DNA of 64,000 nucleotides from Planctomycetales bacterium (GTDB taxonomy: Bacteria; Planctomycetota; Planctomycetia; Pirellulales; Pirellulaceae). Position numbers and translations under genes: made by a program. Positions 1 through 64,000 of the stretch are shown in pieces. Each line of letters starts with the position of its first letter. Positions within the stretch are counted from its first letter, which is position 1. The stretch is taken from contig JAGQPF010000363.1 of assembly GCA_020426845.1 (NCBI GenBank), positions 1 through 64,000 of the forward strand, in the 5' to 3' direction. The notes below the pieces were generated by a model, which worked only from the letters and a program-made list of their open reading frames with translations, was not told where the DNA came from and did no database searches.

Positions 1-268
1 CTGTCACCCCTGCCGGCCTGCCGGGGCTTTGCGCGCAAACCTCAATCGTCACAGGCTGGCAGCCTGTGCCACGTTGCGCGCAGCGTGCGCGGTTCCCCGA
101 GCTCGCGCTCGGGGCTAACGTCTGTCGCCCCTGTCGGGGCTTTGCGCGCGGCAGTGATCCGAAGCGGGCAGTGCCCCGAAGGGGACGGCACGAACAACTC
201 ACCCGCATCGACATCGACATGTCGGTCAAACTTGAACTTGAAGCAATCGCCCCATTAAGCCAGCACCA
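1..268. repeat. Intergenic repeat patch at left edge
   Basis: No gene is seen here. The stretch holds one copy of the dispersed palindrome CAGGCTGGCAGCCTG (52-66), then two adjacent hairpins: CCCCGAG/CTCGGGG (95-101 with 108-114) and GCCCC/GGGGC near 126-140. The second pair follows the pattern stem-CTCGCGC-stem-GCTAACGTCTGTCGCCCC, which recurs near 32,855. A partial copy of the same element lies at 1-40. Any immunity gene for the toxin-like tip of the giant protein would be expected on this side, but none fits before the edge. Confidence 0.6.
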
Positions 269-3200
269 CTAAAAGTCCGAGCCGAGGTTGCGGTAGGACA
301 TGTCGCGTCGCCGCACCAGTGGCGGCACGATCCAAGCGGGGTCGACTCGCTGGCCGAGGACAACCTGCGAGCCGCCGCCGACCATGGCCGCTCGTTGTGC
401 CCCGACTTCGCCAACGTAAAGCACCGTCCCCATTGGCACCTCGATTGACGTCAGCCGCACGGCGCGGTTGGCGGCGGGGAACAAGGCCAAGTCAATGATC
501 GCCGATGTGCCGAGGTTCGGGTCGAGCGACCAGTAACCACCCACCTCTCTAGCGCTGCCCTGCGGATCCCAAACGCGATAGAGGTGAAGCGGCTCGCTCA
601 ATTCGATCTCGGCGTAGCGGGCGCCGGAAAAAGTCGCTGCAATGTCGGGACGCAGCGGCCCAGGCGACATCGCGGTGTGGTGGCCGCGAATCTCACCGGG
701 CACTCGGCTGACGATCAGCTCGTAGCGCCGGTTGCGCACCGACCAGACCGCCGGCAGTTTTCGCATGGAGGCGATGGCGCCGAGCACCCCGCGGGCCACC
801 GTCTCGCCGCCAACGCCCGCCACGGTGTTCTTGGCCACCGATGAGATGAGTTCGCCGCCCCGTGACACATCCACGCCCGTCCGGACCGCGGTCTCCAAGG
901 TTTGCCTGCCGAGGAAGCCAGCAAGTTGATTCAGCCAGGGGCCGTTGCCGCTCATCGTTCCGCTCACCGTGTTCAGCACAAAATAGGTGCCGAGCCGCGA
1001 TGCCCAAGGATACTTCGCCGTGTCGCTCAACGCGTACTCCACGCTGGTCTCCGCCAAGGTGAAGGCGGCCTGTTGCGCCAAATACGGACCGATCGCGGCG
1101 CGAATGGCGACGCCGGACGCCTGGCGTGCCACTGTCGCGGCCACGCCACCGCCGAGCGAACCGATCGCATACATCGACCAGCCCGCCAGCTTGACGCCGG
1201 CCGCCAACTGCCGGTAGCTACCGTGCGGATTGTGGAACGGATGCGAGTAGTAGGCCCAATTGGCGGCGAAGGAGGACAACGTGTCCCGCCAGCCAAAGCC
1301 GGTGTGCGCCACGCCCGAGCGGACCAGGTTCTCGGGATTCACGGGCGCATTGCCCGCAAACAAGTAGCCGTTCTCGCCGGGCTGTCCAGATTCGGGTGAC
1401 AGATATCTGCCACTTACCGGCTCGTACACGCGCCCGTTTGCCACGTAGATCTCGTGCGTCGAGTCGTATTCGAAGCCCGCGAAGCGCGTGGTCACGCGAT
1501 TCCACGCCTCATGCGGGACCTGGTCGATATTCTCCAACGGCCTTCCATAGACGTCGTATCGCAGATGCGAGACCGATCCCGAGGCGACCAAGTCCCGAAT
1601 CGTGCCGACGTGGTCCGGCAGAGTCCAAATGACGCGACCGCCGGCCCCATCTTCTGCGCCACTATCGACATCGATCTCCTCGACCGCGACAAGCCGCCCG
1701 CCGGGAGTCTCCCAGCGACTCACTTGAGGTCGCCCGTCGCCATCCAGCTCCATCACCACTCTGCCACTCGCGTACACGAACCGGCGATCGCTCTCCAGAC
1801 TGCCGTCGGCCAGATCGTCTCGCATGGTGCGCATCACATTGCCCAGCACATCGTATTCCCACCGAGTGGCAGCGATGATGCTCTGCTCTGTCCCCAGATC
1901 GTACTGCTGGACTTGGATCAAGCGGTCCCGCAGATCGTACTCGTATTGAAAACGCTGGGCACGTTGGAGGATCACTTCGGACAATCTCGCGCCGGCAACA
2001 GGCGTGCCATCTGCGTTCTCAAACCGCAGGCGAAGATTCTCGAAGTCTTCATTGCGAGAGACCGAGAATTCCATATGCAGCGGCGAGCCCTCCTCCACAC
2101 GGGCAGCGGCGACAACACCCGCATCGTCCAGCAAGACGACGCCCACCGCGTCGCCGGCGGCCACAACCTCGTTCGCCCAGATCCGATACGTGCCCTGCAG
2201 CAGCGTCTGCGAGCCGAAGCGATATGCCTCCGCCTGCCCTGGATTCGGCGCCGCGGTCGCGATGGGTGTGTAGCGAATTTGCTCGATGACGTTGCCACGC
2301 TCGTCATACTGCATGCGGCTGCCGACATCCTCGACGAGCTGCTTGGCGCCATTCAGCAGTCCGAGGCGATTCCCGGCCGCGTCGAAGCGAGACTCTGGTT
2401 GAATGAGCTGGCCTCGATCGTCGTATTCGTATTGACGCTCGTAGTCGCTGGCATCGCCTTCAATCGTTCGAGTCTCGGAAACGAGGCGGCCCAGATCGTT
2501 ATACGTCAGATCCAACGAGCTGATGTTCTGGCTATCGGAACTGATGTGCCGCACGTGGCTGACGCGGCCGTCCGGCAAGCGGCCGAGATCCGTGCGAACG
2601 ACGGGCTGATAACTGCTTTCGAACAGGCTCCACTGCTCACCGTGCGCCAAGCTGTCCAAGGACGGAGCATCGAGGTAGTCAATCTTCAATCGTTTGTCGC
2701 TGACCACGTCACCGGATTGCGTCATCTCCTGGAGCCGACCGCGATTGTCATACGCGTATTGCGTGCGCATCCAGGCGGCCGCCCCCTGCCCCGCCGACAA
2801 TGAGGCGAGATTGCCGGCACGGTCGTAGTCGTAGTTGATCTTCACGGGCTGGGGGGCTCCATTCCAACTCGCGTAGGCAGCGTCCAGCAGACGTGTGCCC
2901 TCGTCGTATTCGAAGCGATATTCCGAGTGGATCGTGGAGCTTGCCTGTCCGTATTGGGTGTCGAAGGCGCGCGACAGCTCGCCCTGTGGTGTGTACTCGA
3001 AGTTTGCCGAGTAGAGCAGCACCGGATTCTCTCCCGCAGTCCACCACGACTCGCGTTCCATCCTGCCGGCCTGATCATAGCTCCAACGCTTCACATGATC
3101 GGGATGAAGCTCCGCCGTCGGCCGTCCCCATGGATCAAACTCGTACCGCACTTCGCGGACGCCGTTCGATTCGCCGATCAGCCTGCCGTGATTGTCGTAG

Positions 3201-6200
3201 CGATATTGGGTCACTGCCCCCAAGGGATCCTCAACCTCCGCCAGGCGTCCTAAGGCGTCGTAGCGATAGCGAGTTGTCGAGCTCCCACTGGAGTCGTCCA
3301 CCACCTTTTGCAACACATTGCCGAACAGATCGTACTGAAACCGTGTGGTGACACCGGCGTGGTCCACTTGCTCCGCCACCAGCCCGTTCGCCGTGTACCG
3401 TGTCACGGCGACGCCCGCGTCCCCGGTCTCCTTCACGAGCCGATCAAGTCCGTCGTACAACCGGGTGACGTCACCGACTCCCTGGCCTACCAAGTGGACC
3501 TGCCTGCCCCAATCGTCATGCTCCACAACGGCAGGAAGCGAGCCGCTCACGCGAGTCCCCGCAATTCTTCCATGCGAGTCATAGTCATAGGTCGTCACAA
3601 CGGCAGATGCCGTCTCGTCGCCTGGATCATTCGACTGTTCAACGGCCATGAGCCCGGTCGGGCTGTAGCGATAGACAACCTCGGCCCCCGCGTCAGCTTC
3701 GGCTGACGGGCCGACTTGGCGGGTTAGCCGCGACAGCGCATCGAATTGCCGGACAGTTGTTTGAGTTTCGTAGGCGCCGTCAACCAGAGCGGTCGCGGAC
3801 TCACGCACCACGTTGCCCAGCACATCATAGGAAAAGCGAGTAACCAGCCCGGCGTTCTCGGCATCATAGGTCCGGACCAGACGCCCCAGCCCGTCATGCA
3901 CATTGACCACCATCGTGGCGAGTCGGTCATGGATGTTGCTGCCAAACAGACCATCCAGCAGCCCTTCTGACAGAGGTGCGCCGTTGGCAACGAGTTGCCG
4001 ATCCCAGTCCGCCGCCAACTTCAGCACTCGCGACGGTTGGCCGGACGCGTCATAGGCATACAGCGTTGACACCGGCACACCACCCGTGACGGCCGGCGCA
4101 GCGACCGTCGCCGTCAGTCGCCCAAGCGCGTCGTAGTAGTTGACCGTGGGCGGCGCCAACGGCGCGCCGTCCTGGTCCACGATCTCGGTGGACAGCAGTT
4201 CACCCCACGGACTCCACTGACGCCGTTGCGTCAGCTGGCCATGCGTGGCGTTCACGGTATTCGTGGCGGCAGGGGTCGTAGTTGCGATCAAATTGCCCCA
4301 TGGGTCGTAGTCGTATCGCGTCACGGCGACGCCTGTCGCGGCGGGCTCGCGAGTCGAAACCACCTGCCCCAAGCGATCATAGCTGCGGCCGCTGACGTGC
4401 GATTCGTCGGCCGTCGTGAGGACTGTCGTCACAGGACGCCCCATGACGTCATACTCGTACGTCGTCTCGCGGAGAATCTCGATCCCCAGTCCCTCGCTGA
4501 GGCGTTGGACATTTCCCCAGTTGTCATAGGTGTAGGTCGACATCGCACCGCCCCGTTCCACCCCCGAGGGATGCTGCACCGGATTCGCACGCTCCGACAA
4601 GAGTTGATTTCGCGAGTCGTAGGTCCGCTGCACGACCCGGTCGTAACTGGAGACCGACTGCGAGTCGCCATCGCGGTGCTCAACTTCCATCACGACATTG
4701 CCGAGCACATCGTAGATATACCGAACGGGGAACTGCAGTGACTGGCCGTCGGGACTCGCCCAGCCGTGATCCCACAACAATCGTCCCAGCGAGTCATAGC
4801 TCATCACATGCGTGGCTCCGTCGGCCGCGCGCTCCTGAACGAGTCTCCCCAGCGCATCGTAGACCCAGGCGACGGTCGCGATGCCTTGATCCGCCTCGCC
4901 GGAGGGCACGATCGACTGCTCAACTCGCCGGCCCTGGTCGTCATAGCGCCACTGCCAGCTCAGTCCGTCGGACCCTCGCGTCGTCGTCACGAGCTCTCGC
5001 GCGGCGTTGTATTCATACGCGGTCGCCTTGGCCGCTGCCGTGCCGGAGCCTTGCGTCTCGTACTGAACCAAACCGATGGACGGACCGATGGCGTAGTATT
5101 GCCAATCGGTCGCTCGCATCTGCTCTCCATCCCCGGTGGCCTCGTGGGTGAGCAAGCCGCCCGCCAGCGCTTCAATCGACTCGGGAGGCGGCGTGTAACT
5201 CGAACGGACCACACGGGTCTGCCCGTCCGCAGTGGACGTTTCCGCAAGAACGTTGCCATGCAGGTCGCGCAACCAGGCGGTGCGGACTCCCGTCACATCG
5301 ACATGCCAGCCAGGCATCCCGAGAGAGTCATACCCTCCCCACGCCTCGCGTCCACCGTCCGGATAGACCACCTCCACGAGTTGGTTCCGTTCGTAACGAT
5401 AGGTCGTGCGTTGTGGGGCGAGCGGATTCGTGCCGCCTCCGCCTGCAGGCGCCTCGACCGCTAGCAGTTGGCCATGTTGATTGCGGCGCCAATGCCAGGT
5501 GCTGCGAGCGAATGTCTCCGTCGCCGGCTTGGCATTGGCGGTCAACAATCCAAACGCATCGGTTTGAAACATCCACGTTTGAGTCAGAGATTGCTGCAAT
5601 TCGTTGACGGCCGCCAATGCAACGGTCGCCCACGGCTCGCGGAGCGCGTCGGAGGTTGGCGTCGCGTCCTCCTCCCCGCCGACTGCCGTTTGACGAGCAT
5701 CGGGCTCCAGTCGGCCTCGCGCTGCCAGGCGCAGTTCCCCCGTCCCTGCGATCGCCGCGCCGTCGAGCAACTGCGGCTGCACCGACCAACGCGTGCCGAG
5801 CGGATCCACCACGGCAATGACGGCGCCACTGACGTCCGAGCGGTCAAATCGCGAAAGGGATTGGAGCGGATCGCGAACCTCGACCAGTTGTCCCGCGCCA
5901 TCGTATCCGAACTGCCAATGCGCGGGATCGCCTGCCGAAGTCGGCAACGCCATGTTGGTCAGCCTGCCCTCGCTCATGCTCGGAACATACCGCCGGCCCG
6001 CTTCGTCAACGACCGCGGACAACACACCGGCCTCGTAGCGATAGCTCGTGGCAAGACCGCCCTGCCGAACGACGCGAACGAGATCGTCACGACGTCCATC
6101 TCCATCGGCGTCCTCATAATTGAATTGCGTCCGATTCTGGTTGCGGTCCCGTTGCTCGAGCATGATGCCGCCAACAGAAAACTCCGTCACGTCGCCGCGG

Positions 6201-9200
6201 CCATCGCTCCAGACGAACTTGACGCCGTCGGTGGTATGTTCCCGCTTCAATTCGCCCATGGCGCCGTCGGGCGATTGAAACCTCCAATCGCTGGCAACAC
6301 GGACCTCGCCAGCGGAGACTTTTCCGTCAGAGAACGCGCCGTCGGGACCTTGGGTTGAGAGCTTCACCACCAACGGTTCGTCTCCATCCGTCTCAAAGAA
6401 ACCGAGGCTATGCCAGCGCTCACCGCGAATCTCGATCGCAGGCGCCACGCGCTGATCGACAACAAATCGCGTCGTGGTCTGCAGGCCACCGAACGGCTTG
6501 GCGCCACTGACTTCGTAGTACGCGTTGGAAGCCAATTCGGCGGCGGGGCTCCAGGAGACGAAGACCTGCCCGATATCGGTCACATGGTTCCAAGACCACG
6601 TGACGCTTTCGGCGACGCCGTTGGGCCCGCCCATAGAAACAGGTGCCTGCCCTGCCCTGGCCTCCCAGTCGCCAGTGCGTGTGGCGTTCGACTCGTCATA
6701 CAGGACATTCGGAGTCGCCGCAAACCAGGCAGCGGTCCCATCGCCTCGGCTAATGAAGGCGCCGGACTGCGGCGCCGCGCCGAGCGTCGCCAGCCGCGAA
6801 GCGATTGCCCCGGTGAAGTCGCCGTCACCCATGCGAGCCGTTGGATAGAAGTTGTCCTGCAGATAGAGTTGGCCCGCTGGGGAGACCGCCCAGCCTTGCC
6901 CTAATTCCGTTTCGCCGAACGTTGGATTCAGTCGATTCGACCACTCCATGCCGCCTCGCACCGTGCGGCTCCACGACTGTTCATTGACTGACAACGTCAA
7001 TTCGACATCAACGTCGTAGTGGCCGGTCGGCAGCTGGCTCGCGAGCGACTCCGGCGCCGGCACGACAAGCCGCAGCGCGTCGTGCCGATGGCGAGGGTCG
7101 GCCAGTCGGTCGCGGAGCGAGGTCAGATCAAACGATTGAGCCACCCCACGCACACCCGCCACGGTCGCTGTCGCCACCAACCGCGAGTCGGGAGACATTA
7201 GTGCCTCGCTCCACGGCAGGCTCAACTCGACCTCGATCAACGGTTGCTTGTTCAGATCGTCGCGGTAGACCAGTCCTCCCCAACTGGGCGTCAGCAGCAG
7301 CTGGCCCGTCCGCAATGCGACGTCGCCGTGAGGAGATCGTGGGGCCACGGCCAACTCGGCGTCCGCCACTCCGGAGGATGGCAGGCCGGCTGGCTGACGA
7401 TTCGAGCTCCCCACAATCGCGGCCCGGTCGTTGTCCAGCAGGATGATTCGAGCGCTGGCGACTTCGCCGAGACGATAGGGCAAGGGATCTCCTGGACGAC
7501 CATCGCCAGGCGCCGTCTCCAACAGTCCGTGCGCAGCCGCCATCTCGGCCCAAGTGACGAGTCGCACATCGACCGTCTCATCCCACTCCACCTCACGATC
7601 ATCCACGCCGCGGATCCGCACAAAAACATCGCTGGCGCCGTGCGGGATCACGACCACTCCGTATCCGGTATTCGGGTCGATGGTCAGCGACAACGCTTCG
7701 TCGCGCCCTGTGACACCACGCAGTCGCGTCCATTGCAAATCGGCAAACGAGGCGACGCCAAGCCCACCCGAATCTGCCCGACTCCCTTGTTCGTCATCGT
7801 CCCCGGAGCGACTGGGAAAGAACGACGCTTGAAAGAACACCGGCAGGTCGCCGAACTCATTCCCCGTTCCACGACTGACTCTCAGCAGAGCCTCATCTTC
7901 GCCGCCCTCTTGTGCCAATCCGTCCACGGCTTCGAGCGTTACCGCGGATTCAACGTGAACCCGGATCGTATCAGCCACGGAGCCGGCGATCGCGACCTGC
8001 AGTCCGTCGTGGACTCGCGACGTCATCTCGACGGTCAAGTCGTAGGCGCCCGGCAACACGCCTTCGACGTACAGACGCAACTGTCGCGGGTCGCCGCCCG
8101 TAGCCGCGAACAGCTGGTCGTGCCGAATTACGGACGTGCCGTAGGCGGTGACAGTGGCCGAAGGGATGAGATGTCCGGGCTGCTCGGAGGCAACCCCATT
8201 CGCACTGCGTTCTTGCAGCTGATCCAAGGTCCAAAGCCGAATCGGCGGAAGCCCCTCGGTGCCCTCCAGCCCGGGATAGGTGAACCGGAACGCCGCGTCT
8301 TCCAACGGCATCCACTCGGGCACTTCGAGCACAAGCTCGGCGAACTGCGAGGAGGCAACTTCGACCACGTCGTCGCGATCGCCGGGAAGCACGTTGGCGT
8401 CGAATCCATCCAGGGCATCATCGATCAAGTCGCCGTCGCGGTCCACTTGCGTGGTCAGAATTCGCAGACCGGGAAAGTCGGAAACAGCCTCGACGGCATC
8501 CTCCGCCGCATTGCGTTGCAACGTGCCGTCGTTGTCGGTGTCTCCATCAAGATCCAATTCGCCAACGTGATAGGCAGCGGAGTGGGTCGCCTCGTAGACG
8601 GCCTGAGGGTCGAGCCACGGACTTGCAGCGGCATGGAAGTGAGCTTGGATCTCGCCGCTGCCCAACTCGAGTCCTTCGACGAAGAAGGTGACGGTGTGCG
8701 TAGCCTGCGCAAACCCGTCGAGCATAAAGTGAAGATCGCCTTCCTCGGGAACGACTCCGATGCTCTTGAGGAATTCGGCTGTCGCGTACTGACCTGCGCC
8801 GATGGCTCTCCACTCCTGTGACAGCGACTCGCCCGACGTCACGGGAACGGGAACGCCGTTCTCCCCGGTCCTCCACACGCGAATGTTGTCCGGAAATGAC
8901 AACACCAAGTCACCAACCAGGTCCCGCGGCATCAAGCGATTGGATTCGTTGTGGACCACAAACGAGATGGTGCGGAAGTTCGCAAATTCAAGGTGATACT
9001 GCAAGTCCGTGCGGCGGACAGCCGGATCTTGAACGCGAGGCTCTGTCTCGTAGTAGGTGAACGGGGGTTCGTTGGCCGCCTCGTCCCGCAACGGCGAACG
9101 GTCCGGCAAGCCATCCTCGCCCAGCCAACCGCTCGCGACCAGGTCGCTGCGTCGCGCCTTGTGAGCGACGATCTCGCTGTAGTGCGCATTCGGAGACAAG

Positions 9201-10975
9201 TCCAACGGGATCAGCTCGGCCGTTGGGTCAGTTCGCCAGCGAAATTGCGTTTCCCACGTGAACGTCTCCTCCACTTCGCCACAGGGCACGAGTTCGCCGG
9301 GCAAGGGGGCATCGAGATCGACATCGAGGTACGGGTCGCTGCCGACCGGTGCGACCGGGCTATCATCCAACGGCAGTTCCGGGTCCGCATCGATCGGCGC
9401 GACCGGGTCGTCATCAATCGGCGCGACCGGGTCCTCATCGATCGGCGCGACCGGGTCCTCATTAATCGGCGCGACCGGGTCCTCATCGATCGGCGCGACC
9501 GGGTCCTCATCGATCGGCGCGACCGGTCCGTCATCGATCGGCGCGACCGGTCCGTCATCAATCGGTGCGACCGGGTCCTCATCGATCGGCGCGACCGGGT
9601 CCTCATCGATCGGCGCGACCGGTCCGTCATCAATCGGCGCGACCGGGTCCTCATCGATCGGCGCGACCGGGTCGTCACCAATCGAAATGTCCGCGTTGTT
9701 GTCTGCGCCGGTGTTAAGGTCGTCGCCGGTCGCAGCATCGCCTGGAGCCTCCGCCCATGGCCCAACATCCGTGTCACCCAAAGACTCGGCCTCGGCCGCT
9801 TCGTCGGGTGACTCTTCTGCGTTGGTGGCCAACGGCACTCGACAATAGCTGCCGGGCACTGGATGGTAGATGGCCTGACGGTACTGATCTTCTGGCGTCA
9901 CAGTGACTTCCAGCAGGTCGATGATCTCCCCGCCGTCCACGTCCGTGACTCGAAGCCGAATCGTGGCGAATTCATCTCCCTGCAGATCATGAGCAGGAGC
10001 AAGCCGGAGCGCCCCAAAGGCATCCACCGTGGGTGGATCTCGAAAAGCGGCTGCGTTGTCGACATCGAGCACTTCGAACGCAAGCTCGCCCCGGCGTTCA
10101 GGATCCTGAAAGAGCCCGGGAAGTCTCAACGTTCTCACGTTGCCGCTGACGGCCTCACTGTCGCTTCGCCAGCTTTTCAAGGTGAGATGTGACGTCGAAC
10201 CGCGGGGCGCATCGTTCTCGGGAAGCACATTCACCCAGATATTGGTGGCCCCGATGTCCCCCGCTTCGTCCGTAGCGACCACGGCCCATTGGCTGTAACC
10301 GAATTCGTCCGCATCCAAGGTGACGTCGAGGCGGCCGTCCACTACCACCATCTCTTGCACAGGGTCTGCAGCTCCACTGTGCGTCACGGGCCAGGCGTCC
10401 AAGGTGAGTTGTTCGCCGTCGACTTCGTGAAACCACTCGCCGATATCGATGGAGAACGCTTGCCCCTCAATGACGGTGAATGTGCGTTGCTCGACGTCTC
10501 CCGCCACGACTCGCGGCGCGTCGGGCGCCGGCTCGATTTTCAGCGGGATATCCAGAAAGCCTTGGCGATATCCATCGGACCCTTGCAGCCGCAGCGTGGT
10601 CTCGCCATGGACGTCGGGCATTGACTCAAGTCTCAGCACCTCGGCCTCGGCGACGACCGACACCAATGCTTCGTCCGCCACCTGGGCATTCCAGTGCATG
10701 GGCGCACCGGGGGCGACGTCGAACAGCTGGCCTTGGTCATCGGTCAGCTGCGGGGCCAATTCGGCAAACGCCCAGATCGCCGTCCCGAAGTCCTCGGGAG
10801 CCGTCAGCACCAAGTCGGACGCCATCATCTGCCGCGGCTCCAGCGTCTCCAGCGCAAGCGCCGACGAGCGGCTTGGCCGGCGGGACGCGAGTCCGGCGCG
10901 AGCCGTGCTCCGGCGCCTCGCTCGTTGAGCCATGCGAGCCAGCAATCGTTTCCACGAACGGGTGTGAAGAGGCAT
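269..10975 (-). CDS. Giant RHS/YD-repeat surface protein with toxin-like C-terminus
   Basis: A 3,568-residue protein, much longer than usual RHS proteins (about 1,400-1,600). The N-terminus is Arg-rich, then carries the LETLEPRQMMA signature (about residues 42-53) found on planctomycete cell-surface giants. Ig/cadherin-like segments follow to about 400, then an acidic 8-residue repeat (about 431-544), more beta-rich sequence, a Calx-beta-like region (about 1,060-1,190, 'DREVEWDETVDVRLV'), and a long YD-repeat region (about 1,580-3,150, many 'YDxxGRL' units). The RHS core end 'VSGRYLSPE' lies near 3,188. The last ~370 residues are different: hydrophobic Gly/Ala-rich sequence, then 'LYRVWDPQGS...GGYWSLDP...VPMGTVLYVGEV...GGGSQVVL', which resembles ADP-ribosyltransferase/TNT-like toxin tips of polymorphic toxins (recall, uncertain). 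GGAGGG lies 6-7 nt before the ATG. Probably exported and anchored or displayed; function inferred as contact-dependent toxin or adhesin. The gene has no co-oriented neighbour in the window. Confidence 0.85.
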   Translation of the reverse strand: MPLHTRSWKRLLARMAQRARRRSTARAGLASRRPSRSSALALETLEPRQMMASDLVLTAPEDFGTAIWAFAELAPQLTDDQGQLFDVAPGAPMHWNAQVADEALVSVVAEAEVLRLESMPDVHGETTLRLQGSDGYRQGFLDIPLKIEPAPDAPRVVAGDVEQRTFTVIEGQAFSIDIGEWFHEVDGEQLTLDAWPVTHSGAADPVQEMVVVDGRLDVTLDADEFGYSQWAVVATDEAGDIGATNIWVNVLPENDAPRGSTSHLTLKSWRSDSEAVSGNVRTLRLPGLFQDPERRGELAFEVLDVDNAAAFRDPPTVDAFGALRLAPAHDLQGDEFATIRLRVTDVDGGEIIDLLEVTVTPEDQYRQAIYHPVPGSYCRVPLATNAEESPDEAAEAESLGDTDVGPWAEAPGDAATGDDLNTGADNNADISIGDDPVAPIDEDPVAPIDDGPVAPIDEDPVAPIDEDPVAPIDDGPVAPIDDGPVAPIDEDPVAPIDEDPVAPINEDPVAPIDEDPVAPIDDDPVAPIDADPELPLDDSPVAPVGSDPYLDVDLDAPLPGELVPCGEVEETFTWETQFRWRTDPTAELIPLDLSPNAHYSEIVAHKARRSDLVASGWLGEDGLPDRSPLRDEAANEPPFTYYETEPRVQDPAVRRTDLQYHLEFANFRTISFVVHNESNRLMPRDLVGDLVLSFPDNIRVWRTGENGVPVPVTSGESLSQEWRAIGAGQYATAEFLKSIGVVPEEGDLHFMLDGFAQATHTVTFFVEGLELGSGEIQAHFHAAASPWLDPQAVYEATHSAAYHVGELDLDGDTDNDGTLQRNAAEDAVEAVSDFPGLRILTTQVDRDGDLIDDALDGFDANVLPGDRDDVVEVASSQFAELVLEVPEWMPLEDAAFRFTYPGLEGTEGLPPIRLWTLDQLQERSANGVASEQPGHLIPSATVTAYGTSVIRHDQLFAATGGDPRQLRLYVEGVLPGAYDLTVEMTSRVHDGLQVAIAGSVADTIRVHVESAVTLEAVDGLAQEGGEDEALLRVSRGTGNEFGDLPVFFQASFFPSRSGDDDEQGSRADSGGLGVASFADLQWTRLRGVTGRDEALSLTIDPNTGYGVVVIPHGASDVFVRIRGVDDREVEWDETVDVRLVTWAEMAAAHGLLETAPGDGRPGDPLPYRLGEVASARIILLDNDRAAIVGSSNRQPAGLPSSGVADAELAVAPRSPHGDVALRTGQLLLTPSWGGLVYRDDLNKQPLIEVELSLPWSEALMSPDSRLVATATVAGVRGVAQSFDLTSLRDRLADPRHRHDALRLVVPAPESLASQLPTGHYDVDVELTLSVNEQSWSRTVRGGMEWSNRLNPTFGETELGQGWAVSPAGQLYLQDNFYPTARMGDGDFTGAIASRLATLGAAPQSGAFISRGDGTAAWFAATPNVLYDESNATRTGDWEARAGQAPVSMGGPNGVAESVTWSWNHVTDIGQVFVSWSPAAELASNAYYEVSGAKPFGGLQTTTRFVVDQRVAPAIEIRGERWHSLGFFETDGDEPLVVKLSTQGPDGAFSDGKVSAGEVRVASDWRFQSPDGAMGELKREHTTDGVKFVWSDGRGDVTEFSVGGIMLEQRDRNQNRTQFNYEDADGDGRRDDLVRVVRQGGLATSYRYEAGVLSAVVDEAGRRYVPSMSEGRLTNMALPTSAGDPAHWQFGYDGAGQLVEVRDPLQSLSRFDRSDVSGAVIAVVDPLGTRWSVQPQLLDGAAIAGTGELRLAARGRLEPDARQTAVGGEEDATPTSDALREPWATVALAAVNELQQSLTQTWMFQTDAFGLLTANAKPATETFARSTWHWRRNQHGQLLAVEAPAGGGGTNPLAPQRTTYRYERNQLVEVVYPDGGREAWGGYDSLGMPGWHVDVTGVRTAWLRDLHGNVLAETSTADGQTRVVRSSYTPPPESIEALAGGLLTHEATGDGEQMRATDWQYYAIGPSIGLVQYETQGSGTAAAKATAYEYNAARELVTTTRGSDGLSWQWRYDDQGRRVEQSIVPSGEADQGIATVAWVYDALGRLVQERAADGATHVMSYDSLGRLLWDHGWASPDGQSLQFPVRYIYDVLGNVVMEVEHRDGDSQSVSSYDRVVQRTYDSRNQLLSERANPVQHPSGVERGGAMSTYTYDNWGNVQRLSEGLGIEILRETTYEYDVMGRPVTTVLTTADESHVSGRSYDRLGQVVSTREPAATGVAVTRYDYDPWGNLIATTTPAATNTVNATHGQLTQRRQWSPWGELLSTEIVDQDGAPLAPPTVNYYDALGRLTATVAAPAVTGGVPVSTLYAYDASGQPSRVLKLAADWDRQLVANGAPLSEGLLDGLFGSNIHDRLATMVVNVHDGLGRLVRTYDAENAGLVTRFSYDVLGNVVRESATALVDGAYETQTTVRQFDALSRLTRQVGPSAEADAGAEVVYRYSPTGLMAVEQSNDPGDETASAVVTTYDYDSHGRIAGTRVSGSLPAVVEHDDWGRQVHLVGQGVGDVTRLYDGLDRLVKETGDAGVAVTRYTANGLVAEQVDHAGVTTRFQYDLFGNVLQKVVDDSSGSSTTRYRYDALGRLAEVEDPLGAVTQYRYDNHGRLIGESNGVREVRYEFDPWGRPTAELHPDHVKRWSYDQAGRMERESWWTAGENPVLLYSANFEYTPQGELSRAFDTQYGQASSTIHSEYRFEYDEGTRLLDAAYASWNGAPQPVKINYDYDRAGNLASLSAGQGAAAWMRTQYAYDNRGRLQEMTQSGDVVSDKRLKIDYLDAPSLDSLAHGEQWSLFESSYQPVVRTDLGRLPDGRVSHVRHISSDSQNISSLDLTYNDLGRLVSETRTIEGDASDYERQYEYDDRGQLIQPESRFDAAGNRLGLLNGAKQLVEDVGSRMQYDERGNVIEQIRYTPIATAAPNPGQAEAYRFGSQTLLQGTYRIWANEVVAAGDAVGVVLLDDAGVVAAARVEEGSPLHMEFSVSRNEDFENLRLRFENADGTPVAGARLSEVILQRAQRFQYEYDLRDRLIQVQQYDLGTEQSIIAATRWEYDVLGNVMRTMRDDLADGSLESDRRFVYASGRVVMELDGDGRPQVSRWETPGGRLVAVEEIDVDSGAEDGAGGRVIWTLPDHVGTIRDLVASGSVSHLRYDVYGRPLENIDQVPHEAWNRVTTRFAGFEYDSTHEIYVANGRVYEPVSGRYLSPESGQPGENGYLFAGNAPVNPENLVRSGVAHTGFGWRDTLSSFAANWAYYSHPFHNPHGSYRQLAAGVKLAGWSMYAIGSLGGGVAATVARQASGVAIRAAIGPYLAQQAAFTLAETSVEYALSDTAKYPWASRLGTYFVLNTVSGTMSGNGPWLNQLAGFLGRQTLETAVRTGVDVSRGGELISSVAKNTVAGVGGETVARGVLGAIASMRKLPAVWSVRNRRYELIVSRVPGEIRGHHTAMSPGPLRPDIAATFSGARYAEIELSEPLHLYRVWDPQGSAREVGGYWSLDPNLGTSAIIDLALFPAANRAVRLTSIEVPMGTVLYVGEVGAQRAAMVGGGSQVVLGQRVDPAWIVPPLVRRRDMSYRNLGSDF
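9342..9681 (-). repeat. 24-bp in-frame tandem repeat, about 14 copies
   Basis: The unit reads about GGTCCTCATCGATCGGCGCGACC(G) on the plus strand and encodes the eight residues D-E/D-D/G-P-V-A-P-I inside the giant RHS protein (about residues 431-544). Variants differ mostly at two codons (DED, DDG, NED), so the copies are not identical. The right end decays to 'DADPELPL' and 'DDSPVAPV'. The repeat is acidic and Pro-rich, so probably an extended linker or stalk. The repeat also keeps other frames open, which explains long spurious frames on both strands. Confidence 0.9.
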
Positions 10976-11350
10976 GTCAGCCCTCCGGAACTTGGCGGAG
11001 TCAAGAGGCAGCTGAGGCAGGCTCGAGAGTCACTCCGGCCAAGCACAATTCAACCGCCGCGAAGGCATCGACAGGCGAACGCAAGGTGTACCCGAAAAAA
11101 GTGACACCACCACGTCACTCAAAGCGGAAACCGGACGTCATCGCGAGAATCGGGGCCAGGGTCGAACAGCACCCTGTCACTCAAACGGGGAAAATTGCTC
11201 GCCACGGTGACAGCCCTCGGCGCCACCTGTGGCGGCGGAGCGGCGCCGAAATAACCCGCAAATGCCGGATTCACAAACTGTCTGGCGGCGCCACGTCGAT
11301 TCTCGATACAATGAAAGGCGGCGGGCCCCCCCTCCCTCGTAGCGAAAAGC

Positions 11351-11540
11351 AAGTTCGATCCCTCCCAACTTCAGGCCCCCGTCAAATCGATCCCTCGCTG
11401 ACGCTTCGGGTTTCCTTCAGACTTCAGGCCCCCGTCAAATCGATCCCTCGCTGACGCTTCGGGTTTCCTTCAGACTTCAGGCCCCCCGTCAAATCGATCC
11501 CTCGCTGACGCTTCGGGTTTCCTTCAGACTTCACACCCGC
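11351..11540. repeat. Triple tandem 53/54-bp repeat (SLTLRVS-type element)
   Basis: Three near-identical units starting at 11,384, 11,437 and 11,491 (periods 53 and 54) carry AAATCGATCCCTCGCTGACG followed by CTTCGGGTTTCCTTCAGACT and a C-run; a degenerate fourth lies at 11,351. When translated they give the peptide SLTLRVS, or NPKRQRG on the other strand, both recurrent in spurious planctomycete proteins (recall). The block ends only about 40 bp before the DUF1501 start codon. The rest of the 605-bp gap (10,976-11,350) holds no gene that I can support. Confidence 0.85.
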
Positions 11541-11580
11541 CTCCCCCACTCCCGCCCTTCCCTCCTTGCGAGAGCCCGCC

Positions 11581-12921
11581 ATGTTGAGCATCGTCGGCCG
11601 CAGCGCCGGACACCTTTGCGATGGAATCAATCGACGCGACATGCTGCGTCTTGGCGTGCTGGGCGTGGGCGGCCTGTCGCTGCCGCGGCTGTTGGCGGCG
11701 GAGGCGGCTGCGGGAGTTGGCTCCAGCCGCAAGGCGGTGATCATGATCTACATGTGCGGTGCGCCATCCCACCAAGACATGTACGATCTGAAGATGGAAG
11801 CCCCTGCGGAGATTCGCGGCGAGTTCCGCCCGATCTCCACCAATGTGCCGGGCATTCAGATTTGTGAGCATCTGCCGCGGCTCGCCCGAATCATGGACAA
11901 GCTGATTCCGCTGCGCAGCGTCGTCGGCTCGCCCAACGGCGCCCACGACTCGTTCATCTGCTACACCGGCCGGACGACACTCAACCAGCCGCCGGGCGGA
12001 TGGCCGTCGATGGGCTCGGCGGTCTCCAAGGTGCGCGGACCAGCGCGGCGCGGCGTGCCGCCGTTCGTGGGACTTTCGCCCAAGGCCGGACACCCGCCGT
12101 ACGGATCGCCGGGCTTGCCGGGATTTCTCGGCGTGGGACACTCCGCCTTTCGGCCGACTGGCCCGGGCAAAGAGGACATGCAGTTGCACGTGCCGACGGC
12201 TCGGCTGGACGATCGCCGTGGACTGTTGACGAGCCTCGACACGCTGCGGCGAGACATCGACGCCGCCGGCGCCTTGGACGGCCTGGACGAATTGACCAGT
12301 CAAGCGATCTCGGTGCTGACCTCCAGCGAGTTGGCCGAGGCGCTGGACCTCTCGCGAGAGCCGGAGCATGTGCGCGAACGATACGGAAAGGGCGACCCGA
12401 AAAATTACGGAGACGGGGCGCCGCGCAATCTCGAGCACTTTCTGATGGCCCGGCGGCTCGTCGAAGCCGGGTGCCGCGTGGTCACGCTCAACTTCGGCCG
12501 CTGGGACTTCCACAGCAACAATTTCGACGGCCTAAAGTCCACGCATCTGCCGTTGTTCGACCAGGGCCTCTCGGCTTTGATCGAAGACCTACATGAACGT
12601 GGCATGGCCGACGATGTCTCCGTCGTGGCTTGGGGCGAATTTGGCCGCACGCCGCGGATTAACAAGGACGCCGGCCGAGATCACTGGCCGCAAGTGGGCG
12701 GCGGCTTGCTCGCCGGCGGCGGCATGCGCGCCGGTCAAGTGATCGGCGCCACTGACAAAACGGGAGCGGCCGTGGCGGACCGCCCGGTCCACTTCGCCGA
12801 AGTGCTCGCGACGCTCTACCGCAATCTTGGCATTGACGCCAATCGCACCACGTTGCGCGACCTGGCTGGGCGGCCTCAGTATCTGGTCGCCGAACACCCG
12901 CCGTTGCCGGAAGTGCTGTAG
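11581..12921 (+). CDS. DUF1501 family protein with Tat-like leader
   Basis: 446 residues. The N-terminus has 'INRRDMLRLGVLGVGGLSLPRLL', a twin-arginine-type leader typical of this family, so export of a folded protein is likely. The body contains the usual DUF1501 blocks: 'IMIYMCGAPSHQDMYDLK', 'GIQICEHLPRLARIMDKL', 'NGAHDSFICYTGR', 'VVAWGEFGRTPRINKDAGRDHW'. The family has an alkaline-phosphatase/sulfatase-like fold; the activity is not established. In planctomycetes it usually sits next to a DUF1549/DUF1553 cytochrome-like gene; here no such partner is present on either side. ATG 11,581 is chosen over an upstream in-frame TTG (11,566) because it begins the conserved 'MLSIVGR' leader. The repeat block just upstream probably lies in its 5' untranslated region or promoter. 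Confidence 0.93.
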   Translation: MLSIVGRSAGHLCDGINRRDMLRLGVLGVGGLSLPRLLAAEAAAGVGSSRKAVIMIYMCGAPSHQDMYDLKMEAPAEIRGEFRPISTNVPGIQICEHLPRLARIMDKLIPLRSVVGSPNGAHDSFICYTGRTTLNQPPGGWPSMGSAVSKVRGPARRGVPPFVGLSPKAGHPPYGSPGLPGFLGVGHSAFRPTGPGKEDMQLHVPTARLDDRRGLLTSLDTLRRDIDAAGALDGLDELTSQAISVLTSSELAEALDLSREPEHVRERYGKGDPKNYGDGAPRNLEHFLMARRLVEAGCRVVTLNFGRWDFHSNNFDGLKSTHLPLFDQGLSALIEDLHERGMADDVSVVAWGEFGRTPRINKDAGRDHWPQVGGGLLAGGGMRAGQVIGATDKTGAAVADRPVHFAEVLATLYRNLGIDANRTTLRDLAGRPQYLVAEHPPLPEVL

Positions 12922-12988
12922 CGCAAGGGGCTCGCCACGGATCAAACACGGGTTAAACACGGATGACGAATCTATGAAGATCACGAAC

Positions 12989-13009
12989 GAGGGAATCACA
13001 GATTCCCTC
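12989..13009. terminator. Hairpin between convergent genes
   Basis: Perfect 9-bp stem GAGGGAATC / GATTCCCTC with a 3-nt loop (ACA), between the DUF1501 stop and the convergent SMP-30-like stop. There is no T-run on either side, so it may act as a bidirectional or processing hairpin. The preceding stretch (12,933-12,970, 'CACGGATCAAACACGGG...') resembles another common dispersed 'cacggattaaacacgg' element. Confidence 0.4.
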
Positions 13010-13087
13010 AAACCGTAGAACGATCCACTTATCACTTTTGAGTCGCGGAGCTCGCTCAAGCTAAATATCTCCCGCGTTACTCAAGGA

Positions 13088-14110
13088 TCACTTCAGCGGG
13101 ACGCTCCAGAGTTTGTGCCCGGCAGTGATGTAGAGCGTCTTGCCTTCCGGGCCGCCAATCGTGCAATTCGTGATCATGTCCGCCAACACCGGCAGGAACG
13201 CCTCCAGCTTTCCCGTGTCGGGATGGATCACGTAGATCCCCGCCTTGTAGCGGTCGGATGTCTCGGCCGGCAAGTTAGGCACGTTGAAGCCGGCCGCTAC
13301 GAACAACCGGCCATCGGGGCCCAAGGTCATGCCGTCTGGCCCGCGGTCGGTCCCCCAGTTGAACAGGATCTTGCCGCTCTCCGGATCGAGCGTCCCGTCG
13401 GCGGCAAAGGAAAATCGCCAAAGTTTACGGGCGCCGTTGACGCCATCGTTGGGACCGTCATTCACGTTGTCCGCGACAAACAGGTAGCGTCCGTCTTTGG
13501 AGACGGCGACGCCATTGGGCCGCTCCACTTCATGCGTAATCACGCGAGTGACCTCGCCGCTCTTCGCGTCGATTCGGTACACGCCCTCGATGTCGCGGCC
13601 GTCCGCGTCACGCTGCTCGATGTCATCGCGAGGTCCATACCGCGGGTCGGTGAAGTACAGATTCCCGTCCGCGTCGATCGCGACGTCATTCGGCGAATTG
13701 TATCGCTTGCCTTCAAAGCGGTCGGTGAGCACTGTTACGCTGCCATCCGACTCCGTGCGCGTCAGGCGACGATTGCCGCCTTCGCCGCCGCCTTCACAGG
13801 CGATCATCCGGAGATCGTGATCGAATAGCAAACCGTTGGCTCGGCCGGATGGCGTGCGGTAGGTATGCAAGGCGCCGGTGCGATCGAGACGCATGATGCG
13901 GTTGTTGGCAATGTCGGTGAAGAACACGTTGTGGCTGGGATGCCAAGCCGGCCCCTCGGTGAAAGCCACTCGAGTCTCGGGTTTGGCCGCGGCGCCCACC
14001 GGAAACGGACTTGCGGGGAAGGGATCATCCTGAGCGTCCCCGCTAGCGGGCCAGAAGCTCAACGCCGCCGCAGTCATTGCCAACGCCAACACGGTTCGCC
14101 CAACTCTCAT
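13088..14110 (-). CDS. SMP-30/gluconolactonase-like secreted beta-propeller
   Basis: 340 residues starting 'MRVGRTVLALAMTAAALSFWPA', a Sec signal peptide. GGGGAG lies about 8 nt before this ATG, so I prefer it to a start 48 codons upstream. Six-bladed propeller motifs typical of the SMP-30/gluconolactonase family are visible: 'FTEGPAWHPSHNVFFTDIAN', 'SPNDVAIDADGNLYFTDPRY', 'RPNGVAVSKDGRYLFVADN' and 'GPDGMTLGPDGRLFVAAG'; the conserved Glu, Asn and Asp of these blocks are the usual divalent-metal ligands. Family members hydrolyse sugar lactones or related esters; the actual substrate cannot be read from sequence. Transcribed towards the DUF1501 gene, monocistronic, with a 417-bp divergent spacer upstream. 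Confidence 0.9.
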   Translation of the reverse strand: MRVGRTVLALAMTAAALSFWPASGDAQDDPFPASPFPVGAAAKPETRVAFTEGPAWHPSHNVFFTDIANNRIMRLDRTGALHTYRTPSGRANGLLFDHDLRMIACEGGGEGGNRRLTRTESDGSVTVLTDRFEGKRYNSPNDVAIDADGNLYFTDPRYGPRDDIEQRDADGRDIEGVYRIDAKSGEVTRVITHEVERPNGVAVSKDGRYLFVADNVNDGPNDGVNGARKLWRFSFAADGTLDPESGKILFNWGTDRGPDGMTLGPDGRLFVAAGFNVPNLPAETSDRYKAGIYVIHPDTGKLEAFLPVLADMITNCTIGGPEGKTLYITAGHKLWSVPLK

Positions 14111-14527
14111 CGTCTCGCTCCCCAAGAGCTCTCGAAGGCCGGAAATTGCCGGAGAATGCCGGCTTCCATGGTTGGCAGGTCGGACTCGCGATACAAGGGC
14201 CAAACGAGCGGTTTTCGCCCAACGGCCGAAAGTGACATCAAATCGACGACACAACGCATCGTATCGACGACACGCTCGCTCGGGCCCCGAGCCAGCGAAA
14301 TGGCCGCAAACCGTTGCAAAATAACAAGTTTTGGATTTGGACCAGGGATTGGCACGCCAGCTGCCTCATCTTAGTTTCGTCGCAAAGCGAACACTTGCTG
14401 CCCCGCCGTCGAGGCTCTCGCTTGGCGCACCAAAGGCCGCTGAAAACTGCAGCCCCGGCAATCGACACCGCATCTTGCCGACAGCGAGTTTTCGACCGGC
14501 CATCAACCTCCCTCCCTGGAGCGTGCA
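14111..14527. other. Divergent intergenic spacer
   Basis: 417 bp between divergent genes for the lactonase-like protein and a small secreted peptide. It should hold promoters for both. I see no convincing -35/-10 pair and no reading frame worth calling. Confidence 0.4.
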
Positions 14528-14872
14528 ATGAAACGGATGATTCTTGGCCTCGCCGCCGCCATCGCCTTGATGGTCGCCACTGCCAGCACCACACAAGCCG
14601 CCGATTTCTACTTCGGCATCAGCTCCGGTGGTCGAGCGTACTCGCCATACGGTTCGCCGTACTCGGTTGGCCGCGTGCCCGTCTACAGCGGTCACCACCA
14701 TGGCCACTCGCACCACGGCGCGCATGTGCCGAGCTATTCGCTCTATCCGCCCAGCAGCGTGTATCGGCCGACGAACGTGTATCGCAGCTACGCCCCCAGC
14801 GTCTACAACCCGTACCGCAGCTACTACGGCTCGCCCTACGGTTCGCTGCACAGCGGCCACTGTCGGTACTAA
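14528..14872 (+). CDS. Small secreted His/Tyr/Ser-rich protein
   Basis: 114 residues: a clean signal peptide (about 1-24, 'LGLAAAIALMVATASTTQAA') and a mature part of about 90 residues dominated by Tyr, Ser, Pro, Gly and His. It has a His cluster ('GHHHGHSHHGAH') and repeated 'SPYG/NPYRSYYG' units. TGGAG lies 6 nt before the ATG. The composition suggests a low-complexity extracellular or cell-wall peptide, perhaps metal-binding through the His cluster; this is inference and no family is recognised. It stands alone, convergent with miaE. Confidence 0.75.
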   Translation: MKRMILGLAAAIALMVATASTTQAADFYFGISSGGRAYSPYGSPYSVGRVPVYSGHHHGHSHHGAHVPSYSLYPPSSVYRPTNVYRSYAPSVYNPYRSYYGSPYGSLHSGHCRY

Positions 14873-15085
14873 GCAACGGGGCGAAAGCCTTTCCCAAGTC
14901 GCCACACCCGGTCGCCATGGGGAAGCAAATGCCCCCTCGTGAAGCGGGCCGTGGGAAGAGTCCCTTGTTTGGGCCGGAACGTATTTGAGGCAGCGTGATG
15001 GAGCAATCCATCGCGCTCAAGCAGCCCCCGCCAACGCGGCCGTCGTCATGAACTCGTTGTTCGTGGCGGCGGCCGTCGTGCGTTG

Positions 15086-15100
15086 CAGGCTGGCGGCCTG
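15086..15100. repeat. Degenerate palindromic dispersed repeat
   Basis: CAGGCTGGCGGCCTG with flanking GTGCGTTG and CACCACGAC, a one-base variant of the palindrome family seen at 52, 17,820, 30,902, 50,711 and 54,509. It lies in the 260-bp gap between the His/Tyr-rich gene and miaE; nothing else is seen in that gap. Confidence 0.6.
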
Positions 15101-15132
15101 CACCACGACAAGTTCTTGCGGAGCCCAGGCGG

Positions 15133-15708
15133 TTAGCTGTGCATGCGGGGCAGGTTCTCGCCTTCGGCGATGATCTCTGCCTCCAGCGAGGCAAGTTCCT
15201 CCAACCTTTGACGAACATTTTCGTCGGTGTCAAAATCTCGCGCGAGCTTCACGTAGCAGGCGTGATGCCTTGCTTCCGATTCAAACAACGAGTCATAAAA
15301 GTCCGCCAGTTCACGATCCCCGACGTGTTGCCGCAGCAGATCAAATCGCTCGCACGAGCGGGCCTCGATCAGCCCCGCCACCAGCAGCCGATCGACAGCC
15401 CTGACGGGCTCTTGACGCCGCACCAGATCGTTCAGCTTCCGCCCGTAACTGCTCGGCTTCAAGCGTCGAAACGGAATGCCCCGCCGCTCGAGCAACTCCA
15501 GCACCAGATGAAAGTGCTCCAACTCCTCGTTGACAATTTCCGTCATCGCGCGGCAGAGTTCGACGTTCTCGACGTAAGCGAACATCAGGTTCATCGCCGT
15601 GCCGGCCGCCTTCTTCTCGCAATGGGCATGGTCGATCAAGATCGACGGCAAGTCCGACTCCACCTGCCGCAGCCAACGACTGGGCGTGGCCCCCTTGAGA
15701 CTCAACAT
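15133..15708 (-). CDS. miaE: tRNA-(ms2io6A)-hydroxylase
   Basis: 191 residues, full length for the family. MiaE is a carboxylate-bridged di-iron monooxygenase that hydroxylates the isopentenyl side chain of 2-methylthio-N6-isopentenyl-A37 in tRNAs reading UNN codons. Ferritin-like ligands are visible in order: 'CEKKAAGTAM' (about 31-40), 'NEELEHFHLV' (ExxH, about 60-69), 'EARSCERFDLL' and 'ESEARHHACY' (second ExxH). The motif 'SSYGRKLNDLVRRQEP' is also typical. Cytoplasmic. It is followed on the same strand by nothing within the operon range; the ABC-F gene ends 84 nt upstream, so the two could be co-transcribed. Confidence 0.92.
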   Translation of the reverse strand: MLSLKGATPSRWLRQVESDLPSILIDHAHCEKKAAGTAMNLMFAYVENVELCRAMTEIVNEELEHFHLVLELLERRGIPFRRLKPSSYGRKLNDLVRRQEPVRAVDRLLVAGLIEARSCERFDLLRQHVGDRELADFYDSLFESEARHHACYVKLARDFDTDENVRQRLEELASLEAEIIAEGENLPRMHS

Positions 15709-15792
15709 GACGGCTCACCTTGTCAACGTGTATGACGCCTTGCGATCCCGTTCTCGGCTCATGAGCACGCCGGAACAACGGGAAAACGGATG

Positions 15793-17697
15793 TCAACTAC
15801 TCGCTTCTTCCCAATGTTCAAACAGTTGCTCGAGCGCAGCTTGTTGCTCCTGCAATTCCTGCGTCAGTTGCTTGACGCGGTCGCCGTCGCGATGTGTATC
15901 GGGCTCGGCGAGCAGCCGATGGATCTCATCGATACGCAGCTCGCAGGCCTCGATGTCGACTTCGATGTCGGCAGGCTTGCGAAACGGGAACTTGCGTTTC
16001 GGCTTGGGCTTGTCCTTCGGCTTGCCTTTGGAGCGCGACTCGGCCGGCACCGTTGAGGCGGACGCTTGTCGAGAACTCTCGGCCTCCGCGGCCATTCCCT
16101 GTCGCACCAAGTGCCGAAAGGCGTCATAATTCCCCTCAATGACGCGAAATCGATTCGGCTCGACGACCAGCAGATGATCGGCGACTTCGTTCAGGAAGTA
16201 GCGATCGTGGCTGACGAACAGCACGGTGCCCTGGAACTTGTTGATGCTCGCTTCCAACGCACTCCGCGACCAAAGATCGAGGTGGTTGGTGGGCTCGTCC
16301 AACACCAACAGATTGGCATCCGAAGCCGCCAGCATCGCCAGCGCGGTGCGATTTCGCTCTCCGCCGCTCAGGCTTTTGACGGGTTGAAAGACCATGTCGC
16401 CGACGATGCCGAACTTTGCCAGCAGATCGCGACGTTGCTGCTCGACGAACTCCTTGTGATCGGGGCGAATCGCGTCGACGGCTTGCACATCATCTTCGAC
16501 GCACCGCAGGAGTTGGTCGAAGTAGCCGACTTTCACGCCCGCTCCGAAGGCGACGCTGCCGGTGTCGGCGGCAAGCTCGCCGACCAAACATCGCAGCAAG
16601 GTCGTTTTGCCCGTGCCGTTGGGACCAAGGATGCCCCACTTCTCGCCACGCAGGATGTCGAAGGTGAGATCTTGGAACAGCGGGCGGTCAAATCCCTTGG
16701 AGAGACCTTCGACTCGCACCACAATGTCCCCGGTTCGCTCGGCGGGCGGGAACCCCATCGGCGGCGCCGCAATCTCTCGCGGCAACTCGACCCGTTCGAT
16801 TCGCTCCAGTTTGCGGCGGCGGTCCTCGGCTTGGGCGTGCTTCTGGCCATGGTGATTGCGGCGGACGAAATCCTCCATCTTGGCGATTTCAATCTGCTGC
16901 TTCTCGTACGTTCGCTGCTGCACCACCAACCGCTCGGACTTTTGGCGGGTGTAGGCGGAGTAGTTGCCGGCGTACACATCGATCGTGCCGTGACACAACT
17001 CCAAGGTGCGTTTGGACACTCGATCCAAGAAGTAGCGATCGTGGCTGACAATCAGCACCGCGCTGCGACACTCGATCAAGAAGCCTTCCAGCCACTCGGT
17101 GGCCTGAATGTCGAGGTGGTTCGACGGCTCATCGAGCACCAGCAGATCGGGGTCGGACAGCAGCAGTTTGGCCAACAGCAAGCGGCTTTGTTGGCCGCCG
17201 CTGAGCTGAGCGGCGGGCTGTGCGTGCGAGTCGGGTGGGAAGCCCATGCCGTCCAACACCCGCTGCACTTTGTGGTCGAGTTGGTACGCATCGCGACGAT
17301 GCAGCTCGTGTTGCAGATGGTCGTATCGCTCGCCGAGTCGCTGGCGTTCCGCTTCATCGCGGCAAGCCGCCAAGGCCTCGGCTGCCTCGTGAGCTTCGTC
17401 GACCAAGCGGGTCAGCGACGCCAAGGCCGACGCCGCCACGCTCCAAACCGTGTCCTCGGGCGCGAAGTCCGCATGCTGCTCAAGCACCCCCAAGCGAGCG
17501 TCCGGGCGCAGGACGACTCGGCCGGCGTCGGCCTCCTCCTCACCGGTAATGATTCGGATCAGAGTGGTTTTTCCAGCCCCGTTGGGGCCCACAATCGCTG
17601 CGCGATCGCCATCGCGCAGCTCGAAGTCGACGCCGTCCAAAACCGGCTCCGACCCGTAGTACTTTCGCACACTTTCAACTTGCAACAATAGTGACAT
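15793..17697 (-). CDS. ABC-F ATPase, Uup/EttA-like
   Basis: 634 residues with two ABC ATPase cassettes and no membrane segments. Cassette 1 has Walker A 'GPNGAGKTT' (about 36-44), signature 'LSGGQQSR' and Walker B 'LLVLDEPSNHLD'; cassette 2 has 'GPNGTGKTT', 'LSGGERNR' and 'LLVLDEPTNHLD'. A charged linker joins them ('KHAQAEDRRRKLERIERVEL'). The C-terminus ends in an acidic coiled coil (last ~60 residues), as in Uup and related ABC-F members that bind ribosomes and aid stalled translation or rRNA maturation. Start taken at 'MSLLLQVESV', where homology begins, instead of an ATG 30 codons upstream. Exact subfamily is uncertain. Confidence 0.93.
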   Translation of the reverse strand: MSLLLQVESVRKYYGSEPVLDGVDFELRDGDRAAIVGPNGAGKTTLIRIITGEEEADAGRVVLRPDARLGVLEQHADFAPEDTVWSVAASALASLTRLVDEAHEAAEALAACRDEAERQRLGERYDHLQHELHRRDAYQLDHKVQRVLDGMGFPPDSHAQPAAQLSGGQQSRLLLAKLLLSDPDLLVLDEPSNHLDIQATEWLEGFLIECRSAVLIVSHDRYFLDRVSKRTLELCHGTIDVYAGNYSAYTRQKSERLVVQQRTYEKQQIEIAKMEDFVRRNHHGQKHAQAEDRRRKLERIERVELPREIAAPPMGFPPAERTGDIVVRVEGLSKGFDRPLFQDLTFDILRGEKWGILGPNGTGKTTLLRCLVGELAADTGSVAFGAGVKVGYFDQLLRCVEDDVQAVDAIRPDHKEFVEQQRRDLLAKFGIVGDMVFQPVKSLSGGERNRTALAMLAASDANLLVLDEPTNHLDLWSRSALEASINKFQGTVLFVSHDRYFLNEVADHLLVVEPNRFRVIEGNYDAFRHLVRQGMAAEAESSRQASASTVPAESRSKGKPKDKPKPKRKFPFRKPADIEVDIEACELRIDEIHRLLAEPDTHRDGDRVKQLTQELQEQQAALEQLFEHWEEASS

Positions 17698-18234
17698 GCC
17701 GCAAATTGTAGGTGATCGGCGGCGTTTTCGGTACGGCGGGTAAAAGCCGCCCAGGCAGCTATTGCGGTCCCCGATTGCCCGGAGCAAGGAGGAACGCCGT
17801 TGGCCTTCGTGTCGTGGTGCAGGCTGCCAGCCTGCAACCGGCGCTCAAGACCGCAACATTCACAGGCTGGCAGCCTGTGCCACGGGCGAGGCAAAGCCGC
17901 ACCCAACGCGGCGGGCGCCCGCCCCCCTTGAATTGGGGCGAGAATTGGTACGTAGTCCGCGCTTCCACCTTGCGTGGATGCGGCAAAAAGGTACCGTTTC
18001 AATGCGACGACACGCGCCGCACATGCTGACAATCGACAATCGTGTGGAGCTCGGCTCGGGAGCTCGGTTGGTCGCCCCGCCAATCGCCCGACGCCGAGCT
18101 CCGCCTTTTGCGCCATTTCCTCGCGCTCATTACGAAGGCCAACGGCCTTCCTCAAAGCCCGGGGCTAGCGCAGCGCCGCCCCGGGGTGGCCGGTTTGCAT
18201 CGTTTGACGCCTCGGCGCTCGCCCGTGACGCAAT
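17698..18234. repeat. 537-bp gap with inverted palindrome pair
   Basis: The gap between the ABC-F gene and the TPR gene holds the palindrome in both orientations: CAGGCTGCCAGCCTG (17,820-17,834) and CAGGCTGGCAGCCTG (17,863-17,877). The outer flanks (GTGGTG and GCCACG) can also pair, so the two copies can form one larger cruciform. A further GC-rich patch 'AAGGCCAACGGCCTT' near 18,135 and 'CCCGGGGCTAGCGC' near 18,160 look like other repeat debris. No gene is supported. Confidence 0.7.
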
Positions 18235-20880
18235 CTACTGACCGCCATCCAGCAGTCGCCGACTTAGCGCCGAGAACTTGGCTGGCCAGTCTCCCGGCGG
18301 CTCGGGGTGCAACACCCGGAATTGCCGCAGCACCTTGGCGGCTGTCGCGCGATCGGTGTGCTCGAGGCAGGCGATCTGATGATATTTCGCCTCGAACCAA
18401 TCGGCATCGCCTTCCTGTGCTGCGCGCACCAAGCTGCGCCAGTGTCCCAGCGAGTCGGCGTAGCGTTTCAATTGAAATGTGGCGAGCGCGGCGCCGTGAA
18501 TGAACTGACGGTTTTTCGGAGCAACCTTCAGCAACGTCTCGAAGCCGGCGATGGCGCCGGTCGCATCGCCCAACTGCAAGCGGTAGTCGGACGACTTGAA
18601 CAACGCCACGGCGGCATTGCGATTGCTCGCCAAGGTGTCGACGTCATCGCCCAAGACTTTTGCCAAGCGACCATAGATCCCCTCGGCCTTTCTCAGCAGC
18701 GGAGCTCGCTGAGCGTCCGCTGCTTTGGCAAGGTCCGCGTCGGCAAAGCGGGCCAGCATCACCAGCGCCGTCTGCTCGTACTTTTGGCCCGCGGGGTGTT
18801 CACGCAGCCACACAGCGTGGGATTCAGCCGCATCGGCGTCGCCCTCGGCGAACCGACGTCGCAGCGAATGATAGTGGAAGTTGGCCAAGAGCGTCTCATC
18901 GCTGGACGAGGTCGTCAGCGGCTCGACGACGTCAAGCAACCGCGCCGCCGCCCGGGGTTGCGGGGGCTGGCCGTCGTTGGCCGCTTCCACCCCAAACAGC
19001 GCCGCCCGGAGCCGCTCGGCCGCCGAACTGCCGCTCGCCAACGCGAGGTATGTGGTCACGGCGCGAACCGTCTCGGCCGCCTCGCGAGTTTCTTCGGGAG
19101 CGCCACGGCTGTTCAGCCAACGTTGGTGCCGCAACGCGCAAATGTCGTATCTCGCTTGGGCATAGCTCGAGTCGGCCGCCGGCACGCGTTCCAGCGCCGC
19201 CAAACGCTCGTCGCTGCCACCTTCCAGCTTCATCAGTTGGTATTTCGCCTTGGCCGCGTAGTCCGAGTCGGGAAACTTTTCGAGCAGCAGTTTCAACGTC
19301 GCGCTGGCGTCGGACTCCAAATTCGGCAGCTCGCGACTTCCCTGCAGAAAGCTGACATAGGCCATCCAAAGTGACTTGACGGCCGCCTCCGGCTGCGCGA
19401 TCGCCTCGAGCGACTTGGCTGCTTGCTGGTACTGCAGCGCCGCGTCTCGCCAGCGGCCAACGTGATAGAGCGTCCAGGCGTACTCGTTCGAGCACTGCGC
19501 CACGGATGCGTCGTCCGCGTTGCTTTCGTTGGCAGCCGCGCCCAGGGCAGCGCGAAACAACTCGACGGCGGCGCGATAGTCGTCGGCTTGTTTGGATTTT
19601 TGCGCCGCTTCGAGCTGCTGCTGAGCAGCCAGCCACTTCAGGAAAAACCCGTCGGGATTGTCGAGGCTGATTTTGTGCTTCTCGATCAATTGCCGCAGCA
19701 GCTTGAACTCGCGAATTCTCGCCAGCACGGCCACACCAAGCATCCCCAGCTCTTCGTTGGGCGGATCGCCCGCAAAGCCGGCCTGCATCAAGGTCGTGGC
19801 GAGCTGCGCATGCCCGGGAGTGGACTCGGCGCCAATCGCGCCGACATACCGTCGCGCCTCCGCCAGCGCCGCTTCGTGCTGGCCCGCGTTCAACAAACCG
19901 CGGACATGCCATTGCGGAATCTGGTCGCGAACCTCTGGCGCGACCAGCGGGCTGTTCAGCAGTTGAAAGTATTTGCCGCCAGTCTCCAGCTCGCCTCGGC
20001 CGATTTCGACGACCGCCAGTCCGATCAACGAGCGAGCCTTGGCCGGCACATCAAGCCCCAGCCACTCGGGGTCAAGCTCTCGAGACTCCTTCACCCCCAA
20101 CAGCGCAGAGAACATCTCCCGCGCGGACTCCAGAGAAGCTGCCCGCTGGTTGAGGATCCCGTCGTAGTAGTTGGCCCAGCCGCCGAGAAACTCGGCTCGC
20201 AACAGCAGGATCGTGGCGTCGTTGAATCGTCGCTCGGCCTGCTCTCGCTCGTCGGCGGAGAGGTTGGTGTCGTCCAGCGCCCGCTCCTCTCGCTCCACTG
20301 CGGCCTGCATCGCGGCGCGGCGTTGGGCGAAGCTGCGGGCTAGCGAGGCTAGTTGCGACGCGGCGCGGCCGCGAGCCTCCTCGTCGCGCTCGCTGAGCCA
20401 GCGAATGGCATCCGCCTCCGCGGCTTGAAACTCCACCTGCGACAGCACGATGCCCAGTCCCGGCGTGTTGGCGTCGGGTATGTCGCGAATCAAGTTGGCA
20501 ATCTTGGCTCGCAGTCGCGCGGCGGCGTCGTCCGGCTCCGTGCCCTCGGGACCACCATCGGTCGCAGTGAGGCCAGCGGTCGGCTGCTCCTGCTCGCGGA
20601 GCAGTCGCTCGGCGTAAAGATCGGCCAGTCGTTTGGCCAGGGCAATTCGGTCTGTTCCCGTGGTGGTTGTCAGCTTGCGTTCAAGAAAGGCCATCCGCAG
20701 CTCGACGAGGTCCAGACGTTGCAGCAGCGTTTCAAGCTGCTGGTCCTCTTGCTGTTTTGCGGCAAGGTCGCCTTGCGGCGGCTGGGCAAGTGCGGAGGCA
20801 GTCAGCGCGAGCCAACAGAGTCCGGCGAGCCGGGCTCGACGGAGGAGAAACAACCCATTGGCGGTCTGAACTCGGGTCAC
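18235..20880 (-). CDS. Large secreted TPR protein at end of the ExbBD operon
   Basis: 881 residues. An N-terminal hydrophobic leader ('LAGLCWLALTASALAQPPQ', about 16-35) predicts export. The rest is all-helical: a charged coiled-coil-like section (about 40-230, including 'ERALDDTNLSADEREQAERR'), then many TPR-like units ('ARSLIGLAVVEIGRGELETG', 'EYAWTLYHVGRWRDAALQYQ', 'AIAGFETLLKVAPKNRQF'). The start is GTG 20,880, overlapping the upstream exbD stop as GTGA, so the two are translationally coupled. By position it is the last gene of the VWA-TPR-ExbB-ExbD-ExbD-TPR operon and likely a periplasmic scaffold or effector of that machine (inference). I do not recognise a named family. Confidence 0.8.
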   Translation of the reverse strand: MTRVQTANGLFLLRRARLAGLCWLALTASALAQPPQGDLAAKQQEDQQLETLLQRLDLVELRMAFLERKLTTTTGTDRIALAKRLADLYAERLLREQEQPTAGLTATDGGPEGTEPDDAAARLRAKIANLIRDIPDANTPGLGIVLSQVEFQAAEADAIRWLSERDEEARGRAASQLASLARSFAQRRAAMQAAVEREERALDDTNLSADEREQAERRFNDATILLLRAEFLGGWANYYDGILNQRAASLESAREMFSALLGVKESRELDPEWLGLDVPAKARSLIGLAVVEIGRGELETGGKYFQLLNSPLVAPEVRDQIPQWHVRGLLNAGQHEAALAEARRYVGAIGAESTPGHAQLATTLMQAGFAGDPPNEELGMLGVAVLARIREFKLLRQLIEKHKISLDNPDGFFLKWLAAQQQLEAAQKSKQADDYRAAVELFRAALGAAANESNADDASVAQCSNEYAWTLYHVGRWRDAALQYQQAAKSLEAIAQPEAAVKSLWMAYVSFLQGSRELPNLESDASATLKLLLEKFPDSDYAAKAKYQLMKLEGGSDERLAALERVPAADSSYAQARYDICALRHQRWLNSRGAPEETREAAETVRAVTTYLALASGSSAAERLRAALFGVEAANDGQPPQPRAAARLLDVVEPLTTSSSDETLLANFHYHSLRRRFAEGDADAAESHAVWLREHPAGQKYEQTALVMLARFADADLAKAADAQRAPLLRKAEGIYGRLAKVLGDDVDTLASNRNAAVALFKSSDYRLQLGDATGAIAGFETLLKVAPKNRQFIHGAALATFQLKRYADSLGHWRSLVRAAQEGDADWFEAKYHQIACLEHTDRATAAKVLRQFRVLHPEPPGDWPAKFSALSRRLLDGGQ

Positions 20881-21305
20881 TGCGTGGTCTCCATCGGAAT
20901 GTAGGAGACCATCAGAATTCTCGCTGCGCGGCAGGCCTGGATCGCGGCAGCGGCCATTCCGAAGGGCGCATCGTCGGCGACGCGGACAAAGGCGCCGTCG
21001 TCTGTCGGCGGCATCGAGGACAGCACTTGTGTCAGCTCATCGGCTGTCTTGAGCGTGCGGCCACCCAGCCGAAACACATCTTCATCATCCACGCGGACCA
21101 CCTCGATAATCACCGGCTCGAGCTCACTGGGTGCGTTGGAGGAGCCGCGATCCACTTTGATGGTGGAGTCCAGATTGCGTTCCGTGAGGACAAAGTTCGA
21201 GGTCGTCATGAAGAAGATCAACAACAGGAACACGACATCGATCATCGACGTCATCGACAGCTCGAACCGATTGCGGCGATCCAATTTGTGACTGCTGAGC
21301 TTCAT
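20877..21305 (-). CDS. exbD: ExbD/TolR-type biopolymer transport protein (second copy)
   Basis: 142 residues. Short cytoplasmic N-terminus ('KLDRRNRFELSMTSM'), one membrane helix with the conserved proton-path Asp ('MIDVVFLLLIFFMTTSNF', about 18-36), and a periplasmic domain of about 100 residues. Family members pair with ExbB to use the proton gradient to drive a partner protein. It begins 9 nt after the preceding exbD and overlaps the TPR gene. The periplasmic part differs clearly from the first ExbD, so the two are not a recent duplication and probably form a mixed dimer. Confidence 0.93.
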   Translation of the reverse strand: MKLSSHKLDRRNRFELSMTSMIDVVFLLLIFFMTTSNFVLTERNLDSTIKVDRGSSNAPSELEPVIIEVVRVDDEDVFRLGGRTLKTADELTQVLSSMPPTDDGAFVRVADDAPFGMAAAAIQACRAARILMVSYIPMETTQ

Positions 21306-21314
21306 CGGCGAACG

Positions 21315-21731
21315 TCAGCGCTCCTTGTGCACGCGAATCTTGACGCGTTTGATTTGCATTCGGCCCAGGGCGGACACAATGCGATTGACCGGCCCCGACT
21401 TGCCGTTGCGGTCGGCACGAATCACCACGTTCACTCGCGACGGGTCGTCTCCCACTCGCTGCAGCTCGGCCGAGACCAGCGAGATCAGCTCGGCGAGCTC
21501 CAACGTGCGCCCGGTGACAATGATCTTCTCCTCGGCGTCGACATTGATGGTGATCGTCGCCGGCTTCAACTCCTCCTCGCCCTCGAGCTTGGGCAGCTCC
21601 AGTCGCACCTTGTTCGCCTCCGAGACCTGCGAGACGGTCATGAAGAAGATCAACAGCAGGAACACGATGTCGATCATCGGTGTCATGTTCATGTCAGCGA
21701 TGGTCGTGCGGCGTCGTTTGCTAAGCCTCAT
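21315..21731 (-). CDS. exbD: ExbD/TolR-type biopolymer transport protein (first copy)
   Basis: 138 residues with the same plan: basic N-terminus, membrane helix 'MIDIVFLLLIFFMTVSQV' with the conserved Asp (about residue 19), and a periplasmic domain that ends in the ExbD-like stretch 'VVIRADRNGKSGPVNRIVSA'. The ATG overlaps the exbB stop (ATGA), a sign of tight coupling and a fixed protein ratio. Forms an inner-membrane proton-driven unit with ExbB. Confidence 0.94.
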   Translation of the reverse strand: MRLSKRRRTTIADMNMTPMIDIVFLLLIFFMTVSQVSEANKVRLELPKLEGEEELKPATITINVDAEEKIIVTGRTLELAELISLVSAELQRVGDDPSRVNVVIRADRNGKSGPVNRIVSALGRMQIKRVKIRVHKER

Positions 21732-22666
21732 CCGCGGCGCCTTCCCAGCGGCATCAGCACTTGCTCGACGCGTTTGCCGGCCTCGGCGACCAGCGAGTCG
21801 ATGCGGTTGCGAAAGTAGCTGAAGGCGACCATTGCCGGGATCGCGACCACCAGCCCCATCAGCGTCGTGACCAGCGCCTTGCTGATGCCGCCAGCCAGCT
21901 CGTCCGGCCGCGCCATGCCTCCGGATCCGGAAATGGTGTTGAACGCCTCAATCATGCCAAGCACGGTGCCGGTCAGCCCCAGCATCGGGGCGATCGAGCC
22001 GATCAGGCCGAGCACTTCGGTCTTGCGATACAGCCGCCCCGTCTGGTCCTCGCCAGCCTCCTCGACGGCCGCCTTGTACTCGGCGAAGCCAAACTCAGAC
22101 GCTTTGAATCGCTGCAACCCGGCGAGCACGACATCCGCCGCCAGACACTGGTTCTCCGGCCTCAAGCAGATGTCCTCCGCCTCGTCGATTTGTCCCTGAC
22201 TGATTTGAGTGGCGAGATGGTCCATCAGCTCATCGGGCATCAGCACGGACTTGCGGATCGTCAGCGAGTGCTCGACGATAAAGCCGACCGCGACCATCGA
22301 CAGCAAAAAAATCAAGCCGCCCACAACGCCGCCATCGAGCAACGTCTGCAGCACGGTGCGCTCGCCCTGCTCCTCGTCCACCGTCTCGGCGCCGGCTACG
22401 CCATCCTGAGCGACCGCCGCGGGCGCGGCGAACATCAGCGTACCCCACGTCAGCGCGATGGCCAGCAACCCCAAGCCCGCTCGGCTCAGGGAAGAAGTCG
22501 GGCCTCCATCGCAGGCGACCCTTGTGAGGCCCGGTGGGGAAATCGGGACTCCATCGCAGGCGACCCTTGTGAGGACCGGGACGCGGGCTGCGGCCTCAAC
22601 TGCGGGCGGTTGCTGCGTCACCGAGGGCGATTGGCCCTGGTGCCGCCTGATTCGCAGTCGTCTCAT
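21728..22666 (-). CDS. exbB: ExbB/MotA/TolQ proton-channel protein with extended N-terminus
   Basis: 312 residues from ATG 22,666 (AAAGAGA about 8 nt upstream; another ATG 39 codons further out is less likely). The N-terminal ~60 residues are basic and contain two copies of a 15-residue repeat, then a hydrophobic segment resembling a signal peptide ('LGLLAIALTWGTLMFAAPAAVA'), an acidic linker, and the three membrane helices of the ExbB family: 'VVGGLIFLLSMVAVGFIVEH', 'GLIGSIAPMLGLTGTVLGMI' and 'ALVTTLMGLVVAIPAMVAF'. The GxxGTVxGM motif is canonical. ExbB forms the pentameric stator around the ExbD dimer. It lies 126 nt behind the upstream helical-repeat gene and overlaps exbD. Confidence 0.94.
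   Translation of the reverse strand: MRRLRIRRHQGQSPSVTQQPPAVEAAARVPVLTRVACDGVPISPPGLTRVACDGGPTSSLSRAGLGLLAIALTWGTLMFAAPAAVAQDGVAGAETVDEEQGERTVLQTLLDGGVVGGLIFLLSMVAVGFIVEHSLTIRKSVLMPDELMDHLATQISQGQIDEAEDICLRPENQCLAADVVLAGLQRFKASEFGFAEYKAAVEEAGEDQTGRLYRKTEVLGLIGSIAPMLGLTGTVLGMIEAFNTISGSGGMARPDELAGGISKALVTTLMGLVVAIPAMVAFSYFRNRIDSLVAEAGKRVEQVLMPLGRRRG
22503..22580 (-). repeat. In-frame 45-bp direct repeat inside exbB
   Basis: Two copies of CCATCGCAGGCGACCCTTGT + GAGG, at 22,506 and 22,551, period exactly 45 nt. They encode LTRVACDG twice, 15 residues apart, in the ExbB N-terminal tail before any membrane helix. The same peptide, or SQATLVR on the other strand, recurs in planctomycete spurious frames (recall), so this looks like a dispersed repeat captured in a permissive coding site. 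Confidence 0.8.
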
Positions 22667-22792
22667 CGCGTCTCTTTCATCGGTGGTGTGGTAGCGGCAC
22701 GTTGTCAATCTGTCAGCGGTACGCGACGACGGATCGCGATGCGTCAACCAGCAGGAGCGGCGCCTCGGCGGGTGTCGGCTCACGGTGTCTGC

Positions 22793-23968
22793 TTACGGTT
22801 CAGCGGAGTCGGCTGAGCCCGCCTCGCCGGCAGCAGGCGGCGAGGCGCTCGCGGCCCGCCCATAATAAGTTCTTCGGTAGTGTTCCAATAGTTCGCGGCG
22901 CACTCGGACCGCTTGGACGGGACGCGTGGGCTCCAGCTGAAGCGTCACTTCGTGGAGCGCCGCAGCGGCCACTTCGGGTTGCTGACTGCCATAGGCGGCC
23001 GGGATCCGCAACAATTGCAGCAGCGCGTCCGCTCGAGCCTCCTGGTTTGCGCTGTCGCCGCTGCCGGCCTGCGCCAAACGCAGCTTGGCGTGCCAGTAGA
23101 GGGCCAACGATCGGTCGTCCGCGAGCAGCCTGTCGAATTCGGCGAGCTCCGTGACCGCGGCGCGGCCGCCTTCGCTCGCCGCCTGTTGCATTTCCAAAAT
23201 GGCTCGCCAATGGCCTCCGCGGCCTCGATCGGGGATCGCCGCCGCCATCCGTTGTGCCATGGCCTTGTCACCTGCCGCGGCGGCCAGCGTGCCACAGTAG
23301 AGGTAGAGGGCGACGGGCCGGCGAGCCGCCGGTATTGCGGCGACGCGTTGCAGCACCACCGGCAAGACCGCTCGCGCCGCGGCCTCGTCAAACCAAATCG
23401 GCGGCAACTCGCGACACAGACCAACATTGTCGATGGTGGAGCGTCGGGTGCCCGGCAGTCGAGCCGCCAGCTTGGGGTCCGAGCCAATGTTGGCCAGGCA
23501 CTCGACATACGGCAGCAGCGCTCGTTCGCGCTCGCCCGCCGCAAGTCGGCCCCACATCAGGCTCTGATGCACCAACAGCGACGCGTAGCCGGTCCGCCCG
23601 GCAAAAAGGCGTTCGATCTGCTCGGCGGGCTCGAGCAAATTTGCGTAGTCGCCAACGGTCAGCCGCTGGCGAAGACGAAACAGCGGACCACCGACTTGCT
23701 GCAGCAACCGGTCGGCCTCGGCCTGCGGCGCCGAGGTGACGGTGATCCGTTCAATCTCGTCCCAACCGACCAGACGCTGGTCGGCAAGCTGCACGCCATC
23801 GACACTCAACGCTGCCACGCTCTCCCCTCGAATCACCTCGAGGTTGCGGAGCACAATGCGGTCCTCCGCCCACACATGCGGGGCCAACAACAGAGCCAGC
23901 CAAGCTGCCCCGGTCGCCAGTCGGCTATATCGGCGATGTTTCAACGGGCCGTTAGAAGCCAGCCACAT
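22793..23968 (-). CDS. Secreted helical-repeat protein between VWA and exbB genes
   Basis: 391 residues. A signal peptide is clear ('LATGAAWLALLLAPHVWAED', about 17-36). A short beta-like section follows ('IVLRNLEVIRGESVAALSVD', 'VGWDEIERITV'), resembling the small sensor-like domains that precede TPR parts in planctomycete proteins, then about 300 residues of TPR-like helices rich in Ala, Leu and Arg. The C-terminus is Ala/Ser/Pro-rich and disordered. The ATG lies inside the end of the VWA gene (17-nt overlap), so it belongs to that operon. No named family is recognised; probably a periplasmic partner of the VWA protein. Confidence 0.82.
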   Translation of the reverse strand: MWLASNGPLKHRRYSRLATGAAWLALLLAPHVWAEDRIVLRNLEVIRGESVAALSVDGVQLADQRLVGWDEIERITVTSAPQAEADRLLQQVGGPLFRLRQRLTVGDYANLLEPAEQIERLFAGRTGYASLLVHQSLMWGRLAAGERERALLPYVECLANIGSDPKLAARLPGTRRSTIDNVGLCRELPPIWFDEAAARAVLPVVLQRVAAIPAARRPVALYLYCGTLAAAAGDKAMAQRMAAAIPDRGRGGHWRAILEMQQAASEGGRAAVTELAEFDRLLADDRSLALYWHAKLRLAQAGSGDSANQEARADALLQLLRIPAAYGSQQPEVAAAALHEVTLQLEPTRPVQAVRVRRELLEHYRRTYYGRAASASPPAAGEAGSADSAEP

Positions 23969-25028
23969 GCCTGTACCTCCCTCCCGACTCTTGGGCGATC
24001 CGTCGCATCATCGCTTCGGCGCTGCGGTCGACAAAGGTGATGGTATGCACCGGCACGGTGCGGCCCTCGGCGTTTAGTCCGGAGATCACGCCAACGACGT
24101 CGGCGCCGAATTTTCCGTCGGTCATAAAAAAGATCGCATCGGGACGAGGTCGCAGGGCGAAGGCAAAGCGAAACGCGCCCGCGGGCTCCGTGCCACCGTT
24201 GGCCTGGATGACTTGATTGACCCAATTCCGCAATGCGCCAATTTCCTCGACCGGCCGGCGCCAGCCCTCCTGGGGAAACGGCAGCTCCCGGCTGTTGAAA
24301 AAGCAGATCTGAAATCGCGTGCCGCCGGAGAGCCCGCCAATGGTTCGCAACACTTCACTTTTGACGAAGTCGATCTTGCCTCCCTTCATGCTGCCCGAGC
24401 AGTCGGCAATGATGCAGAACCGCTGACCGGTCGCTTGCAGGCCCATGAAGGAGGCCTGCGCCGCCATGCCCGCCTCCGCGATGCTGCCGCTGTTGATCGC
24501 TCCTTGGCCGCCAACTCCCAAGCTGGCCGCAACGTCCACGAGCTCGAGCTGCCCGGCGTCGGAGATCGACAGCGGAGCAATCTCCGCCAGCTCCATTTCG
24601 GCGGGCTGCTGGCCGCTGTCGGCCTCGGGTTGAAGCTCGGGGGTCTCGTCGTCCAGCTCAATCATCGGCAGCTCGGCGATCATCACCTCCTCACCGCCCG
24701 GCGTCGGCGCTCCGCGAAACCCGTAGGCCCACAGCCCCAGTCCCGTCACCAGTGCGGCGTGGAAGGCCAGGGAGATCAGGCCGCTGGCCGATTGCCGCAT
24801 CCAGGGCGCCATCCCGAACACCAAACGCCCCGCACCGTGTTCGATTTCGCTCGCATCCGGTGGCTCGATTGCGCCGGGGGGAACCGGAATGCCAACGGGG
24901 ACCGGCGGCGCCGGGGTTCCCAACGGAATATCGGGAGGCGTCGCGACGGGGGGCGCCGCCGAGCGCGCTGCAGTTTGCTCCCTCGGCTCCCTCCGGGCAG
25001 GTTGTGATTGAGAAGCGCGATCCGACAT
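23952..25028 (-). CDS. Membrane-anchored VWA protein, TonB-like topology
   Basis: 358 residues from ATG 25,028 (GGAG just upstream). Plan: Pro-rich cytoplasmic N-terminus (about 1-85), one membrane helix ('LISLAFHAALVTGLGLWAYGF', about 98-118), an acidic periplasmic linker ('IELDDETPELQPEADSGQQP'), and a VWA domain (about 195-358). The MIDAS metal site is intact: 'DCSGSMKGG' (about 209), Thr in 'GGTEPAGAF', and 'MTDGKF' (about 302). A single N-terminal helix with a disordered periplasmic arm is the plan of TonB and TolA, and the gene leads an operon with exbB and two exbD genes. The VWA domain would then be the force-transmitting or ligand-binding end (inference). Confidence 0.88.
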   Translation of the reverse strand: MSDRASQSQPARREPREQTAARSAAPPVATPPDIPLGTPAPPVPVGIPVPPGAIEPPDASEIEHGAGRLVFGMAPWMRQSASGLISLAFHAALVTGLGLWAYGFRGAPTPGGEEVMIAELPMIELDDETPELQPEADSGQQPAEMELAEIAPLSISDAGQLELVDVAASLGVGGQGAINSGSIAEAGMAAQASFMGLQATGQRFCIIADCSGSMKGGKIDFVKSEVLRTIGGLSGGTRFQICFFNSRELPFPQEGWRRPVEEIGALRNWVNQVIQANGGTEPAGAFRFAFALRPRPDAIFFMTDGKFGADVVGVISGLNAEGRTVPVHTITFVDRSAEAMMRRIAQESGGRYRHVAGF

Positions 25029-25331
25029 CCACTCCACCCAAAGACGCTGTTGAAAGCCAACCTGACGGCCCGTCAAACCCTCGGTTCCCAGCGTTCCCAG
25101 CCCGGGAAAAACGCCGCGACAGGTATCGAAATCGTTCCTGCAGGACGATCCGATGTCGCTAGTTGGACCCAGTGTTTTTCAACGACCTCCCAGTTGCCCT
25201 GCCAACCGCATCCTATCGGCCCCAATTTTGACCGTCAAGAAAACGCCATGGGCGGGAGGTTAGTGATGGGCGGGAGGTGAGCGGCAGTACGTGGTCGACT
25301 CATGGTTGCACACGTCAGGTCACGCGGTCGC
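25029..25331. other. Spacer between rsmA and the VWA operon
   Basis: 303 bp. It should contain the promoter of the VWA-ExbBD operon. It holds a short direct repeat ATGGGCGGGAGGT at about 25,248 and 25,265. No gene and no firm promoter are seen. Confidence 0.4.
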
Positions 25332-26237
25332 TCAGCTCCACTGCGGCGCCCGCGCCCGGAACGACTCGCACATGGCCAACAATTGATCCGGCGTCAACTG
25401 TTCGGCGCGCGACTCAGCCGAAATGCCGTGCTCGGCCAGCACCTGGTCGACGGCTTCTTTGTCGAGCCGCCCTTTGAACGCGCTGACCACCACGCTGCGC
25501 AGAAACTTTCGGCGGTGAAAGAACATCGAGCGGACGAAGCAGTGGTAATAACGCAAGTCGGGAATCCGCTGTCGCAGTTCATCCCGTGGCTCAATTCGGA
25601 TGATCGACGAGTCGACCTTGGGACGTGGCCAAAACACGGTGGGGGGCATGTCCCGAACCACCTCGGCGCGACACAGACTTTGGACCCAGACGCTGAGGGC
25701 GCCGTAATCCTTCGTGCCGGGCTTGGCGACGATCCGATCCGCCAGCTCCTTTTGAATGGTCACCGCCATCAACACCGGGGTGATCTCGGTCAATAGCAGA
25801 TTGGAGATCAGCGGTGTGGCGATATTGTATGGCAGGTTGGCGGCGAGCTTCAGCTGCCGACAGGGGTCGACCGCCATCTGTTTGGCGATCTCTTCGAGCA
25901 CCACCGGGTGGATGTTGTTCTTGTTGCGGAGCGCATCCTGCTGCAGCATCGTGACATTGTCACGCTCGGCCAACTCCTCCTCCGCCAACTGGTAGAGCTG
26001 CGGGTCGACTTCTACGGTAACGACATGCGCGGCGTGCTCGGCCAACATCGCTGTCAACGAGCCGGTGCCGGTGCCAACCTCCAGCACGACATCTCGCTCT
26101 CCGACATCTGCGGTCTTGGCCAGCAGCTCCACCAAGTTCAGGTCAATCAGAAAGTTCTGGCCGAACTTGGTGAGCGGGCGGATTCCCACCTCGCGAAATC
26201 GCTGCGTGAGAAAGGAAAGTGTTTGTCGTTGAGCCAT
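25332..26237 (-). CDS. rsmA: 16S rRNA adenine dimethyltransferase (KsgA family)
   Basis: 301 residues. RsmA dimethylates A1518 and A1519 near the 3' end of 16S rRNA using S-adenosylmethionine. Visible motifs: 'KFGQNFLIDLNLVELLAKTA' at the N-terminus, SAM-binding motif I 'VLEVGTGTGSLTAMLAEHA' (about 53-71), the acidic 'VTVEVDPQLY', and catalytic 'LAANLPYNIATPLISNLL' (NLPY). The C-terminal helical domain is complete. The start codon has no clear ribosome binding site. It follows riboflavin synthase by 36 nt on the same strand. Confidence 0.96.
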   Translation of the reverse strand: MAQRQTLSFLTQRFREVGIRPLTKFGQNFLIDLNLVELLAKTADVGERDVVLEVGTGTGSLTAMLAEHAAHVVTVEVDPQLYQLAEEELAERDNVTMLQQDALRNKNNIHPVVLEEIAKQMAVDPCRQLKLAANLPYNIATPLISNLLLTEITPVLMAVTIQKELADRIVAKPGTKDYGALSVWVQSLCRAEVVRDMPPTVFWPRPKVDSSIIRIEPRDELRQRIPDLRYYHCFVRSMFFHRRKFLRSVVVSAFKGRLDKEAVDQVLAEHGISAESRAEQLTPDQLLAMCESFRARAPQWS

Positions 26238-26273
26238 AAGAGGACGCGATGCAGATGTTCTTCAAACGGGCGG

Positions 26274-26897
26274 TCAGGCGCTTTCCGGAGGCGTCCAGGC
26301 CTCCAGTTGGCGTTGGACATACTTGGCCAACACGTCGGTCTCCAGATTGACGGAATTGCCAATGGCGCGACGACCGAGCGTCGTGACGTCCAGTGTATGC
26401 GGAATCAGGGCAACACTGAACTGATGATCCGTCACCTCAACCAACGTCAAACTGACGCCGTCCACCGCAATGGATCCCTTGCTGGCCATTTGGCGCATCA
26501 GCCCCGAGGGCGCCTCAAACCACAACTCCGACCAATCCCCCGAATCGGTTCTCCGCACGACCTTCCCCATGCCGTCGATATGGCCGGTCACGTAGTGCCC
26601 ACCAAGCCGGTCCGTGGGACGCAGGGAGCGTTCGAGATTAACCGGGCTGCCAACCGCCAATTCGCCCAGATTGGTGCGAGAAAGCGTCTCTTCGCCAGCC
26701 TGGAAGTCCAAGCCGACTCGCCCTCCACTCGCCTCGAGAAAGCCGATCACCGTCAAGCAGCAACCGTTGACACAAATGCTGTCGCCGATCGCTACCTCGG
26801 GGGCAATCGTCGGACATTCGATCTGCACGCGCACGCCAGGCGGCTCGTCATGAACGGCGGCCACCTGCCCCATCAATTCCACCAAGCCGGTAAACAC
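26274..26897 (-). CDS. ribE: Riboflavin synthase alpha chain, GTG start
   Basis: 207 residues. It dismutates two 6,7-dimethyl-8-ribityllumazines to riboflavin. Family proteins begin 'MFTGLVE'; here 'VFTGLVELMG' begins at a GTG two bases after the TGA of the upstream small gene, so GTG 26,897 is the start and the genes are translationally coupled. Two lumazine-binding halves are visible: 'AIGDSICVNGCCLTVIGF' and 'ASKGSIAVDGVSLTLVEV', with 'GGHYVTGHIDGMG' linking them. Trimeric, cytoplasmic. Confidence 0.95.
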   Translation of the reverse strand: MFTGLVELMGQVAAVHDEPPGVRVQIECPTIAPEVAIGDSICVNGCCLTVIGFLEASGGRVGLDFQAGEETLSRTNLGELAVGSPVNLERSLRPTDRLGGHYVTGHIDGMGKVVRRTDSGDWSELWFEAPSGLMRQMASKGSIAVDGVSLTLVEVTDHQFSVALIPHTLDVTTLGRRAIGNSVNLETDVLAKYVQRQLEAWTPPESA

Positions 26898-26899
26898 AA

Positions 26900-27127
26900 T
26901 CAGGCCCAATCCAATCCCGATTGCTCGCGAAGTCGATTGTTGAACTCGCCCAACAGCCCTCCGACCACATCCCAATTGTCGTGGCGACGAACTTCGATAT
27001 CACCGTGTTGATTGACGCGCACGATGGTGTTGCCGTAGATTCCGGCGGATTCGAGATCCTCGACGTGCAGCTCGCCATCGTTGATGATCTTGCCCAACGT
27101 CTCCCCGGTCATTTCGATGAACTTCAT
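26900..27127 (-). CDS. Small conserved-looking protein coupled to riboflavin synthase
   Basis: 75 residues starting 'MKFIEMTGETLGKIIND'. No signal peptide, membrane helix or cysteine; a mixed charged sequence ending 'LLGEFNNRLREQSGLDW'. The stop codon is two bases before the riboflavin synthase GTG, so it lies in the same mRNA and its translation should control entry into that gene. The balanced composition, lack of repeat elements and the tight junction argue that it is real. I do not recognise the family. Confidence 0.75.
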   Translation of the reverse strand: MKFIEMTGETLGKIINDGELHVEDLESAGIYGNTIVRVNQHGDIEVRRHDNWDVVGGLLGEFNNRLREQSGLDWA

Positions 27128-27318
27128 GTTTCGGCAGCTAGGATATTTTGGGGATGGGAAATGCCGGTGACGGCCTTTGAAATGGGGCCATGAATTGCAG
27201 GCAGTGAAACGCGAACCAACGGCCCCACCATAGCGGGGAGGACTAGATTATTCGCGCAAACGGCCAACATTCCAACCCCCGCGATCGGAGGACACCCGGT
27301 TGGCGGAGTGTCTCGTAA

Positions 27319-28074
27319 TCACTCCATCAAATCACCCTCGGAATTCTTTTCACCGGTTGCTGCTCCGGCCTCGGCAGCTTTCCGTTCGGCTTGGCGAGCC
27401 AGCCGGTTCTCCAGGGCCAATTCGGTCATTGTGCTGCTGATCAGGCTGGTGGGCACGGCGATAAAGCCGATGCCGGTGATCATCACGATCGATGCGATCA
27501 CGCGTCCCGCGGCTGTGGTGGGATACACATCGCCGTAGCCGACGGTGGTCAGGGTGACGATCGCCCACCAGATCGAATCGGGAATACTTGAATAGACTTC
27601 CGGCTGGGCCTCATGCTCGGCGTAGTAGAGCCCCATGGCCGAGATCACCACGATGATCGTGGCGATGAACATGAACACGATCAACTCAGGGCCGCTGCGT
27701 CGAATCGACTCGCCGAGCATCTGCAGGGAGCGGCTGTAGCGGGCCAACTTGAGCAAGCGAAAGATTCGCAGCAGTCGCAGCGCGCGGAGCGGCACGAAGG
27801 AGGGCAGCGACGACGCGAAGTAGCGGCTGATAAAGAACGGCAAAATGGCGAGCAGGTCGATGATCGCCATTCCCTGCAGGGGATAACGCCACCACGACTT
27901 CGCCATCCGCCAGCGAATCAGGTACTCCGCCGAGAAGATGACGACCACGATCGTCTCCGACGTTTCGAAGAACGCATCGTAATCGTCATACTCGGGCATT
28001 GTCTCCAAAGCGGTCGTGACCACCGAGTAGACAATCAGCAACTGAATGAAAATCTGCAGGACCCAGGACAACAC
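27319..28074 (-). CDS. Voltage-gated-type potassium channel
   Basis: 251 residues, GTG start. Six-helix ion transporter plan: S1 'FIQLLIVYSVVTTALE', S2 'IVVVIFSAEYLIRW', S3 'MAIIDLLAILPFFI', an S4 with regularly spaced Arg/Lys ('RALRLLRIFRLLKLARYSR', about 97-115), S5, a pore loop with the K+ filter 'TLTTVGYGD' and S6. The short cytoplasmic tail is charged ('LARQAERKAAEAGAATG'). It lies 33 nt after the small gene upstream on the same strand and so probably forms a two-gene unit with it. Confidence 0.93.
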   Translation of the reverse strand: MLSWVLQIFIQLLIVYSVVTTALETMPEYDDYDAFFETSETIVVVIFSAEYLIRWRMAKSWWRYPLQGMAIIDLLAILPFFISRYFASSLPSFVPLRALRLLRIFRLLKLARYSRSLQMLGESIRRSGPELIVFMFIATIIVVISAMGLYYAEHEAQPEVYSSIPDSIWWAIVTLTTVGYGDVYPTTAAGRVIASIVMITGIGFIAVPTSLISSTMTELALENRLARQAERKAAEAGAATGEKNSEGDLME

Positions 28075-28107
28075 GGAAAGCTCTCGGGAGCGAGTGGGGA
28101 TTGATCC

Positions 28108-28509
28108 TCAATGTCCCTTGAGCAGCATGCGCCACGCCTGCGCCACGATGCGGGCATCGGCGGATCCGGAGCCTCTCGAGAGGGCGCGGACCGCCAATGG
28201 GCTCAACCCTTGCATTCGCATGGCCAAGGCGCCGCCAAAGGGAGGATTGAAGCGAAGCGAGAAGGTCTCGCCCAGCAGCCGGATGCGGCAGACGGCGCCC
28301 CAATGATACCAAGGGAAGTCGACCCGTTCGATCTCGGACACCGGAGAGTCAAAAACCAAGTTTCCGTTGTGGTCGACGAATCGCAGCACGCCGTCCTGAA
28401 ACACCAGCCAGCCTGCGTCCACACCGTTGGCCGCCAGCCAAGCGGTGGTTGCCAATTCGTGAGTCACATGCCCCATGGGAGCGGGAGGGGCTTCGCAGAT
28501 CATCGCCAT
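28108..28509 (-). CDS. Hypothetical cytoplasmic protein upstream of K+ channel
   Basis: 133 residues, beginning 'MAMICEAPPAPMGHVTHELA', with GGAGG 7 nt before the ATG. The middle ('GWLVFQDGVLRFVDHNGNLV', 'EIERVDFPWYHWGAVCRI', 'ETFSLRFNPPFGG') is beta-rich and looks like a small PH/GRAM-like domain. The C-terminus is helical and basic. No signal peptide or membrane segment. Same strand and 33 nt from the channel gene. No family assigned. Confidence 0.7.
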   Translation of the reverse strand: MAMICEAPPAPMGHVTHELATTAWLAANGVDAGWLVFQDGVLRFVDHNGNLVFDSPVSEIERVDFPWYHWGAVCRIRLLGETFSLRFNPPFGGALAMRMQGLSPLAVRALSRGSGSADARIVAQAWRMLLKGH

Positions 28510-28817
28510 GGATGTCCTCCAGATCTCGATTCGATCGGGATGGCAGTCTCGGGGCGAACGTGCTCGGCGGGACTGCCAATCACCAAGTAAAGAAGCGGTT
28601 CAAACTGGAAGGCGCGGAAACCACGGGGCGTGTTACACAAGTTTTTCGGCAAGCCCGCACCACCGGAATAACCGGCAAACTTTGCCCCCGAACGGATGTC
28701 CGGCGGCACATGTCCAACTGTAGGATCGACATTTAGCTGCGAATCCTGTCAGCGAAATACGCGAATCGCGCCGATTCCAATGCCGCGCGATTCGCTTCCA
28801 CCACCTGGAGCACCCCC
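28510..28817. other. Divergent spacer before the sirtuin gene
   Basis: 308 bp between divergent genes. Contains no gene I can support, no known repeat family and no clear promoter; it must carry promoters in both directions. Confidence 0.35.
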
Positions 28818-29657
28818 GTGTCCAATGAACTCCGTGAAGCCGCGGCCATCGTGCGGAATGCCGCAAAAATCGTCGTCTTCACCGGCGCCGGCATCTCCGC
28901 GGAAAGCGGCATCCCCACGTTCCGCGACGAGCCCGAGGCTCACTCCGGCAACGATGACACCGCAGGCTTCTGGCATCGCTTCCCGGTGGAGGAATTTGCC
29001 ACGTGGCCGGGTTTGATTCGGTCAGCCCGCCAGCAGCCGCGGCGCGTCGTGGAATTCGTCCACCACGTGCTCGCTCCAATCGCCGACGCTCGGCCCAACC
29101 CGGCGCACCACGCTATCAGCTACCTTGAGCAGGAGCGTTCAACCACCATCGTCACTCAGAACATCGACGGCCTGCATCAGGCCGCCGGCAGCGTGAACGT
29201 GCAGGAACTGCACGGCTCGATCTTCGAAGTTGTCACGCGCGATCGCCGCCCCGTGCGGGAGTTGGACCGAGCGCAACTGAGCAGAATCGCCAAGCGGCTC
29301 GAGCGAATCCGCCGTGGCTGGCTCCCGATACCTCGCATGTTATGGGCGGTTCGTCGCTGGCTGGGCCTCGGCTGGCGGGGCCTGCATCTCCCCAACTTGG
29401 TGTTGTTCGGGGACGCGCTTTGCGAGCCGGACTGGACGCGAGGCTTGGCAGCCGCCGAAGCATGCGACTGCCTGATCCAAATCGGCTGCAGCGGTGTGGT
29501 CCTGCCCGCCGCCATGCTCCCGCTCGCCGCCAAGTCCAACGGAGCCCGAGTGATCGCTATCGACCCGCAGCCAACCGAGGCCGACATCTGGCTCTCCGGC
29601 AGCGCCGCGCAAGTCACACCACAGCTCGTCGCCGCGGCGCTCAGCAGGCAAAGCTAA
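28818..29657 (+). CDS. Sir2-family protein without zinc cysteines
   Basis: 279 residues, GTG start. Sirtuin NAD-binding and catalytic motifs are intact: 'GAGISAESGIPTFRD' (about 23-37), 'TQNIDGLHQAAG' (about 113-124) and the catalytic His in 'ELHGS' (about 134). The zinc-binding CxxC pairs that normally follow are missing: that region is a basic, Trp- and Arg-rich stretch ('VVTRDRRPVRELDRAQLSR', then 'RIRRGWLPIPRMLWAVRRWL'). The C-terminal half resumes with 'PNLVLFGDAL' (usual P-x-V-V-x-F-G-E) and 'LIQIGCSGVVLPA' (usual 'GTSxxVxP'). So an NAD-dependent deacylase or ADP-ribosyl-related enzyme with a zinc-independent small domain. Standing alone on the plus strand. Confidence 0.88.
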   Translation: MSNELREAAAIVRNAAKIVVFTGAGISAESGIPTFRDEPEAHSGNDDTAGFWHRFPVEEFATWPGLIRSARQQPRRVVEFVHHVLAPIADARPNPAHHAISYLEQERSTTIVTQNIDGLHQAAGSVNVQELHGSIFEVVTRDRRPVRELDRAQLSRIAKRLERIRRGWLPIPRMLWAVRRWLGLGWRGLHLPNLVLFGDALCEPDWTRGLAAAEACDCLIQIGCSGVVLPAAMLPLAAKSNGARVIAIDPQPTEADIWLSGSAAQVTPQLVAAALSRQS

Positions 29658-29695
29658 CAGCTTATTCTTGAACGAAGACGACTCGTCCCTTCCTT

Positions 29696-30718
29696 TTAAT
29701 TCTCCGCGGACTCCATCGCCAAGCAAAGAGCGATGACGGACCAAGCCGTCGCGGAGGTCGAGATGAACTGATCCTTCTCGTAGGGAAATCCGGTTTCGAA
29801 GTAAGCCTGAATCGGCTTGGCGCGCGTCTTCACGTGCCACGTGCCGTCGGCCTGCTGATGGGCGAGCAAAAAATCGACGCCGCGCCGTATCGCGTCCACT
29901 GCCCGCGTCCGCAAGTCTCCCGCCGCCGAGCTTGCCTGCAACGTCCGCTGCAGTGCGACCACCGCCGTGGCTGTCGCGTAAGCATCGGAGGGCATCTCGC
30001 CGAGTTGCCCCCAACCGCCATCTTCCCGCTGACCGGTGATCAAACCATCCACTGCGGCCTGCTGCACCCCGGGAAGCTCCAAGTAGTTCGCGAGCCGCAG
30101 TCGAAACACCTGGTCCTCCGTGTCCTGCGGTTTCTTTTCCTGCAGCCATTGCTTAACGACGTCGAGCCGCTGTTGGACGCGCGCCTCCTGGCTCGAGTCC
30201 GCAAACACGAGCAACGCTCGCGCGGCGACGTAGGTCGTGGCAAACTCGCTGCCGGAAGACGGTGGCCGACTGCCGGGATGCGACCAATGCGTTTGATCCG
30301 ACTGCCGTTCCAACAGGTAGTGCACGACCGCCGTGGTCAGCTCGTCACTTTTCTCTCCACCCGCTTCCAACGCCCACAGCGCATAGCCGGCCGTCAGCAC
30401 CTGACCGCCCTGCCCTTTGCCCCGCTCGTAGTTCGCGCGGCCGCGCTCCAAGTGCTTGCGAGTATGCTCAACTTGCTTGCGAAAGTTCTGTTCGTCGATC
30501 GCCAGTCCGCGACCTCTCGCCTCGTGCAATGCCATGACCGGCAGCGCTTGGTGATGGCACGTGAAGCAAGTGCGGTTGTCGGCGGATCCCGCGGAGCTCT
30601 TTTCGAGCAACGGAATCGCGCGTTCAATCGCGCCGCGAAGCTTTTCGCGACCCGCGGGGGTCGCCGCGAAAGCGGGACACGCCGTCGCGACGAGAACCAG
30701 CGTCCAAATGAACACCAT
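29696..30718 (-). CDS. Secreted squalene-cyclase-fold protein with CxxCH
   Basis: 340 residues from 'MVFIWTLVLVATACPAFAA' (signal peptide; an ATG 13 codons upstream is less likely). The body is an alpha/alpha-barrel repeat of the prenyltransferase/squalene-oxidase type: 'YALWALEAGGEKSDELTTAV', 'GQREDGGWGQLGEMPSDAYA', 'FLLAHQQADGTWHVK'. Near the mature N-terminus is 'TCFTCHHQALPVMA', a CxxCH haem-c attachment motif. The acidic DxDD motif of real cyclases is not seen, so cyclase activity is unlikely. Possibly a periplasmic haem protein or a binding scaffold. Convergent with the sirtuin gene. Confidence 0.85.
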   Translation of the reverse strand: MVFIWTLVLVATACPAFAATPAGREKLRGAIERAIPLLEKSSAGSADNRTCFTCHHQALPVMALHEARGRGLAIDEQNFRKQVEHTRKHLERGRANYERGKGQGGQVLTAGYALWALEAGGEKSDELTTAVVHYLLERQSDQTHWSHPGSRPPSSGSEFATTYVAARALLVFADSSQEARVQQRLDVVKQWLQEKKPQDTEDQVFRLRLANYLELPGVQQAAVDGLITGQREDGGWGQLGEMPSDAYATATAVVALQRTLQASSAAGDLRTRAVDAIRRGVDFLLAHQQADGTWHVKTRAKPIQAYFETGFPYEKDQFISTSATAWSVIALCLAMESAEN

Positions 30719-31062
30719 TCGTGTTTGAGGCGGACAACCGCGTTTGCATTCCACCATGACAGCGCTCCGCCGGTTCGGGGTTTCTTCGACAACTTAGGTC
30801 GAGTTTGTGAATGTTGGTGTTCCTTCGTTCATCGTTGATGAACCACTAAGAATAACTTCCCCGGTTTCGAAAGCCAATCAAGGGGACGCGCGATCGTGGT
30901 GCAGGCTGCCAGCCTGCAACCTGTGTTCAAGACCACAACATTCACAGGCTGGCAGCCTGTGCCACGGGCGAGCCAAGGCTGTCCCGAATTCCAATGGGAG
31001 GCCTTCCAACGGGCTGTTAAAATCGCCACTGTCCAAGAAGAACCCAGGCCCCGAGCGAAACC
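30719..31062. repeat. 344-bp divergent gap with inverted palindrome pair
   Basis: Contains CAGGCTGCCAGCCTG (30,902-30,916) and CAGGCTGGCAGCCTG (30,945-30,959) in opposite orientation with pairing flanks (CGTGGTG and GCCACG), the same arrangement as at 17,820-17,877, including the same kind of spacer ('TTCAAGACC.CAACATTCA'). It must also carry the promoters of both flanking genes; none is clear. Confidence 0.7.
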
Positions 31063-32838
31063 ATGAAGAACATGCCCCATCGCCGATTCGCAGCCTTCCC
31101 TCTGTTGGCCTCGATGGCGATCCTCTCGCTGGCGAGTTTCTTCAACCCGGCCGACGCCCAAACGCCGGCGCAAAACGGCCCTGCCCTGCGCCCCGTGGTC
31201 TTTTCACCCGACCGGACAAAGTTCGCAACCGGCAATGAAAACGGCGCCATCGAACTGCGAAGTGCGGAGGATGGCAAACAACTCGCCTCCAGTGACGGTC
31301 ACCGGGGAGCAGTCACGGCCTTGGCGTTCGCCGGGGAAGGCAAACAGCTGGTGTCGGCCGGCAAGGACGGCCACATCATTGTCTGGCAAACCGATCCCCT
31401 GCGCGAGCTCCGCCGCATTCAGGTTGACGTCAACGGCAAACCAGCGCCCGTGAGCTGTCTCGTTGCGGATGGCACGCGATTGTTCTCGGGAGGCGATGAT
31501 GGCGTCCGCATGTGGAGCTTGGAAAGTGGAGAGCAAGCACAGCGGTTGCTGTTGACCGACGAAGTCGGCGAACAAGCGAAGAACCGCGTGGCGGCGACGG
31601 CGATCGCATGGTTCCCCGAGAAGTCGTGGCTGATCGTTGGCGCCGCCAATGGAAAACTGTACGTCTGGAGAGGGCTAAACCGTCCGCCGTTGATCCTGAA
31701 TGATCACAAGCAGGCGGTCCAATCGCTGACTCTCGCCGCACAAGGCTCGCGCATGGTCTCCGTGGGACAAGACGGCGCCGCGAATCTGTGGGATCTCGCG
31801 TTGCTTCGCAAGTCACAACAGCTCCCCGTCAAAGACGGCCCCGTCCTGTCGACCGCATTTCTCCCCGATGGCACCCAGCTGGTGACGGCCCAACCCGTTG
31901 AGGCGGGAGGTGACACGGCGCAGGGCGTGCTCCAATTGTGGGAGGTCCCCACCGGGCGACTGTTGGCGCGGGTTGCAGCTAAACGTCTCTCGAGGCAGCT
32001 CGCCTTCGACAGCGAAGGGCGTCAGCTCCTGGGGGCCACCGAATCAGCGGTGGAGCAGTGGCCAACACCCCAGCCGCTCGGAAAAGAGCGACCGCTCCGC
32101 GCGGAATTGGAGGCGCTCACGACGCGGCTCAATCAGGCGGAAGCAACACGCCCCAACGTGGGGTTGCTCGAGCAACGTGGCTACATTTATGCACTGCTTG
32201 AGCAATGGCCCGAAGCATTGAAAGACTTTTGGGCGGCCGCGCAGCTCGACCCGAACAACAACATGCACCTGCTGCGAGCCGGCGTGGCCGCTCAGTTTGC
32301 CGGAGACAAAGCCACGCAAATCGATGCTGCCAAACGGCTGGCGGGGCTGCTGTCCAACGACAGCGAGAACATGTATCTGGCCGAGCGAGTGTTGAAGGTC
32401 TGCGCGCTCTCGTCCCCGCCCGTGGGGAATCGCGAGTCGCTGAAGACCCTGGCCGCCAATAGCTTCAATCGCAGTGTCGGGCTGGACTGGAGCGCCTACT
32501 TCCCGTCTTCCACCGCGCTGCTCCACTACCGCTATCGCGACTACGACACGGCGTTGGCGCACGTGCAAGAAAGCCGAAGACGCAACAACAACCCGAATTT
32601 TCGGCCGCATCTTCCCGAACTGATGAACGGCGCCGTCGAGTCGATGTGCCTGACCGGCAAGATTAAATTGACCGAAGCCGAGGCGGCGCTGGCTAAGACC
32701 GAAGCTCTCATGGATTCGATGCGAGGCGCGCCCATTTCGAATGGCGCCAACATGTTCCACGATTGGCTCGTCGCGGAGCTGCTGTATCTGGAGGCTCGCG
32801 AGGCGATCTACGAGATGCGTTACTTCCCCAAGCCTTAA
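31063..32838 (+). CDS. Secreted WD40-repeat plus TPR protein
   Basis: 591 residues. Signal peptide 'AAFPLLASMAILSLASFFNPADA' region (about 9-33). A WD40 propeller covers about 35-350: 'VVFSPDRTKFATGNENGAIE', 'VTALAFAGEGKQLVSAGKDG', 'VQSLTLAAQGSRMVSVGQDG', 'LSTAFLPDGTQLVTAQP'. After a linker, TPR-like helices follow (about 365-590: 'LEQRGYIYALLEQWPEALKD' and 'HYRYRDYDTALAHVQES'). Both modules bind proteins; the ligand is unknown. No partner gene next to it; convergent with the ROK gene. Confidence 0.88.
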   Translation: MKNMPHRRFAAFPLLASMAILSLASFFNPADAQTPAQNGPALRPVVFSPDRTKFATGNENGAIELRSAEDGKQLASSDGHRGAVTALAFAGEGKQLVSAGKDGHIIVWQTDPLRELRRIQVDVNGKPAPVSCLVADGTRLFSGGDDGVRMWSLESGEQAQRLLLTDEVGEQAKNRVAATAIAWFPEKSWLIVGAANGKLYVWRGLNRPPLILNDHKQAVQSLTLAAQGSRMVSVGQDGAANLWDLALLRKSQQLPVKDGPVLSTAFLPDGTQLVTAQPVEAGGDTAQGVLQLWEVPTGRLLARVAAKRLSRQLAFDSEGRQLLGATESAVEQWPTPQPLGKERPLRAELEALTTRLNQAEATRPNVGLLEQRGYIYALLEQWPEALKDFWAAAQLDPNNNMHLLRAGVAAQFAGDKATQIDAAKRLAGLLSNDSENMYLAERVLKVCALSSPPVGNRESLKTLAANSFNRSVGLDWSAYFPSSTALLHYRYRDYDTALAHVQESRRRNNNPNFRPHLPELMNGAVESMCLTGKIKLTEAEAALAKTEALMDSMRGAPISNGANMFHDWLVAELLYLEAREAIYEMRYFPKP

Positions 32839-32854
32839 CGATGCGCCGCGACAT

Positions 32855-32899
32855 CCATGGGCTCGCGCCCATGGCTACCATCTGTCGCCCCTCCGGGGC
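32855..32899. terminator. Double hairpin between convergent genes
   Basis: CCATGGGC/GCCCATGG (32,855-32,862 with 32,867-32,874) followed by GCCCC/GGGGC (32,887-32,899). It is the same two-hairpin element as at 95-140 (shared CTCGCGC loop and the joining TCTGTCGCCCC), so a dispersed repeat that may serve as a bidirectional terminator here. No T-run. Confidence 0.5.
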
Positions 32900-32901
32900 T
32901 G

Positions 32902-33932
32902 TTAGCGATTGGTGTTGGCGAGCGCAATGGCGCCGTGGACCACCACTTCCTCGCCTAGCGCAGCGGGGAGAATCTCGTAGGCGTCGGCGAGCGGCGGAAA
33001 GACGTACTGCCGACAGGCTGCCCGCAGCGGGACGAAGAACCGGGCTTCGCCGAGCAGCGAAACCCCTCCGCCGACGACCACCTTCTCGGCAGCGGTCAGG
33101 GTGATGACTTGCGCGATGGCCCAACCAAGCGTTTCGATCGCGTGTTGCAACGCCTCGTTGGCCAGTTCGTTGCCGTCGCTTGCCGCCACGGCGACGTCGA
33201 CTGCCGTCAAGCGATCCAAGTCGCCGTCGCAGCGAGCGAGCAGGTCGGCCGCGTATTCGGCGGAAAGGTCGTCGCTCGCCTCCAATTCGCGTTGCCGCTG
33301 TTGCTCGTTGCCTTCACGAGACGGTTTGGCGCCCAGCTGGTGCACGGGCCACTTCAGATCGCCTCGCACCCGAGCGGCTGCTTCGGCAGCGATGCCCCAG
33401 CCGCTGGCCACCGACTCGACGGTTTGTTCGGGACGCCGAGCTTGCAAGCCCGGCCGCAAGTGTCCGATCTCGGCAACCGCCGGACGGCCCTCGCCATGCG
33501 GGGCTCCGTTGATCACCAGTCCGCCGCCAACGCCGGTGCCGACCGTGACGTAGAACACGATTCGCGCGTCTCGCCCTGCGCCATACGTCGCCTCGGCCAA
33601 GGCCGCAGCGTCGCAATCGTTCGCCAAGCGCACCGGGAGACTCCACTGCTCCTCGAGCCACTGTTGCAGCGGGAAGTCCTGCCAGCCCTCGACCTGATGG
33701 CTGACAATCGTGCGGCCGTTAAGCACTGGACCGCCGAAGCCGACTCCCACCGATTCGGGAGCGTATTCGCCAACCAACAAGCCGCCAAGTTCCGCAATGG
33801 CTCGACGAATCTCTCCGGCGCCGCGACGCGCATCGATCGGCGCCCGACGCAGGTCAAGCAGTGTTCCGTCGCCGGCGCCGATGCCGAGCTGCAGCTTGGT
33901 GCCGCCGATCTCAATGCCGAGTCGCGGGCCGC

Positions 33933-33936
<4 letters not shown>
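32902..33936 (-). CDS. ROK-family sugar kinase
   Basis: 344 residues from ATG 33,936, which overlaps the MFS stop (ATGA). ROK kinases phosphorylate glucose, N-acetylmannosamine or related sugars with ATP. Visible: phosphate-1 motif 'GIEIGGTKLQLGI' (about 6-18), 'VGVGFGGPV', the catalytic 'LANDCDAAALAEA' (Asp as base), 'VTVGTGVGGGLVING' and 'EIGHLRPG'. The ROK zinc motif (C-x-C-G-x-x-G-C-x-E) is replaced by 'LQARRPEQTVESVASGWG', so it is a zinc-less form. Last gene of the thiC-MFS-ROK run. Confidence 0.93.
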
Positions 33937-36880
<2,944 letters not shown>

Positions 36881-36944
36881 CTACAACCTGCCATCGTATC
36901 GGGAGCCCCCCCTGTGTCAACGAGGCGAACGGCCCGTGGCTGGG

Positions 36945-38186
36945 TTATATCCCGCCCAGCCGCTTCGCATCGCTCACCCGCCGAATGGCGATCATGTACG
37001 CCGCCGTTCGCAAACTGACTTGGCGCTGCAGCGACTCCTGCCAAATCTCTTCGAATGCATGGCTCAGCACTCGATCGAGCTCCTGGCGGACGCGGTCCAA
37101 CGGCCACTGGTAGTGCTGCAGGTTCTGCACCCACTCGAAGTAACTGACTGTCACACCCCCGGCGTTGGAGAGAATGTCGGGCAGCACCACGCAGCCTCGA
37201 TCATGCAAGACCTGATCGGCCATCGGAGTCACCGGTCCGTTGGCCGCCTCAATGATCATTTCCGCCTGGACGCGGTCCACGTTGCTCTCGGTAATCACTC
37301 CACCCAAGGCGGCGGGAATCAACAGCTGGACATTCAGCAGCAGCAGCTCCTCGTTGCTGATCCGCTCGGCGCCCTCGTAGCCCTCGAGACTGCCGTTGTT
37401 GGCTAACGAGTAACGCAGCAGTTTGGGAATATCGAGCCCCTGGGGATGGTAATAGGCGCCCGAAAGGTCGCTGACGGCCAGCAGCTTGATGTCCGACTCG
37501 TAAAGGAACTTGGCGGCGTGGGCGCCGACATTGCCGAAGCCCTGGATCGCGCAGGTGGTCTCGGTCGGTTTGCGGCCCAGGCGTTGCAACAGCTTGAAGG
37601 CCAGAATGCCGACGCCGCGCCCGGTCGCCTCCTCACGGCCCTTGGCGCCGTAGTGCTCCACCGGCTTGCCGGTGACGCAGGCCGGGTTGAAGCCGTGATA
37701 CTTTTCCCACTGGTTGCGAATCCACGACATCACCTCCGCATGGGTACCCATGTCGGGGGCCGGAATGTCGTCTCGAGGGCCGATGATGTCGTGAATTTGA
37801 TCGATAAACTTGCGGGTGATCCGTTCCAGCTCTTTGCGGCTCAGCAGCCGCGGGTTGACCGCGATGCCTCCTTTGGCCCCGCCATAGGGGATATTCACGA
37901 CCGCCGTCTTCCAAGTCATCAACGAGGCGAGCGCACGCACCTCGTTCAAATCGACATCAGGGTGATAGCGGAGCCCCCCCTTCATCGGTCCTCGAGACTT
38001 GTCGTGCTGAACGCGATAACCCAAAAACGTCCGCAGCGAGCCGTCGTCCATTTCGATCGCAACCTGGACCTGCACCTCGCGTTCCGGGGTCGTCAGCAAC
38101 ACCCGGAGCTCATCGGGGAACTCCAGTTGTTCGGCGGCCCGGTCGAAAAACAGCCGAGCGGCTTCAAACGGCTTGTAAGCGGACAT
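36945..38186 (-). CDS. gdhA: Glutamate (Glu/Leu/Phe/Val) dehydrogenase
   Basis: 413 residues, standard for hexameric NAD(P)-dependent GDH. It interconverts glutamate with 2-oxoglutarate and ammonia. Motifs: 'SRGPMKGGLRYHPDVDLNEV' and 'TWKTAVVNIPYGGAKGGI' (catalytic Lys and substrate pocket, about 91-108), 'APDMGTHAEVMSWIRNQW', nucleotide-binding 'CAIQGFGNVGAHAAKFLYES', and 'SYFEWVQNLQHYQW' near the end. Cytoplasmic, monocistronic; thiC starts 175 nt downstream. Confidence 0.95.
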   Translation of the reverse strand: MSAYKPFEAARLFFDRAAEQLEFPDELRVLLTTPEREVQVQVAIEMDDGSLRTFLGYRVQHDKSRGPMKGGLRYHPDVDLNEVRALASLMTWKTAVVNIPYGGAKGGIAVNPRLLSRKELERITRKFIDQIHDIIGPRDDIPAPDMGTHAEVMSWIRNQWEKYHGFNPACVTGKPVEHYGAKGREEATGRGVGILAFKLLQRLGRKPTETTCAIQGFGNVGAHAAKFLYESDIKLLAVSDLSGAYYHPQGLDIPKLLRYSLANNGSLEGYEGAERISNEELLLLNVQLLIPAALGGVITESNVDRVQAEMIIEAANGPVTPMADQVLHDRGCVVLPDILSNAGGVTVSYFEWVQNLQHYQWPLDRVRQELDRVLSHAFEEIWQESLQRQVSLRTAAYMIAIRRVSDAKRLGGI

Positions 38187-38218
38187 AGTGGATGGAGGGA
38201 GTGGGAGCGGGAACGAAT

Positions 38219-38248
38219 TTGGGAGCCTGGCCGGAACTGCGTTATACT
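38219..38248 (+). promoter_or_regulatory. Possible sigma-70-type promoter for the pseudokinase gene
   Basis: TTGGGA (38,219-38,224), 18-nt spacer, TATACT (38,243-38,248), 48 nt before the ATG of the pseudokinase gene. Good -10, weak -35. Confidence 0.45.
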
Positions 38249-38295
38249 AAGGGAAGTCAGAAGTTGCGCACAACAGAGACCGAGGCGTTCGTCCG

Positions 38296-41187
38296 ATGGG
38301 GATGGTTGCAAAAGAATTTTGGCGACTTGCCATTCAGAGCCGGATCTTGACGGCCGAGCAAGGCAAGGGGTTAGCCAAACGGTTCGCCGCGATGCCCGGG
38401 GCGGACAAGCTGGACGATGCGCGTTCGCTGTCCGAGTGGCTGGTGAACGAGAACGCCATCAGTCGCTATCAGGCCAAGGTGCTGCTCGCCGGCCGTCCGG
38501 GGCCGTTTCACTACGGCGACTACCAAATCTATGACCGGATTGGCTCGGGGCGTCTCAGCGGGATGTTCCGCGCTGTCCACGTCCCCACGCAACACCCCGT
38601 GCTGCTCGCGTTCCTCAGCGCCGAGGACGCCGGCGACGCTCGGCGCTGGGCCACGATCGCCGGCCAGACACAGGCTTGGTCGCGGACGTCGCACCCCAAC
38701 CTTGCCCGCGTCTACGAGCCCGTCGATGTCCGCACCCACAAGTTCGTCGTTTTGGAGGACCTGCGCGGCCAGTCCCTTGAGGATCTTCTGACCGGAGCGC
38801 CTCGGCAACCGGGAGAGGCAGCGGCCTGGACGCAGCAGATCGCCACGGCTCTGGCGCACCTCCACCGCGCCAAATTGGTTAGCGGAGACGTCCGCCCCGC
38901 CACCATCTGGATCTGCGACGGCCAAGCGAAACTGCTGGTCGATCCGCGCGTCCGCCCGACTCCGCCCCCCGTGCGCGAGCCCGACACGACAGGACAGTTG
39001 CTGGAGCGAGCCGACTACTTGGCCCCCGAGTTTGCCTCAGGCATCAAAAGCCCCGACGCCAAGACGGACGTCTACGCATTGGGAGTCACGCTGTACCGCA
39101 TGCTATCGGGACACGTGCCGTTTGCCGGCGGCGACGTCGCCCAGAAACTTCAGCGTCACGCCTCCGAGGCGGTCCAGCCGTTGCCGGCCCACGTGCCCGC
39201 CGCGTTGGGCCAGTTGACCAACTACATGATGGCCAAGAACGTCGAAGTTCGTTACCAGGACGCGGACGCCGTCGCCGAACAGTTGCGACCGTTCGTCATG
39301 GTGGCGCCACCAACGCCGTCCCCTCCCGAGACGCTTGGTCCGTTCCTCCAGCATGTCAAACAGAAGCAAGCGGCATTGGCGGCCGCCAGCGCCGCTCCCG
39401 TCATTCACCCCAACGCCGGCGGCGACGGCGAGGCGCCACGGCCCGGCATTCAATTGAATGAAGCGGACGCCCCCGCGACGTCGCTCGCGCGACGCCCCCG
39501 CAAGAAGAGCAACACGGGTTGGATCATCGGAGGAGTCTGCGCGGCCGCGGCAGTGATCGCCGCGATCTTGATCATCTCCAGCCAAAGCGGAGAGCGAGCC
39601 GGGCAAAATGTCGCCGGCGGACCATCGCAGTCGGTAACCAACGTCTCCGGAACGGGCGGAGCCGTCGACAGCCAGCCTGAGGCCACTCCCGGATCGAGCG
39701 CCGGGCAGCCGAACAATTCCTCAAAGAACACCTCAACCGACGCCGGCCCGTCGGCGGCGCCGCTGGCCAGTGACGACGGGCAGTCACTTTGGGGCTCGCC
39801 AACCCTGGGCAGTCCGCTGTCGCTGGATTACTTGCCTCGCGGCGGGTACGTCTATATCGCCAGCCGCCCGGCCGATCTGCTGTCGACCGACGCAGGCAGT
39901 CAAGTGCTGCAGGCGATGGGAGAGCACTTCGGACAACAGCTCTCCGCTTGGGAACAGCAATCCGGCGTCAAGCTGGCGGAGATCGACTCGCTGTTAATCA
40001 GCATGCAGGACAACGGCGACGCGTTCCCCAGGCCCTGCTTCGTCGTCCGCCTGCGGCAAGCGGCCGCGAAAGCCGACCTGCTCGCAGCCTGGAAAGCGCA
40101 ACCTGCAGCGGACGAGTCGTACTACAAGGGCGCCCAAGCCAGCTTCTTCATCCCCGCCAGCGAGACGGACGACGCGGTTTCGGTGTTCTCGATGGGGGAC
40201 GACAAGGACATTCAAGAGATCGTCGAATTGAAAGGCGTGGCGCCGACAGCCGATCGGTTCACGCCGCTGCTGGCCAGCTCCGATGCGGACCGGCACGTGA
40301 CGATTCTGTTTACTCCGTTTGACGTCAGCACCCACTTTTTCCGAGACGGCCGAAAGTTCTATTTCGGCGAGCCGCGCAAGGCTCGCGAGCCGCTGGAGTG
40401 GCTGTTTGGCGATCAGGTGAACGCCGTGGCGGCAAGCCTGCACGTCACAGCGGACAACACTTTCCTCGAATTGCGGATGTCGAACCATCTGGACATCAAG
40501 CCGCTGGACGTCGCCAGCCAGTTGCGAGATCGAATGGACGAGATTCACGGTCTGATCGAGACCTATCTGGTGAGGATCTCGCCTCCCGAATATTGGCGGC
40601 GTTTTGCGTTTCGCTTTCCCAGCATGTTCCGCTACCTGCACCAACAAACGCGAGTGCAAGTGGATCAGGGGCTGGCAACGATCAACGCCGTGATGCCGCC
40701 CGCGGCCGCGCATAACCTGGTCTTCGGTTGCGAGATGACGCTGGCCTCGGAGCCGAACACCATGGTCGCCGCGGCGCCGACCGCCGGCGCCAATGCTCCG
40801 GCGACGGTCGACGAATTGCTGCAGCTCCCCATGAGCCTGTCGTTCGACCAACTGTCGCTGGAGTTCGCGATGGCGCAGTTGCAGACCGACGCGATCGAAA
40901 ACCACAAGCCGAAGTTCGACTTCAAAGTCACGATTATCGGCGCGGATCTGGAGCTGAACGGCATCACCCGCAACCAGCAGATCAAGGAATTCGCGATGCG
41001 AGACAAGCCGATCGCCGATCTGCTCACCGCGCTGGTGATGAAGGCCAACCCGATTACCACCGTCAAGTCGCCCAACGAACTCGACCAGAAACTCGTCTGG
41101 GTGATCGACGGCGCCTCGATTTTGATTACGACTCGCGACGCGGCGGCCACGAAAAACCTCAAGCTGCCCCCGGTCTTTCAACCCTAG
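38296..41187 (+). CDS. Membrane-anchored Ser/Thr pseudokinase with extracytoplasmic domain
   Basis: 963 residues. The N-terminal ~70 residues ('FWRLAIQSRILTAEQGKGLA' ... 'YQAKVLLAGRPGPF') are the helical module common before planctomycete Ser/Thr kinases. A kinase fold follows (about 75-340), but key residues are lost: no Lys in the beta-3 strand ('HPVLLAFLS'), HRDxKxxN is 'SGDVRPATI' and DFG is 'DPR'. 'KTDVYALGVTLYRMLSGHVP' keeps the C-lobe. A membrane helix is at about 407-428 ('GWIIGGVCAAAAVIAAILII'), then a Ser/Gly/Pro-rich linker and a ~450-residue extracytoplasmic part. Its end ('ELNGITRNQQIKEFAMRDKP') resembles secretin-N/STN domains. Probably a signalling or scaffold protein, not an active kinase. 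Confidence 0.88.
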   Translation: MGMVAKEFWRLAIQSRILTAEQGKGLAKRFAAMPGADKLDDARSLSEWLVNENAISRYQAKVLLAGRPGPFHYGDYQIYDRIGSGRLSGMFRAVHVPTQHPVLLAFLSAEDAGDARRWATIAGQTQAWSRTSHPNLARVYEPVDVRTHKFVVLEDLRGQSLEDLLTGAPRQPGEAAAWTQQIATALAHLHRAKLVSGDVRPATIWICDGQAKLLVDPRVRPTPPPVREPDTTGQLLERADYLAPEFASGIKSPDAKTDVYALGVTLYRMLSGHVPFAGGDVAQKLQRHASEAVQPLPAHVPAALGQLTNYMMAKNVEVRYQDADAVAEQLRPFVMVAPPTPSPPETLGPFLQHVKQKQAALAAASAAPVIHPNAGGDGEAPRPGIQLNEADAPATSLARRPRKKSNTGWIIGGVCAAAAVIAAILIISSQSGERAGQNVAGGPSQSVTNVSGTGGAVDSQPEATPGSSAGQPNNSSKNTSTDAGPSAAPLASDDGQSLWGSPTLGSPLSLDYLPRGGYVYIASRPADLLSTDAGSQVLQAMGEHFGQQLSAWEQQSGVKLAEIDSLLISMQDNGDAFPRPCFVVRLRQAAAKADLLAAWKAQPAADESYYKGAQASFFIPASETDDAVSVFSMGDDKDIQEIVELKGVAPTADRFTPLLASSDADRHVTILFTPFDVSTHFFRDGRKFYFGEPRKAREPLEWLFGDQVNAVAASLHVTADNTFLELRMSNHLDIKPLDVASQLRDRMDEIHGLIETYLVRISPPEYWRRFAFRFPSMFRYLHQQTRVQVDQGLATINAVMPPAAAHNLVFGCEMTLASEPNTMVAAAPTAGANAPATVDELLQLPMSLSFDQLSLEFAMAQLQTDAIENHKPKFDFKVTIIGADLELNGITRNQQIKEFAMRDKPIADLLTALVMKANPITTVKSPNELDQKLVWVIDGASILITTRDAAATKNLKLPPVFQP

Positions 41188-41371
41188 CGAGAAGGCAGGG
41201 AAGGCGGAAGATTCCGAAGCGATGGGGTTCGACGGGGCCCAAGTTTTTCTCGGCCGCGCAGTTGCCGGATCGTAGACTAAGTAGTGGCAAGTACAGCCGC
41301 CCGATGGCGTACGGAGAACCACACCGACACAGGGCTTTCGAGCTAAGAACCGAACGGAGACGGGAATCGGC

Positions 41372-41406
41372 AAATTCGTCCCTCGCTCGCGCTTCGGGTT
41401 TCCTTG
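41372..41406. repeat. Dispersed SLTLRVS-type repeat, intergenic copy
   Basis: TTCGTCCCTCGCTCGCGCTT + CGGGTTTCCTTGC matches the 11.4-kb tandem unit with a few changes. It sits in the 298-bp spacer between the pseudokinase and the zinc-ribbon gene. Confidence 0.7.
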
Positions 41407-41485
41407 CTCGATTGCCTCGCGAAAATGACGTTGTTTGCTCCCGTCGAGCTGTCGCTGCACTGACCTCCAACATGCAACCGTCAAC

Positions 41486-43786
41486 GTGAGCACATTCCAC
41501 ATAACCTGCACGACCTGCCGTGCGCGACTCAAAGTGAAGGATGAGTCCGCGATCGGCCTGGTCCTGTCCTGCCCGAAGTGCGGCAGCATGGTGCAGGTGC
41601 TGGCTCCGGACCCCGCTCGGGAAACGTCGCCGCCAACTAGCGAGATGCCGGCCAGGCTCGGCGCCGCGACGCCGCATGACTCGATGCAGGAGACGCTCGC
41701 GGACTTCTCGTTGCCCGACGAATTCGTGTCGGCGCCCACGGAGATGACCCGTGGACCATCAGTAAAGGAAACCCGAAGCGTCAGCGAGGGATCGAGTCGC
41801 CGAGCCGCAACGTCCGAGGCAGCGGCCGCGCAAGGCGAGTCTCGGCAGAACATGGGCGACTCAAGCAGTGAGACGCGCGTCGATGGGTTCGGCGACCCGA
41901 GCCAATTTGAAACGCCCTTAGAGATGCCCCCGGAGCCGGCCTCGGCGCCGCCGATGCCAACGAGCGACGAACCGCCTGAGTCGCCGCGACTGGATCAGCA
42001 GTGGATCTCTCAAGAGACGCGACAGATGCGGCAGTGGCTGTTGGCCGGCGCCGCGATGGTCTTCGGCGTGTTGATCGTCGTCGCGTTGATCGGATTCATG
42101 CTCTCGCAGCAGCGAGGCGTCGAGACGGCGACCGGCAACTCCACTCCCGACCCCAATGACGTGACGGCCACAGCGAACGGAGCGAATGACGCCTCCAGCG
42201 CGGAGTCCAACCCGACAGAGTCCAACCCTGCGGAGTCCAATCCCACGGAGTCGGGCGATCCAACCAGCGCTCCGGTGACGTCCGCAAACCCGGCGGAGTC
42301 ACCTGACCAGCCACCCGCATTGCCCGCGTTGCCCGTGGCGCCGTCGCCGGACGATGCTCTTCCTCCGGTCGCTCCGGCGCAGCCCGCTCCCGCTCCGACC
42401 AACGACGCCGAGCCGGCGCCTGGCGCGGAAGGCCCCGCGCCGCCGGCGCCTCCCGAACCCGGCGGCGATGCGCTCGGGCCACCCGGACTGCGACCGGCCG
42501 GCGCCGAACTGCTCGGCCCGATCTCGCCGCTGGATGGCGAGGACGCGATGCGGGAACTGTTGAGCGATCAAAACTTCGCCGGGCTGGAGTCGATGATCGA
42601 AGAAGGAGCCAAGCCCGGCTCACCGATCACCGCGCCCGATCCCGATCGCGACACGATCGTCAATCGGCTCAAAGGCGAAGTGGATCCGCCGCGTCGGCCT
42701 CCGGGAGTCAATATCGACGCGCCGGAACAGTTGAAAGCGATAATCCCCGAGCTGCAGTGCGACGACGTGGCGCTGCAGAGTTTTCTGCAGTTCATCATGA
42801 GCGTCTCGACCGTGCCAATCACGGTTGATCCGGACGTGTTCATTCACACCGAGGTGACACCGCAGTCGAAGGTCTCATGCCGAGCGACGGACGCCTCGGT
42901 GTTGCAGATCCTGACCACCGCCGTCCAACCGTTGGGACTGGCCGTTGAGGTCGGGCCTCGCCACGCTCGCTTGGTGCTCGATCGGCGTGCCGAGTTGATC
43001 AACTACGGTTTTCCGACCGAGGACCTCGGCGCCACCCCCGAACAGCGTCAATGGCTGGTGGCGACCATCAAGGCCGTGGTGGAGCCGGGCATGTGGGCGC
43101 CAGTCGGGCCCGGCGACGTCACCTGGGCCGATGACCAAACCCTGTCGGTCAAACAATCTCGCCGGGGCATGTTCGAGGTCGTGCAGCTGCTCAACACGCT
43201 GCGCACTGCGCGTCAGCTTGAACCGCGTTCCAAACGGCCGCCGGCACGATTCGCGCTCGGCACCCGCCGGACTCGAGCTCTCGAAAAGCTGGCAAAGTTG
43301 ACAAGCGTCAACTTCCGCAACCCGGCGCCGCTCGAGGATGTGCTCGCCAAACTGACCGAGCAAACCGAGATGCAGTTCGCCATCGACTGGCAAGCGATCG
43401 AAGCAGAAGGCTGGAATCGCGGCACGGAGGCCACGCTGCTGACCCATCGCGAATCACTGGGCGAGGCGCTGCGACTGCTGCTCACGCCGATGGCCTTGGA
43501 CTATTTGGTGCTCGATGCCGATCTCATTGTGCTGACCACACCCCAAGGCGTGTCGGAATGGCCGGAACTGGCGGTTTACGCCGTGCCGGACTTGGTGCCC
43601 GAGGGCAACGACATTGAGCTGGCACTGGAGCAAGTCCGCAGCCGGCTTGGAGCCGAGCTGTTTGCGCCGGAAACGGGAAACGCGTTGGCGTTTGACCCCG
43701 ACAGCCGGTCGTTGATCGCGAGGTTGCCGCAATCGAGGCAGCGGCAACTGCAACTGGTGATCGCCGAACACCGGCGAGACGACTGA
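41486..43786 (+). CDS. Zinc-ribbon, single-pass membrane protein with STN-like domains
   Basis: 766 residues from GTG 41,486, which starts directly at the zinc ribbon ('ITCTTCRARLKVKD...LSCPKCGS', CxxC at 8-11 and 29-32); an upstream ATG would add 17 odd residues. Disordered stretch (about 35-170), membrane helix (about 183-205, 'LLAGAAMVFGVLIVVALIGF'), a long Pro/Glu/Asn-rich linker with repeated 'ESNPTESNPAESNPTES', then two secretin-N/STN-like domains (about 430-510 and 600-680: 'LEDVLAKLTEQTEMQFAIDW', 'SLGEALRLLLTPMALDYLVL'). Residues about 94-105 ('KETRSVSEGS') derive from a dispersed repeat. It follows the pseudokinase on the same strand and shares its STN-like end, so a common envelope role is likely. 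Confidence 0.8.
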   Translation: MSTFHITCTTCRARLKVKDESAIGLVLSCPKCGSMVQVLAPDPARETSPPTSEMPARLGAATPHDSMQETLADFSLPDEFVSAPTEMTRGPSVKETRSVSEGSSRRAATSEAAAAQGESRQNMGDSSSETRVDGFGDPSQFETPLEMPPEPASAPPMPTSDEPPESPRLDQQWISQETRQMRQWLLAGAAMVFGVLIVVALIGFMLSQQRGVETATGNSTPDPNDVTATANGANDASSAESNPTESNPAESNPTESGDPTSAPVTSANPAESPDQPPALPALPVAPSPDDALPPVAPAQPAPAPTNDAEPAPGAEGPAPPAPPEPGGDALGPPGLRPAGAELLGPISPLDGEDAMRELLSDQNFAGLESMIEEGAKPGSPITAPDPDRDTIVNRLKGEVDPPRRPPGVNIDAPEQLKAIIPELQCDDVALQSFLQFIMSVSTVPITVDPDVFIHTEVTPQSKVSCRATDASVLQILTTAVQPLGLAVEVGPRHARLVLDRRAELINYGFPTEDLGATPEQRQWLVATIKAVVEPGMWAPVGPGDVTWADDQTLSVKQSRRGMFEVVQLLNTLRTARQLEPRSKRPPARFALGTRRTRALEKLAKLTSVNFRNPAPLEDVLAKLTEQTEMQFAIDWQAIEAEGWNRGTEATLLTHRESLGEALRLLLTPMALDYLVLDADLIVLTTPQGVSEWPELAVYAVPDLVPEGNDIELALEQVRSRLGAELFAPETGNALAFDPDSRSLIARLPQSRQRQLQLVIAEHRRDD
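41762..41797 (+). repeat. Dispersed repeat inside a coding region
   Basis: AAAGGAAACCCGAAGCGTCA + GCGAGGGATCGA is the reverse complement of the 11.4-kb repeat unit. Here it is read in frame as KETRSVSEGS in the disordered cytoplasmic tail of the zinc-ribbon protein. The frame is kept on both sides. Confidence 0.85.
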
Positions 43787-43905
43787 CCCGAACGGACGGA
43801 CCGCTGGCGACTGACTGCCTTGCAATTTTTCGCGCAGCGAGCAATAATGCGGTGATGAACGCATTCCCCACATCCCGTTATCACTTTGCCTTCTATTTCG
43901 GTTGG

Positions 43906-43993
43906 CCCTTGAAGCAAGGGGATGTGGATCGTTCGTAGATCTGGTTTTCAAACCGTCCACAAGCCCCGCAGCCAATGCTTCGGGGCTTTTTTT
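43906..43993 (+). terminator. Three-hairpin structured region ending in an intrinsic terminator
   Basis: Hairpin 1 CCCTTG-AAG-CAAGGG (43,906-43,920); hairpin 2 GTGGA...TCCAC (43,924-43,960) with an inner GGTTT/AAACC; hairpin 3 AAGCCCCG/CGGGGCTT (43,961-43,988) with a 12-nt loop and a run of seven T (43,987-43,993). It lies 120 nt after the zinc-ribbon gene and 60 nt before aroF. The simplest reading is the terminator of the upstream gene; an attenuator or small RNA is also possible because of the extra structure. Confidence 0.75.
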
Positions 43994-44053
43994 ATGTCTG
44001 TGGTTCATCCCATGAATGCGGCGCCCCACGCCAAGCCCCAGGAGTTGTTTTCG

Positions 44054-45067
44054 ATGATCGTCGTGATGGAGAAGAACGCTACTTCCGAGCAGGTCGCCCA
44101 CATGGTCGATCGCGTGCAGCAGCTGGGGCTCAAGGCCCATGTGATCGAGGGAACGGAGCGGACGGTGATCGCCGCGATTGGCGACAAGCGGGAGACGATG
44201 CGCGAATCGCTCGCCAGCGGCGAAGGCGTCGCGGAGGTCGTGCCGATTCTCGCTCCGTACAAGGTCGCAAGCCGAGAGGTCAAGCCGGAGCCCACCTGTG
44301 TCGAGCGCGGCTCGCTGAAGGTCGGCGCCGGACACTTAGGCGTGATCGCCGGGCCCTGCTCGGTGGAGTCCGAAGAACAGATTATGGAGTCGGCCCGAGC
44401 GGTCAAAGCGGCCGGCGCCACGGCGCTGCGCGGCGGAGCGTTCAAGCCTCGCACCAGCCCCTATAGCTTCCAGGGCCTCAAGGAAGAGGGCCTCCGGCTG
44501 CTCGCCGCCGCTCGCGAGGAGACCGGTCTGGCCGTCGTCACGGAGGTGATGAGCACCGAGGACGTGGAGTTGGTGGCCAACTACGCCGACGTGCTGCAGA
44601 TCGGCGCCCGCAACATGCAGAACTATCGGCTGCTGGAGGCGGTCGGCGGCGTCGACCGGCCCGTGTTGCTGAAACGCGGCGCGAGCGCCACGATGGAGGA
44701 GCTGTTGCTGGCCGCCGAGTACATTTTGAATGAAGGCAATCCAAACGTGATGCTGTGCGAGCGAGGCATCCGCACGTTCGAGTCGCACACTCGCTTCACG
44801 CTGCCGCTAGCCACGGTTCCTTACCTCCAGCACAAAACCCATCTGCCGGTGGTGATCGACCCCAGTCACGGCACGGGCCACGCCTACCTGGTGCCGCCGA
44901 TGGCCGCCGCAGCCGTGGCGGCCGGCGCCGACGGCCTGATCATTGAAGTCCATCCCTCGCCCGAGCACGCCATGAGTGACGGGTATCAGTCACTGACTCC
45001 CGCCCAATTCGCCGCCACGATGGTTCGCGTCCGCGCCGTCGCCCAGGCGCTGGCGGCGACCCCCTGA
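44054..45067 (+). CDS. aroF: 3-deoxy-7-phosphoheptulonate (DAHP) synthase, AroF type
   Basis: 337 residues. It condenses phosphoenolpyruvate and erythrose 4-phosphate, the first step of the shikimate pathway. Start at '[14 protein letters not shown]' (GGAG 9 nt upstream); upstream in-frame codons run through the terminator hairpin and are unlikely. N-terminal ferredoxin-like domain (about 1-70), as in Thermotoga-type enzymes, then the barrel: '[10 protein letters not shown]' , '[20 protein letters not shown]', '[10 protein letters not shown]', '[13 protein letters not shown]', '[11 protein letters not shown]' and '[19 protein letters not shown]'. The ferredoxin-like domain is the usual site of Tyr/Phe feedback inhibition in this class. 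Confidence 0.96.
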
Positions 45068-45109
45068 AAACGCTCCGGCAATCGGTCGCATTCCCTGACG
45101 CCATCACTC

Positions 45110-45515
45110 CGGAGGGATCACGCAAAGACGCAAAGTCGCAAAGGGCAAAAATCCCGGTACTTCCCTTCCCTTCTTTGCGTCTTGGCGGCTTGGCGTGAGA
45201 ACATTTGCCTGCAGGGATCGACCGGCGGATTCCGTGGAGTCATCTCGCCAGAGGCATCACGCAAAGACGCAAAGTCGCAAAGGACGTGGCCAAAATTCCC
45301 TTCCCTTCCTTCCCTCTCTTCCTTTCTTTGCGTCTTGGCGACTTGGCGTGAGAACGTTTGCCTGCAGGGATCGACCGGCGGATTCCGTGGAGTCATCTCG
45401 CCGGAGGGATCACGCAAAGACGCAAAGTCGCAAAGGACGTGGCCAATCCCTTCCCTTCTTTGCGTCTTGGCGGCTTGGCGTGAGTACGTTTGGCTTGCCG
45501 GGATCGATCGAGCCT
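45110..45515. repeat. Three-unit array of hairpin-forming dispersed repeat
   Basis: Three units start with CACGCAAAGACGCAAAGTCG at about 45,119, 45,258 and 45,411 (periods 139 and 153). Each unit ends with CTTTGCGTCTTGGCGGCTTG + GCGTGAG, the partial reverse complement of its start, so each can fold as a long hairpin. Units are joined by an almost identical 60-bp spacer ('CTGCAGGGATCGACCGGCGG' ...). Spurious frames across it read KTQSRKGRG or LCVFA, recurrent in many bacterial genomes (recall). The 815-bp gap 45,068-45,882 holds no gene besides this array. Confidence 0.88.
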
Positions 45516-45704
45516 GTCTGAACCATCGCCTCATGGGCTGCGTAGCAGCCACTGGCGGGGTTGGTAGTCGTTTGTGCCGGCGCTGCGACGCTCGGCCGCA
45601 CCCATTGCCAACACAATGCGGGAGGCAGGAAAGGCGGGCGCGGCAACGGTTTTGGCGCCGTAAAAGCCCCCTTTCGGGGAAGGCGAAATTTCGCCGCATT
45701 TACT

Positions 45705-45732
45705 TTGCACCGAAATTCGGTTGGAGTATGCT
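45705..45732 (+). promoter_or_regulatory. Possible promoter of the mono-haem-like gene
   Basis: TTGCAC (45,705-45,710), 16-nt spacer, TATGCT (45,727-45,732), about 150 nt before the ATG. A GAAATTTCGCC/GGCGAAATT inverted repeat lies just upstream (about 45,681-45,695). Confidence 0.45.
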
Positions 45733-45882
45733 ACGGTCTTGTGGAAGCCTGCCCGAACCAGGGAATTCTTGACGTTCCGGCATCCCCTCTGGAGTGTCGA
45801 CGTGAATGATGGTGCCAAAATCATTGACGAGACGCAGGCACGAACGACGATTTTTCTAACCACATCTGAGGAACCTAACGCA

Positions 45883-46221
45883 ATGAAGAGATTTGGAAGC
45901 ATCGCTGTTGTCGCGATCGTCACCCTGCTCGTCGCCTCGACTGCGGACGCTCGTCCCCAGTACCTGAAGGCGGCCACGGCCCACTACCCCGCCGCCGCCA
46001 GCGCGCTTGGCGAGGCCAAGTGTGGCGCTTGCCACGGCGAGAAGAAGTCCATGCTGAGCACCTACGCCATGGCCCTGAAAGAGGCCACGGGCAAGAACCA
46101 GAAGGACGCTGACAAGATCAACGAGGCGCTCGACAAAGCCGGCGCCAAGAAGAACGACGACGGCGTCACCTATGAGTCGCTGTTCAAGGCCGGCAAGTTG
46201 CCGAAGCCTTACACCAAGTAG
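45883..46221 (+). CDS. Small secreted mono-haem c-type cytochrome-like protein
   Basis: 112 residues starting 'MKRFGSIAVVAIVTLLVAST' (signal peptide to about residue 24); GAGGAA is 10 nt before the ATG. The mature ~88 residues have one CxxCH haem-c site ('KCGACHGEKKSM') and a Lys-rich helical rest, ending 'YESLFKAGKLPKPYTK'. A Met that could be the distal ligand is in 'KSMLSTYAMALK'. So a periplasmic electron carrier is plausible, but the size and sequence do not match a class I cytochrome I can name. Monocistronic with its own promoter and terminator. Confidence 0.82.
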   Translation: MKRFGSIAVVAIVTLLVASTADARPQYLKAATAHYPAAASALGEAKCGACHGEKKSMLSTYAMALKEATGKNQKDADKINEALDKAGAKKNDDGVTYESLFKAGKLPKPYTK

Positions 46222-46284
46222 TGCGGAAGCCGCGCCGCCGTTTCCTTGCACCATCGGAACGGCCTCGGCATCGCAAATTGGACG

Positions 46285-46319
46285 AAAGCCGCCCCGCGTG
46301 TCACGTGGAGGCGGCTTTT
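46285..46319 (+). terminator. Intrinsic terminator after the mono-haem-like gene
   Basis: AAAGCCGCC/GGCGGCTTT (46,285-46,293 with 46,310-46,318), 64 nt after the stop, ending in TTTT. The A-run on the 5' side makes it usable for the convergent rhomboid gene as well. Confidence 0.7.
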
Positions 46320-46385
46320 GCCGTTCTTGCCGACGCTCAATTCGCGATTTGAGCTTCCAGCCGGAGGAGCTCTTTCTCATTCATT

Positions 46386-46515
46386 CTTTGCGTCTTCGCG
46401 CCTTTGCGTGACCCTTGGGCAGCATCGCACGAGCTGGCCTTGCCGAGGCGACTTTCTCACGCAAAGTCGCAAAGACGCGAAGAGATTTACAGCAACCATC
46501 GCTCATCGCATCATC
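46386..46515. repeat. Inverted GCAAAGACGC-type repeats and ATCGC micro-repeat
   Basis: CTTTGCGTCTTCGCGCCTTT + GCGTGA (46,386-46,411) and its inverted partner TCTCACGCAAAGTCGCAAAG + ACGCGAAGAG (46,455-46,484) belong to the family of the 45.1-kb array. Directly after lies a short tandem CATCGCAT run (about 46,504-46,532) that continues into the last codons of the rhomboid gene. Confidence 0.75.
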
Positions 46516-46518
46516 GCA

Positions 46519-47424
46519 TCATCGCATCATCGCCGAGAGATAGCCGATGGCGGCTCCCGCGACCAATCCTCCGGTATGGCCACCGTTGGCCACATTCATC
46601 GAGGGCAAGAAGCAGATCACAAACCAAACCAACAGCATCGTCACCGTCTCGCTCGGAATGCGGAAGCCGTCAGCGGGGTCGAATTTCGACTTCATCCACA
46701 CATAGCCGAACAGTCCATAGAGCACCCCGGACATGCCGCCGAAAAACGGCTGTCTCCAGATCAATGCCTGGACAAGCCCCGATATCACCGCCAGCACCAG
46801 CACGATGGCGATGTACTTCAACTTCCCCTTGCGAAATTCGACGATGCCGCCGAGCTGATACATCATCATCATGTTGAACAGCAAATGCATCATGCCCAAA
46901 TGCAGAAAGATCGGCGTGACCAGACGCCAAACCTGGCCCTGCCGGATATCGGTCAGTGCCACCTCGGGGTCCGACAGATCCGCCTTTGTGCGCATGTGCC
47001 GATAGGAGACAAACCCGATGGGGTCAGTCCGCGTCTTATCCGCGCCCATCGATGTCCACAATGACACTCCGATGCTGGCCACGATTAGCAACATCGTGAT
47101 CGGGGCTTTCGAGGTCCCGCCAGCTGCCCCGCTCCAAAGTTGGCGGCCGTCGCGATAGTTTCGCTTGGCCTGTTGGTTCTTGGCGTGGCGGTCCGAGCGA
47201 ATCTTGCTCGCTTGCTTGCCATGTCCGTGAAAACGAGGGTCCTCGGGATTGCGTTGAAACGCGGCCAACGCCTCGGTCGCCTGCTCGAGCTTCTCTTCGT
47301 CGATTGCCCAGACGCTCCACACCCCATCTTCTTCCTCGATGTGCGTGTCGAAACCCGCGGCGAGCATGTAGTCGGAGAACTGCTGGGCCAAGGCCATGCT
47401 GGAAAGGTAGCCAATCTGTCGCAT
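46519..47424 (-). CDS. Rhomboid intramembrane serine protease, GlpG-like
   Basis: 301 residues from 'MRQIGYLSSMALAQQFSDYM' (upstream ATG 21 codons earlier is less likely). The first ~75 residues form the cytoplasmic GlpG-type domain, followed by a basic linker and six membrane helices. Rhomboid active-site features: 'HLGMMHLLFNMMMMYQLGG' (helix 2, His and Asn of the oxyanion site), 'FFGGMSGVLYGLFGY' with nucleophile Ser about 232 (GxSG), and 'NGGHTGGLVAG' with catalytic His about 283. It cleaves membrane helices of unknown substrates. Divergent from the HMA-protein gene. Confidence 0.93.
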   Translation of the reverse strand: MRQIGYLSSMALAQQFSDYMLAAGFDTHIEEEDGVWSVWAIDEEKLEQATEALAAFQRNPEDPRFHGHGKQASKIRSDRHAKNQQAKRNYRDGRQLWSGAAGGTSKAPITMLLIVASIGVSLWTSMGADKTRTDPIGFVSYRHMRTKADLSDPEVALTDIRQGQVWRLVTPIFLHLGMMHLLFNMMMMYQLGGIVEFRKGKLKYIAIVLVLAVISGLVQALIWRQPFFGGMSGVLYGLFGYVWMKSKFDPADGFRIPSETVTMLLVWFVICFLPSMNVANGGHTGGLVAGAAIGYLSAMMR

Positions 47425-47766
47425 CAGGCGAAACCAAGGGCTAGCGAGAATGTGTTCAGTCGACAAATGGACGCCGGGCGTTTTCAACGGTCAACGGCAT
47501 CTCAACTCTCGTTGTACCCGATCCCCCGGATTGTGGCAGCCTCTGGCGCCTCGCGTGTTGGGCTTGGGCCCCCGAACCTCTTCCGGATTTTGCTGCAGTC
47601 GACGTCCCGACCGGCTAGAATGCTCGTTGAAGTGCAGGACGGACTGGAAGTCCGTCGTACGTGTTGGACGGACTGGAAGTCCGTCGTACGTAGGACGGAC
47701 TTCCAGTCCGTCCGTCCGTCAGCAGTCCGTCAGTCCATTAACAATTCTCCCATCAGGAGCCCTTCG
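47425..47766. repeat. 342-bp gap with GGACTGGAAGTCC repeats
   Basis: GGACGGACTGGAAGTCCGTC occurs at 47,637 and 47,666, followed by the inverted form GGACGGACTTCCAGTCC at 47,693 and decaying GTCCGTC copies to 47,736. The core GGACT-GGA-AGTCC is a palindrome with an asymmetric centre, like the CAGGCTG family. The spurious peptides DWKSVV and RTGSPS come from it. The block is only 30 bp from the HMA-gene start. The rest (47,425-47,636) shows no gene. Confidence 0.85.
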
Positions 47767-48288
47767 ATGAATAAGCGAGCTTTGGCTGCCATCTTTGCCG
47801 TGTTGCTGATGTCTGCGGCCGCCCAGGCCGAGACGACCGTTGCACTTTCCGAGATGCATCTCTGCTGCGGCGCCTGCGTGCGCGGTGTGGAGAATGCAGT
47901 CAAATCCGTCACTGGCGCAAGCGTCGCCGTCGACAAGGACGCCGGCAAGGCCACGGTCACCGCTGGGTCGGATGAGGTGGCTCAGCAGGCGTTGGACGCG
48001 ATTGCCAAGGCCGGCTTTCATGCCAAGAGCAGCCATGACTCGATTCGGATGAAGGACGACAGTGGCGTGAAGGCGGGCCAAGTCAGCCGGCTGGCGCTGA
48101 AGGGCGTGCACAATTGCTGCGGTGGCTGCAACGTCGCGGTGAAGAAAGCGCTGAAGTCGGTCGCGGGCGTGGAAAGTGACACGGCCAAGGCCAAATCGGA
48201 CACGATTGTGGTGGAAGGCAGCTTCGACGGCCTCGCCGTGATCAAGGCGCTGAATGCCGCAGGCTTCCACGTAGTAATGAGCAAATAG
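47767..48288 (+). CDS. Secreted protein with two heavy-metal-associated-like domains
   Basis: 173 residues. Signal peptide (about 1-21, 'ALAAIFAVLLMSAAAQAE') then two ferredoxin-like HMA domains in tandem, each with a cysteine pair: 'MHLCCGACVRGVENAVKSV' (about 30-48) and 'VHNCCGGCNVAVKKALKSV' (about 113-131). The site is C-C-G-x-C in place of the usual M-x-C-x-x-C. Such domains bind Cu(I), Hg(II) or Zn. Export of a two-domain form suggests a periplasmic metal chaperone or sequestering protein. No P-type ATPase, mer or cop gene is nearby. Confidence 0.87.
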   Translation: MNKRALAAIFAVLLMSAAAQAETTVALSEMHLCCGACVRGVENAVKSVTGASVAVDKDAGKATVTAGSDEVAQQALDAIAKAGFHAKSSHDSIRMKDDSGVKAGQVSRLALKGVHNCCGGCNVAVKKALKSVAGVESDTAKAKSDTIVVEGSFDGLAVIKALNAAGFHVVMSK

Positions 48289-48391
48289 GCGGCTGAAACA
48301 GGCCGCTGGTTGACTCGGAATTGGCTCATTTCCGCGAATCGCCGAGGGCACGACTCCCCGTCGGCGACGTCCGGCATACAATAGACAGTGC

Positions 48392-48427
48392 GAACGCCCC
48401 ATGTACGTTCATGGGGCGTTCTTTTTT
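48392..48427 (+). terminator. Strong intrinsic terminator before trpB
   Basis: Perfect 11-bp stem GAACGCCCCAT / ATGGGGCGTTC (48,392-48,402 with 48,411-48,421), 8-nt loop, then TTTTTT. It lies 103 nt after the HMA gene and 93 nt before trpB. A good -10 (TACAAT, 48,377-48,382) stands directly in front with no clear -35, so besides ending the HMA transcript it could attenuate a trpB transcript. Confidence 0.85.
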
Positions 48428-48519
48428 GGCGCCCGCCGAACACCGGCCCAGCAAGGTCGCCTCGAGCGCCGAGCCAATTCCGCTCGCCTTCCTTTCGCAT
48501 CGCAGCACGCACCAGACCG

Positions 48520-49743
48520 ATGACCTCCGATCCTACCTCCCTCGCCACCAGCCAAGTGCCCGACGCCGCGGGCCGATTCGGCCGCTTTGGCGGACGCTAT
48601 GTTCCCGAGACGCTCACCCGGGCGCTGGTCGAGTTGGAACAGGCATATCGCGACGCGCAGCAGGACCCGGCATTCGACGCCGAGTTTCGTTCGCTGCTGA
48701 AGTCCTATGTCGGCCGCCCGTCTCCGCTGTACTTTGCCGAGCGGCTGACGGAGCATTGCGGCGGCGCCCAGATCTGGCTGAAACGCGAGGACGTCAACCA
48801 CACGGGCGCACATAAGATCAACAACACACTCGGCCAGGCGCTGCTGACCAAGCGAATGGGCAAGACGCGCGTAATCGCCGAGACCGGCGCCGGACAGCAT
48901 GGCGTCGCCACTGCGACCGCCTGCGCTCGCTTCGGCCTGCCCTGCACGGTTTACATGGGCGAGGAAGATGTGCGTCGACAGGCGCCGAACGTCTTCAGCA
49001 TGAAGCTGCTGGGCGCAACTGTCTCACCCGTCTCGAGCGGATCGCGCACGCTCCGCGACGCGGTCAACGAAGCCATGCGAGATTGGATGTCGAGCGTCGA
49101 GAACACTCACTACATTATCGGCTCGGTCATCGGCCCTCATCCGTTCCCCGAAATGGTTCGCGACTTCCAATCGGTGATCGGCCGGGAGACCAAGGAGCAA
49201 TCTCGCGAGGCGTTCGGTCGCCTGCCCGACACCGTGATCGCCTGCGTCGGCGGCGGCAGCAACGCAGCCGGCATGTTCTACCCGTTCATTGACGATCACG
49301 AGGTGGAGTTGATCGGCGTAGAAGCGGGCGGCCTTGGCGCCACGCCCGGCGAGCACGCCTCGCCGCTGAGCCATGGCGAGGAAGGCGTGCTCCACGGCAG
49401 CTACAGTTTCGTCATGCAAGACGAGGACGGTCAGACCTGCCCGGTGCACTCGATCTCCGCGGGACTCGACTATCCAGGGGTCGGCCCAGAGCACAGCTAT
49501 TGGCATTCAACCGGGCGAGTGAAGTACACCAATTGCCTCGACCACGATGCATTGACCGCATTCGATCTCGTCGCCAAGCGCGAGGGCATTCTGCCCGCAT
49601 TGGAAAGTTCCCACGCGGTCTCGCAGGCCTTGCGAACCGCCGCCGCCATGCGGCCCGATCAAATCGTCGTAGTCTGTTTGTCGGGCCGCGGCGACAAGGA
49701 CGCCGCCGAGATCGCTCGACTGAAAGAGCAAGCCGGCCGCTGA
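48520..49743 (+). CDS. trpB: Tryptophan synthase beta subunit
   Basis: 407 residues from ATG 48,520. TrpB joins indole and serine in a PLP-dependent reaction. '[15 protein letters not shown]' is the family start; PLP Lys is about residue 99 in '[17 protein letters not shown]'; '[17 protein letters not shown]', the phosphate loop '[12 protein letters not shown]' and '[16 protein letters not shown]' are all intact. It is the TrpB1 type that works with TrpA. trpA follows 96 nt later on the same strand; the other trp genes are not in the window. Confidence 0.97.
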
Positions 49744-49839
49744 TCGCAGTGAGCTTCGCTCTCCGACCATCCATCCACCGCCCCAACGCGTGTTGCCGAG
49801 TGCCGCAGCCCGCTCCGACACTGCACGATTGAGTCACCG

Positions 49840-50643
49840 ATGTCCGCGATTGATGAGTTATTTCAGCGTCTCCGCACCGAAGGCCGCAAGGCATTGATGC
49901 CGTTTATCACGGCCGGCGATCCGGACCTGCCGGCCACGGCCGCCCTGCTCCGTGAGCTACAACGGCGCGGCTGCGCCTTGGCCGAACTGGGCATCCCCTA
50001 TAGCGACCCGATCGCCGATGGCCCGGTGATTCAGGCCTCCTACACGCGGGCCTTGGACAAGCACGTGAAGCTCAAGGAGATTCTGGCGACGCTACAAGCC
50101 ACTCCGCTGGAGATGCCCGTGGTCACGATGGTCAGCTACGCGATCATCCTCCGCCATGGCCTGCGCGATTACGTGCAAGCGGCCAAGGCCGCTGGCGCCG
50201 CGGGCGCGATCGTGCCGGACCTGCTGGTGGAAGAAGCCGGAGACCTGCGAGCGGTCTGCGAGGCGGAGGACTTCTCGCTGATTCAGCTCGTGACCCCCAC
50301 GACCCCGCGTGAACGCGCGCTGCGGATCGCGGAATCGTCGTCCGGATTTCTCTACTATGTGTCGGTGACAGGCATCACGGGAGAGCGGACGCAGCTGCCT
50401 GCCGAGCTGACGGACAACGTCGCTTGGCTCCGCGAGCGAACTGCGCTGCCGATCTGCATCGGCTTTGGCATCAGCCAGGCCGAGCACGTGCGACTGCTGA
50501 GCCCGGTTGCCGACGGGTTGATTGTCGGCTCGGCAATTATGCGTCGCATCGAGGCGGCAGGCAGCGACATCGACAAGATGATTGCGGACGTCGGCGAGTA
50601 CGTCGGCGAGTTGCAAGCGGCCTTGGATGGCAGCGTCGCCTAA
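49840..50643 (+). CDS. trpA: Tryptophan synthase alpha subunit
   Basis: 267 residues, a complete TIM barrel. It cleaves indole-3-glycerol phosphate and channels indole to TrpB. 'KALMPFITAGDPD' at the start, catalytic Glu in 'CALAELGIPYSDPIADGPVI' and catalytic Asp in 'IVPDLLVEEA', then 'FLYYVSVTGITGERTQLP' and 'IGFGISQAEHV'. Forms the alpha2-beta2 complex with TrpB. Confidence 0.97.
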   Translation: MSAIDELFQRLRTEGRKALMPFITAGDPDLPATAALLRELQRRGCALAELGIPYSDPIADGPVIQASYTRALDKHVKLKEILATLQATPLEMPVVTMVSYAIILRHGLRDYVQAAKAAGAAGAIVPDLLVEEAGDLRAVCEAEDFSLIQLVTPTTPRERALRIAESSSGFLYYVSVTGITGERTQLPAELTDNVAWLRERTALPICIGFGISQAEHVRLLSPVADGLIVGSAIMRRIEAAGSDIDKMIADVGEYVGELQAALDGSVA

Positions 50644-50704
50644 TTCGCGACGACAGTCGTCGCCATGGCAGGCCACCGTGACGTTGCCGCGTCAAACTCG
50701 AAAC

Positions 50705-50767
50705 CATTCACAGGCTGGCAGCCTGTGCCACGTAACCATTCACAGGCTGGCAGCCTGTGCCACGTAA
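50705..50767. repeat. Tandem palindromic dispersed repeat
   Basis: Two copies in the same orientation, CAGGCTGGCAGCCTG at 50,711-50,725 and 50,743-50,757, period 32, each flanked by ACCATTCA and TGCCACGTAA. Located between trpA and the PmoA-like gene; may act as a post-operon hairpin. Confidence 0.85.
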
Positions 50768-50803
50768 ACACGTGACAACCGAAACCTCCGGCAGGGCAAT
50801 GCG

Positions 50804-51844
50804 GTGAAGCACATCCTCTTGAATGCCTGCTTGTTGCTGCTGGCGGTCGCCGGCGCGCGACCCGCAGTCGCCCAGGCTCCTCCCGACGCCGCGAACCGTT
50901 TCGAGTTGCAAACGCGCGACGAGGGCTTGCTGCTGCTGGAGTCGGGTAAACCCGTCTATTTCCACCAGCTGAAAGAAAAGTCGCTCGACGGCAAGTGGCC
51001 TCGTGCCAATTATCTGCATCCGGTTTACGACGCCGCTGGCCAAGTGCTCACGGAGGACTTTCCCACGGATCATCGGCATCACCGCGGGATATTTTGGGCC
51101 TGGCATCAATTGCTGCGCGACGGGAAGTCGCTCGCGGATCCCTGGGTCTGTCAGAACCTGCAATGGCTGCCACCCGAGTCGGATGACGGCGTGGAGTTCG
51201 CGATCGTGGCGGGCCGCGCGAAGCTGACTGTGGTGCGTCATTGGACAACGCCGAATCCCGCTGGCAACGGTGACAAGGCGGCAACACCGTCACTGAGAGT
51301 CGTCGAGGACCGCTCGACCGTGACCACGCACCCGTTGAGCAACGGCGTGCGGCGACTGGACTTTGAGCTGCAGCTACGCGCACTGGTGGACGGCATCTCT
51401 ATCGGCGGCTCGGACGATGCCAAAGGTTACGGCGGGTTCTCACCGCGGATCGCGCTCGACCCTCCTGTGGAGTTTCGGGGCCGAGACGGCCGCGTGGAGC
51501 CGCAAACCGGCGCTGTCGCGGCCGGCCCCTGGCTCTCGATGGTCCGGCTCCCGCAGCCCTCGGGCAAAGCGGCGCCATCGACTCCCGCCAATCCTTCCCG
51601 TCCAACGAGCTCAATGAGCCACGCGAGCGTGACGATCTTCTGTCACCCTTCGCATCCGGTCCCGCCGGCCTGGATCCTCCGCAGTCGGCGCAGCATGCAG
51701 AATGTCGCCTGGCCCGGCCGGCAAGCCGTCGCGCTGTCCACCAAGGAGCCGATCGTGCTGCGGTATCGTTTGCTGATCCATCCGCAGCCGCTCGAAAAGG
51801 CTGCGTTGGAAAGGGAATGGCAGACGTACTCCACCGAGAAGTAA
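50804..51844 (+). CDS. Secreted PmoA-like protein (DUF6807 type)
   Basis: 346 residues, GTG start, AGGG upstream. Signal peptide to about residue 24 ('LLNACLLLLAVAGARPAVAQ'). The body shows the typical 'PYFHQL...RANYLHPVYD', 'EDFPTDHRHHRGIFWAW' (about 86-102) and 'HPSHPVPPAWILR' blocks of the family annotated as PmoA or methane-oxygenase-like; despite the name it has no link to methane oxidation that I know. Common in planctomycetes, often near sugar or polysaccharide genes. Function unknown. Confidence 0.85.
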   Translation: MKHILLNACLLLLAVAGARPAVAQAPPDAANRFELQTRDEGLLLLESGKPVYFHQLKEKSLDGKWPRANYLHPVYDAAGQVLTEDFPTDHRHHRGIFWAWHQLLRDGKSLADPWVCQNLQWLPPESDDGVEFAIVAGRAKLTVVRHWTTPNPAGNGDKAATPSLRVVEDRSTVTTHPLSNGVRRLDFELQLRALVDGISIGGSDDAKGYGGFSPRIALDPPVEFRGRDGRVEPQTGAVAAGPWLSMVRLPQPSGKAAPSTPANPSRPTSSMSHASVTIFCHPSHPVPPAWILRSRRSMQNVAWPGRQAVALSTKEPIVLRYRLLIHPQPLEKAALEREWQTYSTEK

Positions 51845-51889
51845 GCGGACCGCGAGGCGGCGGCGCAGAACCAACCGTCTGGAGCGAGC

Positions 51890-52717
51890 ATGACCCAGTT
51901 TCCCTGCCCGCGCTGTGGAGTCGAGCGCGAGACGCTCAATTCGGATTGCGCGCAGTGCGGCTGGTCGGCGGCGCCCGAGCGGACACCCCACAAAATCTTG
52001 CTGCCGCGACGGATCGGCAAATTCGAGTGGCTGGGGCTAGGCACATTGGCCTTGCTGGGAGCAGCGTTGGGAGCCGTGCGCGGCGGCATGTTTGGAGGGC
52101 TGCGAGGAGCACTGGTGCTGGGCGTCACCGCCAGCGTCTACTTCGTGACCGTTGCCGTGCTCGCGTTCGAGATCATCACCGCCTTCGCCGGCGCGGGACG
52201 CCCCAAATTCAGTTTGCGCGGCATGTTTATCTTCACGACGGTCTGGGCGATTCTGCTGTTCGTGATGCGACTGTTGTCGCCGCGCACGCTAATGCTGGCC
52301 TTTGCCTGGCCGGCCTTTGTGGAGTCGCCGATTCTCCGCGCCTTGTTGATGGTCTTCTTACAGATGTTAGCTTGGAGTTGGCTGTTCACTGTGCCCCTCG
52401 GAGTCACCTACAACACAATTGGCCTGTCACGGCATCGTCCGTCGCCGATCCTGGGGTACGTTTTCCTTTCCAGCGTGCTTTGGTTTCTGACGCTCGCGAT
52501 GCTGCCTCTGATCGCCAGCCGATTTTGGCCCACCCAGATGATGGTCGCGGCGTTGTTGATGCTGGGCGCCGCGATCGCCTTCGCCATTGAGTGCGTGGCC
52601 CGCAACAGCGAGAACGCGCATTGGCGGCGGGCGGCGGTCGCCATTGCCATTTCGCTACAAAACTATCTCGTGGTCGCGCTGATCATGGGTGGCGTGCCAC
52701 TGACAGCCACGATCTAG
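51890..52717 (+). CDS. Zinc-ribbon multi-pass membrane protein
   Basis: 275 residues. A short N-terminal zinc ribbon ('FPCPRCGVERETLNSDCAQC', two CxxC pairs at about 5-8 and 21-24) is followed by a linker and about six membrane helices: 'LGLGTLALLGAALGAVRGG', 'LGVTASVYFVTVAVLAFEII', 'FTTVWAILLFVMRLL', 'LMVFLQMLAWSWLFTVPLG', 'VFLSSVLWFLTLAMLPLIA', 'MVAALLMLGAAIAFAIE'. TGGAG lies before the ATG. No family known. Convergent with the sensor kinase gene (44-bp gap). Confidence 0.8.
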   Translation: MTQFPCPRCGVERETLNSDCAQCGWSAAPERTPHKILLPRRIGKFEWLGLGTLALLGAALGAVRGGMFGGLRGALVLGVTASVYFVTVAVLAFEIITAFAGAGRPKFSLRGMFIFTTVWAILLFVMRLLSPRTLMLAFAWPAFVESPILRALLMVFLQMLAWSWLFTVPLGVTYNTIGLSRHRPSPILGYVFLSSVLWFLTLAMLPLIASRFWPTQMMVAALLMLGAAIAFAIECVARNSENAHWRRAAVAIAISLQNYLVVALIMGGVPLTATI

Positions 52718-52761
52718 GAGCAATGAAGCCATGGAGTCGGACGAGCCAGCAGCCTGTCTCT

Positions 52762-54483
52762 CTACGGCTTGCCTCCAAGCAGCGTGAACGAAAATTCGGC
52801 TCCCTGCCCCGGCTCACTGGCAACCGAGACCGCGCCCCCCTGCTTTTCAACGAGACGCCTGACAATCGAAAGTCCAAAGCCGCGATCGTGATTTTGAACG
52901 CTGCCGGGCTTGGGCGAGAACACGTGCGGCAATACCTCGACAGGAATGCCCCGTCCATTGTCGGCAACCGTGAATCGCCAGCGCTGGCCGCCCTCGATCG
53001 GCTCGGCCCGCAGCTCAATCCGCAGCGGGGCGCCGCCGGCATGCTCCAAAGCGTTGCCCAGCAAGTTCACCAACACCTGCTCAATTCCAATCGGATTTCC
53101 GTAGGCCAGAGGCCAGGGAGCGGGCCGCACAAACTCGACATCGGCTCGCCGCCCGGCGACTCGCTGGATGGCGGCATCCAAGATCTCGTTCATGTCGACC
53201 ACTTCCAATGCGGGCGCCCCCGCCTCCAGCGAGGCCAACAAGAGCAACTCCTCGATGATTCGCGTCATCGACTCCGTTGACTTGAGGATTCCTCGCGACA
53301 TGCGATCCAGCGTGCTCTCCGAAGTCAGGCTGCGAATTGCGTTGGCATAGTTCACAATCGCCCCCAGTGGATTCTTCAGATCGTGCGCCACCGTGTGAGC
53401 GTAAGCCTCCAGGTCGTTCAAGAGCTCGTGTGAACGCGACTCGTCGCGAAGCACGATCACTCGGCCTTCGTTGACCTGCCAGCCGCCGAGATTCGAGACG
53501 GAAGCAACGTACACCGCTTGGCCTTGGTGACGCTCGAGCCGCAACTCGTGGCGGCCGGGCTGGGCGTCCAACAACACCTGCCGAAGCGGCGAGTCGCTCA
53601 CGCAACGAGGATCGTGCAACGAGTGGCGAAACACGGCCGCTGTCCCATGCGGCGGCAGACCAAGGTGCTCGACCAGCATTCGCAGTCCATGTGGATTGAC
53701 CTCGACAATGTTGGAATGACGGTCAACGACAATCACCGGGTCGTGGACGGCCGCCAACATCGCGTCCAAGACGACGGGAGCGGACGTCAGCAGGCGAAAT
53801 CGGAACAACCCAATCGCCAGCAACGTCGTCGTGAACGGCGAGACAAACACGGTCTTGTCGAGCGTCGAGATGCCGAGCCAGCCGAGCGCGGACGCGATTG
53901 CAACCGATCCCGAGATGACCGCAGAGGCGACCACACAAAGGATCTGCCAGCGGCTCTTCGATCCAGCGCGAAACAGAAAGGTGAGCAATAACAACACGCC
54001 CAGATAGTACGCCGAGTCGATCGTCCGCATGTAACTTCGAAACAGCCAACCGTTGACTCGTTGGCTCGGGTGAAACCAATGGCCGTGCCGCTCAAAGCGA
54101 ATCGTCTCGACAAACCAACGAGGCTCGACCCACGAGCAAATCGCCATGACCGCGGCGCCGGCCAGCAGCAAAAACAACACCGGCGCGAGCCACCTGCGGC
54201 GCAGCAGCCCGGTGTAATTGCAGCAGAACAATAGCCAAACCGATGTCAGCACACTCGCCGTCGTGACCCGCCCCGTGCTGATCCAGAACTCCGACCACGC
54301 CGCCGTTGGCCCCAGCAGCCCCAGCAGGCCTGCTCCCATCCATGCCGCCGACGCCAGCAAATAAGCAACGAAATATTGCGTGGAACGATGCGTGCCGCGG
54401 CCATGCACCTGCCATGCCACCACCAGCACGAGCAGTATGGAGATCACGCCGAACGCGAAATACAGTCCGATCGCTTCGAACAT
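52762..54483 (-). CDS. Orphan 7TM-type sensor histidine kinase
   Basis: 573 residues; GAGG before the ATG. The N-terminal ~230 residues have about seven membrane helices, like the 7TM region of bacterial histidine kinases. A PAS-like domain follows (about 235-340, 'VVDRHSNIVEVNPHGLRMLV'), then HisKA with the phospho-accepting His at about 364 ('VAHDLKNPLGAIVNYANAI') and a complete HATPase domain: N box 'NLLGNALEHAGGAPL', G1 'VADNGRGIPVEV', G2 'DRGFGLSIVRRLVEKQGG'. No response regulator gene is adjacent. It follows the PL4 gene on the same strand after a repeat block. Confidence 0.93.
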   Translation of the reverse strand: MFEAIGLYFAFGVISILLVLVVAWQVHGRGTHRSTQYFVAYLLASAAWMGAGLLGLLGPTAAWSEFWISTGRVTTASVLTSVWLLFCCNYTGLLRRRWLAPVLFLLLAGAAVMAICSWVEPRWFVETIRFERHGHWFHPSQRVNGWLFRSYMRTIDSAYYLGVLLLLTFLFRAGSKSRWQILCVVASAVISGSVAIASALGWLGISTLDKTVFVSPFTTTLLAIGLFRFRLLTSAPVVLDAMLAAVHDPVIVVDRHSNIVEVNPHGLRMLVEHLGLPPHGTAAVFRHSLHDPRCVSDSPLRQVLLDAQPGRHELRLERHQGQAVYVASVSNLGGWQVNEGRVIVLRDESRSHELLNDLEAYAHTVAHDLKNPLGAIVNYANAIRSLTSESTLDRMSRGILKSTESMTRIIEELLLLASLEAGAPALEVVDMNEILDAAIQRVAGRRADVEFVRPAPWPLAYGNPIGIEQVLVNLLGNALEHAGGAPLRIELRAEPIEGGQRWRFTVADNGRGIPVEVLPHVFSPKPGSVQNHDRGFGLSIVRRLVEKQGGAVSVASEPGQGAEFSFTLLGGKP

Positions 54484-54498
54484 GCCAGCCTCTAACCT

Positions 54499-54600
54499 CG
54501 TCGTAGTGCAGGCTGCCAGCCTGCAACCTGGTCGTAGTGCAGGCTGCCAGCCTGCAACCTGCGGCCACCCTACACAGGCTGGCAGCCTGTGCTACGAACC
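54499..54600. repeat. Three palindromic dispersed repeats
   Basis: Two copies of CAGGCTGCCAGCCTG (54,509-54,523 and 54,540-54,554, period 31) followed by one inverted copy CAGGCTGGCAGCCTG (54,575-54,589), with flanks TCGTAGTG and TGCTACGA that pair with each other. Between the PL4 lyase stop and the sensor kinase start. Confidence 0.88.
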
Positions 54601-54614
54601 AACCTGACAGTCCT

Positions 54615-56543
54615 CTACTTGCCCTTCGGCGACGCCAACTCGAGGCGAAGATAGTCATAGACGACCCCGGCGCCATTGGCGCCGGCCGGCACGGTCAAGG
54701 TGACCTCGTTGTCGCCGGACGCCAGCAGCGAGGCGGGGAACTCCAATTGCCGCTCGTACCAGAGCCCCTGCAGCTGGTGTCGCGTGATCACACCTTCAGG
54801 CCTTCCCAACGCAATCTCGCCCGCTCGCTTGCCGTTGACCGAAACGGCGACGAACCTCGTGCCCGTGCCGCAAACCGCCAGCCGCAGAACTGCAGTCGCG
54901 TTCTCCGCGCGCAGCGCCGCGTCGTCCTCCAACACAAAACCAATCCGATACGGCGTCGCTCGCCCTCGCCCGCTGACGCCGCGAAACGGCACCACGCGCG
55001 CATCGGAGTCCTCGTTGTGGGGAACATGCGCGTAAAACCAGTCGCGACTCGGATCACTCTTGCCAACCGTAAACTGAACATCATCGGGAAACAACTTTGC
55101 GTACTGCAGGACGATATCCGGCTCGAAGAAGCGGTCTGCCCCGGCAAACTCCGACGCACTCCGATTGGGGATCCCGATTTCCCAGAGCGGCCTCCCCTGC
55201 CGCACCGGCTTCCAAGTCAGCTCGCCCACATCATGGACGCCGCCTCCGGCGACCTTGACCCCTGCGTGCTCGAACTCGCCCAGAATTCCGTCTGCGAATG
55301 CATAGAGTGTGTACTCACCGGGCGCAACATGCGGAATCGAAAAGGCCCCATGGGGATCATCGCTGGGCGCCCAAAATTGCAGATGCTTGGCGTCGGTCTG
55401 CCATGAGACCGATTGCCGCCGGCCTCGCCAACCCGGCACTTGATAGGCGCCATGGGCCAGACCGACCATCAGCCTGCCGGCAAACTGCTTGGCCAGCGGG
55501 TCGTCCAGCTTCAACCTGCCTTTGACCACGCTGCGAGCGTCGCGATTTGCATAGCCGGGCGTTTGGACCCAATCGTACGGCCACTTCTTGGCCTCCTCGA
55601 CGGCCTGCCGACGAGCGTCACGCCACAGCTCAAGCGGCTCGGCGCCTTCGTTGACATACAGCAAGAACGGGCCGATCACGCGAGTCCAGCGCTCGCCCTG
55701 CTCCACCGACACATTCGCTCCGCCATAGTGGCTCGAGCGCCAATAGTTCAGCACCACCGGGGCTTGCACCGAAGTGGTGTCGCGATGACAGAGGAACTCG
55801 GGCTTGGTCGGCCCGCCGCTCAAGTACTCGATGGTCGAGTTGACGAAGTAAAAGCCAACCTTGCGTTTCGTCGAAGCGAATCCGAACGCAAGGTTCTCGG
55901 ATTGAATCGCCGTGTAGACATACTTGTCCTCGCCCGGAAGCGCACGGGGGTAATGTTTGTTGCGCTGCGCGTCGACGCTGATCCAATCAAAGTCCGCCGC
56001 CAACTTGGCCGCATACCGCGCTTCGGTCATCGTTGCCGCACCGTACTCCGGCAGATGGTCGAAAATGCAGTAGGTATATATCCCCGAATCGCCGCGGCCC
56101 AGGCAGTAGCGAATCTCGATGTCGGCCGGAAAGTCGCCATCGGACGCGGCGCCCGGACCATGGCCCATCTTCCTGCCCCCCGAGACACCTTTCACCGCGA
56201 CCTCGGCCCGCTCGCCGCCGTTGGCGGCAGGGTCAATCGTCACCCTCGTGAGCCGATCAACGCCCCCTGACGTGTCGTGTGACCAGTAACCGCCGGCATG
56301 CCCCGAGCGATCGGTGAGCAGTTCAACGCCCTTGAACCGCAGCGATCGCAAGTCGCCGCTACGTTTGGAAACGCTGGCCGTGATCGTGCCGTTGCTGAGC
56401 GTGAAAGCGTCAACGCTCTCGCGAACGCTCACCTCATCGTCCGCCGCCTGAACGAGCCGGGCCACCGGGCCGAACGGAAACACGCCGAGCCCCATGGAGC
56501 CGAAGGCTAGACAAATAACGCCAACGCGGAATTGTGCCCACAT
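54615..56543 (-). CDS. Secreted rhamnogalacturonan lyase-like protein (PL4)
   Basis: 642 residues from ATG 56,543, 7 nt after the stop of the CE15-like gene; a longer frame upstream would overlap that gene. Signal-like N-terminus ('RVGVICLAFGSMGLGVF'). Three-part PL4 plan: N-terminal beta-sandwich (about 35-330, 'GYWSHDTSGG', 'DYWISVDAQRNKHYP'-like region with 'DKYVYTAIQSENLAFGFAS'), a small fn3-like domain (about 365-460, 'FSIPHVAPGEYTLYAFADG') and a C-terminal CBM-like sandwich (about 475-640, 'WEIGIPNRSASEFAG', 'DYLRLEL'). The enzyme class cleaves rhamnogalacturonan I by beta-elimination. Catalytic Lys and His were not pinned. Confidence 0.87.
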   Translation of the reverse strand: MWAQFRVGVICLAFGSMGLGVFPFGPVARLVQAADDEVSVRESVDAFTLSNGTITASVSKRSGDLRSLRFKGVELLTDRSGHAGGYWSHDTSGGVDRLTRVTIDPAANGGERAEVAVKGVSGGRKMGHGPGAASDGDFPADIEIRYCLGRGDSGIYTYCIFDHLPEYGAATMTEARYAAKLAADFDWISVDAQRNKHYPRALPGEDKYVYTAIQSENLAFGFASTKRKVGFYFVNSTIEYLSGGPTKPEFLCHRDTTSVQAPVVLNYWRSSHYGGANVSVEQGERWTRVIGPFLLYVNEGAEPLELWRDARRQAVEEAKKWPYDWVQTPGYANRDARSVVKGRLKLDDPLAKQFAGRLMVGLAHGAYQVPGWRGRRQSVSWQTDAKHLQFWAPSDDPHGAFSIPHVAPGEYTLYAFADGILGEFEHAGVKVAGGGVHDVGELTWKPVRQGRPLWEIGIPNRSASEFAGADRFFEPDIVLQYAKLFPDDVQFTVGKSDPSRDWFYAHVPHNEDSDARVVPFRGVSGRGRATPYRIGFVLEDDAALRAENATAVLRLAVCGTGTRFVAVSVNGKRAGEIALGRPEGVITRHQLQGLWYERQLEFPASLLASGDNEVTLTVPAGANGAGVVYDYLRLELASPKGK

Positions 56544-56550
56544 ATGTTTG

Positions 56551-57897
56551 CTATCGCTTCGTTTGGTAGTGTTGATCTGCGAAACGCAAAAACAGGCGCC
56601 AATCCTCCGGCACCGAGCGGTGTCCCTGCGAGTGATAGTGGAACGCCAAGTGTTTGCCGATAACCGGCTGGTCCAGACCGGGTAGCATGCTCGTCCCAAG
56701 GTCGGATGCGCCCAACAGCCGATAGACGGGACCCGCCGCGACCATGGCCAGAAACTCTCCCTTCGGGTCGCTCCATTGGTCGCTGAGGCCGCCGTTGACA
56801 TATACCGGTCGCGGAGCGATCAACGAGATCAGCATATGTTGGTCGACGGGCAGCTCGCTCCACTTGCCAACCCAATTCTGAAGGTTCCCGGCAAACTGCC
56901 AAGGGAAGTTTTGCGCCATGTCGTCCAGAGTCTCTCCCCAATCGCGACGGATCAACGAAGCGCCCATCTCACCCGGCACGACGCTGAACACACAGGCGAT
57001 GCGCTCGTCCTGCGCCGCGGCCCACAGAGCAGTCTTGCCCAGCCGCGACGCGCCGGTCAGCGAGATCTTGCTGGCATCCAGATCGCGGTCGCTCTCCAAG
57101 TAATCGATCACCCGGCTGACGCCCCAGGCCCAGGCGCCAATCGCGCCCCACTCATCATCCGCCGGACGATCTTGACCATCTTCAAGCGATTGCCCGATGA
57201 CCCCCTGTCGCCACTGGTCGGCTCGATCGGGCTGGATCTCGCCGTAACGGATGTGAGCGTACGCCCAGCCGTTGGCCAACACTGCCGCCACCGGATCAAA
57301 TACAGGCTCGTCGTTCTTGGGGCGGCGAGCTGGCCCCGACACATCGAAAAACGAGAGATTCAGCAACACCGGCGCCGGAGCAGCCGCGTTCTTCGGCACC
57401 AGCAAGGTAAGGCGCCATTGCGGTCCCGCATCGCCAACCCTGCCGAGCACCGTCTTGGCCACGGCCGCTCCCTCACGAGCATGCTCGGCTGTTTCCGTGA
57501 CTCGCCAAGTCACGCGGGGCACCCGTTCGGGAACGCGACCGTAGATGTGTTGGCGATAGAAACTCAAAATCTCTTGCCGACGAGCCGCCCATTGCTCCAC
57601 GCTCGCCACTCGGCGACCATCGGACATCGTCAGCGGATCCGGCAGTGTATAAGCGGGCACCAGCGCCTCGTCATAATTCGACACATGTCCCGTGCGGCGG
57701 GCCAACCGCACGGGGTTCCCGTGAGCATCCCTGCCGCCGATGAACGGGACATTCTTTGCGTTGCCCGCCGTTCCCGGCGGTGGGTCCGTCGCGGACTTCG
57801 TTTGCGCTTCGACGAACCGCACGGCGCAAACGGTCCCCAGCACAAGTGTCAATGCAACGGGCGAAAGCAAAAGGCGACGTCGTCTCCGCCAATGCAT
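56551..57897 (-). CDS. Secreted CE15-like glucuronoyl esterase
   Basis: 448 residues from 'MHWRRRRRLLLSPVALTLVL' (AAAGG 8 nt upstream; longer frame rejected). Signal peptide, then an alpha/beta-hydrolase: nucleophile Ser about 285 in 'SLTGASRLGKTALWAAAQD' (family motif G-x-S-R-x-G-K), 'FSVVPGEMGASLIRRDWGE' and the catalytic His region 'FHYHSQGHRSVPEDW'. 'YRQHIYGRVPE' near the N-terminus is also typical. Enzymes of this class hydrolyse esters of 4-O-methyl-glucuronate; some act on other uronate esters. It leads a two-gene unit with the PL4 lyase. Confidence 0.88.
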   Translation of the reverse strand: MHWRRRRRLLLSPVALTLVLGTVCAVRFVEAQTKSATDPPPGTAGNAKNVPFIGGRDAHGNPVRLARRTGHVSNYDEALVPAYTLPDPLTMSDGRRVASVEQWAARRQEILSFYRQHIYGRVPERVPRVTWRVTETAEHAREGAAVAKTVLGRVGDAGPQWRLTLLVPKNAAAPAPVLLNLSFFDVSGPARRPKNDEPVFDPVAAVLANGWAYAHIRYGEIQPDRADQWRQGVIGQSLEDGQDRPADDEWGAIGAWAWGVSRVIDYLESDRDLDASKISLTGASRLGKTALWAAAQDERIACVFSVVPGEMGASLIRRDWGETLDDMAQNFPWQFAGNLQNWVGKWSELPVDQHMLISLIAPRPVYVNGGLSDQWSDPKGEFLAMVAAGPVYRLLGASDLGTSMLPGLDQPVIGKHLAFHYHSQGHRSVPEDWRLFLRFADQHYQTKR

Positions 57898-58485
57898 GGT
57901 CTGGCCTTTCTGTGCAACGGAGTCCAGTGGACCGTCAAGCCTTAGTTTTGTGGTTGGAAGAACGCAAGAAGTCGTGGCGAGCCACGAGCTTGGGGCGGCG
58001 GCTAACCCAACGCTTCGTGTTGACGGGGGACTAGCACGTTCCGTTCCGCCCAAGGTCCGGCGCCACCACCGCGTCATTGCTCTCGAGGCGCCGTTTCGGG
58101 CAGCCGCACATTTTACGTCAACCGGCGTGACCAAACCGAATGCAAGGAAATTTCCTCTTTCTGGCAGTGTTCGGCAACGCAGTCCGACACGGATTCAACT
58201 TGACGCGGTCCCATTTCGATAATATTTCTTGAAGTATGGGGAATCCGGTGCGCCGACCTCCGAGGACGGCGACGGCGAGTTGTCCTTCGCCGACTACCGA
58301 CTTCTCCCGTTCTCATTGAAATCGCGATCGACCGTTTTCCGTAGGTTTATCCACTGGATCCCGCGGCGCGTCGACGGGAGTCGGACTGCGATTGAAGCAG
58401 GTCTTGCCCCGCGCCTACGCGTCGGGGTTCCCGATTGTGCATAGGAGAGGAAAACGGCGGTGCGCCCCCCAAGCTGGAGGACGCC
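57898..58485. other. 588-bp divergent spacer
   Basis: No gene, no known repeat family. It should hold promoters for the CE15-PL4 unit and for the small protein gene. A TTGACG (about 58,199) with AT-rich TAATAT (about 58,220) is present but the 14-nt spacing is poor. Confidence 0.4.
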
Positions 58486-59043
58486 ATGACCTCACCTTCG
58501 CCCGACCGCCACTCTGCCGAAACCACATTAAAGCGGTACTTCACCGGTGTCGCTGAGCAGACTTTTCAGACGCAGCTAGGCGTCGCCAACCCCACGCTGA
58601 TCGACTATGTCAGCGATCTGCTGATTCGCTTTGTGCGAATGGAGTCGGTGCAGAGAGTCCGCGATCCTTCAGGCAATCGCCTGCAGCAGTTGGGCTCCAT
58701 GCTCCGCGAAGCCGAGGCGCGAATCGGCGACGCGAAACGGGCTGTGCATCGGCATATCGGCGACTACGCGTTGTTCTGGGCGGGCTTGTTTCCCGAGTCC
58801 CTGCGGCAGAAGGTCGGCGACGACGGCTACCAAGTGTACTGCGTCCACGGCAAACATGCGTACCGAGTCGCCAGCCGCATCGAGAGCGACACGATGCCTC
58901 CCAGCGAAGTGCTGGAACAGCTGAGTGAGGAGTTTGAACTCTGCGCCTACGGGTTGCTCGAAGTGCGCAAGGAGCTAAATCGGCGCGACGACAACGGCGA
59001 TGGCGGCGATGGCGACTTGCCGTGTCGACTGCTGCTCAATTAG
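58486..59043 (+). CDS. Conserved-looking cytoplasmic protein next to the flagellar genes
   Basis: 185 residues; GGAGG 6 nt before the ATG makes this start clear over an ATG 17 codons upstream. No signal or membrane helix. Sequence: 'TLKRYFTGVAEQTFQTQLGV', 'DYVSDLLIRFVRMESVQRVR', 'AVHRHIGDYALFWAGLFPES', 'QVYCVHGKHAYRVAS'; mostly helical. The balanced composition suggests a conserved enzyme or regulator, but I do not recognise it. Convergent with fliJ; a shared hairpin lies between them. Confidence 0.82.
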   Translation: MTSPSPDRHSAETTLKRYFTGVAEQTFQTQLGVANPTLIDYVSDLLIRFVRMESVQRVRDPSGNRLQQLGSMLREAEARIGDAKRAVHRHIGDYALFWAGLFPESLRQKVGDDGYQVYCVHGKHAYRVASRIESDTMPPSEVLEQLSEEFELCAYGLLEVRKELNRRDDNGDGGDGDLPCRLLLN

Positions 59044-59056
59044 CGGTCTGGCACAC

Positions 59057-59101
59057 GCGCCAACTTCGATCAACGCCTTCACAGTTGGCGCGACGACATT
59101 G
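59057..59101. terminator. Hairpin between convergent genes
   Basis: Perfect 9-bp inverted repeat GCGCCAACT / AGTTGGCGC (59,057-59,065 and 59,093-59,101) with a 27-nt loop, overlapping the last codons of fliJ. Likely bidirectional; no T-run. Confidence 0.5.
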
Positions 59102-59537
59102 CGGCGTTGGCTGCGATCAGGTCGTGATGCTGTCTGGCCGCGTCGGTGCGCTCGCGGTCAACACGCTGTTGTTCGCGCCGTTGCCGCAACAGATCGAGAG
59201 CTTGCCACTCCTGCCGCACCTGTCGCCAATGCTGCTCGGCCTCATCAAGCTGGCGTCGACGGCTGTCGGCCTCGCGAGCGGCCAACTGCCATTGCTGCTC
59301 AGCGGCTTGCGCCTCGGCGGTTCGCTGCTGCCACTCGCCCGCCAAAAACACTCGACAGTTTCCCGTTTCACTTCGCTCCAGCCACGCATCTCGACTCAGC
59401 GCCCGCTCGCGAGCCAGCTGCTGAGCAGTCTCGGCGCGTTGGACCGCGGCTTCCCATTGCCGGTTTGCGGAGGACAATGCAGCAGCACACGCGTCGCGCC
59501 GCCGTTCCACCTCGCGTAGCAAGAGCTCGAGCCCCAT
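59079..59537 (-). CDS. fliJ: FliJ-like flagellar export chaperone/stalk
   Basis: 152 residues, almost all coiled coil, rich in Gln, Arg, Glu and Ala. FliJ is a poorly conserved coiled-coil protein that acts as the central stalk of the FliI ATPase ring; the assignment rests on position (13 nt after fliI) and on the coiled-coil plan and length. Start 'MGLELLLREVERRRDACAAA' has GGGAG upstream. Confidence 0.75.
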   Translation of the reverse strand: MGLELLLREVERRRDACAAALSSANRQWEAAVQRAETAQQLARERALSRDAWLERSETGNCRVFLAGEWQQRTAEAQAAEQQWQLAAREADSRRRQLDEAEQHWRQVRQEWQALDLLRQRREQQRVDRERTDAARQHHDLIAANAAMSSRQL

Positions 59538-59550
59538 CGATTCACTCCCG

Positions 59551-60891
59551 TCATGGATTCGTTGGAAGGCCGCGCGACTCGAGACGCTCGTCCGCCAGGC
59601 TCCTGGCCAATTCTCTTAGCTGCTTTCGCGTCACCTCGGGAGAGCTCGACTCGTCCGGCGATTGCCGACGAAACGAATCCAGTTGATGCTCGCATCGCAA
59701 GGCAGCGTCCACGTCGGCGCGGCTGCCGGCGCGATAGGCGCCGACCATGATCAAGTCCTCCGCTTCGCGCTTTGCGGCAAGCGCGTTGCGGACGGCTGCC
59801 GCGTCGGCTGCGTGGTCCGGATCAGCCACCTGAGGCATTAAGCGGCTCACACTGTCCAGCACGTCGATGGCGGGATACAGGCCGCGCTGTGCCAGCCGCG
59901 GACAAAGCACGTAGTGGGCATCCAGCAGGCCACGCGCCGCCTCTCCGATCGGGTCGTCGCGGCCAAGCTCATCCACCAAAACCGAGTAGAACGCGGTAAT
60001 GCTGCCCTGGTCGGAAGCGCCGGTGCGCTCCAACAAGCGAGGGAGCAGCGAGTAGACGCTCGGCGGATAACCGCGCGAAGCGGGCAACTCACCCAGTGAA
60101 AGGCCGATCTCTCGCTGCGCCATGGCCACTCGAGTCAGCGAATCGAACAACAGCTGCACGCGCAGCCCCTGCTCGCGAAAGTACTCCGCCACTGTCGTCG
60201 CGGCCATGGCCGCCCGCAGCCGCATGGCAGCGCTCTCGTCGCCGGTGGCGACAATCACGACACTACGCTGCAGCCCGTCCCGGAGATCTCGATCGAGGAA
60301 CTCTTGCACCTCCCTGCCCCGTTCGCCGATCAGCGCGACAACGTTCACGTCCGCCTCGCTGCGCCGGGCGAGCATGCCAAGCAGCACGCTCTTGCCCAAT
60401 CCCGGACCAGCGACGATCGCCGATCGCTGTCCGGCGCCACAGGTCAGCAGCCCGTCGATGACTCGCACGCCAGTCGCCAGCGGCTCGCGGATGGAGCGAC
60501 GCTGCAGCGCCCGAGGCGGCGCCGCTTCGAGACAAGCGACCGACAGGGCGGTCGGTGCAGGGCGTCCATCCAGCGAGCGACCTTTGGCGTCCAGCACTCG
60601 GCCCAACAACTGGGGGCCCACGCGAAACGTCGGCTGGGTGCGCACCAAGCGGACGCGATCGCCGATGCGGACGCCGCGGGGCTCCTCGAAGGGAAACACG
60701 TGTGTGAGCCCGTCGTGAAATCCGATCACCTGCGCCGACAACGCCGGCAGGCCGACTCGTTGCAACTCCACTTCGGCGCCAATTGGAACGGGAAGGCAGG
60801 CAACCCGAGCGGACACGCCGTCAGTCGCCGTGACGGACCCCTCCACCATCGCCGGCCAGATGCGGTCCAACTGTTGCTCGTAAGAGATCAT
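59551..60891 (-). CDS. fliI: Flagellar export ATPase FliI
   Basis: 446 residues from ATG 60,891, seven bases after the fliH stop. It powers unfolding and export of flagellar proteins. Walker A 'AGPGLGKSVLLGMLAR' (about 168-183), 'VALIGERGREVQEFLDRDL', Walker B 'LLFDSLTRVAMAQREIGLSL' and 'TAFYSVLVDELGRDDPIGE' are the class marks of flagellar/type III ATPases. The N-terminal beta domain ('VRIGDRVRLVRTQPTFRVG', 'GRVLDAKGRSLDG') is complete. Hexameric, at the cytoplasmic face of the export gate. Confidence 0.96.
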   Translation of the reverse strand: MISYEQQLDRIWPAMVEGSVTATDGVSARVACLPVPIGAEVELQRVGLPALSAQVIGFHDGLTHVFPFEEPRGVRIGDRVRLVRTQPTFRVGPQLLGRVLDAKGRSLDGRPAPTALSVACLEAAPPRALQRRSIREPLATGVRVIDGLLTCGAGQRSAIVAGPGLGKSVLLGMLARRSEADVNVVALIGERGREVQEFLDRDLRDGLQRSVVIVATGDESAAMRLRAAMAATTVAEYFREQGLRVQLLFDSLTRVAMAQREIGLSLGELPASRGYPPSVYSLLPRLLERTGASDQGSITAFYSVLVDELGRDDPIGEAARGLLDAHYVLCPRLAQRGLYPAIDVLDSVSRLMPQVADPDHAADAAAVRNALAAKREAEDLIMVGAYRAGSRADVDAALRCEHQLDSFRRQSPDESSSPEVTRKQLRELARSLADERLESRGLPTNP

Positions 60892-60898
60892 GTCAGGT

Positions 60899-61465
60899 CT
60901 ACTCTCTAAGCAGCTCGTGCTCAATTCGTCGCAGCTGTTGATCGAATGTCTGGTCAATAATCCCGTCAGGCGTTCGCACCACACAGCCGCCGCGTTCGAC
61001 GTCGGAATCGGGCAGCACCATGACGCGGCCCTCGGGCAGCCGTTTGGCGGCAGTGAGTGCGCGATAGTCCTCGGGATTCAATCGCACTTCGCAACTGCCG
61101 TCCATTCGCAAACCGCGCAACGACTCCTCCACAAGCCGCTCGGCTAACGCCGCGGAATCGAACGGCAGCTCTCGCAGGCATCGCGATGCAATGCGGCAGG
61201 CGAGTCGCACGGCGTCACGTTCCCAACGCTGGCGCCAAGCGTCTTGTGACTCTTGTATCCGCTGCTCCGCCGAGAGGACCACTCGCATCAAGCGATCCTG
61301 TCCCAAATCCGATTCGTCCGGAGGCACATCGGCAGCCGTGAGCGCCGACTCGGACAAATAGGTGCCTGCCATCGCATGGCACGAGCCAGCGGCGAGCACG
61401 TCATCATCTGTCGCAGCGACGGCCGTCGTCGAACGCGCAAAGAACTGTTTCAAGATCTTGGCCAT
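60899..61465 (-). CDS. fliH: FliH-like stator of the flagellar ATPase
   Basis: 188 residues from 'MAKILKQFFARSTTAV' (GAGGAA upstream). Middle section is helical and charged ('LSAEQRIQESQDAWRQRWER'), the C-terminal half has 'LRMDGSCEVRLNPEDYRAL' and 'VMVLPDSDVERGGCVVRT', followed by 'GIIDQTFDQQLRRIE', a FliH/V-ATPase-E-like pattern. FliH regulates FliI. Order fliG-fliH-fliI supports the call. Confidence 0.88.
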   Translation of the reverse strand: MAKILKQFFARSTTAVAATDDDVLAAGSCHAMAGTYLSESALTAADVPPDESDLGQDRLMRVVLSAEQRIQESQDAWRQRWERDAVRLACRIASRCLRELPFDSAALAERLVEESLRGLRMDGSCEVRLNPEDYRALTAAKRLPEGRVMVLPDSDVERGGCVVRTPDGIIDQTFDQQLRRIEHELLRE

Positions 61466-61587
61466 CGATTCCTCATCACAATCACTCGGCCAGGAGGCCA
61501 TTGAAAACTCTTACGCTGTCAATCGAACCCGTATTTTGCTGCAGGATGAACGTCGTTCCGATTGTCAGTTGGGGCTCACTTAACAGG

Positions 61588-62547
61588 CTATGCAGCGGCC
61601 GACAGCCGACCACCGGAGACCAGCACCACATCGCTGTTGTCGATCATTCTCGCCGCCTCATCGGCCAGCGCCTGCTGAGCACGGGCGATGTCGCCAAGCA
61701 ACAAGGGCCCCTGATGCCCGGGCAGTTTGCCGACGGCCGGCGCCAACCGCCGCGCGCGGTCCACAAAGCTAGGCTCAGCGTCCATCAACGCGACTTGCAC
61801 CAGCTGAGGAGAGACGGCGGCGAGCACTGCCGCGAGGGCCGTGTCGTCCAGTTGCGCCAGGTCGGCGAACGCCATCTGCACTCGCGTTCGCACATCGCCC
61901 ACTGTCGCGTGCTCGAGCTCCTCGCCATCGTGACTTGGCGTTGCGGCGAGGATCGCATTGACGACCGCGGCGCCTTGATCGCGACGATCCCGCTCGTCGC
62001 GCCGCTCCAAAACGCTCTGCTCCAAGGCAGTCGTCAGCAAGCCGTGCACGTCGGAGGCGATCGGGTTGAGCCGTCCAATTCGGTCGAGCACATCGGATCG
62101 CAGGTCTTCGCACAGTTCCCGTAGAACGCGAGCCGCCATCGCAGGCGACCACCGCGACAACACCGCCGCAATGACCTGAGGTCGCTCTCGTTCCAAAGCA
62201 GCGGCCAACAATTCTGTGGTCTCGCCATCCAGTGACACGTCCACACCGGCGCCGCAATTCCCGGAATTGGCGCGCGTGGCGGGGTCAAACACTTCGCCGG
62301 CGCGCTCGGCAGGACTCACTGGCGAAAGGTCGCTGCGGCCCGTCGGGAGACTTGGCCGAGCCAGGTCTTGGACCAGTCTCGCCACAGCGGCCTCTCGCTC
62401 CGCAATCGGAACTTCGCCCAACTCACCGACCGCCCTCACCAACAGACTCGACGCCGCCGGCGTCAGCAGGGCCAACAACCGCTGGGCATGCTCGGGAGCC
62501 ATCTCCGCAACGAGAATCGCGGCGGTCCGTATGCGTGACACGTTCAT
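61588..62547 (-). CDS. fliG: Flagellar motor switch protein FliG, divergent
   Basis: 319 residues; ATG overlaps the fliF stop (ATGA). N-terminal 'TAAILVAEMAPEHAQRLLAL' corresponds to the FliF-binding part; the middle-domain EHPQ motif is 'ERPQVIAAVLSRWSPAMAAR'; the C-terminal torque domain has 'FADLAQLDDTALAAVLAAVS', 'GPLLLGDIARAQQALADEAA'. The sequence is far from the Escherichia type, Arg/Ala-rich, and few of the usual charged torque-helix residues are obvious. Its place between fliF and fliH fits. The spacer before fliH is 122 nt, the longest in the run. Confidence 0.86.
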   Translation of the reverse strand: MNVSRIRTAAILVAEMAPEHAQRLLALLTPAASSLLVRAVGELGEVPIAEREAAVARLVQDLARPSLPTGRSDLSPVSPAERAGEVFDPATRANSGNCGAGVDVSLDGETTELLAAALERERPQVIAAVLSRWSPAMAARVLRELCEDLRSDVLDRIGRLNPIASDVHGLLTTALEQSVLERRDERDRRDQGAAVVNAILAATPSHDGEELEHATVGDVRTRVQMAFADLAQLDDTALAAVLAAVSPQLVQVALMDAEPSFVDRARRLAPAVGKLPGHQGPLLLGDIARAQQALADEAARMIDNSDVVLVSGGRLSAAA

Positions 62548-64000
62548 GACACGGACGCCGAACGCGCGTCGGTCGCTCCCGCTTCGTCCTCAATCCAGCG
62601 TTGCAGCAGCGCCGCAAGCGCCTCAGGCTGTCGCAAGATCGATCCGGCCAGATCAGAGGCATCCTGGGGACTGGACACGACGGGTTCAACTCCTTGGCCC
62701 ACTCCCGACTCACCGGTCTCTGCAGTCCACTGCGGCTCGCAAGTCGCATCCAACTCGCCACGCCTCGTTCCTGTACGACGGAGGGAGCGTTTTTTCACAT
62801 ACAGCGCCAGGCCACTCAGTGCGAGCAATCCGGCAGCGATCGCCGTCGCGGTCTCCTGCCCCTCGAGCGGCCGATGGCTCGGGGCAATAGGAACGCTGGC
62901 CTGTCGGTCATCGGTCGCGTCGGACGGAGACTGGGAGGGCTCGAGGGCCGAAGGGCCAGCGGGCTTTTGCAGGATGTCTGCCTCGTCGGGCACCGCCGTC
63001 ACGGAGACTGCAGTGGGTTGTCGCGTGAGCTGCTGGACGATCGGCTGCAATCGCTCTGCGGCGATTTGCGGCAACTGGCTGGGCAGAATCTCGGGGCCGC
63101 CAAAGTGTTTCGCCAGCGCCGAGGCCGGCGCCCTCAGCTCCACCACGCGATGGGTCGAGCCTTGCACGCTCACGGCAGGGCGGTACCGCGAGGCAATCGT
63201 GGTGGGCGTTCGAAATGACACTTCAACCGGCGCACCAGCCCACTGCTCCAGCTGTTGGGCAATTCGCTCCCGCAGTTGGTCCTCGGCGGCGACGCGGTCG
63301 TCGCTCGCGCCGGGAAGGCTCTCGGCAGGCGAGCCGACTTGTCGCGGCCGCTCGCGCACCGCCCCGACGCCGCCAGTCCACGTCATCGCATGATTCAGAT
63401 CGGTGATGGTGACTTGGTCGTCGCTGAGCCCAGCGATCGAAGCAACCACCGTCTCGCGAATTGCCTGCACCTGCTGGCCGGTCAGTGGCTCGCCGTTCTC
63501 GCCTCGGGCCGCCACCATCGCTCGCCGCAACACGCGCGGGTGCAAGCCACGCTCGATCAATTCGGAATACTTGACGGCAGCTTCCTCGATACCCGCCATC
63601 GCCCGCACAACGCGAGACAACTCGGCCTGCAACGCGTGACGCTGCTTTTCCTCCCGCAGCTGGCGGCTGTCGAGCAACGTGGGCGAATACTGACCATCCC
63701 ACCCGGCCGCAAGTCCGGTTGGAAACGCGTCGGCCGACTCCACGGCTTTCAGATAATCCAGCCGCTTGCGGCGAGGCACCAGGACACGACCATCCTCGCA
63801 CCGCCAATCATCGAGATTCGCCTGGGCAAAGGCGTTTTGCAGTTCGGTCAACTCTCCCGCGCGAAATCGTCGCCCTTCGTACAACGAGACTTCATCCCGA
63901 GACTTCCACTGGCTCCAACCCAGCGCTGCCAGCAGACAGGCTGCCGCCAAACCGGTGAACAGCTGCGCCGTGCGGTCGCGTGCAAGCCGCGATGTGATGT
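62544..64000 (-). CDS. fliF: Flagellar MS-ring protein FliF, cut by right edge
   Basis: The frame stays open to the last base of the window, reading '...RDRTAQLFTGLAAACLLAALGW' at the edge, so the true N-terminus lies outside; about 485 residues are visible. N-terminal membrane helix 'GLAAACLLAALGW', ring-building motif region 'LYEGRRFRAGELTELQNAFA', 'ALQAELSRVVRAMAGIEEAA' (typical LExELxRTIxxIxxVxxA pattern), a Pro/Ser-rich linker, a second helix 'TAIAAGLLALSGLALYVK' and a cytoplasmic FliG-binding end ('QPEALAALLQRWIEDEAG'). First visible gene of the fliFGHIJ run; the operon continues off the edge. Confidence 0.93.
   Translation of the reverse strand, partial: ITSRLARDRTAQLFTGLAAACLLAALGWSQWKSRDEVSLYEGRRFRAGELTELQNAFAQANLDDWRCEDGRVLVPRRKRLDYLKAVESADAFPTGLAAGWDGQYSPTLLDSRQLREEKQRHALQAELSRVVRAMAGIEEAAVKYSELIERGLHPRVLRRAMVAARGENGEPLTGQQVQAIRETVVASIAGLSDDQVTITDLNHAMTWTGGVGAVRERPRQVGSPAESLPGASDDRVAAEDQLRERIAQQLEQWAGAPVEVSFRTPTTIASRYRPAVSVQGSTHRVVELRAPASALAKHFGGPEILPSQLPQIAAERLQPIVQQLTRQPTAVSVTAVPDEADILQKPAGPSALEPSQSPSDATDDRQASVPIAPSHRPLEGQETATAIAAGLLALSGLALYVKKRSLRRTGTRRGELDATCEPQWTAETGESGVGQGVEPVVSSPQDASDLAGSILRQPEALAALLQRWIEDEAGATDARSASVS

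What the first reader, a model, noticed from the sequence alone, without database searches (positions are those of the whole stretch)
269..1420. Toxin-like tip on a giant RHS protein, with no immunity gene visible
Past the RHS-core end (near residue 3,188) the sequence changes to a Gly/Ala-rich hydrophobic section and then a compact domain with 'LYRVWD', 'GGYWSL', 'VPMGTVLYVGE' and 'GGGSQVVL'. From recall this resembles ADP-ribosyltransferase or TNT-like tips of polymorphic toxins. An immunity gene would be expected just downstream, at the left edge, but only repeats are seen there. It may lie outside the window or may be missing.
Basis: partly seen in the sequence, partly recalled or inferred. 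Interest (0 to 1): 0.6.

Follow-up and report, generated by a model that had tools for sequence, protein, structure and literature searches.

The report
NAD-destroying toxin tip on giant protein
The end of a giant planctomycete repeat protein is a toxin module that most likely kills cells by destroying their NAD; the protective gene that sits beside it in relatives is not visible here because the assembled sequence stops, inside a repeat, 268 bases past the toxin gene.

Summary
A 3,568-aa RHS ORF (269-10975, minus) ends in a compact ~140-aa domain with the quoted motifs. No curated library names it (Pfam, NCBIfam, PADLOC, PDB sequences). Homologues were found in Proteobacteria and Planctomycetota as tips of Rhs, pretoxin-HINT and PAAR-like proteins and beside CDI genes. 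A profile built without the window sequence scores the tip at 88 bits; the best of 200 shuffles scores 4.6. A model of a homologue has Tse6, Rhs1-CT, Tne2 and fungal NADases as its first 16 PDB matches. Arg, Gly and Gln (LYR, first G of GxF/W, GGGxQ) are invariant. [quoted passage not shown] The 'TNT-like' guess is supported; classical ADP-ribosyltransferase is less likely. Most homologous tips have a small ORF touching their stop; in 8 loci it is DUF6966-like, which I propose as an immunity family. The window is base 1 of its contig and ends in a dispersed repeat. No such gene lies in the 268 bp, and none of the immunity families tested was found elsewhere in the assembly. 'Missing' is therefore unproven. 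Extra finding: both RHS self-cleavage DP motifs are degenerate here, though intact in the five other RHS core ends of the genome.

The parts
269..10975 (-). giant RHS/YD-repeat protein, 3,568 aa
   Evidence: open frame; RHS_repeat PF05593 8.7e-61, 12 stretches
10814..10858 (-). planctomycete extracellular-protein N-terminal motif (LETLEPRQMMA)
   Evidence: PF07595 match at residues 40-54, sub-threshold 15.0 bits; motif visible in the translation
1337..1558 (-). RHS-associated core, model positions 1-69 of 76; the last positions of the model are not matched
   Evidence: TIGR03696: 31.9 bits (just under the 32.5 cut-off), 37.7 bits
1325..1399 (-). site of the RHS C-terminal self-cleavage motif, degenerate here (SPESG...NPENL in place of DPxGx...DPxGL)
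   Evidence: comparison with 5 other RHS core ends of the genome and 3 outside, all with DP at both places
704..1336 (-). Gly/Ala-rich linker between RHS core and toxin tip
   Evidence: composition and hydropathy
272..697 (-). TNT-like NADase-fold toxin tip
   Evidence: homologues, leave-out HMM 88 bits, fold matches of a homologue model
566..583 (-). LYRVWD: first core strand, Arg invariant in the 12-member family alignment
524..541 (-). GGYWSL: a G invariant, aromatic residues following
   Evidence: role inferred by analogy with Phe1386 of Rhs1-CT
407..439 (-). VPMGTVLYVGE: two strands; P, G and T nearly invariant
356..379 (-). GGGSQVVL: invariant Gln, candidate for the conserved NADase glutamine
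   Evidence: analogous to Gln1452 of Rhs1-CT, inferred
10..151 (.). dispersed genomic repeat between the toxin gene and the contig end
   Evidence: 120 matches to window 1-2000 in the own genome, nearly all to this repeat

Best explanation
The last ~140 residues are a polymorphic-toxin tip with the TNT-like NADase fold. Delivered into a target cell, it most likely hydrolyses NAD+ and/or NADP+ to nicotinamide and ADP-ribose(-phosphate), collapsing energy metabolism, using the invariant Arg of LYR, the aromatic of GxW/F and the invariant Gln of GGGxQ. The RHS cocoon carries it. It is probably not released by the usual RHS aspartyl self-cleavage, because both DP motifs are degenerate. Export is inferred to use the planctomycete LEPR-type N-terminus rather than a PAAR spike. 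A small immunity gene directly downstream is the rule in relatives; here it is cut off by the contig end, separated from the toxin by a repeat, or lost. Shown: tip homology, tip exchange on related backbones, immunity-like neighbours in relatives, fold resemblance of a homologue model. Inferred: catalysis, target, export route.
For: Homologues in plasmids and planctomycete genomes. They sit on Rhs (Rahnella L041, Sphingomonas L045), pretoxin-HINT (L011; PF07591), a PAAR-like protein by inspection (L069), in an RHS cassette array (L049) and beside CDI genes (L042, L044). HMM without the window: 88 bits against at most 4.6 for shuffles. AlphaFold model of homologue L060 (aligned with the window tip and L049; pLDDT 58.6): the first 16 PDB matches are all Tse6, Rhs1-CT, Tne2 and fungal NADases (probability 0.60-1.00), then a drop to 0.03 or less. 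Only Pfam family touched by any of 12 members at E up to 10: TNT, E 0.22. Invariant R, G and Q; a strictly conserved Gln, an Arg and a Phe are essential in Rhs1-CT (PMC10539506). Related backbones carry other toxins, AHH nuclease (1.6e-19) and Ntox46-like, each followed by a small ORF. DUF6966-like ORF at 8 tip loci, 19.5-77.6 bits leave-one-out, shuffle maximum 4.1.
Against: No significant sequence match to any solved NADase or to PF14021 above cut-off. The usable model is of a homologue, moderate in confidence (pLDDT 58.6, pTM 0.56), with Foldseek E-values 0.02-0.45; the model of the window tip itself failed (pLDDT 36.9). The window tip lacks the LQxxID segment of its closest relatives. Activity was not tested. 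The degenerate cleavage motif and absent immunity gene could mean the protein is no longer a working toxin.
Confidence: 0.78

Rival explanations
1. The tip is an ART-fold toxin that transfers ADP-ribose to a protein, RNA or DNA target rather than hydrolysing NAD.
For: ART and TNT-like folds share the NAD-binding core, and ART tips occur on RHS proteins (PMC3482391; PMC13285283).
Against: Every high-ranking PDB match is a glycohydrolase, none a transferase. The family has no conserved E or ExE at the last core strand; the invariant residue there is Gln.
Confidence: 0.1
2. The tip is a decayed toxin on an adhesin-like giant RHS protein: cleavage motif and immunity gene have been lost and the domain persists as a passive surface module.
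For: Both DP self-cleavage motifs are degenerate although the five other RHS core ends of the genome keep them. No immunity gene in the last 268 bp, and none of the immunity families tested in the assembly.
Against: The 10.7-kb frame is intact and the tip keeps every residue invariant in the family, which neutral decay would be expected to break.
Confidence: 0.12
3. On the immunity question only: the immunity gene is present and ordinary, a few hundred bases beyond the repeat, and unseen only because the assembly broke there. This is compatible with the best explanation.
For: The contig begins in a repeat found at many other contig ends; 777 contigs; relatives of the tip and backbone nearly always have a small downstream ORF.
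Against: In relatives the ORF usually overlaps the tip's stop or starts within 16 bp of it; here the first 268 bp hold no such gene. No DUF6966 gene over cut-off and no relative of five neighbour genes in the 97.5%-complete assembly.
Confidence: 0.45

Closest known systems
TNT-like NAD(P)+ glycohydrolase toxins of type VI secretion: Tse6 (4ZV0), Tne2 (6B12), Serratia Rhs1-CT (6XTD; PMC10539506)
   Same: Predicted fold of a homologue, C-terminal position on RHS/PAAR-type carriers, conserved Gln near the last core strand, small neighbouring immunity gene in relatives.
   Different: No detectable sequence similarity to the solved members; carrier has no PAAR domain match and carries a planctomycete LEPR motif.
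TNT family PF14021 and fungal surface NADases (AfNADase 6YGE/6YGF)
   Same: Fold match of the homologue model to the fungal NADases; weak TNT hit by one of 12 members, E 0.22.
   Different: Below Pfam threshold; the window tip itself has no hit.
Tne5, ART-fold Rhs NAD(P) glycohydrolase of Pluralibacter (PMC13285283)
   Same: ART-related NADase on an Rhs protein with a downstream immunity gene.
   Different: Tne5 has self-cleavage DP motifs, PAAR, and Lys/Glu pocket residues; here Arg/aromatic/Gln. Sequence comparison with Tne5 not done.
DUF6966 (PF22294), function unknown
   Same: Sits immediately downstream of 8 homologous tips.
   Different: Not found over cut-off in the window's genome.

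Membership tests
TNT-like NAD(P)+ glycohydrolase superfamily | TNT/ART-like split beta-sheet fold | tested here: met
   Homologue model: first 16 PDB matches are all NADases of this superfamily. Moderate-confidence model of a 36%-identical homologue; the window tip's own model failed.
TNT-like NAD(P)+ glycohydrolase superfamily | strictly conserved Gln placing the nicotinamide ribose, with aromatic and Arg residues | tested here: inconclusive
   Invariant Arg and Gln and a GxF/W aromatic present in the family; structural equivalence to Q1452/R1418/F1386 of Rhs1-CT inferred, not superposed.
TNT-like NAD(P)+ glycohydrolase superfamily | sequence match to PF14021 or a solved member (not defining for the superfamily, whose known subgroups show low mutual similarity; PMC10539506) | tested here: not met
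   No hit over cut-off.
TNT-like NAD(P)+ glycohydrolase superfamily | hydrolyses NAD(P)+ | not testable with these tools
   needs purified protein
RHS polymorphic toxin | YD/RHS repeats and RHS-associated core | tested here: met
   PF05593 8.7e-61; TIGR03696 37.7 bits, 31.9 (cut-off 32.5)
RHS polymorphic toxin | exchangeable C-terminal tips on a related backbone | tested here: met
   Related backbones with AHH nuclease and Ntox46-like tips
RHS polymorphic toxin | immunity gene immediately downstream | tested here: inconclusive
   None in 268 bp before the contig end; sequence beyond unavailable
Self-cleaving T6SS Rhs effector | C-terminal DPxGL...DPxGL autoproteolysis motif | tested here: not met
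   SPESG...NPENL; DP present at both places in 8 of 8 comparison cores
Self-cleaving T6SS Rhs effector | PAAR domain | tested here: not met
   no PAAR match in the full protein; the genome does encode a T6SS sheath protein
Classical R-S-E ADP-ribosyltransferase | catalytic R, S and E residues | tested here: not met
   no ART profile hit; no conserved E near the last core strand in the family alignment

The most novel reading that the evidence does not exclude
A giant surface RHS protein of a planctomycete carries an NADase that is neither self-released nor paired with an immunity gene: the producer is safe because the uncleaved toxin is exported by the LEPR route and never meets its own cytosol, so it is aimed at something other than kin, such as other bacteria or grazing eukaryotes.
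Probability: 0.12. Interest if true: 0.65.

Novelty: new member of a known kind. Interest (0 to 1): 0.42.

Why it matters
It names a toxin family that the searched libraries leave blank and gives a testable function, immunity, to DUF6966, which no paper in the held library mentions. It extends TNT-like NADase tips to planctomycete RHS proteins, whose targets and delivery are little known. The loss of the self-cleavage motif in one RHS protein while its genome-mates keep it makes it testable whether release is needed for toxicity.

Tried and rejected
Direct profile and sequence searches of the tip in Pfam, NCBIfam, PADLOC and PDB gave nothing; PHROGs gave only a weak unknown-function hit. First structure job, window tip first with 2 sequences: pLDDT 36.9, discarded. 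The viral-structure library gave no informative match. Viral-contig scans gave one useful tip (L060) and one DUF6966 locus (L059). A weak DUF6966 hit in the own genome (C36, 17.4 bits) lies in a frame broken by a stop, opposite or overlapping a cytochrome-type gene, and was rejected. A five-protein composite query of candidate immunity proteins found nothing in the own genome (E 2). Weak tip hits (E above 0.001) were treated as chance unless the profile search recovered them. Planctomycetota hits to the TNT family were few and mostly below cut-off.

Full report
WHERE IT IS. The window is bases 1-64000 of contig C160 of a 9.52-Mb, 777-contig planctomycete assembly. The phylum is inferred: genome G394, listed as same-phylum, has a contig of the same length and position as a record titled 'Phycisphaeraceae bacterium', and the protein carries a LEPR motif (PF07595, sub-threshold). 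The left edge is therefore a contig end, not an arbitrary cut. Bases 10-151 are a dispersed repeat found in many places of the same assembly, often at contig ends.

THE PROTEIN. ORF 269-10975 (minus) has 3,568 residues: LEPR motif near residue 40, weak Ig-like matches, RHS/YD repeats (PF05593 8.7e-61), RHS-associated core at residues 3140-3213, a Gly/Ala-rich linker, then the tip. The linker is only mildly hydrophobic (mean 0.06) and no sampled window looks transmembrane. The canonical C-terminal self-cleavage motif of RHS toxins (DPhGL-X17-DPhGL, PMC13285283) reads SPESG...NPENL here, while five other RHS core ends of the same genome and three from elsewhere have DP at both places. No PAAR match was found, although the genome encodes a T6SS sheath protein.

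THE TIP FAMILY. No curated library recognises the tip, but sequence searches do: Planctomycetota (L010/L049 at 47% identity, L011, L012) and plasmids of Rhodoferax, Chimaeribacter, Rahnella, Paraburkholderia, Sinorhizobium and Sphingomonas. Contexts are those of polymorphic toxins: Rhs proteins (Rahnella; Sphingomonas beside a DUF1795 gene), a pretoxin-HINT protein (PF07591), a PAAR-like carrier by inspection (L069), genes beside CDI loci, and an array of near-identical RHS core ends with different tips (L049). A profile of 14 homologues without the window scores the window tip 88 bits against at most 4.6 for 200 shuffles. In a 12-member alignment R (of LYR), G (of GGYW) and Q (of GGGSQ) are invariant.

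FOLD. A model of the window tip failed (pLDDT 36.9). A model of the homologue L060, aligned with L049 and the window tip, reached pLDDT 58.6 and pTM 0.56. Its first 16 PDB matches are all NADases of the TNT-like superfamily: Tse6, Rhs1-CT, Tne2, Aspergillus, Neurospora and Fusarium NADases, probability 0.60-1.00; the following matches fall to 0.03 or less. E-values are weak (0.02 at best), so the support lies in the consistency of the list. Among 24,736 Pfam families only TNT is touched by any of 12 members, at E 0.22. In Serratia Rhs1-CT, Phe1386, Arg1418 and Gln1452 are essential and the Gln is strictly conserved across the compared NADases (PMC10539506). The GxW/F aromatic, the invariant Arg and the invariant Gln are the natural counterparts here; that equivalence is inferred.

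IMMUNITY. In 8 homologous tip loci (L012, L039, L040, L041, L042, L044, L045, L067) the neighbouring ORF belongs to one family related to DUF6966 (PF22294), with leave-one-out scores of 19.5-77.6 bits against at most 4.1 for shuffles. In seven of the eight it overlaps the tip's stop or starts within 16 bp of it; in L012, where the tip frame is broken, it starts 93 bp after the recognisable tip. Three tips of the clade nearest the window (L049, L011, L043) have an unrelated small ORF overlapping the stop instead. Two further same-family relatives also have a small ORF after or overlapping the tip frame, one of them after an interrupted tip (L099, L100). Most backbone relatives with other tips do too. 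In the window the next 268 bp hold only a repeat-derived open frame of 76 codons. No DUF6966 gene over cut-off and no relative of five neighbour proteins was found elsewhere in the assembly. The proper statement is 'not visible, and not in the usual place', not 'missing'.

POLYMORPHISM. Middle-region relatives of the window backbone (about 30-38% identity) exist in other genomes of the order. One ends in an AHH nuclease (1.6e-19), one in an Ntox46-like toxin (1.1e-4, just below cut-off). This fits tip exchange on a shared carrier.

CONCLUSION. [quoted passage not shown] Enzymatic activity, target and release are inferred. The new elements are the family itself, the proposed role of DUF6966 as its immunity, and the degenerate self-cleavage site. 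I do not file the protein as a self-cleaving T6SS Rhs effector, because two defining features were tested and not met.

Noticed in passing
L074:3001-3276 and L078:3001-3276: A DUF6966-like gene (WP_004967304.1, 38% identical to the Rahnella tip-adjacent gene) sits without any tip upstream beside a RelE-type toxin-antitoxin pair and aph(6)-Id/aph(3'')-Ib on an Acinetobacter and an E. coli plasmid; possibly an orphan immunity gene carried with resistance genes.
   Followed up: partly
L049:98-9083: Array of at least four near-identical RHS core ends, most followed by different tips, with a transposase-like ORF between them, in a Phycisphaeraceae genome.
   Followed up: partly
window 1-268: Dispersed repeat of the genome at many contig ends; probably a cause of this assembly's fragmentation.
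   Followed up: partly
L079 and L081 (own contig C352): Two RHS core ends in tandem on one contig with different tips: a second cassette-like RHS locus in the same genome.
   Followed up: no
L099 (genome G529, same family): Related tip interrupted by a stop within its Gly-rich motif region, followed by a small ORF and a second copy of the pre-tip region with a different end: looks like a displaced old tip.
   Followed up: no
L095 (genome G014) 6697-7935: Backbone relative with an Ntox46-like tip ending in a GGGLQYF motif and a 107-aa ORF 47 bp downstream, close to the end of its contig.
   Followed up: partly

Follow-up and report, generated by a model that had tools for sequence, protein, structure and literature searches.

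Introduction

Bacterial pseudokinases are described as experimentally largely unexplored in a 2025 review (PMC12599244), which presents seven pseudokinase-rich bacterial families, mainly from actinobacteria, proteobacteria, cyanobacteria and firmicutes, and in whose main text a text search for 'planctomy' gave no occurrence. Among the systems covered in that review, EssB/YukC of type VII secretion is described as a cytoplasmic pseudokinase joined to a transmembrane helix, with three degraded catalytic motifs and a non-catalytic role in scaffolding and recruitment, and the mycobacterial MviN pseudokinase (ActPs3) as a membrane-linked protein that recruits a partner (PMC12599244). A further protein of relevance here is TP0453, reported to be a lipoprotein of the inner leaflet of the outer membrane with membrane-inserting amphipathic helices (the source being among PMC2754498, PMC10353723, PMC7521688 and PMC9200625). 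No published description of the planctomycete family presented below was found within the literature library and the search terms used, and this family may sit unnamed in the data of the 2019 tree-of-life study or of the 42-family study. In this work, a gene within a 64,000-nucleotide stretch of planctomycete DNA (hereafter the window) was analysed together with its orthologues and its neighbourhood.

Results

The gene under study (38296..41187, + strand) starts with ATG and encodes a protein of 963 residues, for which orthologues were found and which is predicted to consist of a cytoplasmic pseudokinase, a transmembrane helix and an extracytoplasmic part. The N-terminal helical domain (about residues 1-68; 38296..38499, +) contains helices within residues 5-64 of the predicted model and shows BLAST matches to kinases of the same genome, which begin in the window protein at residue 4 for locus L006, 14 for L003, 44 for L002 and 45 for L005; a similar stretch lies ahead of some intact kinases of that genome. 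It is followed by a protein-kinase fold in which catalytic residues have been lost (residues 69-337; 38500..39306, +). Pfam Pkinase covered residues 76-322 with an E-value of 7.2e-22 (78.5 bits vs. a cut-off of 31.7), and the whole window protein matched only Pkinase, PK_Tyr_Ser-Thr and, weakly, APH in Pfam up to E 1. The predicted structure of this part shows both lobes of a complete kinase (pLDDT 94.0), with Z-scores of 30.0 to PknA and 29.7 to PknB, and the part ranked 104 out of the 127 PF00069 stretches (in about 109 genes) of its own genome. Moreover, a membrane helix was located by hydropathy at about residues 408-430 (39517..39585, +), and the basic stretch RRPRKK preceding it suggests that the N-terminus lies inside the cell. 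About 530 residues are C-terminal of this helix, the last 474 of which (residues 490-963) were taken for modelling.

The model of the outer part had a pLDDT of 92.9 and a pTM of 0.70. Below an E-value of 1e-3, the Foldseek search with this model retrieved only six chains, all of TP0453 (best, 5.3e-8), and VIA-align to TP0453 gave a Z-score of 11.3 over 216 aligned residues (model residues 20-325, rmsd 4.3 Å, 10% identity), defining a TP0453-like, predicted extracytoplasmic domain at residues 509-814 (39820..40737, +). This likeness is one of modelled fold only and says nothing on function; a profile search of the outer part against PDB sequences gave no match up to E 1, TP0453 included. A second stretch, residues 835-957 (40798..41166, +), resembled secretin N0 domains, with Z-scores of 8.3 to EscC (85 aligned residues, rmsd 2.8 Å, model residues 346-468) and 7.8 to PilQ, and phage-tail structures reached up to 8.2 in the same stretch among the matches listed. 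As the phage-tail matches tie in the fold search, the N0/STN reading leans also on sequence, namely on the STN matches of the partner protein encoded downstream and on hhalign, which aligned the N0/STN-like domain of the window protein with two domains of that partner (E 1.1e-8 and 1.8e-5). The GIT.N and TR positions of residues 835-957 are conserved, forming invariant alignment columns. Pfam gave no STN match in the window protein up to E 1, no match to the secretin pore domain in it and no family for the outer part up to E 0.1. When 46 outer parts were searched, scattered Pfam matches alone were obtained, with best E-values between 0.0058 and 0.069, and STN appeared in 2 of the 46 (best E 0.066). 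Overall, the predicted fold of the outer part combines a TP0453-like domain with a less certain secretin N0-like stretch.

The alignment comprised the window copy, 93 orthologues and seven kinases from the window's own genome. The site numbers used below (K72, E91, D166, K168, N171, D184 and so on) follow PKA numbering. In this family alignment, K72 is replaced by Ala (Ala105, in the beta3 strand HPVLLAFLS; 38593..38619, +), E91 by Gln, HRD by S-G-D, K168 by Arg and N171 by Thr (the three latter in the catalytic loop SGDVRPAT; 38881..38904, +), and D184/F185/G186 by V-D-P (in the DFG region LLVDPR; 38932..38949, +). Hence, the HRD Asp (D166) is kept in the window copy, and the HRD His and Arg and the alpha-C Glu are lost. 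The C-lobe motifs APE and DAKTDVYALG (39019..39084, +) are kept, the window retaining P207/E208 (APE), D220 and G225 as well as R280. The DFG register differs by one residue between alignments, with Val under the DFG Asp in the family alignment and the Asp of VDPR there in the pairwise alignments with PknB, the latter being also the register of the initial annotation. The former register reflects the reading KLL-x-[DF]-P of many relatives, and under both of them the DFG Phe and Gly are changed. The seven kinases of the same genome, which were the best BLAST matches to the window protein, were canonical at the compared sites, with F, L or M at the position of the DFG Phe. The initial annotation had proposed a retained fold with C-lobe motifs, changes at the beta3 Lys, the catalytic-loop Asn and the DFG Phe and Gly, and a membrane helix with a large outer part, all of which were recovered in these alignments, models and hydropathy profile. 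Judging from the loss of motifs, the protein would have lost catalytic activity.

These losses extend to the whole orthologous family, which is wider than the initial annotation had stated when it proposed a pseudokinase and a search for the same changes in orthologues. Across 94 distinct kinase-bearing orthologues (the window copy included, with gaps scored as not kept), K72 was kept in 6, E91 in 3, D166 in 26, N171 in 33 and the DFG Asp, in the family register, in none. An Asp one column past the DFG Asp site was found in 39 of them, and 55 had no Asp in either column. In the family register, K72, D166, N171 and D184 were jointly absent from 53/94, and K72 or D166 was absent from 89/94, a count that is independent of the DFG register. 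C-lobe sites were kept at high frequencies: Pro207 in 81/94, Glu208 in 82/94, Asp220 in 86/94, Gly225 in 85/94 and Arg280 in 84/94. Furthermore, D166 and N171 without the Lys were found in 14/94, and K72, D166 and N171 were all kept in five (L040, L050, L168, L169 and L187), which have no DFG Asp in the family register. No intact orthologue was present among the 94, the nearest being L040, with the three sites plus the shifted Asp. Given these five sequences and the shifted Asp of L040 and others (39/94), residual nucleotide binding is conceivable. A separate alignment of 47 orthologues gave the same picture of losses. If pseudokinases are defined, as in PMC12599244, by the lack of at least one of the beta3 Lys, the HRD Asp and the DFG Asp, the window protein belongs to them as it lacks the Lys, and so do 94/94 orthologues under the family DFG register.

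As controls, the motif HxDxKxxN was found in 28 out of 28 readable sequences of the 30 best-scoring kinases of the same genome, a set that is biased by having been chosen partly by motif, and, among the 13 loci without the outer part in the scan of named genomes described below, 12 had the HxD.K..N loop and D.G. Because the same sites were lost across orthologues, a pseudokinase family, with no chance loss, rather than one broken copy is well supported by these sequence comparisons. An assembly error or decay of the window copy alone was likewise ruled out by the losses across the 94 orthologues.

The distribution of the family was then examined by genome scans. Of 60 genomes from relatives, a set that includes the window's own, 56 gave a match to the outer part (residues 490-963), a weak one in some cases. 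A scan of named genomes was based on ten closer relatives, the window protein alone as query having recovered no relative; it gave 78 loci, 65 with the outer part and 13 without it, from Rhodopirellula baltica, Blastopirellula marina, Roseiconus, Stieleria and Botrimarina among others. Within the class, 76 of 118 genomes (again with the window's own) matched at E 1e-3 or better, many of them weakly or partially. Long strong matches were confined to the order of the window, Pirellulales as judged from record names, and to one other family of the class (f22), in which 29 genomes matched at E 9e-41 or better. One family of the order (f17) gave no match in 3 genomes. In a sample of the phylum, 6 out of 119 genomes matched, all of them in the class of the window. 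By these sequence matches, the family is found through most sampled members of Pirellulales.

The pooled set comprised 140 outer-part proteins (window included), 122 of which were distinct. Their inner part was a kinase in 94, a zinc ribbon in 13, neither in 14 and a remnant in 1, as sorted with a kinase profile built partly from the same orthologues. Of the 14 proteins with neither, 7 were cut, split or contained runs of N, and 7 were uncut and belonged to the order. All 13 loci read in f22 had a CxxC...CxxC zinc ribbon at the position of the kinase, one of them with a Pfam Zn_ribbon_5 match slightly below the cut-off. The constancy of the outer part is to some extent built in, as this part served to find most of the loci, and any pseudokinase devoid of it would have escaped detection.

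A tree of the outer part (110 rows, quick method, no root inferred) placed f22 in one clade with a support of 100. Five changes were counted on it for all three states of the inner part, and four for the state 'none', three of these being forced by starred branches. The kinase part was detected by profile in 90/110 rows, and the kinase-less rows included a Lacipirellulaceae-type group with Botrimarina, plus L083, L149 and L054, the last of which retains a kinase remnant. In particular, one genome (G125) carries two copies of the outer part, one without the kinase part (L149) and one with it (L150). In the record of Blastopirellula marina, two overlapping frames (L151/L197) together make up the orthologue.

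Immediately downstream of the window gene lies a partner gene (41435..43786, +, start provisional), whose product has an N-terminal zinc ribbon (41495-41611), a transmembrane helix (42026-42103) and two STN-like stretches, according to Pfam, hhalign and hydropathy. Among the distinct loci of the order, 104 were testable and 5 more were left out; a match to the partner profile lay directly downstream in 76 of the 104 and was absent next door in the other 28, including all 19 rows of the Rhodopirellula baltica clade (L060, L064, L066, L067, L069, L071, L072, L086, L152, L153, L200, L202, L207, L209 and L211-L215). The inner part of this clade, where compared, showed a weak or no match to that of the window. 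Because these rows form one clade, their missing partner and divergent inner part provide no test. In f22, the partner profile was matched next door in 3/13 loci and a second ORF with the CxxC-pair pattern lay immediately downstream in 8/13, with no informative common neighbour besides this second zinc-ribbon ORF in the f22 neighbourhoods. As the zinc ribbon is present in the partner in both groups, our leaning is that the zinc ribbon preceded the kinase, on a tree that, being unrooted, gives no direction.

Among 40 partner proteins, 21 had a Pfam STN match with an E-value of no more than 0.01 (best, 1.8e-10) and 7 matched DUF1559. The latter is reported with 68 paralogues in Planctopirus limnophila, two of which are essential (PMC10632474). 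Longer partner genes occur in L078 (7221-10763), L074 (6331-9828) and L084 (3453-7172); in that of L078, DUF1559 and STN are both above the Pfam cut-off, with a weaker zinc-ribbon match alongside. The other neighbours of the window gene, both named by Pfam and recurring beside part of the orthologues, are a divergent glutamate dehydrogenase upstream (36945-38186, -) and a DAHP synthase downstream (43922-45067, +). Elsewhere in the same genome, L134 (contig C423, 301-2949, -) encodes a peptidase-like membrane N-terminal part and a DUF1559-like end, both named by eye, and matches the outer-part profile weakly (E 1.7e-5), which hints that the TP0453-like domain may be a wider planctomycete building block. 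Two further features of the window were recorded: AKTQRREG-like repeat units in open frames on both strands at 45118-45772, perhaps a non-coding repeat, and an ORF of 3568 residues at 269-10975 (-).

Discussion

The reading that we favour, with a probability of about 0.58, is that of a single-pass inner-membrane protein, whose membrane sidedness we infer, in which the kinase fold is a non-catalytic docking or assembly module and the part kept throughout is the pair of TP0453-like and secretin-N0/STN-like domains beyond the membrane. The cytoplasmic kinase fold would no longer transfer phosphate and would serve docking or assembly, with the C-lobe as a putative docking face; the extracytoplasmic domains would reach towards the outer membrane, and the window protein would form a complex with the zinc-ribbon/STN partner. 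As some relatives have a zinc ribbon at the place of the kinase part, or nothing, this part is probably a docking piece and not an enzyme.

The initial annotation had called the protein a receptor-type pseudokinase, of which the pseudokinase stands. A receptor-type role, in which the outer part would sense a ligand or the state of the envelope and the pseudokinase would allosterically control a true kinase among the hundred or so of the genome, is unlikely, although it would suit the topology with its large outer part, the 127 PF00069 stretches and the N-terminal stretch common to some intact kinases. The folds of the outer part match components of envelope machines, however, and this part persists in relatives that have a zinc ribbon at the kinase position or lack the kinase.

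The kinase part could also be a decaying relic that is being lost and has no role, with the outer part alone being of importance. The retention of the kinase part in 90/110 tree rows, with the fold residues of the C-lobe kept over order-wide divergence, and its confident model (pLDDT 94.0) make this quite improbable, even if the drift of the motifs across orthologues, the at least three changes to no kinase on the tree and the copy split into two frames could be taken as signs of it. Finally, an atypical active enzyme, in which catalysis would run through D166 and the VDPR Asp with another residue in the role of the Lys, is very hard to sustain, since conservation as an enzyme should have preserved one residue set whereas here the sites vary (D166 absent in 68/94, DFG Asp present in 0/94 in the family register, no Asp in either column in 55/94), and this in spite of D166 and an Asp at or beside the DFG site in the window, the 14/94 with D166 and N171 but no Lys, the 5/94 with all three sites and the adjacent Asp that accompanies them in L040.

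Beyond the docking or assembly module itself, it is possible, and proposed here tentatively, that these loci represent a planctomycete trans-envelope assembly of tandem membrane proteins with secretin-N0-like and TP0453-like outer domains and an exchangeable cytoplasmic head, which may be a zinc ribbon (in f22), a kinase captured and then silenced to act as a structural adaptor (in the order of the window), or nothing (in several lineages). Planctomycetes are unusual in their cell biology, and the family would thereby point to a candidate assembly in their envelope. Moreover, the outer part stays while the inner part varies, so its history is partly readable, and for this reason the role of the pseudokinase is testable by comparison and by domain deletion.

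With regard to known systems, the GLW pseudokinases carry GLW at the HRD site, unlike the window protein, which has SGD. The nearest solved folds to the window kinase model are PknA and PknB (Z about 30, 26-28% identity), from which it differs by the replacements at the beta3 Lys, the alpha-C Glu, the catalytic-loop Asn and the DFG motif and by the lack of a PASTA match in Pfam. The secretin N0/STN domains of EscC and PilQ are similar in modelled fold to residues 835-957, with the phage-tail matches tied, but the window protein has no secretin or STN match in Pfam. The modelled fold of residues 509-814 is alike to that of TP0453 (Z 11.3), whereas the window domain is attached to a transmembrane helix and a kinase fold and shows no sequence match to it. 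As for MviN/ActPs3, the window protein shares with it the nature of a membrane-linked bacterial pseudokinase, but gave no MviN/MurJ match in Pfam up to E 1. Compared with EssB/YukC, it differs in having no YukC match in Pfam up to E 1, in an outer part that is TP0453-like and N0-like, and in its neighbours, which are the glutamate dehydrogenase, the zinc-ribbon/STN protein and the DAHP synthase. Nevertheless, the cytoplasmic pseudokinase, the transmembrane helix and the degraded motifs are common to both, by the description given in PMC12599244. Since the fold and the C-lobe motifs are kept and the catalytic residues are not, and since the inner domain may be a zinc ribbon or absent where the outer part is retained, in loci mostly found through that outer part, a docking or assembly head like that of EssB/YukC fits the window protein better than an enzyme.
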